Shown one piece after another: positions 1-64,000 of a stretch of DNA of 64,000 bases (position 1 is the first letter of the stretch; the number at the start of each line of letters is the position of its first letter). This stretch comes from Spirosoma validum (GTDB taxonomy: Bacteria > Bacteroidota > Bacteroidia > Cytophagales > Spirosomataceae): contig NZ_JACXAA010000017.1 of assembly GCF_014699035.1 (NCBI RefSeq), positions 1 through 64,000 of the forward strand. The letters run 5' to 3'. Below the pieces are notes generated by a model that was given only the letters and a program-made list of their open reading frames with translations, did no database searches and was not told the origin of the DNA. The position numbers were made by a program, and so were the translations under genes.

Positions 1-102
1 ATGACCTTTGACAAAAGGTAGTCTACCGACGGAGGCACTCAAAAAGGAACGCGCACAAACATAGAATGACAAAAAAAAGATAATTGTTTATCAGAGAGTC
101 AA

Positions 103-2379
103 ATGAATACACTACGTATCATAACCCTACTCTTGCTCAGCGTCTCGGCGTTGGCTCAGATGCAGCTGTTTTCCTTGCAGGAGGTGAAACTGACTGGCGG
201 GCCGTTTAAAAACGCGCAGGATGTCGACCTCAAGTATATTCTGGCGCTGAAGCCGGATAAACTGCTGGCTCCATACCTGATCGATGCCGGGTTGCCCGTA
301 AAAGCGCCACGCTACGGCAACTGGGAAAGCTCGGGTCTGGATGGCCACATCGGCGGGCATTACCTGTCGGCGCTGGCCATGATGTATGCCTCGACCGGGA
401 ATGCCGAACTGAAAAAACGGCTCGACTATATGGTCGATCAACTGGCTCATTGTCAGGCTAAAAACGGCAATGGATACGTGGGTGGCATTCCCCAGGGAAA
501 GGTATTTTGGGAGCGTATTCATAAAGGCGATATTGACGGTAGCAGCTTCGGACTGAACAACACATGGGTGCCGTTGTACAACATTCACAAGCTGTTTGCC
601 GGGTTACGCGATGCCTATGAGTACGCCGGAAATAAACAGGCCAAACAAGTGCTGGTTGGCTTAGGCGATTGGTTTACTGAGCTGATCAAACCTCTGTCTG
701 ATGAGCAGATTCAGCAGGTGCTACGTACCGAACACGGCGGCATTAATGAGACTTTTGCCGATCTGTACATCCTGACCAAAGACAAAAAGTACCTCGAAAC
801 GGCGCAACGGATTTCGCACCGGGCGATCCTGAATCCGTTGATCGACAAACAGGATAAGTTGACCGGCCTTCACGCCAACACGCAGATTCCGAAAGTGATT
901 GGTTTTGAGAAAATCGCTACGTTAACGGGGAAAACCGACTGGTCGGAAGCAGCCATGTATTTCTGGCAGAACGTATCACAGACGCGCAGTGTGGCTTTTG
1001 GCGGCAACAGCGTCCGCGAGCATTTCAACCCGGCAACCGATTTTAGTCAGGTGCTGCAATCCAACCAAGGGCCGGAGACGTGTAATTCGTTCAACATGCT
1101 GCGCCTGAGCAAAGCCCTGTTTCTGGATAAAAACGACGTCAGCTACCTGGATTTCTACGAGCGGTCACTTTATAACCATATCCTGTCGAGCCAGCATCCC
1201 GAAAAAGGCGGATTCGTGTATTTTACGCCCATTCGGCCCAACCATTACCGGCTGTATTCACAGCCGGAAACCAGTATGTGGTGCTGCGTGGGGTCAGGCC
1301 TGGAAAATCACACCAAATACGGCGAGTTGATTTACAGCCATTCGGCCAACGATCTGTTTGTCAACCTGTTTATCCCGTCGACGGTTAACTGGACAGCTAA
1401 ACAGATAAAGCTTACCCAGCGCACTGAATTTCCCTACCAAAATGAGTCTGAACTGGTTGTCGAGACACCAAAACCACAGAAATTTTCTGTACACATCCGC
1501 TATCCGAAATGGGCTGAAAACCTCCATGTGCTGGTGAATGGAAAGGTCCAGCCGGTCGATGGAAAACCAGCCAGCTACGTTGCTATTAACCGGACGTGGA
1601 AACAGGGTGATAAAGTAACCGTCCGCTTCAAGACCTCAACGCACTTGGAGTATCTGCCCGACGGCTCGAACTGGGCGGCCTTCGTCAACGGCCCCATTGT
1701 ATTGGCCGCTAAAACCTCGACGGACGATCTGAAAGGGCTTTTTGCCGACGATAGCCGGATGGGGCACGAAACGAAAGGCAAACTGTACCCAATCACCAAC
1801 GCCTACGCGCTCGTGGGCGATCCAGCAACGTATCTGTCGCAAATAAAACCAATAAATAAACTGCGATTTAGCCTGGATTCGTTGACGCTGCAACCGTTTT
1901 ACGAAGTGCATGATGCCCGCTACCAAATGTACTTCCAGACCTTTTCCAAAGAGGCATTCAACGAGCAGAAAGCCCGGTTAAAACAGCAGGAAGCGGAAGC
2001 ACTGGCCCTTGACGCCAGCACGGTCGATAAGGTAAACTGTGGTGAACAGCAGCCCGAAGTCGATCACGACTACAAAGGCGAAAAGAGTGATTCAGGCTAC
2101 GATGATGAGCGGTTCTGGCGACGTACCCGTTCCTTTATCGCTTACCAGTTACAAAACAAAAACCGGGCGGGTAAGTACATCGATATTCGTGCTTTAGATA
2201 CTATCAAGCCGGAGCAGGTGAGCTTTGTAATCAATGATAAACCAGCCGAGGTTCTTTCTGCCAATGGGAAAACAATCCGGCTTAATGCATCTGACGACGA
2301 GGTAGTTAGACTAAAAATCGTGGCGGTCAATGGCGCGAATACACCGCGCTTTAATCAAATCAGAATTTTAACGCATTAA
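103..2379 (+). CDS. GH127 beta-L-arabinofuranosidase (exported)
   Basis: The 758-residue product has a signal peptide (hydrophobic residues 5-16, cleavage near ALAQ). The body matches the GH127 (formerly DUF1680) fold, an (alpha/alpha)6 barrel followed by beta domains. The characteristic cysteine-glycosidase/zinc residues are visible: E325 and C327 in ETCNS, and the C394-C395 pair in MWCCVGSG, equivalent to the zinc ligands and nucleophilic Cys of Bifidobacterium HypBA1. It should release beta-L-arabinofuranose from arabinan or arabinoxylan side chains in the periplasm. It is the first recognisable gene of the + strand xylan locus. Bases 1-102 upstream hold no gene I can name. The exact linkage specificity is not readable from sequence. 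Confidence 0.9.
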   Translation: MNTLRIITLLLLSVSALAQMQLFSLQEVKLTGGPFKNAQDVDLKYILALKPDKLLAPYLIDAGLPVKAPRYGNWESSGLDGHIGGHYLSALAMMYASTGNAELKKRLDYMVDQLAHCQAKNGNGYVGGIPQGKVFWERIHKGDIDGSSFGLNNTWVPLYNIHKLFAGLRDAYEYAGNKQAKQVLVGLGDWFTELIKPLSDEQIQQVLRTEHGGINETFADLYILTKDKKYLETAQRISHRAILNPLIDKQDKLTGLHANTQIPKVIGFEKIATLTGKTDWSEAAMYFWQNVSQTRSVAFGGNSVREHFNPATDFSQVLQSNQGPETCNSFNMLRLSKALFLDKNDVSYLDFYERSLYNHILSSQHPEKGGFVYFTPIRPNHYRLYSQPETSMWCCVGSGLENHTKYGELIYSHSANDLFVNLFIPSTVNWTAKQIKLTQRTEFPYQNESELVVETPKPQKFSVHIRYPKWAENLHVLVNGKVQPVDGKPASYVAINRTWKQGDKVTVRFKTSTHLEYLPDGSNWAAFVNGPIVLAAKTSTDDLKGLFADDSRMGHETKGKLYPITNAYALVGDPATYLSQIKPINKLRFSLDSLTLQPFYEVHDARYQMYFQTFSKEAFNEQKARLKQQEAEALALDASTVDKVNCGEQQPEVDHDYKGEKSDSGYDDERFWRRTRSFIAYQLQNKNRAGKYIDIRALDTIKPEQVSFVINDKPAEVLSANGKTIRLNASDDEVVRLKIVAVNGANTPRFNQIRILTH

Positions 2380-2397
2380 CCAATGGTTCTTTTTCAC

Positions 2398-2931
2398 ATG
2401 AATAAAAAGATAATGAGTGTCTGTAAATGTGTCAAAATAACACTATTGGTGTTTGGGTGCGCACTGAGTTCTTTGGCACAATCCAATTTCAGCAGCAAAG
2501 TCATTGGCGTGGGCGTTGTCGTCGCCGATCTTGAACGCTCGCTGGACTTTTACGTGAATGGCATTGGTATGGTCAAAACGGGCAACTTTACGATCAATGA
2601 AGATTTTGGCAAACGCTCGGGCCTGACGGATGGTGTGGCGGTGGGAGTTACCATCCTGAAACTCGAAAACAGTCCCGAAGCCACCGACTGGAAGCTGATG
2701 AGCTTTGGCAAAAAAGCCGCGCACCCGAAGCCCAACCACATTCAGGACGATACGGGTATGCAGTACATCACCATTCAGGTAAAAGCCTTACAGCCCATCA
2801 TCGACCGACTGAAACAAATGAAAGTACCCTTTTTAGGCAGTACGCCCACCCCCCTGAATGCGAAAGCGCACTTTGTGTTCGTGCAGGACCCCGATGGGAC
2901 TTTTATTGAACTGATTGGCCCACTGCAATAA
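2398..2931 (+). CDS. exported VOC/glyoxalase-fold protein
   Basis: A protein of about 177 residues with an N-terminal signal peptide (hydrophobic stretch ending ALSSLAQ) followed by one vicinal oxygen chelate domain. It begins VIGVGVVVADLERSLDFY and ends with the typical FVQDPDGTFIEL motif. The family includes glyoxalase I, extradiol dioxygenases and resistance proteins. With a single VOC module and export signal, the substrate cannot be deduced. I chose the ATG at 2398, which starts directly before the Lys-rich n-region; an ATG at 2383 would add five residues. It sits 18 bases after the GH127 stop and 30 before the GH43 gene, so it is likely co-transcribed with the xylan genes. Confidence 0.8.
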   Translation: MNKKIMSVCKCVKITLLVFGCALSSLAQSNFSSKVIGVGVVVADLERSLDFYVNGIGMVKTGNFTINEDFGKRSGLTDGVAVGVTILKLENSPEATDWKLMSFGKKAAHPKPNHIQDDTGMQYITIQVKALQPIIDRLKQMKVPFLGSTPTPLNAKAHFVFVQDPDGTFIELIGPLQ

Positions 2932-2961
2932 CCGGAGCAAATCTGATACGTATTGTCTATC

Positions 2962-5441
<2,480 letters not shown>

Positions 5442-5448
5442 CGAAATT

Positions 5449-6345
5449 ATGAAGACACTCACGCTGGTAGTAAGTTTTTGGTGGTTAGGTTTCCAGGCGT
5501 CAATCGCACAGGAATTGGTGAATCTGTATCCGGGTGCCATCCCGAATGCAAAGCCGGCAACTGTTCAGGAAACGTATACGTCGGGGATGTTCAGGAACGT
5601 AACGAAGCCAACGCTGGATGTGTATTTGCCCGATAAAGCGGCCGCGTCGGGAGCAGCCGTTGTCATCATTCCCGGTGGCGGCTACGGTGTTGTGGTGTAC
5701 CAGGGAGAAGGCGTCAATACGGCCAAAGAATTTGTCAAAAACGGGGTGGCTGCTTTCGTGTTGAAATACCGGTTGCCGAACGATTCGATCATGGTTGATA
5801 AAACTATTGGGCCGTTGCAGGATGCCCAGCAGGCCATTAAACTAGTGCGTGACAATGCCGCCAAGTGGGGTGTCGATGTGGGGAAAGTGGGCATTATGGG
5901 ATTCTCGGCGGGCGGGCATCTAGCGGCTACTGAAGCGACACATTTCGAGAAAGCGCTGATTGAAAACAGCAGCAACACCAGCCTTCGGCCCGATTTTCAG
6001 ATTCTGGTGTATCCGGTAATCAGCATGCAGGACAGCCTGACGCATCGGGATTCGCGCAATAGTCTACTGGGTAAAAATCCGTCGAAAGAAACCATCGATT
6101 TGTATTCCAACGAGCGGCAAATCACGAAGAACACACCACCGGCTTATCTGACCCACGCGGCTGATGATAAACTGGTGGACGTTGATAACAGCGTTGCTTA
6201 CTTCGAAAAATTAAGACATCAGAAGGTCGATGTGGAAATGCACATTTACCCAAAGGGCGGGCACGGGTTTATTTTCCGACAGCCGGGCTGGATGAATCCG
6301 CTGTTTGCGTGGATGAAGCAAAATAACTGGCTTAAAAACGAATGA
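5449..6345 (+). CDS. exported alpha/beta-hydrolase (carbohydrate esterase-like)
   Basis: About 298 residues with signal peptide (ending ASIAQ). The BD-FAE/CE10-like alpha/beta hydrolase hallmarks are present: oxyanion loop IIPGGGYG, nucleophile elbow GFSAGGH with S153, D239/D240 in HAADDKLVD, and H272 in GGHGF. Such enzymes in xylan loci remove acetyl or feruloyl groups from xylo-oligosaccharides. A GTG at 5431 would overlap the preceding gene, so ATG 5449 is preferred. It is followed by a 70-base gap to the fucosidase. Substrate choice between acetyl and feruloyl esters cannot be made from sequence. Confidence 0.85.
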   Translation: MKTLTLVVSFWWLGFQASIAQELVNLYPGAIPNAKPATVQETYTSGMFRNVTKPTLDVYLPDKAAASGAAVVIIPGGGYGVVVYQGEGVNTAKEFVKNGVAAFVLKYRLPNDSIMVDKTIGPLQDAQQAIKLVRDNAAKWGVDVGKVGIMGFSAGGHLAATEATHFEKALIENSSNTSLRPDFQILVYPVISMQDSLTHRDSRNSLLGKNPSKETIDLYSNERQITKNTPPAYLTHAADDKLVDVDNSVAYFEKLRHQKVDVEMHIYPKGGHGFIFRQPGWMNPLFAWMKQNNWLKNE

Positions 6346-6415
6346 GTGGTCCACCTGCTCTGGCAGAGTATATCGCGAACTGAACAGACCTGATGATTTT
6401 TAATTTCTGTAACTG

Positions 6416-8503
6416 ATGCCTAAATTCTCGTTTTACAATCTGCTGCTTTTTTTGCTGATAGGTCTTTCTGGATTGGCACAATCAACACCCCCCAAACCCG
6501 TTAGCCCGCTTCCCAGTGAAAATCAGTTGCGTTGGCAAAAAATGGAATACTATGCCTTCATCCATTTTTCGATAAACACCTATACCGACATGGCCTGGGG
6601 CCTGGGCAATGAAGATCCCAAGCTGTTTAATCCGACCAACCTGGATTGTCGGCAATGGGCCCGGATTTGTAAAGAGGCCGGTATGAAAGGCATCATTTTT
6701 ACGGCCAAACACCACAGTGGTTTTTGCCTATGGCCCTCGAAATACACCGACTACTCCGTAAAAAATATACCCTGGCGGAATGGGAAAGCCGACATCGTGC
6801 GGGAAATGGCCGACGCCTGTAAAGAATATGGGCTGAAGTTTGGCGTATATCTGTCGCCCTGGGACCGGAACCATGCCGACTATGGGAAGCCCGAATACAT
6901 TACGTATTTCCGCAACCAGTTGACAGAGCTGCTGACCAACTACGGCGATATTTTTGAAGTCTGGTTTGATGGAGCCAATGGTGGGTCAGGCTATTATGGC
7001 GGGGCTAACGAAACCCGTAAAATCGAAGCCAAAACGTATTACGACTGGCCCAATACGTACAAACTCGTGCGTAAACTCCAGCCCAAAATCGTCATCTGGA
7101 ATGACGGTGGTGATCGGGCCGACCTGCGCTGGGTGGGTACCGAAGCCGGGTATGTGGGCGAAACCAACTGGAGTTTATTGAACGCAACCGGCGATGTGCC
7201 CGAGAAAATGCTGCGCTACGGCGTAGAGAATGGTAATGCCTGGGTGCCGGGCGAAGTAAACACCTCGATTCGTCCCGAATGGTTTTACCACGAGCGGGAA
7301 GACAGAAAGGTGAAAACGTTGCCCCAACTGATGGATATTTATTACAATTCTATTGGCCGAAACGCTACGTTACTGCTCAATTTTCCGATCATGCCCAATG
7401 GGCTGATTCACGAGAAGGATGAGAAAGCTGTTCAGGCATTTGCCAAAGCGACGAAAGAAGCCTTTACACTGAATCTGGCCAAAAATGCCCAAGCTACGGC
7501 CTCGCAGGGGCGGGCGAAAAGCTCAACGTACGATGCCAGCAAAGCCATTGATGCCGATCAAGAAAGCTATTGGGCTACGGATGATGCCGTTCGGAACGTA
7601 TCGTTAACGCTTGATTTTAAAAAGCCTACCGCTTTTAATCGGTTTCTGGTACAGGAGCCCATTCGATTGGGTCAGCGAGTCAAAGCCTTTACCGTGGAGG
7701 CTTTTGTCGATGGGAATTGGAAAGAAATTGCCAAAGAAACAACCATTGGATACAAACGTATTCTGCGGTTTCCGACCGTCGAAGCCACCCAATTGCGGCT
7801 GACGATTCTGGATGCCAAAGGCGCTCCCTTGATTTCAAATCTGGAAGTTTACAAAGCACCCCTGATTCTCACGCCCCCTGTAATTACCCGTGACCAGGCG
7901 GGTGAGATTCACATCAAACCCGGCGATACCGAATCGGAATTGTATTATACCCTCGACGGGCGTGCGCCAACTGCAACCGCTACCAAATACACGGCTCCCG
8001 TAAAAACCGGTACTGGCAAAATTGACATTAAGGCGATCGCCTACAACCCGTTCACGAAACAAAGTAGCATCGTCAGCGAAGAGAAATTTGACATCGCCCG
8101 CACGGCCTGGAAAATCGTGAATACGGACGCCAAGTCGGCGTATCAGGTTGTCGATGGCAATCCGGCTACGTCATGGCATCAGCCCAAAAGCCAGGCGATG
8201 CCTACGGACCTGGTCATTGATCTGGGAAAGGAAGAAAATCTGGTCGGTTTCCGGTACTTACCTGCTCAGAACTGGTGGGAAGAGGCCAGCATCATCACGC
8301 AGTACCAGTTTGAGGTGTCGACGGATAACGCAAGCTGGAAACGGGTTAGCGAGGGCGAGTTTTCCAATATCAAAAACAGCCCGGTCTGGCAAACCAAATC
8401 ATTTGAGCCGACTAAAGCCCGGTACATCAAATTACGCGCCTTGAAAAATACGCAGGACGGTTCGGCATCGGGCTACGCTGAAGTTGACATTATTACCCAG
8501 TGA
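6416..8503 (+). CDS. GH29 alpha-L-fucosidase with two F5/8-type C domains
   Basis: 695 residues, signal peptide ending SGLAQ. Residues about 35-340 are the GH29 barrel, with the AKHHSGFCLWPS segment and nucleophile D185 in EVWFDGANGG. Residues about 355-475 resemble an F5/8-type C (discoidin, CBM32-like) module, about 485-560 a chitobiase C-terminal-like beta domain (LYYTLDGRAPT), and about 570-695 a second discoidin module. The binding modules suggest action on polymer-bound fucose such as xyloglucan, rhamnogalacturonan or plant glycoprotein, broadening the locus beyond arabinoxylan. It is followed by a long inverted repeat that probably separates it from the esterase cluster. Confidence 0.9.
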   Translation: MPKFSFYNLLLFLLIGLSGLAQSTPPKPVSPLPSENQLRWQKMEYYAFIHFSINTYTDMAWGLGNEDPKLFNPTNLDCRQWARICKEAGMKGIIFTAKHHSGFCLWPSKYTDYSVKNIPWRNGKADIVREMADACKEYGLKFGVYLSPWDRNHADYGKPEYITYFRNQLTELLTNYGDIFEVWFDGANGGSGYYGGANETRKIEAKTYYDWPNTYKLVRKLQPKIVIWNDGGDRADLRWVGTEAGYVGETNWSLLNATGDVPEKMLRYGVENGNAWVPGEVNTSIRPEWFYHEREDRKVKTLPQLMDIYYNSIGRNATLLLNFPIMPNGLIHEKDEKAVQAFAKATKEAFTLNLAKNAQATASQGRAKSSTYDASKAIDADQESYWATDDAVRNVSLTLDFKKPTAFNRFLVQEPIRLGQRVKAFTVEAFVDGNWKEIAKETTIGYKRILRFPTVEATQLRLTILDAKGAPLISNLEVYKAPLILTPPVITRDQAGEIHIKPGDTESELYYTLDGRAPTATATKYTAPVKTGTGKIDIKAIAYNPFTKQSSIVSEEKFDIARTAWKIVNTDAKSAYQVVDGNPATSWHQPKSQAMPTDLVIDLGKEENLVGFRYLPAQNWWEEASIITQYQFEVSTDNASWKRVSEGEFSNIKNSPVWQTKSFEPTKARYIKLRALKNTQDGSASGYAEVDIITQ

Positions 8504-8506
8504 CCT

Positions 8507-8590
8507 TTTTTTCTGACAGGATTGACAGGATGAACAGGATTTGTATTGACGGAAAAATCCTGTTCATCCTGTCAATCCTGTCAGAAAAAA
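8507..8590. repeat. long perfect inverted repeat (about 36-bp arms) between GH29 and CE1 genes
   Basis: Arms 8507-8542 and 8555-8590 are perfectly complementary around a 12-nt loop and contain three GACAGGAT-type submotifs. The A/T run at each edge gives a U-tract, so the transcript could form a very stable hairpin and act as a bidirectional terminator. A related palindrome with GACAGGATT lies at 19208-19286. Confidence 0.9.
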
Positions 8591-8619
8591 GACAGACAAT
8601 TCCTAAACCTTAATGAACT

Positions 8620-10873
<2,254 letters not shown>

Positions 10874-10881
10874 AATAAAAC

Positions 10882-10949
<68 letters not shown>

Positions 10950-10972
10950 ATTCAAACAAATTTCACTTCTAA

Positions 10973-12106
<1,134 letters not shown>

Positions 12107-12118
12107 CTCGTTTATTAT

Positions 12119-12233
12119 TTTTTGTCATGCTGACCGGTCCGCCGGTGCGGCAGGAAGCATCTTTGCTCAGCTATTTTTTGCTCATCCGAAGGTGCTTCCT
12201 GCCGCACCGGCGGACCGGTCAGCATGACAAAAA
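12119..12233. repeat. very long perfect inverted repeat (41-bp arms)
   Basis: Arms 12119-12159 and 12193-12233 are perfectly complementary, with further wobble pairing inside. The arm core GTCATGCTGACCGGTCCGCC, with T-run edges and an AGCATCTT end, belongs to the GTCATxCxGAC family also seen at 16773. The asymmetry of the loop suggests a family of mobile palindromes rather than a simple terminator. Confidence 0.92.
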
Positions 12234-12296
12234 CTCAATTAGTAATACGTTGATGTGAATTAAACTGAGTGCTTGGTAGCACGGATAACATTGAAA

Positions 12297-13598
12297 ATGA
12301 ACTCGATACGTACTCTATTACTCGGTAAGTCCTGGCTGCTGCCCATACTGGCAATTAGTTGGTTGATGACGCCCGAAAAGGTTTCGGCTCAAAACAAGAA
12401 AACTGCCAGCCGGAATGCAACGGCGGTTCAGTCCGCTACTTATCGGAATCTGTTTCGCGAAGCGGGCTACAAACAGGCTGACATTGACGCGAAAGTGGCG
12501 AAGGCGTATCACGACGTTTTTGAAGGTCCTAATAAGGTTTATTTCGAAGTTGGCGATACCATGGCCTACGTATCGGATGTGAAAAATCATGACGCTCGTA
12601 CCGAAGGCCTTTCCTACGGCATGATGATCGCCGTGCAGCTTGATAAGAAAGATGTATTTGACCGAATCTGGCGCTGGTCGAAAAAATACCTGCAACACCA
12701 GAGCGGTCCACGGGAAGCGTATTTTGCCTGGAGTATCAACCCGCAAACGATGAAAAAGAACTCCGAAGGTTCGGCTTCGGATGGTGAGTTGTATTACGTT
12801 ACCAGTCTGCTGTTTGCCGCCAATAAATGGGGAAATAATACGGGCATCAATTATTACGGCGAAGCCCGGCGGATTCTGGATGCGATGTGGAAGAAAGATG
12901 GCACCGGCAACATCTACAACCTCATCAACATTGACGCTAAACAGATCTCGTTTGTTCCCGAAGGCAACAACTACAAATGGACCGATCCGTCGTACCACCT
13001 GCCAGCCTTTTACGAAGTTTGGGCCGTTTATGCCAAAGATGGTCATGAATCTTTTTATAAGGAATGCGCCGACACGTCGCGGGTGTTTCTGCACCGGGCC
13101 TGTCATCCAGTAACGGGACTCAATGCCGACTATACCGAGTTCAGCGGCAAACCGCACGATACCCGCTGGTCGCCCTCGGCATTCCGCTACGATTCGTGGC
13201 GGGTGCCCATGAATATTGCGATGGATTACACCTGGTACGGTAAAGACAAAGCCTGGCAGGAAGATTACGCCCGTCGTTTTCAGGGTTTCCTGCGCTCTAA
13301 GGGCATCGATACGTTCGACGATCAGTTTAACCTGGACGGGTCACGCCCCGAGTTTATTCTTCAGGCGGGGCCGGTAAAAAAACTCCGGCACTCCATTGGT
13401 CTAGTGTCTACATCGGCAACGCTGTCGCTTGTTAACAGGGAGAAAAATAGCCTCGATTTTGTGCATGCTTTGTGGAAGGCGAAACTGGAGCCTTTCGACG
13501 ATGGCTATTTCGATCCGTACTACGACGGGCTAATGTATTTATTCGGGCTTATGCACTTGAGTGGCAAATACCAGATCATTCAGCCGCAGACCCATTAA
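12297..13598 (+). CDS. GH8 reducing-end xylose-releasing exo-oligoxylanase-like
   Basis: About 433 residues with a signal peptide (ending KVSAQ). The GH8 (alpha/alpha)6 signature is clear: proton donor E103 in TEGLSYGMM and D162 in SASDGELYY, with WSPSAFRYDSWRVPMN later. The length and motifs fit Rex-type enzymes, which release xylose from the reducing end of xylo-oligosaccharides. This complements the GH10 endoxylanases further along. An upstream TTG at 12273 exists but ATG 12297 gives a normal signal peptide. A Rex specificity is inferred from context; an endo-acting GH8 xylanase is the alternative. Confidence 0.88.
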   Translation: MNSIRTLLLGKSWLLPILAISWLMTPEKVSAQNKKTASRNATAVQSATYRNLFREAGYKQADIDAKVAKAYHDVFEGPNKVYFEVGDTMAYVSDVKNHDARTEGLSYGMMIAVQLDKKDVFDRIWRWSKKYLQHQSGPREAYFAWSINPQTMKKNSEGSASDGELYYVTSLLFAANKWGNNTGINYYGEARRILDAMWKKDGTGNIYNLINIDAKQISFVPEGNNYKWTDPSYHLPAFYEVWAVYAKDGHESFYKECADTSRVFLHRACHPVTGLNADYTEFSGKPHDTRWSPSAFRYDSWRVPMNIAMDYTWYGKDKAWQEDYARRFQGFLRSKGIDTFDDQFNLDGSRPEFILQAGPVKKLRHSIGLVSTSATLSLVNREKNSLDFVHALWKAKLEPFDDGYFDPYYDGLMYLFGLMHLSGKYQIIQPQTH

Positions 13599-13601
13599 TA
13601 A

Positions 13602-16735
<3,134 letters not shown>

Positions 16736-16772
16736 AGGATACTGAACCTGTTTGAAATTTCACTTGGATGGA

Positions 16773-16864
16773 TTTTTTGTCATTCCGACGTAGGAGGAAT
16801 CTTCGATGGTTGGCTGTTTTATCGACTCATCCGAAGGTTCCTCCTGCGTCGGAATGACAAAAAA
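16773..16864. repeat. inverted repeat (33-bp arms, two wobble positions)
   Basis: Arms 16773-16805 and 16832-16864 pair at 31 of 33 positions, the two exceptions being G-T wobbles. The core GTCATTCCGACG...GGAGGAA is a sister of the palindrome at 12119. It lies 38 bases after the esterase stop, before the GH10 gene, and probably forms a strong hairpin in either transcript. Confidence 0.88.
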
Positions 16865-16941
16865 CACGCATGGTTTAACTTACTATTAGGCTGTTTATAC
16901 GGTCTATTGAAAAAACCGCTCAACTCGAAAAGCAGTACGTT

Positions 16942-18057
16942 ATGATACCGAACAAACACATCCTTGCCCTAAGTACGGCCGTCCTTTTGCTGGCAAATGC
17001 TGCCACCGAGCAGGGTGTCGCTCTGGCTCAACCCATGCCGTCGTTGAAAGACGCGTTTAAAAAAGATTTCGGCATCGGAACTGCGCTCAACAACGCTCAG
17101 ATTGAGGAACGGGACCCCAAAACGACGGCGTTTATTGCCCGGCAGTTCAACATGGCAACGCCCGAAAACATCATGAAGTCGGCGCTGATCCATCCGAAAT
17201 GGGACACGTACAATTTTGAGATGGGCGACAAGCTGGTTGAATTTGGCAAGAAACACAACATCAAAATCAACGGGCATACGCTGATCTGGCACAGCCAGTT
17301 ACCAAGCTTCGTCCGGGGGATTCACAGTCAGGATTCGATCCGGACGTTCTTTACGAATCACATCAAAACCGTCGCTGGTCATTATGAAGGCAAAGTTTTC
17401 TCGTGGGATGTGGTGAACGAAGCGTTGAACGAGGACGGCACAATGCGGAAATCGGTGTTCCTGCAATACCTCGGTGAGGATTTCGTCACGGAGGCCTTTC
17501 GGCTGGCCCAGCAGGCTGCCCCTAAAACGGAGTTGTATTACAACGACTACAACAACGAACAACCGGCCAAGCGGGCGGGCTGCATCGCGCTAATCAGGAA
17601 AATACAGGAGGCTAAGGTACGTATCGATGGCGTAGGTATTCAGGGACACTGGCACGTTGGGAAAGTGCCCCTGAAAGACATCGAGGAAAGCATCAATCAA
17701 TACGCAGCCCTCGGCCTGAAGGTCATGTTCACGGAACTGGATATTGAAGTTTTGCCCCGCAATTTTCAGGGGGCGGATGTCGGTCAGCGCATGACAGCGA
17801 ACGAACAGTCGAATCCTTATCCTACCGCCTTACCTGACTCCGTTCAGCAACAATTGGCGGCTGATTACGAGGCTCTGTTCAAGCTGTTTCTCAAGCATAA
17901 GGACAAAGTCACCCGCGTGACCTTTTGGGGGGTCAACGACGGCGATAGCTGGCTCAATAACTGGCCCATCCGGGGCCGAACCAGCTACCCGCTACTGTTC
18001 GACCGAAGTAACCAGCCAAAACCGGCTTTCGAGCGGGTGATGGCCCTAAAGAAATAA
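16942..18057 (+). CDS. GH10 endo-1,4-beta-xylanase
   Basis: 371 residues, signal peptide (hydrophobic 8-22, cleavage near ALAQ). A single GH10 TIM barrel fills the rest: GHTLIWHSQ segment, acid/base E160 in WDVVNEAL and nucleophile E265 in FTELDIEV, with the WGVNDGDSW C-terminal motif. No CBM. A stand-alone exported barrel of this size typically cuts decorated xylan or xylo-oligosaccharides in the periplasm. It is followed by GH43, a second GH10 and GH115, the core backbone-cleaving part of the locus. Confidence 0.93.
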   Translation: MIPNKHILALSTAVLLLANAATEQGVALAQPMPSLKDAFKKDFGIGTALNNAQIEERDPKTTAFIARQFNMATPENIMKSALIHPKWDTYNFEMGDKLVEFGKKHNIKINGHTLIWHSQLPSFVRGIHSQDSIRTFFTNHIKTVAGHYEGKVFSWDVVNEALNEDGTMRKSVFLQYLGEDFVTEAFRLAQQAAPKTELYYNDYNNEQPAKRAGCIALIRKIQEAKVRIDGVGIQGHWHVGKVPLKDIEESINQYAALGLKVMFTELDIEVLPRNFQGADVGQRMTANEQSNPYPTALPDSVQQQLAADYEALFKLFLKHKDKVTRVTFWGVNDGDSWLNNWPIRGRTSYPLLFDRSNQPKPAFERVMALKK

Positions 18058-18133
18058 GCGTTTAGAGAGAACGATTTGTAAAACGGGCTTTTCAGTCCAT
18101 GTCTTTTCACCGTATTATTCATTCAAAACTAAC

Positions 18134-19204
18134 ATGACGTATCAAAACCTGATGCCACAAGCCTACGCAACGCTTACCCTGGCAGCTCTGATTGGGAGTT
18201 CGCTAACGACCCTCGCACAAACCAACGGAGGCAAAAAGCCGATTTCGCAACCGCTGGTAAAGCACATTTACACGGCTGACCCGTCGGCCCATGTGTTTAA
18301 CGGCAAGATTTACATTTATCCCTCGCACGACGTTGATGCCAAGGATGTCAAAGAAGATGATGAAGGTGGCCATTTCGCCATGCGCGATTACCACGTCCTG
18401 TCGATGGATAAGATTGGTGGTCCCGTCAAAGATAACGGCGTAGCGCTCGACATCAAGGACATTCCCTGGGCGGGCCGTCAACTGTGGGCGCCCGATGCTA
18501 CGGTCAAAAATGGTACGTATTACCTCTATTTTCCGGTCAAAGACAAACAGGATATTTTCCGCATCGGCGTCGCGACCAGTAAAAGCCCCACCGGACCGTT
18601 TAAGGCTGAACCAGAACCGATTAAGGGCAGCTACAGCATCGACCCCACCGTGTTTCAGGATACCGATGGCAAAGCGTATCTCTATTTTGGGGGAATTTGG
18701 GGTGGTCAGTTGCAGCGCTGGAGTGGGAACAAATACAATCCCAAAGGAGCGTTGAAACAGAAAGATCAAGTTGCCTACCTACCCCGCATTGCCCGGCTGA
18801 GCGCCGACATGAAAAGCTTTGCCGAGCCGGTTAAGGAAGTGCAGCTTCTGGATGAAAAGGGCAAACCATTCCTGGAGAAAGACAACGACAAACGGTTTTT
18901 CGAAGCGGCCTGGCTCCACAAATACAAAGGCAAATACTATTTCTCGTATTCGACCGGCGATTCGCACAACCTCTGCTACGCCATCGGTGACAATCCATAC
19001 GGTCCCTTTACGTATAAGGGCTTGTTGCTAAAGCCCGTACTCGGCTGGACCAATCACCATTCCATCGTGCAAGTGGGCGACAAATGGTACCTGTTTTACC
19101 ACGATGTACAGCTTTCCGGCAAGACTCATCTCCGTAATGTAAAGGTTACCGAGCTGACTTACAATTCGGATGGAACGATCAAAACGATTGACGCTTACAA
19201 GTAA
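18134..19204 (+). CDS. GH43 xylosidase/arabinofuranosidase
   Basis: 356 residues, signal peptide (ending TLAQ), then a five-bladed propeller without extra domains. The three catalytic acids are visible: base D49 in YTADPSAHVF, pKa modulator D170 in SIDPTVFQD and acid E257 in FFEAAWLHKY. The lack of a C-terminal sandwich distinguishes it from the first GH43 of the locus. It likely trims xylose or arabinose from xylo-oligosaccharides produced by the flanking GH10 enzymes. It starts 76 bases after the GH10 stop and ends just before a long palindrome. Confidence 0.9.
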   Translation: MTYQNLMPQAYATLTLAALIGSSLTTLAQTNGGKKPISQPLVKHIYTADPSAHVFNGKIYIYPSHDVDAKDVKEDDEGGHFAMRDYHVLSMDKIGGPVKDNGVALDIKDIPWAGRQLWAPDATVKNGTYYLYFPVKDKQDIFRIGVATSKSPTGPFKAEPEPIKGSYSIDPTVFQDTDGKAYLYFGGIWGGQLQRWSGNKYNPKGALKQKDQVAYLPRIARLSADMKSFAEPVKEVQLLDEKGKPFLEKDNDKRFFEAAWLHKYKGKYYFSYSTGDSHNLCYAIGDNPYGPFTYKGLLLKPVLGWTNHHSIVQVGDKWYLFYHDVQLSGKTHLRNVKVTELTYNSDGTIKTIDAYK

Positions 19205-19207
19205 AAG

Positions 19208-19286
19208 TTTTTGACAGGATTAACGGGATTGACATGATTCTTTTCAACCCAATAAATCATGTCAATCCCGTTAATCCTGTCAAAAA
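19208..19286. repeat. perfect inverted repeat (32-bp arms), GACAGGATT family
   Basis: Arms 19208-19239 and 19255-19286 are perfectly complementary with a 15-nt loop. It shares the TTTTTGACAGGATT edge with the palindrome at 8507. It begins 4 bases after the GH43 stop and probably ends or processes that transcript. Confidence 0.9.
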
Positions 19287-19309
19287 AATCATCATAAATA
19301 TTCGTTCCT

Positions 19310-20371
19310 ATGCGTAAACTAATTTCCTGCGCCCTGATTACCTTATCCGTCGCCTTCGTAGCGCCCGAGAAAGGACTGAAAGACTACTATAAAAACTACT
19401 TTCCCATTGGCGTGGCCGTAAACCCACGGATGGTGCAGCCCGGTCCGGATGCCGAATTGATCAAAGCCCAGTTCAACAGCATGACACCCGAAAATGCCAT
19501 GAAAATGGGGCCTATTCATCCGGAAGAGAATCGCTATAACTGGAAAGATGCGGATGCCATCGCTGATTTTGCCCAGCAGAATAACATCAAATTGCGGGGG
19601 CATACGCTTTGCTGGCACAATCAGACGCCCAATTGGTTCTTCACCGACTCGACAGGTAAAACGGTAAGCCGGGACGTATTGCTGGCCCGTCTGAAACGGC
19701 ACATCACCGACGTAATGGGTCGGTACAAGGGGAAAATTTACGCCTGGGACGTAGTAAACGAAGCGGTCCCTGACACGGGAACGGCTCTCTACCGAAAATC
19801 GAAATTTTACGAGATCATCGGCGAAGATTATATCGAGAAAGCGTTTCAGTATGCTCATGAAGCTGATCCCTCCGCGCAGTTGTTTTACAACGATTACAAC
19901 ACCGAAAATGCCTCGAAGCGGGAACGTATCTACCAGATGTTGAAGAAGCTGAAAGACAAGAAAGTGCCCATTAATGGGGTTGGCTTACAGGCGCACTGGT
20001 CCATTTACGAACCTACGAAGCAGGAGCTGGAAGAATCCATTACCAAGTTTGCCAGTCTGGGCCTGAAAATCCAGTTCACGGAAGTCGACATGTCGGTGTA
20101 CCCCAAAGAACACGAACGCCGAGCCCGGCGCGATACGGACAAAAGCGAGTTTACGCCGGAGATGGTCGACAAGCAGGCAGCACAGTACAAAATGGTATTC
20201 GACGTATTTCGCAAACACCGCGACAAGGTTACCGGCGTTACGTTCTGGAATCTGACCGACAAATATTCTTGGCTGGATAATTTTCCCGTTCCGGACCGCA
20301 AGGATTATCCCTTACTGTTTGATCAGGAGGGTAAGCCGAAGAAAGCCTATGAAAGTGTAGTGAAGTTTTAA
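19310..20371 (+). CDS. GH10 endo-1,4-beta-xylanase (second copy)
   Basis: 353 residues with a short signal sequence (hydrophobic 5-17). GH10 barrel with GHTLCWHNQTP, acid/base E151 in WDVVNEAVPD, nucleophile E258 in FTEVDMSVY and WNLTDKYSWLD. It is clearly divergent from the first GH10 (different loops around the active site), so the pair may split polymer and oligomer substrates. Preceded by the palindrome at 19208 and followed 55 bases later by the GH115 gene. Confidence 0.93.
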   Translation: MRKLISCALITLSVAFVAPEKGLKDYYKNYFPIGVAVNPRMVQPGPDAELIKAQFNSMTPENAMKMGPIHPEENRYNWKDADAIADFAQQNNIKLRGHTLCWHNQTPNWFFTDSTGKTVSRDVLLARLKRHITDVMGRYKGKIYAWDVVNEAVPDTGTALYRKSKFYEIIGEDYIEKAFQYAHEADPSAQLFYNDYNTENASKRERIYQMLKKLKDKKVPINGVGLQAHWSIYEPTKQELEESITKFASLGLKIQFTEVDMSVYPKEHERRARRDTDKSEFTPEMVDKQAAQYKMVFDVFRKHRDKVTGVTFWNLTDKYSWLDNFPVPDRKDYPLLFDQEGKPKKAYESVVKF

Positions 20372-20426
20372 GCAACCACCACCAATAAGTAAAGGAATAT
20401 TTAGCGGCTCAACGTCAACAGGAAAC

Positions 20427-22934
20427 ATGAACTTCAACCTACTTGCTGTCTTTTTAACGCTCTGCTTATCCGTCACGGGTTGGGCGCAAAGCATCGTTGC
20501 TGACAAATCGTCCTTTGCCATTACGTCGGCGGTGATTTATGTCGATCCCGGTGAGCCCGAACTTGTAAAAACGGCAGCAACACTATTGCAACAGGATATT
20601 GAGCAAGTGACGGGTAAGAAACTGTCGATGATTACGGACATCAACCAGGCATCCAAAAACGTCATTGTCATTGGCACCCTACACCAGTCATCCTTTCTAA
20701 AGCAACTGGTTTCACAGAAGAGACTAAGCCCGAATGCCATCGAAGGGAAATGGGAAGCCTCACTGATTCAAACCATCAGCAAACCGGTTCAGAAGGTGTC
20801 TCAGGCGCTTATCATTGCGGGTAATGACCGACGGGGGGCGGCTTATGGTGTATTCGAACTGTCAAAACAAATCGGGGTTTCGCCATGGTACTGGTGGGCC
20901 GACGTACCTGTTGTGAAGCGAAAGGAGATTTTCATTAAGGAAAATACCTCCCTAACCGATGCGCCGAAAGTTAAATACCGGGGGCTGTTTATTAACGACG
21001 AAGCACCGGCACTTTCCGGCTGGACCAAAGAGAAATTCGGCGGGTTCAACCACAAATTCTACGGGAAGTTTTTCGAGCTGGTGCTTCGGCTCAAAGGCAA
21101 TTACATCTGGCCAGCCATGTGGGGCAATGCCTTTTATGCAGATGACTCCCTGAACATAAAGGTTGCCGATCAATTCGGCATTGTGATTGGTACGTCGCAC
21201 CATGAGCCGCTGATGCGGGCGCACGACGAATGGCGACGGGCCGGTGGTGGTCCATGGAATTATGAAACCAATAAAGAAAAATTGCAACAGTTCTGGCGGG
21301 ACGGTATCAAAAGAGCGACCAACGAAAAGATTGTGAGTGTGGGCATGCGGGGCGATGGTGATGCACCGATGTCGAGGGAAACGGCCACCGCGCTGTTGGA
21401 ACAGATTGTAACCGACCAGCGCGCCATTATCAGCGACGTAACGGGTAAGCCAGCGGCCGAAACGCCACAGCTATGGGCGCTCTATAAAGAAGTGCAGGAT
21501 TATTACGATCAGGGGATGCGAGTGCCGGATGACGTAACGCTGCTGCTTTCCGACGATAACTGGGGCAACCTCCGTAAACTCCCCCGACTGGATGAGAAAC
21601 CGCGCAAAGGCGGCTATGGAATCTACTATCATTTCGATTACGTCGGCGGTCCCCGAAACTACAAATGGTTGAATACCAATCCGCTTCCGCGTATCTGGGA
21701 GCAAATGCACCTGGCCTGGGAATACAAGGTACGCGATATCTGGATTGTCAATGTTGGCGATATCAAACCGATGGAATTTCCGATTTCCTTCTTTCTGGAC
21801 TATGCCTGGAATCCCGAAAAAATCGACGCCGATCAACTCCAGCGCTACACCGAAAACTGGGCGACTGACCAGTTTGGGAAGCAACAGGCTAAAGAGATCG
21901 CTACGCTGCTGGCGAAATACGCAAAATACAATTCCCGACGAAAACCGGAACTGCTCGACGCCAATACGTATAATCTGCACACGGGCGAGTGGAAAACGGT
22001 TGTTGATGAATACACGGATTTACTGAAAAAAGCAGAGAAAATAAACAGCGTATTACCGACTGATTATAAAGATGCTTATTTCCAGTTGGTATTACATCCA
22101 ATAAAAGCCTGTGCGAATCTGAATGCCATGTATTATTACGTTGCCCTGAATAAAGAAGCCTACCAGGCTAAAGGGAAAAAGACCAATGCGTATGCCGATA
22201 AGGTAAAAGAACTGTACGCCAACGATTCGCTGATTACGCAGCAATATCATCATTTGAACAACGGCAAGTGGAATCACCTGATGAGTCAGACGCACATCGG
22301 CTATACGTACTGGCAACAGCCCAATCAGCAAAAAATGCCAGCCGTGTTCTATAGCTCATCCGATTCGGCCGTAGTTACTAAAACGATTTCCGTTCAGGAC
22401 ACCAAACAGAGAATCTCCATTGCCGCCGATCAGTTTACCAAAGCGGTAAACACTAATGGCGTCACCTGGAAAGTTTTGCCTGATCACGGCAGAACCGGAT
22501 CGGCTATTACGCCTTTTCCGGTTACGGCTACCGAGCAGAAGCCGGGTGGCAATTCGCCCCAGCTTCAGTACGACGTCGTTATGGATCGTGAAAGCGAGTT
22601 TGCAATCAATGCGTACTTCTCGCCTACGTTGAATTTGTTCAGGGACGAAAACGGCCTGCAATATGGCATGTCGGTAGACGACGAGATCCCGCAAATCATT
22701 AGCCTGAACAAAGAGGATAAAACCAGCGACAAAGGCATCTGGAATAAATGGGTGTCGGAGAACATTATTATCAAATCCACTACGCACAAAATCGCCAAAG
22801 CTGGTAGGCATACCGTGAAATTCTGGATGGTCAATCCCGGTGTGGTTCTGCAAAAGCTGGTACTTGATTTTGGTGGTTCGGAGAAGAGCTATCTTGGGCC
22901 GGAAGCAACAGGGGGGAAAACCACAAAAAAATAA
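20427..22934 (+). CDS. GH115 xylan alpha-1,2-glucuronidase
   Basis: 835 residues, signal peptide (ending GWAQ). The N-terminal domain (about 20-150) has the ALIIAGNDRRGAAYGVFELS segment shared by alpha-glucuronidases. The barrel includes VGMRGDGDAPM, the LLLSDDNWGNLRKLP segment and VNVGDIKPMEFPISFFLDYAWNP. A C-terminal five-domain architecture, typical of GH115, follows. It removes (4-O-methyl)glucuronic acid from internal xylose units of glucuronoxylan. The size matches the family. It is the last intact enzyme of the locus, with the following esterase gene starting 4 bases later. Confidence 0.93.
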   Translation: MNFNLLAVFLTLCLSVTGWAQSIVADKSSFAITSAVIYVDPGEPELVKTAATLLQQDIEQVTGKKLSMITDINQASKNVIVIGTLHQSSFLKQLVSQKRLSPNAIEGKWEASLIQTISKPVQKVSQALIIAGNDRRGAAYGVFELSKQIGVSPWYWWADVPVVKRKEIFIKENTSLTDAPKVKYRGLFINDEAPALSGWTKEKFGGFNHKFYGKFFELVLRLKGNYIWPAMWGNAFYADDSLNIKVADQFGIVIGTSHHEPLMRAHDEWRRAGGGPWNYETNKEKLQQFWRDGIKRATNEKIVSVGMRGDGDAPMSRETATALLEQIVTDQRAIISDVTGKPAAETPQLWALYKEVQDYYDQGMRVPDDVTLLLSDDNWGNLRKLPRLDEKPRKGGYGIYYHFDYVGGPRNYKWLNTNPLPRIWEQMHLAWEYKVRDIWIVNVGDIKPMEFPISFFLDYAWNPEKIDADQLQRYTENWATDQFGKQQAKEIATLLAKYAKYNSRRKPELLDANTYNLHTGEWKTVVDEYTDLLKKAEKINSVLPTDYKDAYFQLVLHPIKACANLNAMYYYVALNKEAYQAKGKKTNAYADKVKELYANDSLITQQYHHLNNGKWNHLMSQTHIGYTYWQQPNQQKMPAVFYSSSDSAVVTKTISVQDTKQRISIAADQFTKAVNTNGVTWKVLPDHGRTGSAITPFPVTATEQKPGGNSPQLQYDVVMDRESEFAINAYFSPTLNLFRDENGLQYGMSVDDEIPQIISLNKEDKTSDKGIWNKWVSENIIIKSTTHKIAKAGRHTVKFWMVNPGVVLQKLVLDFGGSEKSYLGPEATGGKTTKK

Positions 22935-22938
22935 GCAA

Positions 22939-23574
22939 ATGCAATCCAGATTCATTTCTGTTACCGGCCTGATCATGATCACCCTGTTTGTGTCAACAGG
23001 TGTACAGGCTCAACTTCGCTTACCCAAACTAATCAGCGATGGCATGGTGCTGCAACGGGACGCTACGCTCAAAATTTGGGGATGGGCCAGTTCAGGCGAG
23101 CGAATTACCGTACGGTTTAACAATAAGAACTACAAAACGGTAACCGAGGCCAACGGACAATGGCTGGTAAAGCTGCCACCCATGCCGTCGGGAGGGCCGT
23201 TTACGATGGAGATTGCTGGTAAATCACGACTCGAATTAAAAGACATTCTGATCGGCGACGTATGGTTTTGCAGTGGGCAGAGCAACATGGTTCACCAGTT
23301 GAATATTCACGACGTAACGTATGCAAAAGAAATTGCAGAGGCCAACGATCCGCAAATCCGGCAGTTCTGGATTCCTACCCTGACGAACCTGCAAGGGCCT
23401 CAAAAGGATCTTCCGAGTGGACAATGGAAAGCCGTCGTCGGCGAAGACGTTCGTCCTTTTTCGGCGGTCGAAGAGGGTCTAACCGATTTTTCGACGCTAA
23501 AAGCGACAATCGAAAAAAACAAGGATACTACGTATATCAATAGCCTTACTAAAAGGCAGTCTAGTACTTCTTGA
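22939..23574 (+). pseudogene. truncated sialate O-acetylesterase / acetylxylan esterase
   Basis: After a signal peptide (ending GVQAQ), residues about 25-180 match the N-terminus of SASA-type esterases, with the beta domain and nucleophile block FCSGQSNM (S115). Full-length relatives have roughly 460-650 residues. Here the match stops after RPFSAVEEGLTDFST, skipping the region that would carry the rest of the catalytic domain, and the frame ends at 23574. The join looks like an internal deletion followed by loss of the 3' part. No His/Asp block is present, so it cannot be an active esterase. It marks the end of the xylan operon and the start of a decayed region. Confidence 0.75.
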
Positions 23575-23647
23575 CTAGCTTCACCTGTTGATTTGGGTAT
23601 GACAGGTAAAAGTGATTTTGATGAACAGGTTAGTCGGTTTTCTTCCT

Positions 23648-23709
23648 GTATGCGATCCATTAAAAAAGTCGGCCTTTTCAAAGGCCGACTTTTTTAATGG
23701 ATCGCATAC
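23648..23709. terminator. perfect hairpin (29-bp arms, 4-nt loop), bidirectional terminator
   Basis: Arms 23648-23676 and 23681-23709 are perfectly complementary around TTCA. The inner stem AAAAAAGTCGGCCTT gives the U-run and GC stem of an intrinsic terminator in both directions, so it can end both the + strand xylan operon and the convergent minus-strand gene at 23720. Confidence 0.88.
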
Positions 23710-23719
23710 GTCGTACTTC

Positions 23720-24079
23720 TTATGGCTTCGAGGTGCCGCTCGATGAACTGCTTCCTGAGGTGCCGCTACCGCTTTTCATTTTGCGGCCACTATTTTTGCC
23801 CGTTGAGCCTGAAGACATGTCGCCCGACTGACCGGAGGTCGAACTATTGTCGGTAGTGGTCGAGCTTTTATCCATCGTACCCGAATTCATTTTACTGTTT
23901 TTGCCGGACTGATTTTTCATATTGCCCGAGCTACCCGTTGTTGGTTGGCTGGTGCCGTTTTGAGCCGACGACCCATTGGTGCCGTTACCCGTACCACTGG
24001 TTGAATTAGCGTTCTGCGCCTGAGCGCTGAAAGCGGCTACTCCCAGTAGCAACGCTCCCATGATGATGACTTTTTTCAT
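23720..24079 (-). CDS. exported Ser/Gly/Thr/Asn-rich low-complexity protein
   Basis: 119 residues: a clear signal peptide (MKKVIIMGALLLGVAAFSAQAQ), then about 95 residues made almost only of S, G, T, N, K and M with no predicted fold. Similar short exported low-complexity proteins are common in Spirosoma-like genomes, with unknown function. It is convergent with the xylan locus and shares its terminator. No enzymatic motif is visible. Single-gene unit. The coding call rests on the signal peptide and uninterrupted frame. Confidence 0.7.
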   Translation of the reverse strand: MKKVIIMGALLLGVAAFSAQAQNANSTSGTGNGTNGSSAQNGTSQPTTGSSGNMKNQSGKNSKMNSGTMDKSSTTTDNSSTSGQSGDMSSGSTGKNSGRKMKSGSGTSGSSSSSGTSKP

Positions 24080-24223
24080 AGCGTTAAGAAGCTGGCAGTC
24101 TAGTTAAGCCAGCCCAGATCTAACGGCTTGTGTAGCTAAAAATGTTTAAAAATAATCTCACTTTAACACCAACTTAATCGCAGAATTCAGACGTATTTTT
24201 TTTGCTATGATTCGCTCTGAGTG

Positions 24224-24639
24224 TCATTCTTGTAAAAGATCGCCCGCCCGCTTGCTCCATTCCTGCAAACGGCGCAAAGCGGCTGTCTTGCTGGAACCAT
24301 CACTACCATTAGCCCCAAAAAAGTACGCTTCATCTTCCCGACTGAATAAGTTTATTACGTTAGCTGCTTCCAGAAAGATTTGCTTATCATCAGCCGCTAC
24401 ACCTGATAAGTTATTAATCAGCTCTTTAATGGTATGATGTTGATCGCGGATAGGGCAATGTATGCCGATGGACTTAAGCCTCGAAGCGATTGGATATTGG
24501 AATTATCAAAACTCCAGGCTCTGTTTTGAACCGACCGGCCATTAACCTGGGTGGGTTCCGGTAAGTAACTTCCTGAACAAATGAGAGCAATCATGGGATT
24601 ACTGGCCGTTCCGCTGTAGGCGATCCGACCAAAATACAA
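24224..24639 (-). pseudogene. degraded ORF (frameshifted), unknown family
   Basis: On the minus strand one frame reads from 24639 (YFGRIAYSGTASNPM...) to about 24448, and the continuation in another frame down to a stop at 24224-24226 reads as sensible helical protein (HHTIKELINNLSG, LRRLQEWSKRAGDLL). Joining the two needs one frameshift near 24440-24450. I do not recognise the family. It may be a remnant of a larger gene. The + strand frame in the same place is Cys/Ser/Lys-rich and looks like a shadow. Confidence 0.35.
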
Positions 24640-24690
24640 AACCGTATTACGGGGAAATTTGAGGCTGAGTAATTATATATACCCGCACGT

Positions 24691-25041
24691 CTATGCTTCT
24701 TTGTTTAACATCACCGTTTCTATCTGGCTATGTTCAACGGTTAGATTGACCGAACGCTCACCCCTAGGCCGGGTACGGTGGACAGTGTTCTTAGGAATAG
24801 TCAACAACTGACCGGCTGACAATTCGATGGTTTGGGTTTCTAAGTCAATTACTAAAACGCCCTCCATCCCGATAAAGGTCTCATCCGAATTGGGATGGTA
24901 ATGCCAGTCATAGGTGTAGGTCATTACGCTCACTTTAACGACATGATCATTAACCTGGGCCAACGAGAAGTTAGCATACGGCGCTGTAACGGCGCGCGAT
25001 AGTTCATTAATATCAGTAAGGGTTAGGGGAATAACCTCCAT
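24691..25041 (-). CDS. small cupin-domain protein
   Basis: 116 residues forming a single cupin barrel. Motif 1 is WHYHPNSDETF (HxH with a Glu six residues after the second His) and motif 2 ends with IPKNTVHRTRP, giving the 2-His/Glu plus His metal site. Such single-domain cupins bind sugars or act as small isomerases/dioxygenases; the substrate is unknown. No signal peptide, so cytoplasmic. The gene is transcribed opposite to the xylan locus, downstream of the HdeD-like gene and a 34-codon ORF on the same strand, possibly as one unit. Confidence 0.8.
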   Translation of the reverse strand: MEVIPLTLTDINELSRAVTAPYANFSLAQVNDHVVKVSVMTYTYDWHYHPNSDETFIGMEGVLVIDLETQTIELSAGQLLTIPKNTVHRTRPRGERSVNLTVEHSQIETVMLNKEA

Positions 25042-25065
25042 AGTTTACAACCGTTCCTGTTTAAT

Positions 25066-25170
25066 TTAGCTTTCGAACTCTTTAATTCTTGTCTCAATAA
25101 AGGTGTCTGTTTGCTCCTGAAACTCACGTAGCTTTAAGGCCGTAGGGACGCCCAAATTGCGCAGAGCCAT
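25066..25170 (-). CDS. possible 34-residue ORF coupled to HdeD-like gene
   Basis: The ATG (25168-25170) overlaps the stop codon of the upstream HdeD-like gene in a TAATG arrangement, a common translational-coupling signal. The product (starts MALRNLGVPTALKLREF) is amphipathic and charged, with no known domain. It could be a genuine small protein or the leftover start of a longer gene. Only the overlap supports it. Confidence 0.35.
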   Translation of the reverse strand: MALRNLGVPTALKLREFQEQTDTFIETRIKEFES

Positions 25171-25739
25171 TACATTGTGGCTTGTGTCCGCATCTGTCCG
25201 GTAAGAAGTACAATCAGAATACCTAAAGCAATGGGGAAGATGCCAATATACCCCATTGAGTTATCAAATCCTGCTGGATGAAGCATTAGGGTGAAGGTCA
25301 GACCACCAGCCACCAATACATTTGCTAAGTGAATAAAGCTATTACTGCTTATGCCGCCCGCACCCGTTACTCCCCGGGCCGCCATGAATGCGTACATGGC
25401 TTGAACAGCCTGGAGGAAGGCGTACATCATGGCCCAGAAACCCAACACATCCACAAAACCTTCTAGCGTACCATTTGACAATAAAATGATAGCGATGCCA
25501 AAACCTATATCGGCAATCCCGTGGAGAATACCCCAAACGTTATTTTTTTCCAGCCGGTTAGAAAAAGAAAAAACTAACTGAAGGATGCCCGCCAGAAGGG
25601 CCATTGCCCCAATAATTTGCCCGGATTGCACCGAATAGGTGCTGGCAAAAATAAACATGGTAGCCCCTATCAATATATAGAGCGTACCCCGAGCGCTTAA
25701 GAGCCACCAGCGCTGGAGTGTCAAACGATTAGCTTTCAT
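25170..25739 (-). CDS. HdeD/DUF308 family membrane protein
   Basis: 189 residues with six predicted hydrophobic segments arranged in the HdeD pattern: a first pair around ARGTLYILIGATMFIFAS and GQIIGAMALLAGILQLVFS, then GFWAMMYAFLQAVQAMYAF and further helices to the C-terminus. In enterobacteria HdeD is tied to acid resistance; in Bacteroidota the role is unknown. Integral inner membrane protein. The region just upstream (25740-25880) holds no further recognisable gene. Confidence 0.75.
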   Translation of the reverse strand: MKANRLTLQRWWLLSARGTLYILIGATMFIFASTYSVQSGQIIGAMALLAGILQLVFSFSNRLEKNNVWGILHGIADIGFGIAIILLSNGTLEGFVDVLGFWAMMYAFLQAVQAMYAFMAARGVTGAGGISSNSFIHLANVLVAGGLTFTLMLHPAGFDNSMGYIGIFPIALGILIVLLTGQMRTQATM

Positions 25740-25880
25740 AACCTTGCGTATTATTTGTGACTCAACAGGGTGTGGAAGCGGTTTGTTTTTTGGTCAGTGC
25801 TGGAAGACACTCAATAGGTTGCAGAGGTAGCCCAGCTGAACCTGGAAGAAAACGTTGATCACTTTATTTATTCAGCCCGA

Positions 25881-26096
25881 ATGACGGGTGACGTATCCAG
25901 GAGCAGACAAGTCGACTTCACAATAGCCCGCGCCAGATTCAGAGGACACCTGAACCAACACGGCCTTCCTGCACATATACAAAGCCTCTCAAGCGATAGT
26001 TTAACCAAGCGAACAAGCAAATTCATCGAGTATTTGCGTGTACTCGACGAACTGTTTAAAGCAATACGAAGTCACTTTGTCGGCCGGGCAGTATAA
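25881..26096 (+). CDS. uncertain short ORF, possibly a gene remnant
   Basis: 71 codons from ATG, and the same frame stays open upstream to about 25840 (LNLEENVDHFIYSAR), so this may be the 3' end of a longer, lost gene. The composition is Arg/Ser/Leu-rich with a plausible helix at the end (FIEYLRVLDELFKAI). A rho-independent terminator on the same strand at 26134 supports some + strand transcript. No family recognised. Confidence 0.3.
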   Translation: MTGDVSRSRQVDFTIARARFRGHLNQHGLPAHIQSLSSDSLTKRTSKFIEYLRVLDELFKAIRSHFVGRAV

Positions 26097-26133
26097 ACAT
26101 GTCTGGCAGTTGAATTATTGACAGCAGTAAGAA

Positions 26134-26162
26134 GGCCCCGGCAAGCCGTCGGGGCTTTTTTC
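26134..26162 (+). terminator. intrinsic terminator
   Basis: GC-rich hairpin (GCCCCG at 26135-26140 with CGGGGC at 26150-26155) followed by a run of T on the + strand. It would end a + strand transcript coming from the short ORF region upstream and insulate the next gene at 26176. Confidence 0.75.
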
Positions 26163-26175
26163 TTATCTTGTAACC

Positions 26176-27355
26176 ATGTTAAGCTCCACAAGTATAAAAT
26201 CAACTTTGTTTTTAGTTCTTTCATTTCTCTGTAGTATTACCCTGAGCCATGCTCAGGTGGGCATTGGCACAACCACTCCCCAAGCCTTCTTTAACGTAGC
26301 TGTGGGCAGGGATGTGCTGTTTGGAGAAAATTTGACCAACTCCGGTAATACGAACAAACTTATCTAGTACGCCAGCAAAGCCGCCATGCGGGCAGGTTAT
26401 GTAGATGATGCAAGCTGGAATACGCTTACCATCGGACCCTATTCGCTGGCTACTGGCTATAATACGAAAGCCAATGGTAATTATATATAGCTTTAGGGTT
26501 TCAGACCACTGCCAGCGGAGAAGCTGCCGTAAGCCTGGGGGCTTCTACCACTGCATCGGGTACAGCCGACACTGTAATGGGCAACCAGTCGACAGCCAGC
26601 GGGTCATCGGCTACGGCGATGGGTCTGCAAACAATGTCCGATGGGAACTATGCTACGGCCTTAGGGTATCAAACAACAGCGAGTGGCTTTTCGTCTACAG
26701 CACTGGGCTATCAAACCAGGGCTAGTGGCTCGCATCCACGGCGCTAGGGGCCAATGTATCGACGAATAGTCAGGTTGGCTCGTTTATCATCGGCGATTAT
26801 ACGACAGGCTATGCTTATTCCAGCAAAAAAACCTATCAAATGATGATGCGCTTCAGTGGCGGTTATGTGCTTTATAGTAGCGCTCCGGCCAGTCAAAGCA
26901 CAGCTATAGGCGTGCAACTGCTGTCCGGAGGTAATGCCTGGACGACCATTTCTGACTCGACCCGTAAGGAGAAGTTTCGTCCCGCCGACGGAGCTAACTT
27001 TTTACAAAAGATCAGTGCTATGCGCTTAGGTAGCTGGAACTATAAAGGGCAGGACCTAAAGCAATATCGTCACTACGGTCCAATGGCCCAGGACTTCTTT
27101 GCGGATTTTGGTCAGGATGAACTGGGTGCTATTGGCGAAGACAAGAGTATTAATCAGGCAGATTTTGACGGCGTAAACCTGATTGCCATTCAGGCGTTGA
27201 TCAAAAAGGTAGAGAGACTAGAAGCCTATAATCAACACCTTCGGGCGGAGTTAAAAGCCTCCCGTCAAGATCAGCAATTAACCCAGGAACTAGCTACCTT
27301 CCTAGCCAGACTGAGCACTCAGCTAAACACGCCAGCAGCCAGTCTTAAGCTATAG
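26176..27355 (+). pseudogene. exported YadA-head-like repeat protein with S74 chaperone domain (nonsense and frameshifts)
   Basis: The 5' part encodes a signal peptide and the VGIGTTTPQAFFNV motif typical of Bacteroidota repeat proteins with peptidase S74 tails. An in-frame TAG at 26365 interrupts it, but the same frame then continues sensibly. A frameshift near 26488 leads into head-like repeats (ALGFQTTASG, ALGYQTTASG, ALGYQTRASG), and a second near 26735 leads to the last frame (from about 26740), which carries the intramolecular chaperone domain (SDSTRKEKFRPADG ... RHYGPMAQDFFADFG) and a C-terminal coiled coil. One stop plus two shifts reconstruct a single gene of about 390 codons, so it is inactivated. 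Confidence 0.8.
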
Positions 27356-27505
27356 CTATACCATCTGGAAAGTGTAAAATGTGCAGACTCGAAAACAATC
27401 CTTTCATTTTTCTTCTCTATATTTTATTGTTTACATTTAATAAAATATATAATGTTATTGTTTTCATTTGTATAAAAAGGTAACTTGTTCCCTCTTTAAC
27501 GTGAT

Positions 27506-27796
27506 ATGAAATCAATCATCAAAGACTACCAATTGGCTGCGGAACTGCTCAAGACAATCGCTCATCCAATCCGGCTACGGATCTTGTTAATACTAGCTCA
27601 GGAGCCCTCGCTGAACGTATCGACTCTACAGCATGAACTCAAGCTGGATCAATCGGCGTTATCACACCATTTGATCAAGATGAGGGACCGGGGGATTTTA
27701 AATAGCGACCGACGCAACAGGGATATGTACTATTACTTGGCTGACCCGGCGTTTGTTCAGGTTATTAAACTAATGCTAGAGCGAGAGATAAAGTAA
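27506..27796 (+). CDS. ArsR-type winged-helix transcriptional regulator
   Basis: 96 residues covering one ArsR-family winged helix: LKTIAHPIRLRILLILAQEPSLNVSTLQHEL forms helices 1-3, LDQSALSHHLIKMRDRGIL is the recognition helix, and RRNRDMYYYLAD the wing. The CxC metal motif of ArsR/SmtB sensors is absent, so it is not an obvious metal sensor. The upstream 27360-27505 segment is very AT-rich and may hold its promoter. The neighbouring genes give no clear target. Confidence 0.88.
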   Translation: MKSIIKDYQLAAELLKTIAHPIRLRILLILAQEPSLNVSTLQHELKLDQSALSHHLIKMRDRGILNSDRRNRDMYYYLADPAFVQVIKLMLEREIK

Positions 27797-27864
27797 GCCT
27801 GTCCTGTCATTTCTTATTTATTTTGGGGGTAGCTCGATTGATAAGCTTAGTGGTTTAGCTACTA

Positions 27865-28014
27865 ATGGCCAGCACTTTTGTTCAAGAGGTCTTTGGCAAA
27901 CATACCCTTGCTGAGCGGTTCCGAGCTAGCTTATACGTACCATTATTTAGCCGTGTCGCAGGAGTGCTGATCTGGCTTTTAGGGACTGATACAGAAACGT
28001 TAGTGAGCTCTTGA
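27865..28014 (+). CDS. possible 48-residue small membrane-associated ORF
   Basis: An open frame from ATG 27865 to TGA 28012-28014 encodes 48 residues with a moderately hydrophobic centre (LYVPLFSRVAGVLIWLLG). It follows the ArsR-type gene by about 70 bases on the same strand. No homology recognised. It could be chance in a decaying region. Confidence 0.25.
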   Translation: MASTFVQEVFGKHTLAERFRASLYVPLFSRVAGVLIWLLGTDTETLVSS

Positions 28015-28077
28015 CGCCTTGCTGAACAAACTAACAAACAAACATTAAACCTGATACCCAGGACTCAGTTTTTAGAT

Positions 28078-28196
28078 TCAGCGGGCCATCTGCTGGGCGT
28101 AATAGCGCTGAATCTTTTCCCGGCTTCGCTTGAGTCGCATCTTCACAGCGCTCAGCTTGATCTGGTACAACTGAGCCAATTTTTCCAGGCTTAAGA
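28078..28196 (-). pseudogene. remnant of an ECF sigma factor (region 4)
   Basis: Reading the minus strand gives LSLEKLAQLYQIKLSAVKMR followed by LKRSREKIQRYYAQQMAR and a stop at 28078-28080. This is the helix-turn-helix of sigma region 4.2 from an ECF-type RNA polymerase sigma factor. The preceding parts (regions 2 and 4.1) are missing upstream, where only AT-rich sequence without a matching frame is found. It is therefore a 3'-end relic. Bases about 28200-28730 contain no gene I can support. Confidence 0.7.
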
Positions 28197-28736
28197 CTTA
28201 CTTAATGAGGAAAATCTAAACAAAAATAGAAAGATCGGATAGAATTTACTTTTATATGATAATAATTTGTCGTACGGCAAGATTAGGTACATACAGTTAG
28301 CGGTGATGGTTCTCTTATTATCATTGGATAATAAATGGTCATTTTCTGGTCCACATTTCACTAAGTCGTTTTTGCTTTTTTGTCTAGTTTATTCACAGCG
28401 TTTTGGGGTGAGCTGTGGACAAGTAGGAGAAGGGGTACATAGGGGGCTTTTGTGTCGCAAGTGATCTAGATCTGTACTAACAACCGGTTAATAAATTCGA
28501 TGCTTATTCCGGAACACGCCCTTAGCTAAGTGTGTAATTAGGTTGCCATGATCCCAGTAATAAAAGCTGTACTCTGGCCCTGACCCAACTCTACGCTGAC
28601 CGGTAGCTTCCTTCGGTAGGCAACAATGGCGGGTAATGACGAAGGGGACGGCTACATTGCATTTAGGGAATAGGCTTGTTAACTATGACTATCACCGCCT
28701 GCCTCTTTCAGGCTTTCCAATGATTAACCCTAACAA

Positions 28737-29045
28737 ATGAACCCAATTGATGCCACTAAAATTGATGCAACTAATCGAATCCTTCAACAAATAAAAGCGG
28801 AAAATGGCCCTACTCCTCTGGTGTTCACACTGGTTAAACTAAAGACTTTGTGCTTTGAACTGCTGCAAACCAGCCTTGACAACCCGTACCTCCGTCAGCT
28901 ATACGAGACGCTCCAACACATCAGCTAGCGTCAAGTAAATGACATGCTTGATTGCTATCAACAGAATCAGCAACAGGCTTATCAAGAGATCTTTACCCAA
29001 ATCCAGCATCGCATTGATGACTTAGTGAAGGAACTACCCTACTAA
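28737..29045 (+). pseudogene. small helical protein gene split by an in-frame TAG
   Basis: Codons from ATG 28737 give 63 residues ending TLQHIS before TAG at 28926-28928. Translation in the same frame continues without interruption for 38 more residues (starts RQVNDMLDCYQQNQQQAYQE) to TAA at 29043-29045. The continuous helical, Gln-rich character on both sides suggests one original gene of about 101 codons with a nonsense mutation. The family is not recognised. A start at the ATG 28944 for the second half is an alternative. Confidence 0.4.
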
Positions 29046-29181
29046 TTACTAGACGGCAAATAATTATCTAAGACGAAGCTGGCAATACTAGCCGCCCCGG
29101 CAGGCTCACCAAGTTCCACCAGTAGCGACGGAAGGTGTAAAAATGGGTGAGCCATTTGTTAAAGGAATCGGGTTTGATGAT

Positions 29182-29448
29182 CTAGGAGTTTATGCCGGCC
29201 TGACACCAATCCGAAATATCTTGCTGATGCTGGCTGTGGCTTAATAAAATAATGGGTATCCTTGTATAGCCTGCCTGAGATTTTAGAAATTGTAAGACCG
29301 CCAATCCGTCGGCTCGACTGGGCAAGGTAGGCTCCAATAAAATTAGCAAAGGCAGGACCAGGTTATGTGCCAGGTTTTTCTCCAAATAGGCTTGCAACTG
29401 GGTGAAGTGAGCCATCCAGATGGGTTCTGTCTGAGGGAAACACTGCAT
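29182..29448 (-). pseudogene. receiver-domain (CheY-like) fragment
   Basis: 88 codons encode the middle of a response-regulator receiver fold: LPLLILLEPTLPSRADGLAVL corresponds to beta3 (with Glu in place of the phosphoacceptor Asp) and the following helix, and IPIILLSHSQHQQDI to beta4. It stops at about the position of beta5, so the conserved Lys is missing, and the N-terminal acidic pair is absent. Probably a decayed, truncated receiver protein. Bases 29449-29860 hold no gene I can identify. Confidence 0.5.
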
Positions 29449-29860
29449 CTACGCTGAACGAATAATGAGCCAATGATCGGCGTTTGATTCGATAACTAAT
29501 ATAGGGACTCGGTTGATTTTTGGGCTTTTACTCATTAATAAAAGGTAAGCAACTGGTTCGACATATACGTTGATGTGCTGCGATCAGATGTCATTCGAGG
29601 GTATGAATTAGCCTGATGACGCCGACAAAAGCTGTCAATACTTGATCCCTACTAGATCAACACAAATCCAAGCGATCCTCTTTTGACGAATGAGGGAGCG
29701 GGAGAGGTATGTGTTAAGAGGTTACTAAGCTATTACTCCAGACAGGATAAATTGTGGCTAACCTCGCGGGTCGACAACATTGATTGGCCAATGAAGCATA
29801 ACTATTTATCTAAATCAAAAGCCACTTACTGGATTGCAGCAAGTGGCTAGTGGGAAAAGT

Positions 29861-29932
29861 GACCCCGGACGGGCTCGAACCGTCGACCCATTGATTAAGA
29901 GTCAATTGCTCTACCAACTGAGCTACGGAGTC
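29861..29932 (-). tRNA. tRNA-Lys (anticodon CTT)
   Basis: The 72-nt minus-strand sequence folds as a complete cloverleaf: acceptor stem GACTCCG/CGGGGTC, D-arm GCTC/GAGC, anticodon stem ATTGA/TCAAT with loop CTCTTAA, and T-arm GACGG-TTCGAGC-CCGTC. The anticodon CTT decodes AAG (Lys). CCA is not encoded. It is the last ordinary chromosomal feature before the island edge. Confidence 0.95.
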
Positions 29933-30028
29933 ATGTTATATAGATACAACAACTTTTCTTTAGAATAATGCCGTGTATCAAATAAAAAAGCACTTACAAT
30001 TTTTACGTCGTAAGTGCCTGATTTTGAG

Positions 30029-30080
30029 TGGTGGGAGTTGACGGGTTCGAACCACCGACCCTCTGCTTGTGAGGCAGAGG
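30029..30080 (-). other. attachment site: 3' half of a tRNA-Val (anticodon CAC)
   Basis: The minus strand carries an anticodon stem-loop (TCTGC-CTCACAA-GCAGA, anticodon CAC), variable loop, T-arm (GGTGG-TTCGAAC-CCGTC) and the 3' acceptor strand AACTCCC plus A and CCA. The D-arm and 5' acceptor strand are missing: sequence beyond 30080 does not resemble a tRNA. A tyrosine integrase begins about 150 bases away. This is the remnant produced when an element integrates into the 3' half of a tRNA gene, i.e. the left attachment site. The rebuilt intact tRNA-Val should lie at the other end, outside this window. Confidence 0.85.
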
Positions 30081-30191
30081 TTACATATTCTGAATATCTC
30101 TGCTTATATACATCAAATGCTTTAAATCAATCTATTAGGGCTGATTTTGTTCTGGTTGATGTTGGTTATTTCCAGTTGTTCTGGTAGATTT

Positions 30192-30229
30192 GTTTCAACC
30201 AACGTTTCAACCAGTGCGTTGGTTGAAAC
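30192..30229. promoter_or_regulatory. 13-bp inverted repeat just upstream of the integrase start
   Basis: GTTTCAACCAACG (30192-30204) and its perfect complement CGTTGGTTGAAAC (30217-30229) flank a 12-nt spacer that contains another TTTCAACCA copy. The right arm ends 4 bases before the preferred integrase ATG at 30234. It could be an operator, an arm-type integrase site or a translation-blocking hairpin. Confidence 0.65.
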
Positions 30230-30233
30230 AAAA

Positions 30234-31589
30234 ATGGCAGGTACTAGGACAACAGATCATAAAGAAGGTAAAGCTACTGTCAAAGTAGTTTATTATACGC
30301 ATAAGACACTTGCTGATGGGTCTCATCCATTTGTCGTCCGTATTACTAAAAATCGAAAGAATCGTTGGATTTCAACAGGCTTAAGTTTACACCCCAAATA
30401 TTGGAATGAGCAGAAAAAAGAGATACGTCGTAGTTATCCTGAGACAGAGCGATCGAAATTGCTAAAAAAGCTGGCGGAGTGGCAGGAAAAATATGAGAAA
30501 GTAGTTGAAATGGTAACCGACATGGATGAGCAATATGACGTCAAGTCGATAGCTGCGAAAGCCGTGGAAAATCGCAAACAAACGCGTAAGATAACCTTGT
30601 TAGCTTATATTGATTCGATAGTCGAGGGCATGGTAAAAGCCAATCAAACAGGAAACAGCATCGTCTATCGGGATCTACGCAATCAGCTGCATAAATTCAT
30701 TGTAGATGAATATGATACCTCTGATGTATCCTTCGATAAGATTACAGTGAAATTTTGTTATGAATGGGAAAATACCTTACGCATTACAGGGGCGACAGAT
30801 AATACGCTAAGTAATCGCTTCAGGACACTTCGTGCTGTTTTAAACCGGGCTATAGCCAATGGCTATGCAAAGGCGGATAATTATCCTTTTGCGCGTAATG
30901 TGGCGGAAAAACATAAGTTTAGTGTAGGTAAGTTTGATACGTCAACGCAGAAACGGGCTATTAGTCGAGATCACATACGTAAAATTGAAGCCTATCAACC
31001 AGTTGGTGCCGCTACTGGTCCATACGCCCAGCTGAAAAATGATGCTGAAATTGAACGGCTCCAACGAGCTAAAGATATTTTCCTGTTTTCATTTTATGTA
31101 GCCGGGATAAATTTTGTTGACTTAGCTAAGCTTCGCTGGCGAGATATTCAGATTGATGATATTGAAAATCAACGTATTAATTACGTTCGACAAAAAACGG
31201 GAGGAAAATTTTCTCTGAAGCTGTTAGAACCCGCAATGGCTATAATTGAGCGTTACAGAGCAGAAACGTATACTGGACCAGACAGCTATATTTTCCCTAT
31301 CCTCAATGTTCAAACTCATACTACTGTTGTCAAAATCAACAATCGAATTCACAAGGTCTTAGGGCAAACCAATACAGATTTAAAAACTATTGGCAGGACT
31401 ATTGGCTTGACAATACCATTGACAACTTACGTAGCCCGTCATTCTTTTGCTATGGCTCTTATTCGAGCAGGAGCGGGCAAATCAGTCGTTGGGCAAGCTT
31501 TTCAACATGGAGCAGAGTCAACTACGAATGTGTACGTGAATAGTTTCGAGAATAGCGATGTTGATAGAGCTATGGATTCGTTGCTATAA
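30234..31589 (+). CDS. tyrosine recombinase/integrase of the island
   Basis: About 451 residues with Bacteroidota phage-integrase architecture: an N-terminal Arm-binding-like domain (HPFVVRITKNRKNRWISTG), a SAM-like core-binding domain (about 110-215) and a C-terminal catalytic domain with ARHSFAMALI, FQHGAESTTNVYVNSF and the catalytic Tyr in NVY. The first catalytic Arg position reads GINFVDLAKLRW, as in many Bacteroidota relatives. ATG 30234 is chosen; a TTG-started extension upstream would cross the inverted repeat. Its position beside the tRNA-Val half makes it the likely enzyme for insertion and excision of the island. Confidence 0.9.
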   Translation: MAGTRTTDHKEGKATVKVVYYTHKTLADGSHPFVVRITKNRKNRWISTGLSLHPKYWNEQKKEIRRSYPETERSKLLKKLAEWQEKYEKVVEMVTDMDEQYDVKSIAAKAVENRKQTRKITLLAYIDSIVEGMVKANQTGNSIVYRDLRNQLHKFIVDEYDTSDVSFDKITVKFCYEWENTLRITGATDNTLSNRFRTLRAVLNRAIANGYAKADNYPFARNVAEKHKFSVGKFDTSTQKRAISRDHIRKIEAYQPVGAATGPYAQLKNDAEIERLQRAKDIFLFSFYVAGINFVDLAKLRWRDIQIDDIENQRINYVRQKTGGKFSLKLLEPAMAIIERYRAETYTGPDSYIFPILNVQTHTTVVKINNRIHKVLGQTNTDLKTIGRTIGLTIPLTTYVARHSFAMALIRAGAGKSVVGQAFQHGAESTTNVYVNSFENSDVDRAMDSLL

Positions 31590-31604
31590 AGCAGATATAC
31601 GGGT

Positions 31605-32624
31605 CTATTGCTCCAATTGATCCTGATACTTTTCATTCAGAACGGCTATCTGTTTGGCAATGTCATTTCGTAGTGAATCCGGAGAAAGCAATTGTGCATT
31701 AGCCCCTAATCGTAAAACTTCGGATATAAATTCATAATTAGGGATAAGCTTATATTGGAACGTTACGCCTGTTTCATTGGCCGAATGAATCTGTTGTGAG
31801 TGATGAATTGGCCGTGTTTCCAAATAAGGGGCTGTATTCACATCAACTTGAAGAAGTACTGTTTCAATGTCTTTATTAGCTGGCCGAGTAACCCCAACAA
31901 TATCATTAAAGTATGTTGTGGGGTTAAAGTGTTTATTGGCTTTAAATAATTTTTTTGTTGATTCAATCGTCTGTATACGATCCAAAGCCAGATTGTAGAC
32001 CGTATCTTTTTCAGATACCCAACCAAATACATACCACCGTTGACGATATTCCTTTAGATAGTAAGGATGAAAAGTAAACACTTCGTCTACACTTGCCTGA
32101 AATGCCCGATACGTAATTCTTGAAACCTGCTCAGTACGGATGGCCTGATATAAAGGCTCCAGGTACTCATACCCGCGGACTAAGCGAGTGTTTTCAAAGG
32201 AAACGATAGTTTCATCTGGATCGTTGGTAATAGCCTTACCCTCAATCTTTGTTACAATAGCCTCAATCTCCTGAAAATGAGGTAACCCCCTAAATTGCTT
32301 CAGCAAAGTAATGGCTTCAGTTAAGCTTCGAATGTCTTCTGTATTAAGAGCCTTTTTTTCAATGCTAAATTCAAGATCATAGTAAAAATACACTCCTTCC
32401 TGGCAAATAATAGGTGCATCGAAACCTCTCGGCGGCAAGCTACGCATGATGTGAATATCTTCTTTGAGTTGCCGATCGCTAATCCCCTTATTGATACCAA
32501 AATGCGCATTTAGCTCGCTGGATACGTGATCAATTAGACGCTCAATTGTCCAACGACGTGAACCATCACGGAAACATTCGTTCAGAACCCGGTAACGAAA
32601 ACTGGCGTTTTTATTGGTTGCCAT
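31605..32624 (-). CDS. WYL-domain transcriptional regulator
   Basis: 339 residues: an N-terminal winged-helix region (about 1-75, RRWTIERLIDHVSSEL...ISDRQLKEDIHIMRSL), a linker, then a WYL domain (about 140-245) with the SRITYRAF...TFHPYYLKEYRQRWYVFGW...YNLALDRI core, and a WCX-like C-terminal domain. WYL regulators (BrxR, CapW and others) typically repress defence genes and are released by a signal made in infection. It is transcribed divergently from the retron, and a palindrome sits 25 bases upstream of its ATG. The likely targets are itself and the retron; control of the distant BREX genes is less likely. Confidence 0.88.
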   Translation of the reverse strand: MATNKNASFRYRVLNECFRDGSRRWTIERLIDHVSSELNAHFGINKGISDRQLKEDIHIMRSLPPRGFDAPIICQEGVYFYYDLEFSIEKKALNTEDIRSLTEAITLLKQFRGLPHFQEIEAIVTKIEGKAITNDPDETIVSFENTRLVRGYEYLEPLYQAIRTEQVSRITYRAFQASVDEVFTFHPYYLKEYRQRWYVFGWVSEKDTVYNLALDRIQTIESTKKLFKANKHFNPTTYFNDIVGVTRPANKDIETVLLQVDVNTAPYLETRPIHHSQQIHSANETGVTFQYKLIPNYEFISEVLRLGANAQLLSPDSLRNDIAKQIAVLNEKYQDQLEQ

Positions 32625-32648
32625 ATGAATTTTTAGAATCTTACAGCA

Positions 32649-32669
32649 AAATGCAGAAAGAGTGCATTT
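32649..32669. promoter_or_regulatory. candidate WYL operator (7-bp palindrome arms)
   Basis: AAATGCA (32649-32655) and TGCATTT (32663-32669) form a perfect inverted repeat with a 7-nt spacer, arms 14 bp apart as expected for a dimeric winged-helix protein. It lies between the divergent WYL gene and the retron ncRNA, close enough to control both. Confidence 0.5.
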
Positions 32670-32701
32670 GAGGCAACTAATTTTGCCGAAGTTCTTTCTT
32701 T

Positions 32702-32932
32702 TCCTGAATCGCCTGTCCTAAGGTATTGATTGTGTGCACGTGCGTTTCGCTGTGTAGTCTGGTGTAAGCCGGACTGAATGTAGTTGGGTAATTGGTGGTG
32801 TTGATGGTTGAAGTGAATGCTCTTTAACTGTTGGCCTGGACTGTATTACTTTAATTATATTATTAATTATTGTATGCTTATTCATACATAAAGAGTACCG
32901 AGGCAACTTGCCTCCGTTCAGGTGGTTCAGGA
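32702..32932 (+). ncRNA. retron msr-msd non-coding RNA
   Basis: The edges pair as the retron a1/a2 stem: TCCTGAATCGCCTG (32702-32715) is complementary to CAGGTGGTTCAGGA (32919-32932) at all 14 positions, two of them G-U. Inside, hairpin AGTCTGG/CCGGACT (32756-32775) fits an msr stem-loop. A larger AT-rich hairpin anchored by GTATTACTTTA (32843-32853) and TAAAGAGTAC (32889-32898), with an inner TGTATG/CATACA stem, fits an msd template. A GAGGCA/TGCCTC hairpin lies just before a2. a2 ends 10 bases before the reverse transcriptase ATG. The exact branching G and cDNA limits are not determined. Confidence 0.8.
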
Positions 32933-32942
32933 TTTTTTCGTT

Positions 32943-34127
32943 ATGTCTCTAGATCAGCAGCAAATCGATAGTATTCGTCAACAGTTTGCCTCTATGCAAA
33001 ACAAAGAGGAATTACTTGTGCTGCTAAATTTGGCCAAATCCTTACTATTTGAGAAGGGAACAGAAAAGTCGATTAAGCTTCACTCGCTGACCTGGTATAG
33101 CAATACATCGTTAAATGCTGTACGATACCAGTCATTTACGATCCGTAAGAAAAGCGGAGGTGAGCGAACTATTCATGCGCCTGTTGGCCCGTTGAAAACG
33201 ATTCAGCAATGTTTAAATTTTGTTTTACAGTGCGTTTTTGTACCCCATCCGGCGGCAACAGGTTTTGTTATTGCCAAAAGCATTGCTGACAATGCCCGAC
33301 CTCACGTTGGTCATCCATATGTGTATAATCTTGACTTGAAAGACTTTTTTCCGAGTGTTAATTTCCAGCGAGTGAAAGCTTGTCTTAAACTACCTCCTTT
33401 CAACTTGAATGAGACGCGGGAACCGTTGGCTTTTCTGATTGCTAACCTTTGTTGTGTTCGTAACCCCATCGATCCGAAACAAGCTTTTCTTCCGCAGGGG
33501 GCACCGACCTCTCCGGTACTGACGAATATTGTCTGTCAGCAGTTAGACCGTCGCTTGACCGGCTTGGCTAAACGGTTCGGAGCTTCATACACCCGCTACG
33601 CCGACGACATGACGTTCTCTTCCTTCACGAATGTCTATCAGCCCGGTAGCGAGTTTTGCCAGGAGCTAAATCGTATCATTAGTGGTCAACGCTTCGTTAT
33701 CAATCCTTCCAAAACCCGTCTGCAACGCACAGGTTACCGACAGGAAGTGACTGGTTTAGTAGTTAACAATAAAGTGAATGTCAACCGCCGTTATCTACGG
33801 ACGCTTCGAGCCATGTTGCACAATTGGGAGACATTAGGATATGACGAAGCTGACAGACGCTTTAAACAGGCGTATGCACTCGATCGTGCTTATACTGGTA
33901 AAAAAGCACCTGCCCTTCTAAATGTATTGATGGGAAAGTTGGAATTTACGAAGATGGTGCGTGGCCAAGAAGATGTCTTGTACAGCCACTATAAACAAGT
34001 TTTTGAAACTCTGCTGGCTGAAACGACAGATCAAAAACCAGTGGAATTAGAACAAATTTTGGATATTTGGGAAGAGCAGGGTATCGAAAAAGCAATGATC
34101 CTCTTTGAACGTTACAAGGCTCTTTAA
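32943..34127 (+). CDS. retron reverse transcriptase
   Basis: About 394 residues with the seven RT fingers/palm blocks: FTIRKKSGGERTIHAP, DLKDFFPSV (catalytic Asp), LPQGAPTSPVLTN, and the YADD active site. The retron-specific NAxxH motif (NARPH) and VTG motif are both present. Start set at ATG 32943, because the earlier in-frame ATG at 32922 would lie inside the a2 arm of the ncRNA. Retron RTs copy the msd part of the adjacent RNA into a branched RNA-DNA that usually holds an effector inactive until phage attack. The downstream genes start 6 bases after the stop, so the effector is expected among them. Confidence 0.92.
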   Translation: MSLDQQQIDSIRQQFASMQNKEELLVLLNLAKSLLFEKGTEKSIKLHSLTWYSNTSLNAVRYQSFTIRKKSGGERTIHAPVGPLKTIQQCLNFVLQCVFVPHPAATGFVIAKSIADNARPHVGHPYVYNLDLKDFFPSVNFQRVKACLKLPPFNLNETREPLAFLIANLCCVRNPIDPKQAFLPQGAPTSPVLTNIVCQQLDRRLTGLAKRFGASYTRYADDMTFSSFTNVYQPGSEFCQELNRIISGQRFVINPSKTRLQRTGYRQEVTGLVVNNKVNVNRRYLRTLRAMLHNWETLGYDEADRRFKQAYALDRAYTGKKAPALLNVLMGKLEFTKMVRGQEDVLYSHYKQVFETLLAETTDQKPVELEQILDIWEEQGIEKAMILFERYKAL

Positions 34128-34133
34128 ATTCAT

Positions 34134-35330
34134 ATGGACGCCCGTAGAATTCAGTTTCTAATTGCTATGCAGCGCGAGATAGATAAACTCGAAGCGAAGG
34201 AGGGAGAATCGACACGTGTTGAGCGTCTAAAAAGTCGATTTTATGATGTTGTGGAAATTGAGGAGATGACAGTGGGGGGGCATGGACAACAGTCAGAGGA
34301 TAGTAAAATCTCAGGGAATTCGATTGTATTACAGAATGAAGGATCAAATCAATACAGAAGCTTGGATGGTTCAATTGATAACCAAATCAAGGCGGGTAAT
34401 GAAAAGCAATCTAATTCGCTAAGTACTGGACATCCTAAAACTGATGAGGTATCCAGAGCATTCCCACACAAGCCTAAAGATGTAGCCAATTTTATGAAAT
34501 TGTTTGATGATTCAAATGGTCTAAAATATCTGACTCACGAATTTGATGAACCAAATGCTACTTTTTATGTAGATGATTTCTTATCTAGTTCAGAAATACT
34601 ATTTAAAGAATATGACAAAAAGTATATAATTCCAAAATCTCTATGGAGTTTGATAGAAAATTTTGCTTTCAAGGAAGCTCCAGACTGGACTGCTGAAAAA
34701 CAAATGAAAGAGGGATGGGCATCTCCAAAATGGAAAGATTGGGCTAGGCATAATGGTCATCCATTAAAAAATCGTGATTTTGAAAATATAGTACAGTCCT
34801 TTAGGAAGTCTACTAGAGTAAAAAATACTTTAGATTATTTAATTAATTTAGTTATTGACGATAAGTTTAAGGAAAAAAGAAGTGAGTTTAATTTCGATTT
34901 CTTTGATCTCGATAAAGCAGATTTTTATACCTATGTGGTTAACTTCAGGAGAGCTCTTCGCGCTTTGTTTGATGAAATCTGTGAGCGTCCTAAATATCCA
35001 AACGTATCGATTCGATATAAAAGATTAATAGATAATGATTATAGAACCAGAGTAATAGAAATATTTCAAGAAAATTCTTATCCAACAAATAAGACTTTAG
35101 GTGAAACACTGGAAAAATATAAAAAAGGTGGTGGCCATCTGTGGAATATACGTCAAAACTTATTTGGCTATTGTGATTGGTATATTGAAACTATTTGGGA
35201 TGAAAAACCGATACGTCTTCATCTATTAAAAGAGGGTATGAAAGACTCTAAAATTGAGTTTAATATTGAAGAATTAGAAGCTATTTCGCAACCAGGTTTT
35301 ATGCACACACTAATTTTTTATTTTAAATGA
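34134..35330 (+). CDS. putative histidine-kinase-like (degenerate GHKL) protein of the retron operon
   Basis: 398 residues, no close family named. Residues 1-110 are charged and low-complexity; about 110-250 contain Trp-rich GWASPKWKDWARHN. Residues about 260-398 look like a degenerate HATPase_c fold: RRALRALFDEICERPKYP sits where the N-box helix lies, KKGGGHLWNIR resembles the G2 lid, and MHTLIFYF the last strand. A clear His phosphoacceptor and the DxG G1 box are not seen, so kinase activity is uncertain. It begins 6 bases after the reverse transcriptase and its stop overlaps the next start codon (ATGA), a strong sign of one functional unit. Confidence 0.6.
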   Translation: MDARRIQFLIAMQREIDKLEAKEGESTRVERLKSRFYDVVEIEEMTVGGHGQQSEDSKISGNSIVLQNEGSNQYRSLDGSIDNQIKAGNEKQSNSLSTGHPKTDEVSRAFPHKPKDVANFMKLFDDSNGLKYLTHEFDEPNATFYVDDFLSSSEILFKEYDKKYIIPKSLWSLIENFAFKEAPDWTAEKQMKEGWASPKWKDWARHNGHPLKNRDFENIVQSFRKSTRVKNTLDYLINLVIDDKFKEKRSEFNFDFFDLDKADFYTYVVNFRRALRALFDEICERPKYPNVSIRYKRLIDNDYRTRVIEIFQENSYPTNKTLGETLEKYKKGGGHLWNIRQNLFGYCDWYIETIWDEKPIRLHLLKEGMKDSKIEFNIEELEAISQPGFMHTLIFYFK

Positions 35331-36049
35331 TTTACTTATTGGATGATAACAAAGATGATAAACGGAAAACCACATTCAACGTTAGTTATGTTGATGATGG
35401 AAGCTTTAGTGATTGCCTTACAGCTATCTCACATCTACCACAAAATGCAGATTTAGGATTTATGTCGGACGCTCGTTGTCTATTTATACACGAGAGTACA
35501 GAAGATACAGATGCAAATGCAAAGTTCATGAGTGGCTCTACGACGAACGCTCGACGCATAATTGAAGATTTATCTGATAACGGTGATAAAATACCGCTTG
35601 TGGTATTCAGCAATCAAATGACAGGAGCTACTATTTATGACTTCGATAACAAACCGTATTGGGTTAAGCAGATTAATAAAACGTTACTTTACCAACAGCG
35701 ACTTTATCCGTTTTTGAGCCATTATAGAATTACAGGCCATATTGAGTTGAGAATAATAGCCTATGGTGAAAATTATAGGTTAGTTGAGGCAGGCCGATAT
35801 GCACGTTGCCTCATAGAACCTTTAGTAATATTTGAACGAAGCCAAATGATGGACTTATCATTCCTGCCAAAATTGACTATGCTGGAACGTTTCTATGAAT
35901 TTATGAACCCCGATGGGGGTTATAACGAATTTGTAAATAGCCTGGAAGATAACCCCATTACAGTTGGTAACTTTGTTGACAATATCTCATTGGTGATTGA
36001 AAGTATTAGCGAGAACTATGGCAAAAACACTTACGCTTGGCAAAGATGA
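35327..36049 (+). CDS. receiver-like protein of the retron operon
   Basis: 240 residues beginning IYLLDDNKDD, which matches beta1 and the acidic pair of response-regulator receivers. ARCLFIHES follows where beta3 and the phosphoacceptor Asp should be (replaced by His/Glu), and IPLVVFSNQM fits beta4 with Ser. The second half (about 130-240) is helical and unrecognised. It therefore appears to be a non-phosphorylatable receiver. Its ATG overlaps the stop of the kinase-like gene, and its 3' end overlaps the next gene by about 32 bases, indicating tight translational coupling. Confidence 0.55.
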   Translation: MIYLLDDNKDDKRKTTFNVSYVDDGSFSDCLTAISHLPQNADLGFMSDARCLFIHESTEDTDANAKFMSGSTTNARRIIEDLSDNGDKIPLVVFSNQMTGATIYDFDNKPYWVKQINKTLLYQQRLYPFLSHYRITGHIELRIIAYGENYRLVEAGRYARCLIEPLVIFERSQMMDLSFLPKLTMLERFYEFMNPDGGYNEFVNSLEDNPITVGNFVDNISLVIESISENYGKNTYAWQR

Positions 36050-37709
36050 AAGTACTTTCGTAGCTGCTCTTGGGTTCAAATTTATTCAGTTACCTCGGTT
36101 CTTATCGGATGATGATCGGCACGATTTCACTCTAAATACACTCAAAGAAGTTGAGTTTGATAAATTAGTTATTTTGATCGACAGTGAGGATGGCTATGAT
36201 GGACTTAAGCTTGGATTGCACATTCGGTTAACGACTCAAATGCATGAGAAGCGGTTGGTACCTATCTTGTTTATAGCTTCTGATACATTGAAAGTCATTC
36301 TACGACAGGCTGGTATTTGGGGTCGTATTTTGACTACTAAAGGTTGTTCATTGCAGCAATTCGATGTTACAGCCATACGAAATGGATTAAACTTTCCTCC
36401 CTTACGGTTAGAAGCCTTAGACGAGTTTCTCAGGATAATACAACTACAACCTGATGAAACGGTAGGAAGACACTCTTTAGCTAATCAGTGGGGAGCTTAT
36501 GCATTAAATAAAGCGGCCGGCACCAATGCTTTAAGTAAGAACGAATCACTGGTAAAAGCCCAAAAGCAGCTGTATTTTAAATACATCGAATCAATAAATA
36601 ATACGTCGAAGCACGTTTCTGTACCAGCTAACCCAGCGGCAAAACCAGTATCATCGACCCCAGTTCAGGTTAATGCAACTGGAAAAAAAATTCTATTAAT
36701 TGATGATGAAGCTGACAAAGGATGGAGCGACGTTTTACGCGTTATTTTTAAGGTTAGCGATCCGCAAGATTTTATTGTAGTTAATCGGCGTGTATCAGGT
36801 TGGTCTGATTTTAAAGATGAGGAAAAGAAGTTAATTATTGAGACAGGCTTTGATTTGTTTTTAGTTGACATGCGCCTAACAGGTAAGGAAGAGGAGGAAG
36901 CAGTCGAGCCTAATAAGTTTTCTGGTACAGATGTAGTGCGGTATATTAAACATGATAACAACGGTAATCAAGTTATAGTGTTCACTGCTTCTAATAAAGT
37001 TTGGAATTTAAAAGCATTACTTGATAATGGCGCTGATGGGTATTATATAAAGGAATCTCCAGAATATAATTTCTCACAGAGTTTCTCAGTTGAGAATTTT
37101 ATGAATTTTAAAGCTGAGGCTGAATATTGTTTGCGTCGATCTTTCCTTAAAGAAATGTTTAAAAAAACGCACACATTAAAAGGTTCTTTACTGGAAAAGA
37201 AGAAGAGAAGAATAATAAATAAAGAATTAGCAGTGGAAATTTCTCGTTACTTAAATTATTCTTATGATTCTATTACAGACTATAAAACGGATAATACTTC
37301 TCAAATTGGTTTGAGTATGGCTTATACCCTTTACTTTCTCATACTAGAAGCTCTGTTTAAACAATTGATTGATTATGACGGAGAAGTAAGTGGGAATATA
37401 TATAAATTTCAATTTAGAAAAGGGGGTTACCTTAAGAAGTTTAATACTGATACAGGACTAAGTACTGGCCACGATTTAGAAATACAAACTAATGACCATC
37501 ATTTTAGCCCTAATATACCGTATAAGCAACAATTGTTCAATGTGATTCATTTCGCTGGTTTCTCTTCAGATAGAACTGTAGATATAGTTAGCAAAAGGAA
37601 TGCATTTCAGCATCCTGACCTTACAAAGAACGAGTCATTTGCCGAAATTAATCTTCAAGACGTGATTATGATATTTGAAGTGGTTTATAAGTTGGTATCT
37701 GAGTTATAA
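36018..37709 (+). CDS. double receiver-domain protein of the retron operon
   Basis: About 563 residues. The N-terminal 1-150 resembles a degenerate receiver (VILIDSEDGYDGLKLG...LVPILFIAS). Residues about 222-360 form a canonical receiver: D229/D230 in LLIDDEAD, phosphoacceptor D284 in FLVDMRLTG, T323 in VFTAS and K345 in YYIKES. The remaining 200 residues are helical, without a known DNA-binding or enzymatic output. ATG 36018 is favoured over an upstream TTG at 35997. With the two preceding genes it forms a kinase-like/receiver set directly after the retron reverse transcriptase. The C-terminal part could be the effector; this is inference. Confidence 0.65.
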   Translation: MAKTLTLGKDESTFVAALGFKFIQLPRFLSDDDRHDFTLNTLKEVEFDKLVILIDSEDGYDGLKLGLHIRLTTQMHEKRLVPILFIASDTLKVILRQAGIWGRILTTKGCSLQQFDVTAIRNGLNFPPLRLEALDEFLRIIQLQPDETVGRHSLANQWGAYALNKAAGTNALSKNESLVKAQKQLYFKYIESINNTSKHVSVPANPAAKPVSSTPVQVNATGKKILLIDDEADKGWSDVLRVIFKVSDPQDFIVVNRRVSGWSDFKDEEKKLIIETGFDLFLVDMRLTGKEEEEAVEPNKFSGTDVVRYIKHDNNGNQVIVFTASNKVWNLKALLDNGADGYYIKESPEYNFSQSFSVENFMNFKAEAEYCLRRSFLKEMFKKTHTLKGSLLEKKKRRIINKELAVEISRYLNYSYDSITDYKTDNTSQIGLSMAYTLYFLILEALFKQLIDYDGEVSGNIYKFQFRKGGYLKKFNTDTGLSTGHDLEIQTNDHHFSPNIPYKQQLFNVIHFAGFSSDRTVDIVSKRNAFQHPDLTKNESFAEINLQDVIMIFEVVYKLVSEL

Positions 37710-37785
37710 AAAAGCAGATCTAATGTATAAGCACTGCATTTCTACTTCCAACCTTTGAGCCAGAAATCAACATCTCTACCACACC

Positions 37786-37948
37786 ATGTCTAGTATTTTA
37801 TCTTACTTTGCTAAACTTAACTGAGGGCCAGTGGAAAGCAGCTTTACACATTGAGAAATTTTTGAATAGATCTGGGGAAGCACTGCTATCGTTTGATAAA
37901 GTTAAGCAGACGTATGCCTGGAAGGCTCTTCAACTAAAAAGCACCTAA
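37786..37948 (+). pseudogene. small frameshifted ORF, unknown
   Basis: ATG 37786 encodes MSSILSYFAKLN then TGA. Removing one base near 37820 keeps a sensible frame reading TEGQWKAALHIEKFLNRSGE and continuing to a TAA at 37946. The joined product of about 53 residues looks like a genuine small protein inactivated by a one-base insertion. Family unknown. It separates the retron operon from the convergent mobilization genes. Confidence 0.35.
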
Positions 37949-37972
37949 TCAAAACCCTCTCCTACATTGCGA

Positions 37973-38461
37973 TCAATAATGCAATGGTACTCTCACGCAC
38001 TTACAGTCGCTGTTGTACACGTAATGTTTACCCGCTTCAATAGTACCTTTTGACGGAGCTGCCCTAAGAATTAAATTTAAAGCTCCGTCTTCTGCGTGCT
38101 CCAACTGGCCCAATTGCATTAAAAACTGAAACTCGGCGGCATTCGGGTACTTATCTAACGTAGCTTTAATCGCCTGATAGCTTTGCTGTTGGGAATAAAA
38201 CCAACTCACTATAGCAATAGTAAGCATTATTGGTATAGTCCAAACTCCATTACGACCTACACCGTACCAGAAAGCCGCCTTGGGATTATCGGTTTGCAAT
38301 GGTTGCTGACTTTCTCTGATACCAGCTGTTGCCTGTTGAATAAGCGTTTGATAGCGGCTACCAACTTCATCAACTTCAAGTAGCAATAAAGCCCCTGTTT
38401 TACCTACGTCAAATCCATATTTGCGTTGTGCCGCTGCCCGTCGATCGTCAATGACCTGCAT
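37973..38461 (-). CDS. membrane-anchored protein of the mobilization cluster
   Basis: 162 residues with one strong hydrophobic segment (about 73-88, VWTIPIMLTIAIVSWF) separating a charged N-terminal half from a C-terminal soluble half with YNSDCKCVRVPLHY at the end. It overlaps the 3' end of the upstream ParA-like gene by 14 bases, so the two are co-translated. Similar small one-TM proteins follow ParA/MobD genes in Bacteroidota mobilizable elements. Its function is unknown. Confidence 0.6.
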   Translation of the reverse strand: MQVIDDRRAAAQRKYGFDVGKTGALLLLEVDEVGSRYQTLIQQATAGIRESQQPLQTDNPKAAFWYGVGRNGVWTIPIMLTIAIVSWFYSQQQSYQAIKATLDKYPNAAEFQFLMQLGQLEHAEDGALNLILRAAPSKGTIEAGKHYVYNSDCKCVRVPLHY

Positions 38462-39179
38462 TACTCTGTTCGGTTACTAATTGCTCAATTTCCCGCTCCA
38501 TTAACATACGCTCTAAGAAGTCATATTCAGATAAGCCTTTGCCTAATTGCGCATAATGAATAATCTGCTTGCCAACCTCACTATCGGCATCGATGTTGCC
38601 GAAATTTTGCAGAGGTATAGCATTTGATTGACAAAACTGTTGTAGTACAGTTTGTTGATCTGAGCGGGCTGGCCCCACGAACCCGTATTGGTTGGCATGT
38701 ACAATGACCGGAAATAATTGACCAAGCAAGGTCACTACATCCACAAGGTATTCAATACAAGGTTTGAACGCCGTATTACCACCAATGACAATATGGAAAA
38801 TAAACTGGCCTTGTGTTTGCTGCTCAACCCGTTTGAAAAGCGCTGCTGGAATATCCCGTCGAAGTAAGGCGGGAAGTTGTTCGGACTCTGGTGCTCCAAA
38901 ATCTAAAAAATACTTATTATAGGAAAGTGCCGATAACTCCAATACCGATCGAAGTAGTAATTGCCGATCTTGTTTATCGCGCTCGTTGAAAAGAGAAAGC
39001 TTAGCTACCCGTTTCTGGCTTCTAAGGAAGGCCAATTGGCGATCACTAGTTTTTGTAGAGTTATCTACATCTAAAAACAAAACGGAGGGTTCATGTTCAT
39101 TCGCCAGCGCATAGAGGTATGTCAAAAATGATTTACCTACGCCACCTTTGGCTTGAAGGATAAAGTGAAATTGTTTCAT
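38448..39179 (-). CDS. ParA/MobD-like P-loop ATPase
   Basis: 243 residues. The N-terminus has the deviant Walker A of ParA/MinD proteins, QAKGGVGKSFLTY, followed by VLFLDVDNS (switch region) and YFLDFGAP. Such ATPases in Bacteroidota mobilizable transposons and plasmids (MobD type) assist conjugative mobilization or partition. Located 22 bases after the preceding small gene and opposite to the relaxase, across the AT-rich candidate oriT. A partition role is an alternative. Confidence 0.75.
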   Translation of the reverse strand: MKQFHFILQAKGGVGKSFLTYLYALANEHEPSVLFLDVDNSTKTSDRQLAFLRSQKRVAKLSLFNERDKQDRQLLLRSVLELSALSYNKYFLDFGAPESEQLPALLRRDIPAALFKRVEQQTQGQFIFHIVIGGNTAFKPCIEYLVDVVTLLGQLFPVIVHANQYGFVGPARSDQQTVLQQFCQSNAIPLQNFGNIDADSEVGKQIIHYAQLGKGLSEYDFLERMLMEREIEQLVTEQSNAGH

Positions 39180-39201
39180 CGGTTTGCTCGGTAAATAGTG
39201 A

Positions 39202-39543
39202 TTAGCTTGCTAGGAATTGGATGAGTGAAGATTGCTTAGTAAGTGAATCTAAATCGGGTACTGTTACGGCAAGTGCTTGGGGATTAGGGCTAACTATTAC
39301 TGATTTACCTACTGATTTCATCGCTAGTTTAGATCGTCTGGGTTTATGTTTAGATCGGATGTGATAAATAATACTGGGACCTACCTCTATGCCCAAATCA
39401 TCTGAAATTTTTTGGGCCAGTACATCAGCCGTTAGGGGAGATTCAAACCATTCTTGGTAGTGTAAAAAGAGCAGGTCTCTGCGTTTTGTATTACGTTTTC
39501 GAAAAGCATAGAGCAAGTCCTTTTTCGTCGTAGCGTTCATCAT
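39202..39543 (-). CDS. small basic protein, first gene of the minus-strand mobilization operon
   Basis: 113 residues, basic, with a helical N-terminal part (KDLLYAFRKRNTKRRDLLFLHYQEWF) and a segment LAQKISDDLGIEVGPSIIYH that resembles a helix-turn-helix. It may bind the nearby AT-rich repeats and regulate or assist mobilization. No family recognised. It is transcribed leftward from the candidate oriT region together with the ParA-like gene. Confidence 0.6.
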   Translation of the reverse strand: MMNATTKKDLLYAFRKRNTKRRDLLFLHYQEWFESPLTADVLAQKISDDLGIEVGPSIIYHIRSKHKPRRSKLAMKSVGKSVIVSPNPQALAVTVPDLDSLTKQSSLIQFLAS

Positions 39544-39741
39544 ATGTCTACAATTGATTTTTACTTAAAAATACATCATTTCGGCTAATTATTATAGATT
39601 TGTCAAATAAATGTTAGAAAAAATGTTATTATTAGAATATTTTAGGCTAATTATTAGAAGATTGATAATTTTTATTTGGAGCGAGTTGTCTTTTCGCCGG
39701 GGGAAAATGATTGTTTCACTTAGAATTCTCTAAATCTGTCT
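39544..39741. other. candidate oriT / divergent mob promoter region
   Basis: This 198-base AT-rich gap separates the divergent mobilization operons. It contains two exact direct copies of GGCTAATTATTA at 39583-39594 and 39645-39656, plus smaller repeats of ATGTTA. A GC-containing block (CGCCGGGGG) lies near the relaxosome gene. Relaxase genes commonly flank their nick region, so oriT is likely here. The nick site itself is not identified. Confidence 0.5.
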
Positions 39742-40221
39742 ATGGAACAAGGCCATACTTTCAACCAAGATTCGCAAGCTAAGCGCTCGGGACGCCCAAC
39801 CAAAAAAGCGGAGCAGATTCGGTGTCATAAAGTGACGATTGCCTTAACCGAAAGCGAATATCAATACTTTAAAAAACTAGCTGGTCATGAACCGTTATTT
39901 GTACCTACTGGCCGTAATGCAAGGCCAAAACGACAGCATGGATCAATGGCTGGGCTAATTAGGCGTTTAATGAAAATGAACGGGCTGGGTAAAGGACTGT
40001 CGCCTTTAGCAACCGTTGAGCAAGAGCGGATTTTAGGACAGTTAGCAAATCAGTCTAATTACTTACAGCAACTGGGGAGACAGGCGGATGCAGGAGGATT
40101 TCTGGCGGTGGTTGTACAAGTAACAAGCCTCATACAAAGAATAAGCGCTATACTAGATGAATATGATCGAATTCGAAGAATTGATCGGAAGGGTGTACCT
40201 ATTATCAACGTACCCATATGA
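39742..40221 (+). CDS. MobC-like relaxosome accessory protein
   Basis: 159 residues with the RHH-type start KVTIALTESEYQYFKKLAG and the conserved MobC segment GSMAGLIRRLMKMNG, then a helical C-terminus (ERILGQLANQSNYLQQLGRQAD). Such proteins bind oriT and help the relaxase nick. Its stop overlaps the relaxase ATG in an ATGA arrangement. Oriented away from the candidate oriT. Confidence 0.82.
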   Translation: MEQGHTFNQDSQAKRSGRPTKKAEQIRCHKVTIALTESEYQYFKKLAGHEPLFVPTGRNARPKRQHGSMAGLIRRLMKMNGLGKGLSPLATVEQERILGQLANQSNYLQQLGRQADAGGFLAVVVQVTSLIQRISAILDEYDRIRRIDRKGVPIINVPI

Positions 40222-41111
40222 TTGCTAAAGTAAGTATAGGACGTAGCTTTAGTGGGGTAGTACGGTATCTATTCGAAGGCCATCATGACGATTTACAGGT
40301 TAACAAGCAGGCCGAAATTTTGGCGGCTAATGGCGTACGGTTAGGATCAATGGAACAGATGATATCGGATTTCAATCGGCACAGAGTACTTAATACAGAC
40401 TTAGGGGTTGCGGTATGGCATACTGCCTTAGCATTTCATGCGGATGACCGCCCCAAACTGACTGACCCTAAATTAATTGGGTTAGCTGAGGATTATATGC
40501 GGGAACTCCGTCTTGATCCCGATAATATACAGTGGCTGTTAGTAAAACATAATGATACCGCTCATCCCCATATCCATTTAGTGATGAGTCGGGTAGATTT
40601 TGATGGCCGTACGGTTGACAAAAGTTTTTGCAAAGATCGTAGCCGCGAAGCAGCCAAACGTATTGCCAAACGACAAGGTCTGATCGTTGCTGCAGAACGG
40701 CAGCGTTCTAACATAGTTAACGGGCGAGTGATGTCTGCGGAATGGATGGATGCTAAACGCCAAATTCAGGCGGTTGTAGTTGCAGAACTTCCTAATGTTT
40801 CTTCTCTGGTTGAGCTGGCTCAAAAGCTTCAATTACAGCAAATTCAGATCCATTTCCAGCATAGAAAGCAGAAAAAGGGGAAAGGAGCTATAACAGGAAT
40901 TACGTTTGAAGCCAACGGTCATTTCATTCGAGGACGTAACATCGGTAAAGAGTTTAGCGCAGGGCCACTACAAAAACAGATACAGCAATCGCTACTGAAC
41001 ACTCGCTCGCCTAAAGAGCAATTAGAAGCTTCCAAGAAGATTATAGTAGATCCTCAAAAAGTAGTAAAACATGGTCGCCAAAACAGCTTATTTAGCCATA
41101 GAATACATTAA
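40218..41111 (+). CDS. relaxase/mobilization nuclease (MOBP-like)
   Basis: 297 residues. The N-terminus MIAKVSIGRSFSGVVRYL and the histidine motif HPHIHLVMSRVDFDG (HxHxx metal site) are typical of Bacteroidota relaxase/mobilization nuclease domain proteins. The Tyr in an N-terminal position such as VVRYLFEG may be the nicking residue. At about 300 residues it lacks a helicase or coupling domain, so the island is mobilizable in trans rather than self-transmissible; no mating-pair genes are seen in the window. Confidence 0.88.
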   Translation: MIAKVSIGRSFSGVVRYLFEGHHDDLQVNKQAEILAANGVRLGSMEQMISDFNRHRVLNTDLGVAVWHTALAFHADDRPKLTDPKLIGLAEDYMRELRLDPDNIQWLLVKHNDTAHPHIHLVMSRVDFDGRTVDKSFCKDRSREAAKRIAKRQGLIVAAERQRSNIVNGRVMSAEWMDAKRQIQAVVVAELPNVSSLVELAQKLQLQQIQIHFQHRKQKKGKGAITGITFEANGHFIRGRNIGKEFSAGPLQKQIQQSLLNTRSPKEQLEASKKIIVDPQKVVKHGRQNSLFSHRIH

Positions 41112-41142
41112 CTGGCCATAGAATTAAAAGCCTAATCATTTA

Positions 41143-42597
41143 TTAGTCAGCCTTGTTATGTAACGTAATATCATACTGTCTAATCTTATTGACCAACGTA
41201 TTTATTGAGCCATAACCTAAGGCTTCACAGGCCTTTGCCTTATTACCGGAAAAGTAAATTAAGGCTTTTCGAATTAACTCTTTTTCATGAGAAGACCAGT
41301 CGAAGCTAGCCAGATCATCAGCGGGCTGGGTTAACCAAGATGGTAAATCATCAACGTCAACTTTATCTATGTAAAAGACATATAGGGATTCGATTAGATT
41401 CTCTAACTCGCGCACATTACCTGGAAACTGATACTGATCCAAAGCTCGATAAACGGCTGTTGACAACACCAATCGTTTAGGCCGACGGAAGATTTGTTGT
41501 TTTTTGCGCAGAAAGTGATCCAGTAAAGCTCTTTTTTCTTCCTGACCTCTCTCAGAGAGCGCTGGTAAACGTAATTCGGCTACGGATAGCCGATAAAACA
41601 AATCCCATCGGAAGCGCCCTTTTCCACACGCTTCTCGTAACGATTGGTGAGTGGCCGCTATAATCCGTACATCTGATTTCCGGTCTTTGGTTGATCCTAC
41701 GGGTGTATAATCCCCGGTTTGTAATACGCGCAGCAGGCTTTGTTGCATGTAAGGAGTTATATCCCCGATTTCGTCCAAAAACAACGTTCCTCCTTTAGCT
41801 ATATCGAAGAAGCCATCAGTCCGTTTCTCCGCTCCGGTAAAAGCGCCTTTCTCATAGCCGAACAGTCGAGACTCCAGCAATGAATCCCCGAAAGCTGAGC
41901 AGTTAATAGCCACAAACTTTCCTGTACGTCGTTCCGAATGTTCGTGGATATAGCGGGCAAGGTGTTCCTTACCCGTACCACTGGCACCCTGAATGAGGCA
42001 CGTGACCTTATCCGTCTGAGCCAGTTTGTCGGCTCGATCATACACTGTTTTAAGCGTTGGAGTAATCAGATAGTCCGACGCATCTGTATGTCCAGCGTCT
42101 TGAAGACCTTCCTTAACCAGTACAGATACCGGAATCACGGATTGCTCTACGTCTACCGCCACCAATTCAGGTCGGTTTGTCTTTGTAAAACGAGGAGCCC
42201 GAGTTTGGTATAGAGTAGTAGGTAGCTTTAACGATTGGTGACAGAAATACCAGGCTACCTGCATGGCTGGAGTACCCGGTGAAATAAACAGGTCGATCTG
42301 ATCGGCTTGTAAACTCAGCAGCAACGCTTCTATTTTGGTCTTGATCTCGGGCATATCAATAATGTCCCGAATGGCCATATACCGTCCTTCCAGTTTATCC
42401 TTATGGGCAGGAAAATCGAGGGATAACCGATTAATGAGTTTTTCTAACCGGAGGTCCTCACCCGTCATGGACGAGAGTATAATATGCCTGTCATGATTGA
42501 AAAAATACTGATAAAACTGATAGGTTGGCCCATTTGTATCGACCTCAGCATCCACAAAATCATTTTTGAAAGCATACCAGGATAATAAAATTTTCAT
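41143..42597 (-). CDS. CARF-like sigma54 activator (RtcR-like)
   Basis: 484 residues in three parts. Residues 1-160 look like a CARF-type sensor (ILLSWYAFKND, ILSSMTGED, DLFISPGTPAMQVAW), as in RtcR, which responds to RNA-end or cyclic nucleotide signals. Residues 180-420 are the AAA+ domain with Walker A GASGTGKE (204-211), the sigma54-contact loop GAFTGA (251-256) and Walker B TLFLDE (271-276). The C-terminus (about 440-480) is a Fis-type HTH. It is divergent from the helicase-BREX operon. The intergenic region has a -24/-12 promoter and twin palindromes, so it is almost certainly the operon's activator. The signal it senses is unknown. Confidence 0.85.
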   Translation of the reverse strand: MKILLSWYAFKNDFVDAEVDTNGPTYQFYQYFFNHDRHIILSSMTGEDLRLEKLINRLSLDFPAHKDKLEGRYMAIRDIIDMPEIKTKIEALLLSLQADQIDLFISPGTPAMQVAWYFCHQSLKLPTTLYQTRAPRFTKTNRPELVAVDVEQSVIPVSVLVKEGLQDAGHTDASDYLITPTLKTVYDRADKLAQTDKVTCLIQGASGTGKEHLARYIHEHSERRTGKFVAINCSAFGDSLLESRLFGYEKGAFTGAEKRTDGFFDIAKGGTLFLDEIGDITPYMQQSLLRVLQTGDYTPVGSTKDRKSDVRIIAATHQSLREACGKGRFRWDLFYRLSVAELRLPALSERGQEEKRALLDHFLRKKQQIFRRPKRLVLSTAVYRALDQYQFPGNVRELENLIESLYVFYIDKVDVDDLPSWLTQPADDLASFDWSSHEKELIRKALIYFSGNKAKACEALGYGSINTLVNKIRQYDITLHNKAD

Positions 42598-42630
42598 ATC
42601 AAAAATTGATGAGTAAAATCAGAAATTGAT
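42598..42630. promoter_or_regulatory. tandem palindromes, candidate enhancer for the sigma54 activator
   Basis: ATCAAAAATTGAT (42598-42610) and ATCAGAAATTGAT (42618-42630) are near-identical short palindromes exactly 20 bp apart, i.e. two helical turns, and 45-77 bp upstream of the -24 element. This spacing is typical of upstream activating sequences bound by Fis-type HTH dimers. The first copy abuts the activator start codon, so autoregulation is possible. Confidence 0.6.
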
Positions 42631-42673
42631 ATTAATAGTACGAAAAATAACTAAAATAAGCTAGTATTTGGGT

Positions 42674-42689
42674 TGGTCCTTAATTTGCC
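42674..42689 (+). promoter_or_regulatory. sigma54 (-24/-12) promoter of the helicase-BREX operon
   Basis: TTGG at 42673-42676 and TTTGC at 42684-42688 place the invariant GG (42675-42676) and GC (42687-42688) with exactly 10 bases between them, as required for RpoN. It points toward the helicase ATG at 42775. The strand, spacing and the divergent GAFTGA activator all agree. Confidence 0.7.
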
Positions 42690-42774
42690 ATATGTACTGT
42701 AACAGATGAAAATGGGTGATTAGTATTCACCTTTTACTATCTGATCAGATTAAGGAAAACAGTCACGTAAACAC

Positions 42775-45700
42775 TTGTCATCTATGTTCAATTCCTTACT
42801 TCCCTGGCACCTTGCCCAACTTAGTGATCAGTTTTCTGCTTCTAATCAGGTATTTGTCTACAAAGGCTTTCCCATTCCATTCGTCCAGGCAGTAGGGCAA
42901 TCGCACCCGATGGTTGATACACAGTCGGTCAATCCGGATGGTAAACTCGATTTGGACTACATTGACCAGAACGTACTGGATTACGCGTTTTTGCTCCGCA
43001 AACCGGCTTCTCATAATGTTGTTTTGTTTTACGAAGAATTTTTGAAGCTCTCTCAGGAGGTACGTAATATCGAACGGCTGGGTCGTCAGTTTATCATTTT
43101 CGAAAATCCGTTTTATCGGCGGGTACCGAATCAATCGAATCATAGTTTTGTCGATGTCGAATGGTCGATTGAACAGAATCGCCCCATCGTTGATGACGAA
43201 GTGTTCTGTTCATTTTATGCCAACTGTTTTCGGCAGGGAGAGCAGGAGTACATACAATACCTGACCAACGAAGCCATGGACGCCCCGAACGTAGTGAAGG
43301 GCATATTCTTTACTGGAGTGGATCGGTTGCCAGTTGTCCAGTCCATCATAGACGATCAGCTACCTGCTGGCACCATTTCGTTCCTCTCGTCGGATAATGC
43401 CTATCAGGAGTTCAAGCGGAAGATCTTTGGGAACGAACCTGTCGACCAGCCCATACACATTCTAATTGACCAGGCCAACACCCGTACGCTCGTTGAAAAA
43501 CAAGAGCTATGCATCCTGCATTTTATGCTACAGCAGGCCGAAGTGCCGTTCGAGTTTTATGTTCGTCAAACCGTTCGAGACGCATCGTACCGACCTGAAC
43601 TACTACATATCCTGCAACGCTACTGGCAGAATGCTGAAACACCGAACCATACCCAGTCGGCTCCCTCTTTCCGAACGCTTAGCATCTATCGTGACCCGGC
43701 CATTAGTCGCGAGTTAATCGACGTGTCGCAGGGGGCGGTTATCGAGCATCTGGTTCAGCAAGTTGAAGCCGCTCAAGCCAATACCAAACCTTACGAAGAC
43801 ATTTTTTTGACGTCACCAACTGGAGCGGGAAAATCGGTACTTTTTCAGGTACCGGGTATCTACCTGGCCGAGCGGTATGAGTTGGTAACAATTATCGTTT
43901 CACCCCTAAAAGCACTGATGTACGACCAGGTTGAGGCTCTGCGTCGCGAGCGGGGGTACAATGCGGTAGCTTTCATCAACTCGGATATTACACTTATTGA
44001 GCGGCAGGACATTATCGACCGTATTGCCCGAAAGGAAATCTCCTTGCTCTACTTATCGCCCGAATTGCTACTTTCCTATGACATTCGTACCTTCATTGGT
44101 GAACGTCCGTTAGGTTTGCTGGTTGTGGATGAAGCGCATTTAGTGACGACCTGGGGCCGCGATTTTCGAGTCGATTATTGGTTCCTGGGTAATTATATCC
44201 GGAAGATTCGCCGGTACACCAACCACCGCTTTCCAGTGCTGGCTCTGACTGCTACAGCTGTTCACGACGGGCCAAACGATCTGGTTTATCAGACTATTTC
44301 AAGTCTGAATATGCAGAATCCAGCTAAGTATATTGGGAATATCATCCGTCCCGAAATTTCGTTTCAGATTGACGAATCACCCTTGGTGGAAGGCAACCAT
44401 GAGCAACACAAGCTGGCTGTGACAGTAAATCACATTCGTCAGATGGTGCAAAATGGTACGAAGTCTATCGTTTATTTTCCCTGGATTAGTCAGATACGCG
44501 ACGTACTAACCTTACTGGATGCCGAGACCCGCACCCATGTGGCGATGTACTACAGTGGAGTAGCTCAGGCCGACCGCGAACGTGCGCTCCGACGCTTCAA
44601 ATCCGGTGAAGTACTGGTGGTGCTGGCCACCAAAGCCTTTGGTATGGGGGTCGATGTATCGGACATTCGAGAGGTGTATCACCATGCCCCGTCGGGCACG
44701 CTAGCCGATTATGTCCAGGAGTTTGGGCGACTCGCTCGTCAGAAAGGATTAACGGGCGTCGCCAGTATGGATTATAATGAGCGTGATCTCAAGTTTGCCA
44801 AGGTGTTGTTTGGCCTGTCGTCGCTCAAACAGTATCAGGTGGGTCTGGTGTTACGTAAACTATGGAATATGTACCGGCTTAAGCGGAAGCGTAACTTCCT
44901 GGTATCAGTTGACGATTTTGCGTACATTTTTCCGCATGATCAGGACCCCGAGCAGAAAGTCAAAAGCGCCCTACTGGTATTAGAAAAGGATTACCTGGCC
45001 CGCTATAATTACAATGTGTTAATTGTTCGCCCCAAAGCACTTTTCTCGGTCGTCTACGCTAAAGTCACCAATGCCGAGGTTGAGGCCTTCGAGAATCGTT
45101 TTGGTGAATTTATTACCCGGCTCGATGGGACACAGCGAGCTACAAAAGCCATGGCATATACTGGGAAAGGTGGGGGTGTTATATTGCCGAGAGCGGAGAC
45201 TGGGGTTTGCTACCGTATTCAGCTAGACCGGCTTTGGGAGGCTATTTTACCAGATGTGAGTTTCCCGAAAATGAAACAGGAGTTCTTTTCTGGGACACTA
45301 TTTGAAAAATTTGGTTTTACCTCGGTGTCGCCCCGTTTGCAGTATGATCTAACGCTAAACACGGGTTGGTCGGAAACGCTGGACCGGCTAACACTGCGGT
45401 TAACACAGTTGGAACGCGTCATGCATTCATTCCGGGGATTTTTCTCACAAGATGAATTATATCGGAAACTACGGGATGAATTCGGTGATGAAGCCTTAGC
45501 CCGCAAAGCGGCTAATTTGCTAACAACACTTTATAGCGAAAAGCCAGATTTTGGTCGCAATGGCCACGCCCAGCCAACGGGCACAAACTTTATCCAAACC
45601 CGTAAATCACAACGAACGAGCGATGTGGAGTACCAGGTCATCAACACCGCACTGGCGCAGGTGGCAAATACTACCCGGCAGAAGTTTAGTGCGCTCTTTA

Positions 45701-46074
45701 ACAACTTGCCTGTTACGGAATCGCATCGTCGTCATTACGTATCGACTAATACAGAGAAGAATCGCGATACGCTCAAACTGGCTTACATTCTGGAAGTGTT
45801 TGACTTGGCTACATACGAATTATCAGGTGGCGAATTGCCTCAAATTTTCATTCGTATCAACGACCCTCTGAAAATTGAGCGTTTCGCTACCTCGGCCTAC
45901 ACCAACAGCATCGTGCAGGAAGTCCACGACCGACAGAAGCGTTCGGTGAATCTGCTCGAATCGTTTTTTGCCGCAACCATGACCGACGCTGAGCGCTGGC
46001 AGTTTATTGAAGATTACTTTATGGGCTGCGAGATAGGTAACTTAGAGGAGGATGTTAAGGTAGAAGTTGCCTAA
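42775..46074 (+). CDS. RecQ-like superfamily 2 helicase with large N-terminal extension
   Basis: 1099 residues. The first about 330 are an unrecognised domain. The helicase core has Walker A TSPTGAGKSVLF (about 346-357), DEAH at 452-455, TATA motif III, and RecQ-type motifs V/VI (LATKAFGMGVDVSDI, QEFGRLARQKG). The last 400 residues are unassigned and include a C-terminal motif QFIEDYFMGCEIG. It is the first gene after the sigma54 promoter. A role as a BREX accessory helicase is inferred from position; it is not one of the core brx genes. A hairpin follows the stop. Confidence 0.82.
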   Translation: MSSMFNSLLPWHLAQLSDQFSASNQVFVYKGFPIPFVQAVGQSHPMVDTQSVNPDGKLDLDYIDQNVLDYAFLLRKPASHNVVLFYEEFLKLSQEVRNIERLGRQFIIFENPFYRRVPNQSNHSFVDVEWSIEQNRPIVDDEVFCSFYANCFRQGEQEYIQYLTNEAMDAPNVVKGIFFTGVDRLPVVQSIIDDQLPAGTISFLSSDNAYQEFKRKIFGNEPVDQPIHILIDQANTRTLVEKQELCILHFMLQQAEVPFEFYVRQTVRDASYRPELLHILQRYWQNAETPNHTQSAPSFRTLSIYRDPAISRELIDVSQGAVIEHLVQQVEAAQANTKPYEDIFLTSPTGAGKSVLFQVPGIYLAERYELVTIIVSPLKALMYDQVEALRRERGYNAVAFINSDITLIERQDIIDRIARKEISLLYLSPELLLSYDIRTFIGERPLGLLVVDEAHLVTTWGRDFRVDYWFLGNYIRKIRRYTNHRFPVLALTATAVHDGPNDLVYQTISSLNMQNPAKYIGNIIRPEISFQIDESPLVEGNHEQHKLAVTVNHIRQMVQNGTKSIVYFPWISQIRDVLTLLDAETRTHVAMYYSGVAQADRERALRRFKSGEVLVVLATKAFGMGVDVSDIREVYHHAPSGTLADYVQEFGRLARQKGLTGVASMDYNERDLKFAKVLFGLSSLKQYQVGLVLRKLWNMYRLKRKRNFLVSVDDFAYIFPHDQDPEQKVKSALLVLEKDYLARYNYNVLIVRPKALFSVVYAKVTNAEVEAFENRFGEFITRLDGTQRATKAMAYTGKGGGVILPRAETGVCYRIQLDRLWEAILPDVSFPKMKQEFFSGTLFEKFGFTSVSPRLQYDLTLNTGWSETLDRLTLRLTQLERVMHSFRGFFSQDELYRKLRDEFGDEALARKAANLLTTLYSEKPDFGRNGHAQPTGTNFIQTRKSQRTSDVEYQVINTALAQVANTTRQKFSALFNNLPVTESHRRHYVSTNTEKNRDTLKLAYILEVFDLATYELSGGELPQIFIRINDPLKIERFATSAYTNSIVQEVHDRQKRSVNLLESFFAATMTDAERWQFIEDYFMGCEIGNLEEDVKVEVA

Positions 46075-46092
46075 TCGACATTTTAGGAAATT

Positions 46093-46134
46093 ATACCAAC
46101 CAAAGAAGTTTGTTTAACTTTCTCTGGTTGGTGT
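46093..46134. repeat. hairpin between helicase and methylase-kinase genes
   Basis: ACCAACCA (46095-46102) pairs perfectly with TGGTTGGT (46125-46132); the stem extends inward over AGAA/TTCT after one mismatch. There is no clear U-tract, so it may be an attenuator or mRNA-processing hairpin rather than a full terminator within the operon. Confidence 0.55.
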
Positions 46135-46180
46135 TATGAAAATAAGATGCTTGAATTAAACAGGCTTTAATATTAAGTAG

Positions 46181-48778
46181 ATGATAGAAATAATGAAAGA
46201 AACACAAATAGCCGATTTTATAGAACAAGTTCTGATTCATCGTCGTCGCAGACTTTTCACGGAACAGTTGATATCCGAAATTGGTAAGCAGTACAGTACT
46301 TTAGTATCTGCCGAGCAGATTAATTCAATCGTTACTAGTGAAAAAAATAGATTTAGTTTCTATTCGAACGGCAGCATAATGTTGAATTATGAAAAGATAT
46401 TCTGGGAAATTATAGATAGTATTCGTAACCAACTCACGCATTCGAGATACTATCAAAATGCGTTAGAGCCAATTGTTTTATTCGTTTTGCGCTTACGTTC
46501 ACGCCCCGCTTTATTGACCAAGCTGAAACTCGATTCTAAGAAGTATTTAAATTTATCGGTTGCCGAATTTGCTAGAGAAATTTATTTTGACTTTAATGGT
46601 AAGAATACGACTATAACCAATCAATTCAGCTATTTTATTAAGCAATCTACTCTTATTAGTTGGCAAGACTTTGAAAATATTGAATCTAAAGTCTCTGAGA
46701 TACCTGATCACCTTTTTAGCATTTATTTTACTGACTTATTTCGATCTACAAATCGATCCGTGGTTGAATTCATAGAGCCAAATTCTACTAGCGCTGAACT
46801 GATTGCTGCACTAGGCTCAACTTTGCCATCTTACTCGGTATTTGATCCTTTCGCTGGAAGTGGGTCATTTATTGCTGAATTATATAAAATACAACCAAAT
46901 ATAGATCGATTTTATTATCTTAATGATTTAGTAATAGAGACATCATTATTAGGCGAAATAAACCTTTTTCTAAATGGAGTAGAAAATTTTCAATATACTA
47001 CGGGAGATGCTTTCAAGCTAGAAGAGAAGCATAACGCAGATTTAATCCTTTCGAATCCACCTTTTTATAATGACAAAAAATATCATAACGTAATTGAATG
47101 TGTATTAGAGCAACTTTCGATTAAGGGACAAGCATTAATTATTATACCGGATAACTATTTAAGTGGCCATCGTTACAAACGAGAGAGAGATTTGCTTGTT
47201 CGTTCTGGTAGAATTAGGTCAGTAATTTCATTGCCGCCAGGTTTATTTAAACCTCTCGCATCTATCAAAACATCAATTTTGCATATAACTAAGGCGGAGT
47301 TGAAAGGTGAACCTATTTTATTTATAAAAACAAATAATCTCACAAATGATGAATTGAGTGATAGCATAGCGGATTTGTCAGCTTCATTTGTAAGAAGAAT
47401 AGAAGAAGAAGGTAGATCTCGTTTAATTAGTATAGAAGACATAATTTTAAATGATATCAATCTTAGTGCACCAATATATTTCCTTCCATCTTTTCAAAAT
47501 TATGGTAACTCTGAGCTTGGACAATTAGTAAAACCTTTAAGGCAAATTGGGAGCTATCAGTCTATAAAAAGAGATGTTATCAATGATCAGCGTATTGGCT
47601 TTCCTATTGTCCGAGCTAGTAGTTTATTAGACACTCTTGAGTCAATTTATCTAAATATTCAATCCATTAAAAGCTTTACTAGCCAGCTTCAAGGGATTAG
47701 ATTGCCTAAAAACACACTTTTATTGTCTTTAACAGGGCCAAATCTACGCCCTACACTTGTTGATGTGGTTGATCCGCTGATAATCGATGGTAGATCAGTG
47801 ATTCCTCTTCAAATTTTATCTGATTTAGTAATACCTGAATACTTAGTTTATCAGCTGCAAGAAGAAAATGTACAAGCACAAGTGCGAGCGTACTATCAGG
47901 GAGTTCATTTTCAATATATCCGCAGAGAAGATTTGTATAAAGTTAGAATTCATATACCACCATATGAAGAGCAACAACAATATATAGAACATAAACGACA
48001 AAGCCTTGGCTTGAGCCAAATACAAAAGAGAGAGGAGATTGCTTATGAACGTTTTTCAACCCTTAAGCATAGTATGGCCCAGCCACTACGCACTTTGAGC
48101 AGTGACTTTACTACATTAAGAGATTATCTGAGCGAAAAAAGCGAAGAACAAATCCCAATTAATCTTACAGATTATACTGCACCTATATTTGAAGGTGAGG
48201 ATGAAAGCGATCTTGAGAAACTTCGGCTAACAAATGTCACAGATCGCATCAATAAAAGCATAAAGTATTTGCAAAATTCATTGAACAAAGTAGATGCATT
48301 AATAAAGACGAGTGTGCCTCTTGAAACAAAACCAGTTCAAATAAAGCAACTTCTTGAAAAGATACTGGAAATGAATAGAGATAATACATATTCATTTCGT
48401 GTTATTGGGCCTGAAGTTACCTTGAGAGCTGACCAGTTCTTACTGGAAGCTGCTTTCAGTTATTTAGTAGAAAATGCTGTAAAACATGGATTTGAATATA
48501 AGAACTCTAATGATACAAATAGTATTATCGCTGAAATAACAAAACGCAAATTTTCAAATATAGAAATCCTTTTGATGAACAATGGTCGAAGAATGGCCGA
48601 TGGAATGGACAATGAGGTTATTTTTGAGAAAGGCCGTACATCTAATAAACGTTCTGGCAGTGGTTTCGGCGGATTTGTAATTAATGAAATTATTAAGAAG
48701 CATCAGGGGAGTATTGAATTGTTTTCTCGTACTAGTGATGCCTATCCTGTTCAATTTAAAATCATTTTACCAATATGA
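46181..48778 (+). CDS. N6-adenine methylase fused to histidine-kinase ATPase
   Basis: 865 residues with an unusual fusion. Residues about 190-420 form an HsdM-like methylase with motif I FDPFAGSGS (221-229) and motif IV SNPPF (NPPF 292-295). About 430-620 resemble a type I specificity/TRD region ending IPPYEEQQQYIEHKR. H630 in LKHSMAQPL resembles an H-box, and the C-terminus is HATPase_c: N-box ENAVKHG (764-770), G1 NNGR (800-803), G2 GSGFGG (826-831). Thus a DNA-binding methylase may control autophosphorylation. The base composition is strikingly AT-rich (32% GC in one sampled 60-base line) compared with flanking BREX genes, suggesting a separate origin. Its stop overlaps the receiver gene start. 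Confidence 0.82.
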   Translation: MIEIMKETQIADFIEQVLIHRRRRLFTEQLISEIGKQYSTLVSAEQINSIVTSEKNRFSFYSNGSIMLNYEKIFWEIIDSIRNQLTHSRYYQNALEPIVLFVLRLRSRPALLTKLKLDSKKYLNLSVAEFAREIYFDFNGKNTTITNQFSYFIKQSTLISWQDFENIESKVSEIPDHLFSIYFTDLFRSTNRSVVEFIEPNSTSAELIAALGSTLPSYSVFDPFAGSGSFIAELYKIQPNIDRFYYLNDLVIETSLLGEINLFLNGVENFQYTTGDAFKLEEKHNADLILSNPPFYNDKKYHNVIECVLEQLSIKGQALIIIPDNYLSGHRYKRERDLLVRSGRIRSVISLPPGLFKPLASIKTSILHITKAELKGEPILFIKTNNLTNDELSDSIADLSASFVRRIEEEGRSRLISIEDIILNDINLSAPIYFLPSFQNYGNSELGQLVKPLRQIGSYQSIKRDVINDQRIGFPIVRASSLLDTLESIYLNIQSIKSFTSQLQGIRLPKNTLLLSLTGPNLRPTLVDVVDPLIIDGRSVIPLQILSDLVIPEYLVYQLQEENVQAQVRAYYQGVHFQYIRREDLYKVRIHIPPYEEQQQYIEHKRQSLGLSQIQKREEIAYERFSTLKHSMAQPLRTLSSDFTTLRDYLSEKSEEQIPINLTDYTAPIFEGEDESDLEKLRLTNVTDRINKSIKYLQNSLNKVDALIKTSVPLETKPVQIKQLLEKILEMNRDNTYSFRVIGPEVTLRADQFLLEAAFSYLVENAVKHGFEYKNSNDTNSIIAEITKRKFSNIEILLMNNGRRMADGMDNEVIFEKGRTSNKRSGSGFGGFVINEIIKKHQGSIELFSRTSDAYPVQFKIILPI

Positions 48779-49686
48779 ATATAGATAAACCTATTAACGT
48801 CCTATTTATTGACGATGATGTAAATGTTCGTGAATCTCTAATTGGTGAAGCTCGTCGCAAACGTATCCTCATCAGAGGAGTTGATAACCTTGATGATGGT
48901 ATTCTTGAACTTCGAAGTAATAATCGGATTAAATTTATTATTCTTGATGGGAAGGGTTTTCGGCGTCGTGGCCAAGTTAAAGGAACCGAAAGCAGCAGCT
49001 TTGCTATCAAAGCGGCACAAGAAATTCCACGGTTAGCAAAGGAGCTAGACCGATACCTGCCCTTTTGTTTCTTTACCGGATTTGCTGACTTAGCTAGTGA
49101 TCTTAGTGGAGCGGATCACATTGTTATCGATAAAAATGAAGAAAATGCGACAGAAAAACTTTTTGAACACATCTGGAGGACTTATCAAAATTCGGATGAA
49201 GGACGTTTGAAACAGCAATACGAACCGCTTTTTAACTCTATCGATATATTGAGCAACTCCCAGGCTGAGCATGACCTAATAACTTTTCTAACTGAAAAAG
49301 ATGCTAGGCAAGGTAACCGTCTTAAACACACCGCTCGGCTAATCCGGCCAATTATGGAAGCTATATTCGCCAAAATAGCTGAGTTGGATCGTGAGATGTT
49401 ACCTGACGGTTTACAGATTGGTAATCAGCAAAGTTTGTCCAATGCAATTTGGCATCTAGGAGGTAAGCCTCAATGGAGTAAGACAAACAAGAAATACGAT
49501 TTTGGTGGTAAGTCATATATTCCTTTTCATTTGTGGATGTCTATTGATTTTCTTCAAAAAGCCTTGAGTACGGTTGCTATGCATGACTATCCTGCCTCAA
49601 TCTCTTATTATACACTTTCCAGTTATGGAGATATTTTAGCGGATTTGTTGCTTTGGTTTTCTGATTTCATGCGCAACCGTGCTTAA
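48775..49686 (+). CDS. receiver-domain partner of the methylase-kinase
   Basis: 303 residues. The N-terminal 125 are a receiver: acidic D13-D15 in LFIDDDVN, phosphoacceptor D58 in IILDGKG, T101 in FFTGF and K120 in VIDKNE, all four key positions conserved, with a longer D58-T101 spacing than CheY. Residues about 130-303 are a helical domain of unknown family, no HTH or GGDEF. ATG overlaps the methylase-kinase stop (ATGA). It is the natural phosphorelay partner of the fused kinase. The output is unknown and might act on the BREX complex or on nucleic acid. Confidence 0.8.
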   Translation: MNIDKPINVLFIDDDVNVRESLIGEARRKRILIRGVDNLDDGILELRSNNRIKFIILDGKGFRRRGQVKGTESSSFAIKAAQEIPRLAKELDRYLPFCFFTGFADLASDLSGADHIVIDKNEENATEKLFEHIWRTYQNSDEGRLKQQYEPLFNSIDILSNSQAEHDLITFLTEKDARQGNRLKHTARLIRPIMEAIFAKIAELDREMLPDGLQIGNQQSLSNAIWHLGGKPQWSKTNKKYDFGGKSYIPFHLWMSIDFLQKALSTVAMHDYPASISYYTLSSYGDILADLLLWFSDFMRNRA

Positions 49687-49724
49687 TTGATTCATTTGAT
49701 TTCAGATGATCTAGTTTAACTTCC

Positions 49725-49823
49725 AGTCATTACAAATCACGTCAGGAGTTCATTAAAGATTATATTCTGGGTCCTGAGATCAGTTCGTCTACAGAGGAAA
49801 TTACGGAACCTATGACGTTGTAA
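49725..49823 (+). pseudogene. remnant of a helicase C-terminus upstream of brxA
   Basis: An open stretch translates as SHYKSRQEFIKDYILGPEIS and on to TMTL-stop (49821-49823). The EFIKDYILGPEI segment matches the helicase C-terminal QFIEDYFMGCEI at 7 of 12 positions, and both sit the same short distance from their stop codon. The rest of this second helicase copy is missing. It indicates that a helicase gene once ended directly before brxA and that the methylase-kinase cassette came between. Confidence 0.6.
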
Positions 49824-49881
49824 AGCCGCCCGAACTTAGGTACTATTGCGGTTTGATTTTTTCTACCATAATAGTACCCGA

Positions 49882-50475
49882 ATGTATCGTCTCTCTTTTA
49901 CAGCGGCTTCATTTCGGTTGGCTGAAAGTATTCGGCTGGCTGAATTGTATCAACAATGTGCTGACTGGCAGAAAGTTAAACAAATGGCTATAGCAGGCGA
50001 TGTGTTGCAGTTAGGGCGAGCCGCAACCGTTACCCGTGAGAGCCGGGAGCTAATCCATCGATTAAAGAAACTGGCTGACAAAGAAATGGATTTTCTGCTT
50101 CACACCGATACGCTAACACAACGGCAAATGATCCTGATTGCTATATGTCGAACCTACGATTTCGTACGTCAGTTTGTGCTTGATGTCGTACGTGTCAATT
50201 ATCAACGATTTGAATTTGATATTAGTGATAGTGACTACAGCCGTTTTTTTAATCAGCAAGCGGCTCTGCACGATGAATTAGATGAATTATCCGATTCATC
50301 AAAAGCGAAGATTCGTCAGGTCCTGTTTCAAATTCTGGCGGGGGCTGGTTACATAATGTCAACTCAGCAGCGAGTCATTACACAACCGGTTGTTCTCGAT
50401 ACGTTGGCCGACCTGATTCGCCAGACCCGACCTGCTGATTTGCCTTTGCTTCTTTTCAATGACCGAGATTTATGA
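49882..50475 (+). CDS. brxA: BREX protein BrxA (DUF1819)
   Basis: About 197 residues, mostly helical, beginning MYRLSFTAASFRLAESIRLAEL, with TRESRELIHRLKKLADKE and the AICRTYDFVRQFVLDVVR segment of the DUF1819/BrxA family, an RNA-antitermination-like fold protein in BREX systems. Start taken at ATG 49882; a TTG at 49846 would add 12 unlikely residues. Its last codons overlap the brxB start (ATGA). The order brxA-brxB-brxC-pglX is the canonical BREX type 1 order. Confidence 0.88.
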   Translation: MYRLSFTAASFRLAESIRLAELYQQCADWQKVKQMAIAGDVLQLGRAATVTRESRELIHRLKKLADKEMDFLLHTDTLTQRQMILIAICRTYDFVRQFVLDVVRVNYQRFEFDISDSDYSRFFNQQAALHDELDELSDSSKAKIRQVLFQILAGAGYIMSTQQRVITQPVVLDTLADLIRQTRPADLPLLLFNDRDL

Positions 50476-51059
50476 TTACTACTTCATCACTTACCGATCA
50501 ATTTGATCATTTGTTTGCCGTTATCCGGTCGCCGGGATTTCTACGGAAAGAAGCCCTGGGTGGTGAGATTGGTTTTTTTATCCATGCCTATGAGCCTGTT
50601 CAACAAGCAGAAGTAGAACAGGCAACGGCCAGGCTTATCAATCGACTGAAACAGCAAGGTGTACTCGTTGTAGAGATTAATTTATATACGATCTGTATTG
50701 ATCTGCTAACGGAGCAAAATCGTCTGGATCAAATTATTGAACGGGAGTCCTCCATGCCAAAAGAAAAGTTGTTGCGAGCCATGCAGTCGTCGCTGAGTGT
50801 AGAGGGACGTTTAGTACCTGCTATTGAAGCCCGCCTAGCTCAAACTCCTCATCAGGTCGTTTTTCTGACCGGTGTTGGGCAAGTCTTCCCGTTTATTCGC
50901 TCGCATACTGTGTTGAATAATTTGCAGCGTGTGATAACTCAGCCTCCGCTAGTTATATTTTTTCCAGGGCAATATAACGGCCGCTCACTTGAACTCTTTG
51001 GCCTGCTGCATGACGATAATTACTACCGCGCCTTTAACCTTGCTAATCTTCATTCGTAA
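50472..51059 (+). CDS. brxB: BREX protein BrxB (DUF1788)
   Basis: 195 residues of the DUF1788 family: GGEIGFFIHAYEP near the start, then LVVEINLYTICIDLL, and the conserved FLTGVGQVFPFIRSHTVLNNLQ with VIFFPGQYNG near the C-terminus. BrxB is an essential BREX component of unknown biochemical role, probably contacting BrxC and PglZ. It overlaps brxA by 4 bases and abuts brxC with no gap (TAA then ATG). Confidence 0.92.
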   Translation: MITTSSLTDQFDHLFAVIRSPGFLRKEALGGEIGFFIHAYEPVQQAEVEQATARLINRLKQQGVLVVEINLYTICIDLLTEQNRLDQIIERESSMPKEKLLRAMQSSLSVEGRLVPAIEARLAQTPHQVVFLTGVGQVFPFIRSHTVLNNLQRVITQPPLVIFFPGQYNGRSLELFGLLHDDNYYRAFNLANLHS

Positions 51060-54000
51060 ATGATCCTTCAGGATAGTTTTGCCAAACCTATTGGCCGCCC
51101 CATTGAAACCGTTATTAAAGCCGACGATACCAGCCACGTTGAGCAGGAAGTAAATGAGTATGTTATTACACAGGAGCTTTCCAAAAAGCTGGAGATTTTC
51201 TTTGCGGCTTATAAAGACACCTCGCCCGGCGTAGTAGCCAATGGCGTCTGGATTTCGGGCTTTTTCGGCAGTGGTAAATCGCATCTGCTGAAAATCCTGT
51301 CCTATGTGCTCGAAAACAAAACGTATGACGGGCGTCAGATTGGGCAGGTGTTTGCCGATAAAGCGCAGGACAACGCATTACTACGGGCCGACATCCTAAA
51401 CGCGGTACGCATTCCGTCCTGCTCCATTCTGTTTAATATCGATCAGAAAGCGGATGTCATTAGCAAACAGCAGCCCGACGCCATCTTGTCAGTTTTCTAT
51501 AAGGTTTTCAACGACTTCATTGGCTATTACGGTGCTCAGGGACACGTAGCTGACTTCGAGCGGGCATTGGATCGGCAGGGAAATTACGAAGCCTTTAAAG
51601 AAGCGATCCAGGATCTGACGGGTCGCTCCTGGACCGATATTCGTATGGATTATGCCTGGGAAGAAGACGCGATTACGCAGGCGCTGGCTCGGGTACGTGG
51701 TAATCAGCCAGACGATAACCGGAACGTACTGGACACGTACCACCGTGACTATAAATTATCGGTTGATGATTTTTGCCAGCGGGTGCAGGATTATATTGCC
51801 AGTCAACCCAAAGGATTTCGACTCAATTTCTTCGTGGACGAAATTGGCCAGTACATTGCTGATAACAGCAAACTTATGCTGAATCTGCAAACCATTGCTG
51901 AAACATTAGCTACTCGAACTAAGGGCCAATCGTGGGTACTGGTGACAGCGCAGGAAGACATGGCTCAAGTTATTGGCGATATGAATCAGCGACAGGAAAA
52001 CGACTTTTCGCGCATTCAGGCCCGCTTTGCTACACGGCTGAGTCTGACATCAGCCAACGTCGATGAAGTGATTCAGAAAAGGCTCCTGGAGAAAACGGCA
52101 GCCGCTAAGGTGCAGCTTGAACTGCGGTATGAAACGGATCGGCACAACCTGCAAACCGTATTTCAGTTCGTAGAGAGCCGAGTCTTTAAAGGCTTCCGCA
52201 ACGAAGCCGACTTTGTGGATAAATACCCATTTTTACCATACCAGTTCGATCTGTTTCAGAGCACTATTCGTGGCCTATCGACCCACAATGCGTTTCAGGG
52301 GAAACATGCGTCGGTAGGTGAACGGTCGATGCTGGGCGTTTTTCAACTGGTTGTACTGCAAATGGCTAATGGGCCAATTGGGCCGTTTGTTACGTTCGAC
52401 CGGCTGTTCGATGGCATTAGTTCGACTATTCGAGGTGAGACGCAGGCTTCCATTACGCAGGCGACCAAACAGCTCGATAACGACCTGGCCAAGCAGGTGC
52501 TACGGGCGCTGTTTATGGTTAAATATGTGAAGGAGTTCAAAGCGAATCTGCGGAATATATCGATTCTGCTCACTGGCGATTTAACGACGAATCTGAAGGC
52601 CCATGAACTAACTGTACTCGAAGCTCTGAATCTACTCGAAGCCCAAACGTATATTCAGCGTAACGGGGATACGTATGAGTTCCTGACCGATGAGGAAAAA
52701 GACATTGAGAATGAAATTAAGGCCGTTAAGCTCGAACTGGGAGCCGATAATCGGCTGTTGAGTGACCTTCTTTTTGGCGAGATTGTCAAGGATGCCAAAA
52801 TACGGTATCAACTTAATAAGCAGGATTACGACTACACGCAGAAAATCGATGGTGTAACGACCAGTGGCCGCGAGCGGGAGTTAGCCATTAATATGCTAAC
52901 GCCTAACTTCGAAAACTACGATAACGAAGCCTTGATTGGGGCACACTCGATGGGAGTTAGTACGCAGCTATTTTGTAAGCTGGCTCCCGATATGCAGTTG
53001 CTGGACGATGTACGGATGTATCTAAAAACGGATACCTATATTCGGCAGAACAATTCGTCGGCCGCTACGGATACGACCCGCCGTATCATCTCCGAGAAAG
53101 GTACGCAGAATAGCGCCCGTCGACGAGCTTTGCAGGTAAAGCTAAACCGCCTGTTGGCCGATAGTAAAATCTGGCTGAATGGTTCGGTTCTGGATTTAGG
53201 CGTATCCGGTGAGGGGCGCAACCGGATTAATGCAGCCGCTCAGGAATTGATACGGGTAGCGTATCCGAACCTGACGATGCTGGGCGATACAACGTATTCG
53301 GAGGAGGCTATTAAAACGACGCTCAACAGCCGCGTTGATGATCTTTTTCGAAACGATGATAGCGCCCTAGGCGAGGCCGAGCGCGATCTGCTGGCTACGT
53401 TGAAACGACGCAAACAAGCTGCTGAACGGACGACGGTCAATGACCTCCTAACGCATTTCAATCGCAAACCGTACGGGTGGTACCCAGCCGCTACGCTGAC
53501 TCTCATCGCCCGGCTCTACAAACGGGGTAAGCTGGAAGGACGGCTGGATGCGAACTTACTGGCCGATACGGGTATGAAAGATTCCCTAACAAACAGCCGT
53601 TTGTTCGATAAAACCTTGCTGGAACCTCAGGAAGATTTTGAACCGTCGAAAGTCAAAAAACTCCGCGACCTATACACGGAATTGTTTGACGAACAGGCAC
53701 CCACGATTGAAGCCAAAGAATTGGCCATCGCATTTCAAAAACGGGCCAGGGAGCTAAAAATGGAACTTGACGGGCTACGGGCCAGTTCGGGACAATACGC
53801 TTTCCTGAATGCGCTGGCCCCTGTAACCGAACAACTAGGCAAGCTAAGTCAGAAAGAATACGCCTATCTGGTGAATCAGTCGGGGCAGTTTGCTGATACG
53901 TTGCTGGACGCCAAAGAAGACCTGATTGCGCCCATCCGTACATTTTGGAATGGGCCGCAAAAGGGTATTTTTGATCGGCTGCGCGAGTTCATCAAAGGCG

Positions 54001-54680
54001 ATCAGTCGAACTTTAGCTACATCGACAGCGCGGAGCTGAATCGACTAAAAACGATTTTCGATAGCCCCAATCCCTTTGCAGGCAACCTAATGCAGGAAGC
54101 AAAAGCAGCTATGGACGTAGTGGCCGATAAGGTGAAGGCTGAAAGAGAGGCACGTCGACAGCAGGCAACCAACGCCGTGCAGCAGTGCATTGAACGGCTC
54201 CAGCAGCATGAAGATTTTGCCGGATTACTAGCTGATCAACAACGCGTTGTGCTTAAGCCGCTCAATGAATTGCTCGAAGAAATCAAACACCAACGATATA
54301 TCGGTACGATAGAATCGCTGGCGCAACGAGCGCAGCAGAAGCTGACCGAACAGCTCAATGTTATTGTGAGGCTGGCTCATTCCCCCGCTGTAAAGACCCA
54401 ACCAGCGAACGGGAAGCCAGATGAAGAAACACCGGCCTCATCTCCGTCCACCCAGGTTTCAAGCCAGCCCAGCCCGGCAACAGCCACGCCCGACCGGCCT
54501 CCCGTAACGTATCCGGTTCCAGCTCAGGAGCCGGTTGTTACGTATGTGAATCGACAGAGCGTAACGATTGATTTTGCTAAACCCGAATTAAAAACCGAAG
54601 ACGACGTTGATGCCTACGTCGAAGCGATGCGGGCCTCGCTGAAAGCACTGATTCAACAAAATAAACGCATCTCCCTATAG
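51060..54680 (+). CDS. brxC: BREX P-loop ATPase BrxC
   Basis: 1206 residues, the large AAA+-like BREX ATPase. Walker A is GFFGSGKS at 67-74; NFFVDEIGQYI supplies the Walker B acidic pair, and VTAQEDM the sensor segment. The C-terminal half is helical with a Pro/Ser-rich linker (about 1115-1165) before the end. BrxC is thought to drive the defence or methylation complex in an ATP-dependent way. The size matches BrxC of BREX type 1. It is followed by a 25-bp perfect palindrome before pglX. Confidence 0.93.
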   Translation: MILQDSFAKPIGRPIETVIKADDTSHVEQEVNEYVITQELSKKLEIFFAAYKDTSPGVVANGVWISGFFGSGKSHLLKILSYVLENKTYDGRQIGQVFADKAQDNALLRADILNAVRIPSCSILFNIDQKADVISKQQPDAILSVFYKVFNDFIGYYGAQGHVADFERALDRQGNYEAFKEAIQDLTGRSWTDIRMDYAWEEDAITQALARVRGNQPDDNRNVLDTYHRDYKLSVDDFCQRVQDYIASQPKGFRLNFFVDEIGQYIADNSKLMLNLQTIAETLATRTKGQSWVLVTAQEDMAQVIGDMNQRQENDFSRIQARFATRLSLTSANVDEVIQKRLLEKTAAAKVQLELRYETDRHNLQTVFQFVESRVFKGFRNEADFVDKYPFLPYQFDLFQSTIRGLSTHNAFQGKHASVGERSMLGVFQLVVLQMANGPIGPFVTFDRLFDGISSTIRGETQASITQATKQLDNDLAKQVLRALFMVKYVKEFKANLRNISILLTGDLTTNLKAHELTVLEALNLLEAQTYIQRNGDTYEFLTDEEKDIENEIKAVKLELGADNRLLSDLLFGEIVKDAKIRYQLNKQDYDYTQKIDGVTTSGRERELAINMLTPNFENYDNEALIGAHSMGVSTQLFCKLAPDMQLLDDVRMYLKTDTYIRQNNSSAATDTTRRIISEKGTQNSARRRALQVKLNRLLADSKIWLNGSVLDLGVSGEGRNRINAAAQELIRVAYPNLTMLGDTTYSEEAIKTTLNSRVDDLFRNDDSALGEAERDLLATLKRRKQAAERTTVNDLLTHFNRKPYGWYPAATLTLIARLYKRGKLEGRLDANLLADTGMKDSLTNSRLFDKTLLEPQEDFEPSKVKKLRDLYTELFDEQAPTIEAKELAIAFQKRARELKMELDGLRASSGQYAFLNALAPVTEQLGKLSQKEYAYLVNQSGQFADTLLDAKEDLIAPIRTFWNGPQKGIFDRLREFIKGDQSNFSYIDSAELNRLKTIFDSPNPFAGNLMQEAKAAMDVVADKVKAEREARRQQATNAVQQCIERLQQHEDFAGLLADQQRVVLKPLNELLEEIKHQRYIGTIESLAQRAQQKLTEQLNVIVRLAHSPAVKTQPANGKPDEETPASSPSTQVSSQPSPATATPDRPPVTYPVPAQEPVVTYVNRQSVTIDFAKPELKTEDDVDAYVEAMRASLKALIQQNKRISL

Positions 54681-54738
54681 GTGAAAGAGCGAAAGAGCGA
54701 AAGCCATCCGGCAGGCTTTCGCTCTTTCGCTCTTTCAC
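54681..54738. repeat. perfect 25-bp inverted repeat between brxC and pglX
   Basis: Arms 54681-54705 and 54714-54738 are perfectly complementary around an 8-nt loop, built of GAAAGAGC direct repeats. It starts right after the brxC stop and ends 13 bases before the pglX ATG, so an mRNA hairpin could lower or couple pglX expression. It also resembles repeat-derived intergenic palindromes. Confidence 0.9.
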
Positions 54739-54751
54739 TCCTTCACTCTTT

Positions 54752-57700
54752 ATGAATACCAACTCACTCAAGAAATTTGCAACGGCCGCTCGCCGAAAAC
54801 TCATTACCCAGATCACCGCTAAACTGGATTATGTACTCAAAGCCGACTCGGCTGCTTTGCGCGAGCGGGCCGATGCGTTACGCCAACTGCGCGACGAGTT
54901 GACGCGTTCAACCCGCAACGAATTGATAGAACGGGTGGCCTATACCTGGTTTAACCGGTTTGTGGCCCTACGTTTTCTTGACGTGAACGATTACCAGCCG
55001 TCGGCTATTCGGGCAGTATCGCCGGTAGACGGGTTTACAACGCCCCAACTGCTAGACGAAGCCAAGCAGGGTCAGATTCCTGATGAGCTGGCGGTAGATG
55101 CCCGGCGGGTGCTGGATTTGCTCGACGGCCGACTGCCCAGCCGCGATCCTCAAAACGAAGCTTATGGCCTGCTGTTGCTGGCTACCTGCAACGCGCTCAA
55201 CGTGCCACTGCCGTTTCTGTTCGAGCCGCTGGCCGACTATACTGAGCTGCTCATGCCCGACGATCTGCTATCGCCCCAGTCGGTGCTGACGGATATTCGC
55301 GACGGCATGACCGCCGACGATTGCCAGAACGTAGAGATCATCGGCTGGCTGTATCAGTTCTACATCAGCGAGCGCAAAGACACCGTGTTTGCGGCCAAAA
55401 GCAAGGTGAAAGCCGAAGACATTCCGGCGGCTACGCAATTGTTTACGCCCCGCTGGGTGGTGGAATACATGGTGCAGAACACGCTGGGCAAACTCTGGTT
55501 ACGCAATAAGCCCAGCTCCGGCTTGAAAGCCCTGATGCCGTATTACCTCGAAAGCCCGTCAGAAACCACCGACATATATCTGAAACTAACCAGCCCGCAG
55601 GAATTGACTCTGCTTGATCCGGCAGCGGGCAGCGGCCATATCCTGGTGTATGCATTTGAGTTGTTGGTCCACATTTACGAAGAAGAAGGCTACGGTCGCA
55701 CCGACATTCCTAGCCTGATTCTGCAACACAACCTGATGGGCTTCGACATTGACGAGCGGGCGGCTCAGTTAGCCAGTTTTGCCCTCGCCATGAAAGCCCG
55801 GCAGTACGACCGCCGTTTCTTCCGACGTAACGTGCAGCCGCGTGTGGTGGCCCTGCACAAACTGCAACACACCAACCCCGCCGACTGGCAGCCCGTACTG
55901 GCCGATGCGAGCGTAACACTGACCGATACCCTTCGTGCCGACTTGACGCTGATGACCCACGCCAACAATCTCGGTGCGCTCATCCGTCCCGAAACAGGTG
56001 AAACCACCCTGCAACAAGCCGCCAACTTAGCGAAAGCCTACGCCGATCAAAGTAGTGACCTCTTCCGCAAACCACAGGCTGAAGATCTGGCGGAAGCGTT
56101 GGCACACCTCGCGTTGCTGGCTCGTAAGCATACGTGCGTAGTAGCAAACCCGCCGTATATGGGCGGGGCTAAAATGAACGACTTTGTAGGCAAGTTTATG
56201 GGTAAATACTACCCTGACTCAAAGGCGGATTTAATGACCGGCTTCATGGAACGTACCGAAACACTGGTACAACCCGATGGCTATGTAGGCATGATTAATC
56301 TGCCCTCGTGGATGTTTCTTTCATCGTTTGAAGCATTCCGTAAAAACCTCATACAACGCTTTAAAATTGACAGTTTGTTGCAAATGGGTCGTGGTATTTT
56401 TGGTTCTGATTTTGGTAGTGTGGCCTTTACGTTACAGTTTTCTAAACCGCCCCACGGCGACGGGGTGTACCGCCGGTTATTTGAAGAACACGTACAGGTA
56501 CGGAGTATTGAAAAGATTCGAGATTTATTTCTGGATAAAACATACGGTTGTTACCACACGAAGCAGGATAATTTCGAGAAGATTCCGGGTGAGGTAATTG
56601 GCTATTGGTTGAGCGAACAGGCTATAGGAGCGTTCGTTGGATCAAAATTGCTAAATGAAATTGGGGACCCTCGGCAAGGAATGGCAACTTGTGATAATGA
56701 TAGATTTACAAGGATGTGGTACGAAGTCACTCAAAAGAAAATTGGATGGTCATTTACTAATGGCAATGAAGCTAAAGCAAGTAATAAAAAATGGATTCCT
56801 TACAACAAAGGCGGGGCTTATCGCAAATGGTATGGAAACCAAGATTTAGTTGTCAACTGGGAAAATGACGGAGGTGAAATCACTGAATATGTGACAAAAA
56901 TGTATGGATCTCCAAGTAAGAGAATTGCTAGTAGGTCTGAATATTTTAAAGAGTCTCTAAGCTGGTCGAAAGTTACCAGTGGGAGTTTTGCTGTGAGGTA
57001 TTTTCCTAAAGGTTTCATATTTGACGTTGCTGGATGTAGCATATTTTTTAAAGATCAAGAAGACATTGGATTAGTAGCAGGTGTTTTAAATTCAACTGTT
57101 GGGAATTTTTATTTAGGGCTGTTGTCTCCTACATTAAATTTTGAAGCTGGTACTATTGCTAAGTTTCCCTTAATAGGTGTACAAGATGCATCAGTAAACC
57201 AGACAATAAATAGTTGCATTTCCATTTCTAGCCAAGATTGGGACGCTCGCGAAACGTCTTGGGATTTTCAAACCAACGAGTTGCTCCGTCATCGCACGGA
57301 TAATCTGTTGGCCAACGCCGTAGCGACCTACGAAACGTATTGGCAGGCAAAATTCAGCCAGCTTCACGAGGACGAAGAGGCACTCAATCGCATTTTTATT
57401 GATCTCTACGGCCTTCAGGACGAGCTAGCGCCGGATGTAGCACCGGACAATATTACCATTCTGCAACAGGAAGCCAAACCCGATGCTACCGGCAAACTCC
57501 AGTTTGATCGGCGCGAACTCATGGCGCAATTTGTGTCGTATGCCGTCGGCTGCATATTTGGTCGTTACAGCCTCAGCAAGCCGGGCTTAGTACTCGCCAG
57601 TCAGGGCCAAACCCTGGCTGATTATCAGAGAGAAGTAGAAGCAGGCGAAATCGTGGCAGACGAAAACGCATTTCAACCAGATGCTGACAACATTATTCCC

Positions 57701-58285
57701 ATCCTGGATGAAGATTGGTTCGCCGATGATATTGTGTCCCGGTTTAGGGCATTTTTGCGGGCATCGTTTGGCGAAGAATCATTTAACCAGAACCTGATGT
57801 TTGTAGAAGAATGTCTGGGTATGGATCTGCGCAAGTATTTCGTTCGCTATTTCTACGACGATCACATTCGACGCTACCGGCGTCGGCCTATTTACTGGCT
57901 ATTCCGGTCGCCCAAAGGGTCGTTCAGCGCACTCATCTACCTACACCGCTATACCCCAGATACCGTAGCGCGGCTGCTCAACGGCTACCTGCGCGAGTAT
58001 CAGGACAAGCTACGTAACCAGCGCGAGCAGCAGCAAACCCTTAGCCAGAGCGCTCTGGCCACTGCCGGAGAGAAAACACGTGCCCAAAAGGAAATCGACC
58101 GCCTGGATAAAGTATTGGGCGAACTTGCCCAATACGAACGCGAGGTCATTTATCCCCTCGCTACCGACCCTATCGCGATGGATCTGGACGACGGGGTACT
58201 GGTCAATTACAATCGCTTCAGCACAGCCCTCGCCCCTGTAAAAGGATTAACGGGAAAAGCGGGGGCTAGTGGAGACGATGAGTAA
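54752..58285 (+). CDS. pglX: BREX adenine-specific methyltransferase PglX
   Basis: 1177 residues. The methylase core has motif I LLDPAAGSG (D289) and motif IV NPPY (466-469). It would methylate host DNA at the BREX site and mark it as self. The specificity (TRD) part, encoded at about 56640-57240, is clearly AT-rich: a 60-base line there has 33% GC against 63% near 55801. This suggests a swapped TRD. The C-terminal quarter (after about 57250) again has normal composition, ending with a coiled coil (QREQQQTLSQSALATAGEKT). The size and motifs fit BREX type 1 PglX. No restriction nuclease motif is seen. Confidence 0.94.
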   Translation: MNTNSLKKFATAARRKLITQITAKLDYVLKADSAALRERADALRQLRDELTRSTRNELIERVAYTWFNRFVALRFLDVNDYQPSAIRAVSPVDGFTTPQLLDEAKQGQIPDELAVDARRVLDLLDGRLPSRDPQNEAYGLLLLATCNALNVPLPFLFEPLADYTELLMPDDLLSPQSVLTDIRDGMTADDCQNVEIIGWLYQFYISERKDTVFAAKSKVKAEDIPAATQLFTPRWVVEYMVQNTLGKLWLRNKPSSGLKALMPYYLESPSETTDIYLKLTSPQELTLLDPAAGSGHILVYAFELLVHIYEEEGYGRTDIPSLILQHNLMGFDIDERAAQLASFALAMKARQYDRRFFRRNVQPRVVALHKLQHTNPADWQPVLADASVTLTDTLRADLTLMTHANNLGALIRPETGETTLQQAANLAKAYADQSSDLFRKPQAEDLAEALAHLALLARKHTCVVANPPYMGGAKMNDFVGKFMGKYYPDSKADLMTGFMERTETLVQPDGYVGMINLPSWMFLSSFEAFRKNLIQRFKIDSLLQMGRGIFGSDFGSVAFTLQFSKPPHGDGVYRRLFEEHVQVRSIEKIRDLFLDKTYGCYHTKQDNFEKIPGEVIGYWLSEQAIGAFVGSKLLNEIGDPRQGMATCDNDRFTRMWYEVTQKKIGWSFTNGNEAKASNKKWIPYNKGGAYRKWYGNQDLVVNWENDGGEITEYVTKMYGSPSKRIASRSEYFKESLSWSKVTSGSFAVRYFPKGFIFDVAGCSIFFKDQEDIGLVAGVLNSTVGNFYLGLLSPTLNFEAGTIAKFPLIGVQDASVNQTINSCISISSQDWDARETSWDFQTNELLRHRTDNLLANAVATYETYWQAKFSQLHEDEEALNRIFIDLYGLQDELAPDVAPDNITILQQEAKPDATGKLQFDRRELMAQFVSYAVGCIFGRYSLSKPGLVLASQGQTLADYQREVEAGEIVADENAFQPDADNIIPILDEDWFADDIVSRFRAFLRASFGEESFNQNLMFVEECLGMDLRKYFVRYFYDDHIRRYRRRPIYWLFRSPKGSFSALIYLHRYTPDTVARLLNGYLREYQDKLRNQREQQQTLSQSALATAGEKTRAQKEIDRLDKVLGELAQYEREVIYPLATDPIAMDLDDGVLVNYNRFSTALAPVKGLTGKAGASGDDE

Positions 58286-58367
58286 AACCAGTAGTATGCG
58301 TTCTTTATGAGTGGCTTACCGTTCACTAAATTCACTCATAACTGAATTATTTTAAACAATTTGGCAT

Positions 58368-58375
58368 TATATTTG
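58368..58375 (+). promoter_or_regulatory. Bacteroidota -7 promoter box of the toxin-antitoxin-chaperone operon
   Basis: TATATTTG fits the Bacteroidota TAnnTTTG -7 consensus and lies 18 bases before the GTG start at 58394. No strong -33 TTTG partner is seen, so the call is tentative. It would give this module its own promoter. Confidence 0.4.
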
Positions 58376-58393
58376 TCTAAAATTTGGCTGTAA

Positions 58394-58885
58394 GTGAATT
58401 TTGAGCTTATTAAAAATGATAGCCTTTCTGGTCAGAAAGCCGTTATTTACTCGGTACGTATCGAAGACGAAATTGAAACGTTGCTGGAAAAGTTTGTAGC
58501 GGAGAACGTAACTGATTATCGTGATCAGGTTCGCGAGTTGCTTTTGCGGCTACAGCAGATCGGGCATAATACGGGAGCCAGAGAAACGTTTTTCAAACCC
58601 AACGAAGGCAAGCCTGGCGATGGCATTGAAGCTTTATACGACGCAGAGAACAAGAAATTGCGGCTATACTGCATCCGAAACGGTCGGGTGGCCGTAATTG
58701 TTGGGGGCGGTGGCCCTAAAACAACACGTACCTGGCAGGAAGACCCTAAATTGAAGGTAGCCAATGAACTACTGCAACTTATATCGAAAACGATTATTCA
58801 GGCACTCAGCGCAGGCGATCTGCGCTGGTCGGCCGACGGTCTAACCCTGGAGGGTGAATTGACCCTCGACACTGACAATTACTGA
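58394..58885 (+). CDS. RelE/HigB-like toxin (toxin-antitoxin-chaperone module)
   Basis: 163 residues, starting with GTG. The centre, IEALYDAENKKLRLYCIRNGRVAVIVGGGGPKT, matches the RelE/HigB beta-sheet core, which usually cuts ribosome-bound mRNA. The order toxin first, HTH antitoxin second is typical of HigBA. The C-terminal extension (about 120-163) is longer than in ordinary HigB. Preceded by an AT-rich promoter region after pglX and followed 36 bases later by the antitoxin. Confidence 0.75.
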   Translation: MNFELIKNDSLSGQKAVIYSVRIEDEIETLLEKFVAENVTDYRDQVRELLLRLQQIGHNTGARETFFKPNEGKPGDGIEALYDAENKKLRLYCIRNGRVAVIVGGGGPKTTRTWQEDPKLKVANELLQLISKTIIQALSAGDLRWSADGLTLEGELTLDTDNY

Positions 58886-58921
58886 GCACTACTTACCAGA
58901 ACCAGCCAACATCCATTATTT

Positions 58922-59317
58922 ATGAACCTAATTGACACTCTGCTAGCTGAGGCAACGCCCCAGGAGCAACAACGCGTACACGACCGCATGATGATGGCCG
59001 CCCGCATTGCCGACGCGCTGGCGGCTAAGGGTTGGACGCAGAAACAACTGGCAAAAAAAATGAGCAAGCAGCCCTCCGAAATCAGTAAATGGCTAAGTGG
59101 TACGCACAACTTTACAACCGATACCCTCAGCGACCTTTCGCAGGTGCTGGATGTGAAATTATTGTGCGTAAAAGAAGAAGAGCCGAAGATTGTAACCCAT
59201 ACTGTGATTCGCTACCAGCCGGTTATGGTGTTCACAGACCGGTATAAACATACGGGGCAACCTGTAATGTGGGGCAGTTTCCAGGCAAGTATCGGACAAT
59301 CCCAACCAAATGGATAA
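58922..59317 (+). CDS. HigA-like XRE antitoxin with possible chaperone-addiction tail
   Basis: 131 residues. Residues about 35-85 form an XRE helix-turn-helix (KGWTQKQLAKKMSKQPSEIS, KWLSGTHNFTTDTLSDLSQVL). The C-terminal 40 residues carry an aromatic/hydrophobic patch (RYQPVMVF, GQPVMWGSF) that is not part of the HTH. In HigA antitoxins of toxin-antitoxin-chaperone systems such a tail (ChAD) makes the antitoxin depend on a SecB-like chaperone. The next gene is such a chaperone, supporting this reading, though ChAD function is inferred. Confidence 0.78.
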   Translation: MNLIDTLLAEATPQEQQRVHDRMMMAARIADALAAKGWTQKQLAKKMSKQPSEISKWLSGTHNFTTDTLSDLSQVLDVKLLCVKEEEPKIVTHTVIRYQPVMVFTDRYKHTGQPVMWGSFQASIGQSQPNG

Positions 59318-59756
59318 TATGGTAGACGAAAGCGCTGTAACAATAGGGTTTCAAATTAAAGAAATTCGGGTCAGTTCATTTACCATTAATGAAAGCCTGA
59401 TGAACGAAGATGCCGAGATAGGATTTGGCATTTTGTTACAGCATTTATTTGATTCAGAACATAGCGAGCAGATTGTCCAGGTTGAAATAGAAGCTGGTAC
59501 ATCGCCAGAACAGGCTCCTATGGTTGTGCTGCATTCCGCCTGTCACTACCATCTAACCGGCTACCAGGACTGGCTACAAAGTCAGCCGGAAGGGCACCGT
59601 ATACCTGGGATATTGCCATCTGGTCTGGCCACGGCCTTAAACTCAATTTCTATCTCCACAACGCGTGGCGTATTGTTCGAGCGTTTACGCGGAACTAGTC
59701 TTCAAAACGTTGTATTACCCATTATTGATCCGTCGGCTTTTCAGCCAGCCGGTTAA
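59310..59756 (+). CDS. SecB-like chaperone of the toxin-antitoxin module
   Basis: 148 residues resembling SecB-family chaperones (size, GFQIKEIRVSSFTINESL start, LLQHLFDSEHSEQIVQVEIE strand pattern and IDPSAFQP-type end). It overlaps the antitoxin gene by 8 bases. In toxin-antitoxin-chaperone systems the SecB-like partner protects the antitoxin; phage proteins that hijack the chaperone can trigger the toxin. The assignment to SecB is by pattern recognition and should be confirmed. A terminator follows at 59781. Confidence 0.65.
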   Translation: MDNMVDESAVTIGFQIKEIRVSSFTINESLMNEDAEIGFGILLQHLFDSEHSEQIVQVEIEAGTSPEQAPMVVLHSACHYHLTGYQDWLQSQPEGHRIPGILPSGLATALNSISISTTRGVLFERLRGTSLQNVVLPIIDPSAFQPAG

Positions 59757-59780
59757 TCCTGCTGATAATCGATTTTCAAA

Positions 59781-59808
59781 AGCCTCTGACTACTATCAGG
59801 GGCTTTTT
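59781..59808 (+). terminator. intrinsic terminator of the toxin-antitoxin-chaperone operon
   Basis: Stem AGCCTCTGA (59781-59789) pairs with TCAGGGGCT (59796-59804), one G-U, followed by TTTTT. It ends the module 25 bases after the SecB-like stop and isolates it from the next genes. Confidence 0.75.
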
Positions 59809-59923
59809 GCGTAAAAAAACAGGTAGAAGACAGCGTAAATACGGGAAATTTCCCGGTGCGGTGCGGTATGGGAAGGACGTAGCTTTGAATGGTCAAAGTT
59901 CATACCTCAGAATCTACCAATAT

Positions 59924-60727
59924 ATGGCACGTGCAAAAGGAATTGGTTTCCACAAAGTGTTCAAACTGGGCAAAGCCCGTGCTCGAAAGGACCCCCGGAC
60001 ACTAGAGTTCAGCAAGTTGATGAAAGCCCCATTCGATCTGGTGATACCGGACGCCTACGATTTTGACGTCAAACATTCTGGTATTCCAACCCCTATGTTT
60101 GCTAATGACAAACTCGGTGATTGCGTCATAGCTGGACGTGCACATCATACACTACGTTTTGAAGTAATCGAACAGAATCAAATCATTTCAATCAGCGATC
60201 AGGATGTAATTAGTGAATATTTTCTGGAAACAGGCGGAATTGATACTGGCGTGGTTGTGCTTGATTCACTAAATCGGTGGCGTAATACGGGTTGGCTGGC
60301 AGCTGATCAGCAACTAACCATCAGTGCGTTTGCTCAGCTTAATCCAGGCAATCCCGATGAAGTAAAAAACGCCATTTTCATGGATGTAGGTGTTGGCATC
60401 GGGTTGCTAATACCCAAATCGGCCAAAGGACAAATAGATAGTGGCCAACCGTGGGAAGTTGTCGATGGTCCTGCTGGGTCGCCCAACTCGTGGGGTGGCC
60501 ATTATGTATATGTTTCGGGATATACGGCACAGGGCCCCGTTTGTGTTACCTGGGGTCGCAAGCAGCAAATGACCTGGAATTTCCTTCGTACCTACTGCGA
60601 TGAGGCATATGCAGTATTTGACGCGCTTAATACAAAAAAATTGAAGGTAGGATTGAGAGTAAACCTACTGACTGATTTTTTGAGAGTAAATCCACCTACT
60701 TCGATCACCGCACCTATTTCGTACTAA
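59924..60727 (+). CDS. putative papain-like cysteine peptidase-fold protein
   Basis: About 267 residues. The segments NDKLGDCVIAGRAHH (Cys followed by a helix) and GGHYVYVSGYTAQGPVCVTWG (His strand) match the Cys-His layout of papain-like/C39-like folds, with ending FLRTYCDEAYAVFD. No signal peptide with the preferred start at ATG 59924 (an upstream TTG at 59807 would add 39 basic residues and overlap the terminator). Whether it is an active protease or an amidase/structural cysteine fold is unknown. It lies in the cargo between pglX and pglZ. Confidence 0.5.
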   Translation: MARAKGIGFHKVFKLGKARARKDPRTLEFSKLMKAPFDLVIPDAYDFDVKHSGIPTPMFANDKLGDCVIAGRAHHTLRFEVIEQNQIISISDQDVISEYFLETGGIDTGVVVLDSLNRWRNTGWLAADQQLTISAFAQLNPGNPDEVKNAIFMDVGVGIGLLIPKSAKGQIDSGQPWEVVDGPAGSPNSWGGHYVYVSGYTAQGPVCVTWGRKQQMTWNFLRTYCDEAYAVFDALNTKKLKVGLRVNLLTDFLRVNPPTSITAPISY

Positions 60728-60760
60728 GACGCCGTACAATCCCACAAACACTAATCAATT

Positions 60761-62377
60761 ATGAATACGTATAGTCTCTTTTTTGCTACCACCGTTATCG
60801 GTACTATGCTACTCGGTCATCGAATACAGGCCCAGCCCATCAAAGATAGTGAATTACGCATCACCCAAAACCTGGCCACAGGCGAACTGAAATATGAGCG
60901 AAAACAAGATAATGGAAGCTTTCTGGAATCATCTTACCTCCATGTCCGGCGCGATGGTAAAATTGTTATTACCAGCACTGGCAATCCGTTTCGCTTTGCT
61001 TTCAAGCCGACTAAAATAGAGGTAACGATAAACAAACCCTTTGGCGATAGCCTGACGGGGCCATTTTCCATAAAAGGGTTACCTGGTTTATCACTGCCCG
61101 ATGGAACTCAAAAGGCCAAATCTTTAAACGAGTCTGCAGCTGGTAACACCAAGAAATCACCAAGCCAGGAAGTCAAAGCGGACCAGGCTAGAAATAATGA
61201 GGTTGGTGTACTGCTGAATACGCTGTTTGATTTTAAGAAACGTAGTGAAGCGAAGGCCACCCAATACGCAACAGCCCTTAGCGCCTATAAACAGGCATAC
61301 CTCAACTTATATACTGGCCTGGTTGAGCGCAAAAAGCTAATGGATGAAAAAAAGTTTTTAATTGACGACGCTAGCAGACTGACCACCACAACCAAGGAAA
61401 TTTTTGACGGTTTTTTTGTGCCTTTCGGTAATCCACCAAGCCTAAGCCTCAATGCACTTATTGCGGATTATGCCCAACAAAAAGCTACCGACTTAAAAAA
61501 ATCTGTAGATGATGAAGCTACAGGACTTAAGAAACAAACCGCTGATTTGCGTGAGCTGTTAAGTACGATCAAAGTGATGGGCAACCGCATACTTGATGAA
61601 TACGGTGATAAGCTCAAAGACAGCGAGAAGCAGCAGGTAAAGGATGTAGTTACTGTGGCCCAACAAGCAGCTACTGACCTTGAAAAAGCCAATTCGGATG
61701 TTGTCAAAAGGCATGAGGTCGTTACCAGCACCGACTGGGTGCTTCAATTCACTCAATTCTGGCAAACCAAAGAAGAGATAATTAGCGCGAATTTCACGCA
61801 CATCTTTACAACTTCTGCTAAAGGTGATAAAATGGATATCCGCCAAAACTACAAGATAATGAAGTTTCAGGATGGTAAGCTTACGGCCAGCCCACCTGAA
61901 TTAGACACAACGTTCACCATACAGGTAAAAGGAACCACGCACATTAATATAAGTGCCGGGGTCGGCCTGCCATTTCTTACAGAAAATAGCTACAGTATAA
62001 AGCCCGAAAAGCCGACATCTGCTACAGCAGGAACGCTGACTCAGAATCAGGCGGGTCTTGGTTCACCTTATTTGGTAACGATGTTTGATGTATCCTGGGG
62101 CAACTATTCTCAAATTAATCCGGTGATTAGTGCGGGACTGGGTTATCCATTGTCAGGGGGCTCGCTGGCTATTTTCGGTGGGGGCGGTGTCGCCTTTGAA
62201 GTACTGGGTCGTCGTATGTTATTTCATGGGGGTATTGCCTATGTAAAATCCAATGTTCTTTCCGGAGGGTACAAACTGGGTGAGTCGGTTCCGGTGTCGT
62301 TTGAGATACCCACCGAAACCGGCTATCGAATCAAACCCTTTTTCGCCTTCACCTATAATCTTGCCCAAGTTAAATAG
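60761..62377 (+). CDS. exported coiled-coil protein, unknown
   Basis: 538 residues, signal peptide ending RIQAQ, a beta-like N-terminal part, long coiled-coil segments (about 145-330, e.g. DFKKRSEAKATQYATALSAY), and a C-terminal region reminiscent of an outer-membrane beta structure (GLGYPLSGGSLAIFGGGG, TYNLAQVK at the end). No known family. It starts 33 bases after the cysteine-fold gene and is followed by a membrane protein, so these three may act together at the envelope. Confidence 0.55.
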   Translation: MNTYSLFFATTVIGTMLLGHRIQAQPIKDSELRITQNLATGELKYERKQDNGSFLESSYLHVRRDGKIVITSTGNPFRFAFKPTKIEVTINKPFGDSLTGPFSIKGLPGLSLPDGTQKAKSLNESAAGNTKKSPSQEVKADQARNNEVGVLLNTLFDFKKRSEAKATQYATALSAYKQAYLNLYTGLVERKKLMDEKKFLIDDASRLTTTTKEIFDGFFVPFGNPPSLSLNALIADYAQQKATDLKKSVDDEATGLKKQTADLRELLSTIKVMGNRILDEYGDKLKDSEKQQVKDVVTVAQQAATDLEKANSDVVKRHEVVTSTDWVLQFTQFWQTKEEIISANFTHIFTTSAKGDKMDIRQNYKIMKFQDGKLTASPPELDTTFTIQVKGTTHINISAGVGLPFLTENSYSIKPEKPTSATAGTLTQNQAGLGSPYLVTMFDVSWGNYSQINPVISAGLGYPLSGGSLAIFGGGGVAFEVLGRRMLFHGGIAYVKSNVLSGGYKLGESVPVSFEIPTETGYRIKPFFAFTYNLAQVK

Positions 62378-62409
62378 TGCTTTCTTCTTCCTCTTACTAA
62401 CCAGTCACC

Positions 62410-63144
62410 ATGATCATATTTTTTCTGTGCCTTTTGTTATGGGTACCCGGCCCGACGCAGCCAACCCCAGGTACGGCCACGAACGCCGTATCAGCCACAT
62501 CGACGAAGATGACGGATACTACCCCGGCATCTGGTACAACACAAGCCGCAGCAAGTAAACCGGCTGCTCAAACGGGCACCAGTACAGCAGCCAAGTCAAC
62601 GGAAAAACAAGCAGTAACTGAACCGCTCAACGTCTGGACAATGCTATTGATCATTGTGGCCTGTGGGCTGCTGGGCGGAGGCTGGAATTTCTTACGGACG
62701 TATGACACGGTTAAAGCCGATGCAATCACCGCTGGCGCAGACCCGGACGAGCGGTTGAAACGCCATTTGCAAATTTGTTTGTTAGGGGGCGTTGTGGCGG
62801 GTGGTATTGTTCCGTTTGTACTGATGAGTGCCTCCAGTGACTTACTGAACAACCCCTCAACCTACCATTATTTTGTGTTTGGAGCCTACTGCCTGGCAGC
62901 AGCTGTCAGTTCGGCTGCGTTTATTGAAGCGGCAGCCGGTTCATTAACCGATCGGCTGAAGCAATCTCAACATGAACTGGCCACCAAAACAATCCAGAAT
63001 CAACAGCTACAGGACAAAACGGCTAAACTGGAAACTATTGCCACAAACGCCGTAAAAGCCGTGGCCTCACCAGAGATCGTAGGGACGCCCGAACACGTGC
63101 AACAATTAGAAAGCCTGAAGCAACAGCTTAATAGCGTAAAATAG
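62410..63144 (+). CDS. multi-TM protein with C-terminal coiled coil, unknown
   Basis: 244 residues. A hydrophobic N-terminus is followed by a Thr/Ala/Pro-rich stretch, then three TM helices (WTMLLIIVACGLLGGG, LLGGVVAGGIVPFVLMS, YFVFGAYCLAAAVSSAAF) and a C-terminal coiled coil (about 180-244, starting DRLKQSQHELATK). It is the third of the three cargo genes after the terminator. No family recognised. Confidence 0.6.
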   Translation: MIIFFLCLLLWVPGPTQPTPGTATNAVSATSTKMTDTTPASGTTQAAASKPAAQTGTSTAAKSTEKQAVTEPLNVWTMLLIIVACGLLGGGWNFLRTYDTVKADAITAGADPDERLKRHLQICLLGGVVAGGIVPFVLMSASSDLLNNPSTYHYFVFGAYCLAAAVSSAAFIEAAAGSLTDRLKQSQHELATKTIQNQQLQDKTAKLETIATNAVKAVASPEIVGTPEHVQQLESLKQQLNSVK

Positions 63145-63228
63145 TAGCGATAGTTAAACTTACCAGATTATTCATTCAATTTTGCGGAATCGAATAATGC
63201 CTTTTGGCAACTCTTATTCCCGATTCCA

Positions 63229-64000
63229 TTGGACAAACTAACAGCATCGCTGCTCAACTTATTTACAAAGCATCGAGTCATTTTCTGGTATGATGATAAT
63301 AGGGAGATGGCTGAACAGGTGTCTAAACTCAACCTGCCCAGTGTCGAAACCTTAACGGTAAACAACAATGAATTTACAGTAAAGTACCGGGTGCTTTATG
63401 AGCAGCCTACTACGCCCTTCCTACTGTATTTCCCCTACAGTCAACCGGCTTATGAGCAAAACTGGCTATTGGACGTTCAACTAGCGGGCTACGTTTTTCG
63501 GACCGATTTACAGGCTCAGTTCATGCAGGATCTGAATCTGGATTATCATTACCATACTTTTGTCAGTACGCATATTGAGTTTTTTAAAAGTAACCGACGG
63601 CGTGAGAAACTAGCCAAACTCGGTATCCCTACAGGAGAATCTGAAGCTGGTCTACGAAATCGGATGCTGGCGGTTGTCTTTGGGCAGGAGAGCCTGAGCC
63701 TAAGTGAAATGCTATTGGCTTACACGCATACTATCACAACCAGTTCTGATGATCGGTTTGGGCAGGAATTAATTCGGTTTGGGCTCACCGAAACATTCTG
63801 GCAACTAGTGACAAACCGTTTTGGCTATGCCTCAAACACCCCCTCGATTTACGAGTTTGCCCTGGCTCTCTTTCAGACAAATACTTCTTTTTTACCTACG
63901 CTTCTGAAGCCCGATGCACGCGTATTAATGAATCGCTGGCGGGTTAACCTTCGCTATCAGGATAGTTTCCGGCAGCTTTCCAAACGTGCTGGTAATGATC
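63229..64000 (+). CDS. pglZ: BREX protein PglZ (N-terminal part, runs off the window)
   Basis: A + strand frame, open from at least 63154 to the window end, lacks an early ATG, so the best start is the TTG at 63229 (LDKLTASLLNLFTKHR then VIFWYDDN). It matches the PglZ N-terminus: the VIFWYDD box, followed by FLLYFPYSQP and ENWLLD-like NWLLDVQLAGYVF. PglZ is a phosphatase-fold core BREX protein, essential for defence and methylation. Only about 257 residues are inside; the alkaline-phosphatase domain and brxL are expected further right. Confidence 0.85.
   Translation, partial: MDKLTASLLNLFTKHRVIFWYDDNREMAEQVSKLNLPSVETLTVNNNEFTVKYRVLYEQPTTPFLLYFPYSQPAYEQNWLLDVQLAGYVFRTDLQAQFMQDLNLDYHYHTFVSTHIEFFKSNRRREKLAKLGIPTGESEAGLRNRMLAVVFGQESLSLSEMLLAYTHTITTSSDDRFGQELIRFGLTETFWQLVTNRFGYASNTPSIYEFALALFQTNTSFLPTLLKPDARVLMNRWRVNLRYQDSFRQLSKRAGND

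Follow-up and report, generated by a model that had tools for sequence, protein, structure and literature searches.

A histidine kinase fused to a methylase and its receiver partner, encoded as a pair beside DNA restriction systems

Organization of the locus

The window, a stretch of 64,000 nucleotides at the start of contig NZ_JACXAA010000017.1 of Spirosoma validum, contains two overlapping genes on the forward strand. The first (46181..48778) encodes a methylase-TRD-histidine kinase fusion of 865 residues, with a possible alternative start at codon 5 (46193). The second (48775..49686) encodes a receiver protein of 303 residues, and its start overlaps the stop of the fusion gene by 4 bases. 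Both open reading frames are as given in a preliminary description of this DNA.

Immediately 5' of the fusion gene, on the same strand, lies the gene of a RecQ/DpdF-like helicase (42775..46074; C3a193 in PADLOC), which is not a constant partner of the pair. It is preceded, on the reverse strand, by the gene of a CARF-AAA-HTH sigma54 activator of the RtcR_PspF2 kind (41143..42597), homologues of which are found near the pair in loci L034, L043, L044, L067 and L153. On the 3' side, all on the forward strand, the first genes are brxA and brxB of BREX-1 (49846..51059; brxA may alternatively start at 49882), followed by brxC and pglX (51060..58285), three small genes of the PADLOC candidate system PDC-M64 (58394..59756), homologues of which also occur in L153, a type I R-M locus, and the 5' part of pglZ (63229..64000). 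In locus L146 pglZ encodes 832 residues and is followed by brxL; otherwise, brxA-brxB-brxC-pglX-pglZ-brxL make up a full BREX-1 set. Of the window proteins that were scanned, none was recognised as an HsdR. The earlier placement of the pair inside a BREX operon is imprecise: the pair is on the same strand as brxA, but it lies between the helicase gene and brxA and not amid the BREX core genes.

The fusion protein and its receiver partner

The fusion consists, with approximate borders, of a helical N-terminus (residues 1-190), an N6-methylase (191-435), a type I TRD-like part (436-600), DHp-like helices with H630 (601-715) and a GHKL ATPase (716-865). Its methylase carries the SAM motif I as DPFAGSG and the catalytic motif IV as NPPF, as an HsdM does. 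The matches to the Pfam models N6_Mtase (1.9e-22), HATPase_c (8.5e-8, residues 751-851) and Methylase_S (1.7e-4, residues 470-600) all reach the Pfam cut-offs, the last one barely (22.3 against 22 bits). Among 52 fusion homologues these models are matched by 50, 45 and 24 proteins, respectively. In structural comparison, residues 190-600 or so come closest to type I M proteins and to methylases that have a recognition part of their own; the fold matches include methylases of type I and of type IIG, several of them bound to DNA.

The C-terminal half has the features of a histidine kinase. The H-box histidine, H630 (codon 48068..48070, forward strand), is located in a DHp-like region for which helices 595-656 and 683-709 are predicted, and the GHKL residues are N765, G802, G828 and G830. 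All of the 88 fusion homologues compared keep the histidine, the asparagine and the glycines of the G1 and G2 boxes. An alignment of 52 fusions has six invariant columns, and the H, N, G1 and G2 positions account for five of them. When a profile was built from the kinase half, it found histidine kinases of solved structure (best 7.3e-13), while the window sequence alone, used as a single query, found none. Thus, Pfam, the predicted structure and the profile contradict the refuting possibility that the C-terminal domain is not a GHKL fold, and the combination of methylase, TRD-like, H-box and HATPase_c elements described earlier in one product is borne out. The first position of the textbook G1 box is Asp; here it is Asn in 85 of the 88 homologues and Asp in three, so that Asn is a trait of the family.

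The receiver protein comprises a receiver domain (residues 1-139, with D13, D14, D58, T101 and K120) and a helical C-terminal domain (140-303) that belongs to no known family and has two invariant residues, R191 and H270. Each of D13, D14, D58 and K120 is conserved in 63 of 63 homologues, and position 101 is Thr or Ser in all of them, so the canonical residues noted previously form a complete active site, with D58 (codon 48946..48948, forward strand) as the presumed phospho-acceptor. The Pfam receiver model is matched by none of the 63 homologues, and the window protein matches no Pfam model at all. AlphaFold2 predicts a confident receiver fold (pLDDT 89.7), which Foldseek matches to receiver domains. 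In a Foldseek search against viral structures, a receiver protein was the single match with E below 0.001; receiver and histidine-kinase proteins head that list, and its weaker rows are mixed.

Several candidates for the output domain were considered. No HTH was recognised in the protein, and a profile of the C-terminal domain gave nothing convincing against the PDB (best 0.037, a CdiI immunity protein). A HEPN identity was rejected: the weak HEPN_Apea match (0.024) occurs in one of 63 members, and R191 and H270, although invariant, are not arranged as the HEPN motif Rx4-6H. A PglZ-like output as in PorX, the top Foldseek match, was likewise rejected: the fits to PorX have an rmsd of 12.6-17.4, and nothing was concluded from them. 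A search with the receiver profile found cold-shock proteins, which match the tail of the longer members; a tail of this kind is present in about two thirds of the homologues, as judged by length, and 16 of 63 match an S1/CSD model.

Conservation of the pair and its neighbours

The fusion gene is directly 5' of the receiver gene for 90 of 95 receivers, with a median gap of -0.5 base. The 95 are distinct receivers of at least 240 residues, part of which were found through the fusion; in the set found from receiver queries alone (L075-L145) the fusion is adjacent in 69 of 72. The five receivers for which the script reported no adjacent fusion are those of L033 (fusion present, receiver start over-called), L079 and L095 (fusion in pieces), L141 (contig edge) and L072 (a 763-residue gene upstream, with a weak HATPase match). 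L034 has two receiver pieces under the length cut. The 88 fusions are the distinct sequences among 93 rows picked with a profile that included the kinase half; L151-L153 and further loci fetched later are outside the counts of 88, 90 and 95. Judged from matched range and alignment, L019 and L042 appear to have a methylase alone, and L048 appears to have an ordinary kinase.

The distances between receiver domains correlate with those between kinase domains (Spearman 0.76, 56 loci), whereas the HsdM proteins of the same loci follow neither of them (0.06 and 0.11). Over all parts of the pair, the correlation with HsdM distances stays between -0.02 and 0.11, which gives no sign of co-adaptation with this cargo subunit. 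Comparison of sequences and predicted structures shows that a methylase-TRD half is joined to an H-box/GHKL kinase, and that this fusion is inherited together with a receiver whose active site is complete.

Genes of type I R-M systems, counted by phmmer similarity to a few reference proteins within the fetched DNA, accompany 62 of 90 pairs, those of BREX two, and neither kind 26, the last number being partly due to short contigs. The two BREX-linked pairs are that of the window and that of Lewinella (L096), where brxA follows 6.7 kb 3' of the pair. The other three PglX-bearing loci found among 291 genomes of the order have no pair in the fetched 8-11 kb or so upstream of brxA. The closest relative found, L153, has the same CARF-sigma54 regulator, the fusion and the receiver, followed by HsdM-HsdS-HsdR instead of BREX. 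Its comparison with the window hints that the output half of the receiver may go with the cargo. As type I R-M is the most frequent neighbour and BREX is rare, the pair is a conserved, defence-associated signalling module and not a BREX module. The conservation next to BREX that had been expected is therefore nearly absent, although the statement that the genes are neither core BREX genes, which would be constantly present in BREX loci, nor an ordinary two-component system is upheld by this distribution and by the dedicated methylase-TRD-kinase and receiver. That the pair might be an auxiliary component specific to BREX, as suggested by its position directly 5' of brxA in the window and by the presence of brxABC in L096 as well, is largely refuted by the same counts and highly improbable.

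Regulator genes are also frequent. A WYL gene is present in the loci of 64 of 90 pairs, in 57 of them within 400 bases of the fusion, and a CARF-sigma54 gene in four; the two never occur together if the distant WYL gene of the window is left out. Neither is present with 22 pairs.

A possible signalling function

The pair is probably, if by no means certainly, a transferable two-component switch that is dedicated to DNA-restriction systems and senses DNA through a methylase or pseudomethylase. The methylase-TRD half would bind its DNA target and read the DNA or its modification state. This reading would control autophosphorylation of H630, from which the phosphoryl group would be passed to D58 of the receiver. 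Once phosphorylated, the receiver might act via its helical domain and license, restrain or induce the restriction machines encoded next to it, BREX in the window and type I R-M in most relatives. This last step is a guess, as the output domain has no convincing match among solved structures and the Pfam receiver model matches none of the 63 receivers. The switch is supported by the invariant residues of kinase and receiver, the usual adjacency of the two genes, the co-variation of their domains and the frequent type I R-M neighbours; the Asn at the first G1 position, the HsdM distances that do not follow the pair and the 26 pairs with neither R-M nor BREX genes in the fetched DNA count against it. 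The DNA- or methylation-sensing kinase proposed earlier stays plausible, without a tie to BREX as such. A narrower form of the switch is possible and is put forward tentatively: the (pseudo)methylase and TRD would scan for a motif, unmodified sites in bulk would change the state of the kinase, and the phosphorelay would license or block the adjacent BREX or type I system. Such sites could come from phage DNA or from failed self-methylation. If true, the pair would give restriction enzymes a portable checkpoint between self and non-self.

It might be argued instead that the fusion is a self-contained methylase and specificity protein adding a second modification specificity, with the GHKL part serving as a conformational ATPase like those of MutL or MORC and not as a phospho-donor. 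The window copy has both strict methylase motifs, those of L153, which is outside the 88, are intact by eye, and the fold matches named above agree with a methylase. Furthermore, GHKL ATPases related to paraMORC have been reported near restriction systems (PMC8011034, consulted as an excerpt). However, at least one strict motif is missing in 87 of the 88 fusions, the window copy being the exception: strict motif IV is found in 32 and strict motif I in six. Neighbouring HsdM proteins retain motif IV in 41 of 41 cases, and a common motif I rule is satisfied by 40 of those 41 against three of the 88 fusions. This loss, set against retention in the neighbours, favours sensing over catalysis for the family. 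The conformational ATPase is further opposed by the invariant H-box histidine, the full active site of the partner and the co-variation of receiver domain and kinase half. The second-specificity explanation is hence rather unlikely; in the sub-clade of the window and L153 the methylase may be a working one, and the window copy, with its intact motifs, may also methylate a target of its own.

Alternatively, kinase and receiver could act on the WYL or CARF-sigma54 regulator next to them and so control transcription of the defence operon, in the manner of CapK and CapS, a precedent for control of immune operons (PMC13373217, consulted as an excerpt). This is a possibility of some weight, though not one to be assumed. 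It overlaps with the two-component switch, being one form of its output step. The frequent WYL genes speak for it; the receiver without a recognised HTH, the 22 loci with neither regulator and the weak co-variation of WYL distances with the pair (Spearman 0.15-0.33, 49 loci) speak against. A sigma54 promoter 5' of the helicase gene was rejected, since the consensus scan does no better than chance: it gave 39 matches where 32.9 are expected, and 16 of 100 shuffles were as high. None of the matches lies in the 42597-42775 gap.

No description of the methylase-TRD-kinase fusion and receiver pair was found in the literature searched. The nearest two-component-like pair encoded beside R-M systems is Response_reg_2 / HEF_HK. 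Its links are above all with type II R-M and with C5 methylases, and HATPase_c_3 is present in most HEF_HK genes (Bellieny-Rabelo et al. 2021, PMC8011034); unlike here, no methylase-TRD fusion is among those described in the excerpt of that paper. Neither the two window proteins of the pair nor their homologues scanned match PF19192 or PF19191, assuming that both models are in the Pfam copy used. CapK, an HTH-STAS-GHKL protein that phosphorylates a serine of the STAS-domain repressor CapS, resembles the fusion as a GHKL kinase encoded with its substrate beside immune operons, and it responds to ssDNA; the sensor of the fusion is a methylase-TRD part, in contrast, and its partner a receiver with an Asp (PMC13373217, same excerpt). 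Neither the fusion nor the receiver has a STAS or HTH match in Pfam.

HsdM, HsdS and type IIG methylases share the fold of fusion residues 190-600 or so, but lack the C-terminal kinase; the motifs of the fusion are usually degenerate, and in loci with type I R-M a separate HsdM is usually found beside it (58 of 90 pairs). MADS is an eight-gene mad locus. With PADLOC the window fusion scores best against mad2 (2.9e-23; mad5 4.9e-8), whereas in L096 and L083 type I methylase models outscore mad2, and the sole other mad match among the window proteins scanned with PADLOC is a weak one of mad8 on BrxC. Membership of the pair in MADS was rejected, as was membership in CapK/CapS and in Response_reg_2 / HEF_HK.

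It is an old question how restriction systems spare their own cell when methylation lags, and yet switch on in time. A conserved two-component pair with an input built from a methylase gives this question two mutable residues, H630 and D58, and BREX in the window against type I R-M in L153 is a natural swap for testing generality. Four scans of viral contigs, which reach fairly close relatives only, gave no relative. Among plasmids, 724 records match the fusion and only three cover at least 80% of it; these three are plasmids of Myroides, all recorded with the same length, and the receiver is encoded on them as well.

The fusion protein and its receiver

The pair is encoded by two overlapping genes, 46181-48778 (+) and 48775-49686 (+). 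The 865-residue product of the first is matched by the domain models N6_Mtase (E 1.9e-22), Methylase_S (residues 470-600, E 1.7e-4, barely over its cut-off) and HATPase_c (residues 751-851, E 8.5e-8), which in individual scans match 50, 24 and 45 of 52 homologues, respectively. The AlphaFold2 model, based on a 52-row alignment (mean pLDDT 77.0, pTM 0.64), has a methylase core and a TRD-like part, then helices 595-656, in which H630 is located, and 683-709, and an alpha/beta ATPase that occupies roughly 717-864. The N-terminal 200 or so residues mostly have a pLDDT below 75. The Foldseek matches listed for this model are either type I M proteins or methylases that carry their own recognition part. 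A profile of the kinase half (last 266 residues, 30 rows) retrieves solved histidine kinases, the best at 7.3e-13, whereas the single window sequence does not. The domain models, the kinase profile and the predicted fold thus bear out the fusion of a methylase, a TRD-like part and a histidine kinase proposed in the preliminary description.

The product of the second gene has a receiver domain (structure model pLDDT 89.7) and a helical domain without known family. At least 365 residues are present in 65 of 95 members of its family. The family profile matches cold-shock proteins over the extra tail of the longer members, and an S1/CSD model is matched by 16 of 63 members. These matches hint at a nucleic-acid-linked output; the window receiver has no cold-shock-like tail.

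In 291 genomes of the order, the fusion query matches 18 genomes and the receiver query 10, the window's own included. Receiver-profile searches matched 13 of 395 genomes of the phylum, 5 of 222 of the family and 13 of 395 of the class, where the draws overlap and each count includes the window's genome. Further homologues came from three plasmid records and one genome_contigs scan, which gave 71 loci. H630, N765, G802, G828 and G830 are invariant in all 88 distinct fusions, as are D13, D14, D58 and K120 in all 63 receivers, of which 48 have Thr and 15 have Ser at position 101. The fusion lies directly upstream, on the same strand, for 90 of 95 distinct receivers, and for 69 of the 72 in the set found by receiver query only. 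The five exceptions are two fragmented fusions, one contig edge, one over-called start and one weakly recognised kinase upstream. The kinase-receiver pairing, already proposed from the window, is well supported, and by the features that could be assessed the pair is predicted to be a two-component system. One locus, L131:3522-10918, carries two fusion-receiver pairs in tandem.

Neighbouring restriction systems and regulators

The genes are usually arranged, with variations, as WYL regulator, fusion, receiver, HsdM, HsdS, other genes and HsdR. In the fetched DNA, 62 of the 90 pairs lie beside type I R-M, two beside BREX and 26 beside neither, the last number being partly due to short contigs. 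The BREX-linked pairs are those of the window and of Lewinella cohaerens, where brxA is 6.7 kb downstream with one oppositely oriented gene between. A window-like PglX is found in 4 of the 291 genomes of the order, and the pair is absent from the 8-11 kb fetched upstream of brxA in the other three. The pair is therefore not a BREX component, which agrees with its earlier placement outside the BREX core. Of the suggested undescribed defence module in BREX, a real, conserved and apparently undescribed module remains; the BREX membership does not.

Over 56 loci, receiver-domain and kinase distances correlate closely (Spearman 0.76, Mantel p 0.003, the lowest reachable with 299 permutations). The C-terminal half of the receiver follows the kinase less closely (0.32, Mantel p 0.003), somewhat below its values with the methylase (0.47) and the TRD (0.48). 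HsdM distances at these loci track no part of the pair (-0.02 to 0.11), and the lack of correlation with the receiver output half (-0.02) speaks against simple co-adaptation with the HsdM subunit. WYL regulator distances correlate weakly with parts of the pair (0.15-0.33, 49 loci). Because kinase and receiver distances match while those of HsdM do not, the pair is the inherited unit, beside which the R-M genes appear to be exchanged.

A locus from a genome of the same taxonomic family, L153, resembles the window in its activator (58.6% identity), fusion (53.7%) and receiver (47.4%), arranged alike except that a DUF2130 gene replaces the helicase between activator and fusion. Downstream of the receiver, L153 has HsdM, HsdS, three PDC-M64 homologues and HsdR, whereas the window has brxA, brxB, brxC, pglX, three PDC-M64 genes, others, pglZ and brxL. 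The PDC-M64 set (window 58394-59756; L153:14400-16018) lies between modification and effector genes in one BREX and one type I R-M locus. The two receivers are 60-84% identical in residues 1-125 and 44% in 126-150, falling to 12-32% after that. This single pair of loci suggests that the match between kinase and receiver domain is kept as output half and cargo are altered.

The window's CARF-AAA-HTH sigma54 activator (41143-42597, (-) strand; PADLOC RtcR_PspF2, 1.6e-129) is divergent from a RecQ/DpdF-like helicase (42775-46074 (+)), which PADLOC matches very strongly to C3a193 ('poss. alt. Cas3', 1.8e-188). At locus L036, a related helicase is divergent to the fusion. Leaving out the window's distant WYL gene (31605-32624), WYL regulators accompany 64 of the 90 pairs, such activators four, both none and neither 22. 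At the BREX locus of genome G279 (L180), an activator homologue is divergent to brxA, where the fetched upstream DNA holds no pair, so the activator is a separate, exchangeable part; the pair of this genome is on a different contig, in type I R-M locus L040. Activator homologues head both L153 and L180. This arrangement suggests CARF-ligand control of restriction operons. According to PMC11090510, RtcR-like CARF activators stand at the head of defence superoperons, with type I RM and BREX among the possible contents.

Catalyst or sensor

Strict motif IV is present in 32 of the 88 fusions, strict motif I in six, and both only in the window's; by eye, DPFAGIGS and NPPF of L153, outside the 88, are compatible with these patterns. 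HsdM of the same loci keeps motif IV in 41 of 41 cases. A common looser motif I rule is passed by 3 of 88 fusions versus 40 of 41 HsdMs, and the window is again the sole fusion with both motifs. Methylase catalysis is thus possible in the window copy. At L045, L047 and L049, the same kinase-receiver pair is preceded by a P-loop NTPase-like part instead of a methylase; the ATPase/NACHT matches, tested for L045 only, which begins at a contig edge, are weak. The degenerate methylase motifs, the invariant kinase residues and these other inputs indicate that the family conserves the kinase and not methylase chemistry, as expected if the methylase half is a sensor.

Our preferred reading, held with moderate confidence, is that the pair senses DNA and, as a two-component switch, controls the restriction system next to it. 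The signal would be DNA, methylation state, SAM or ssDNA, and the output might contact the restriction complex directly or act via the WYL/CARF regulator.

Related systems and distribution

A different two-component-like pair that neighbours R-M systems, above all those of type II, is described in PMC8011034. CapK/CapS, described in PMC13373217, consists of a kinase activated by DNA and the substrate of this kinase, and adjoins immune operons. A survey of BREX accessories from 2026 (PMC12839542) mentions a minimal histidine kinase to which a Schlafen RNase is fused. The words 'receiver', 'HATPase' and 'GHKL' are absent from the survey's main text. Predicted E. coli defence systems have HATPase and REC domains according to figure legends of PMC13092281, and the pair possibly overlaps with them. 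No recognisable description of a methylase-TRD-kinase fusion with a receiver was found in the literature covered, which included work on MADS and CARF and few subscription papers.

The loci from the genome_contigs scan carry Bacteroidota labels, taken from record titles, except L099 and L141, proteobacterial-labelled MAG contigs that may be misbinned; the search patterns were built from Bacteroidota, so that other phyla were under-searched. Beside the window locus, 38448-41111 contains a weak ParA-like match and a MobA/VirD2 relaxase gene (5.1e-26). Together with a mobilizable Myroides plasmid, these genes suggest that defence islands of this kind travel on mobilizable elements. Upstream of the defence locus, 35997-37709 (+) encodes a 570-residue protein in which an inactive-receiver domain (iREC, 3.1e-17) is accompanied by another stretch that weakly resembles a receiver.
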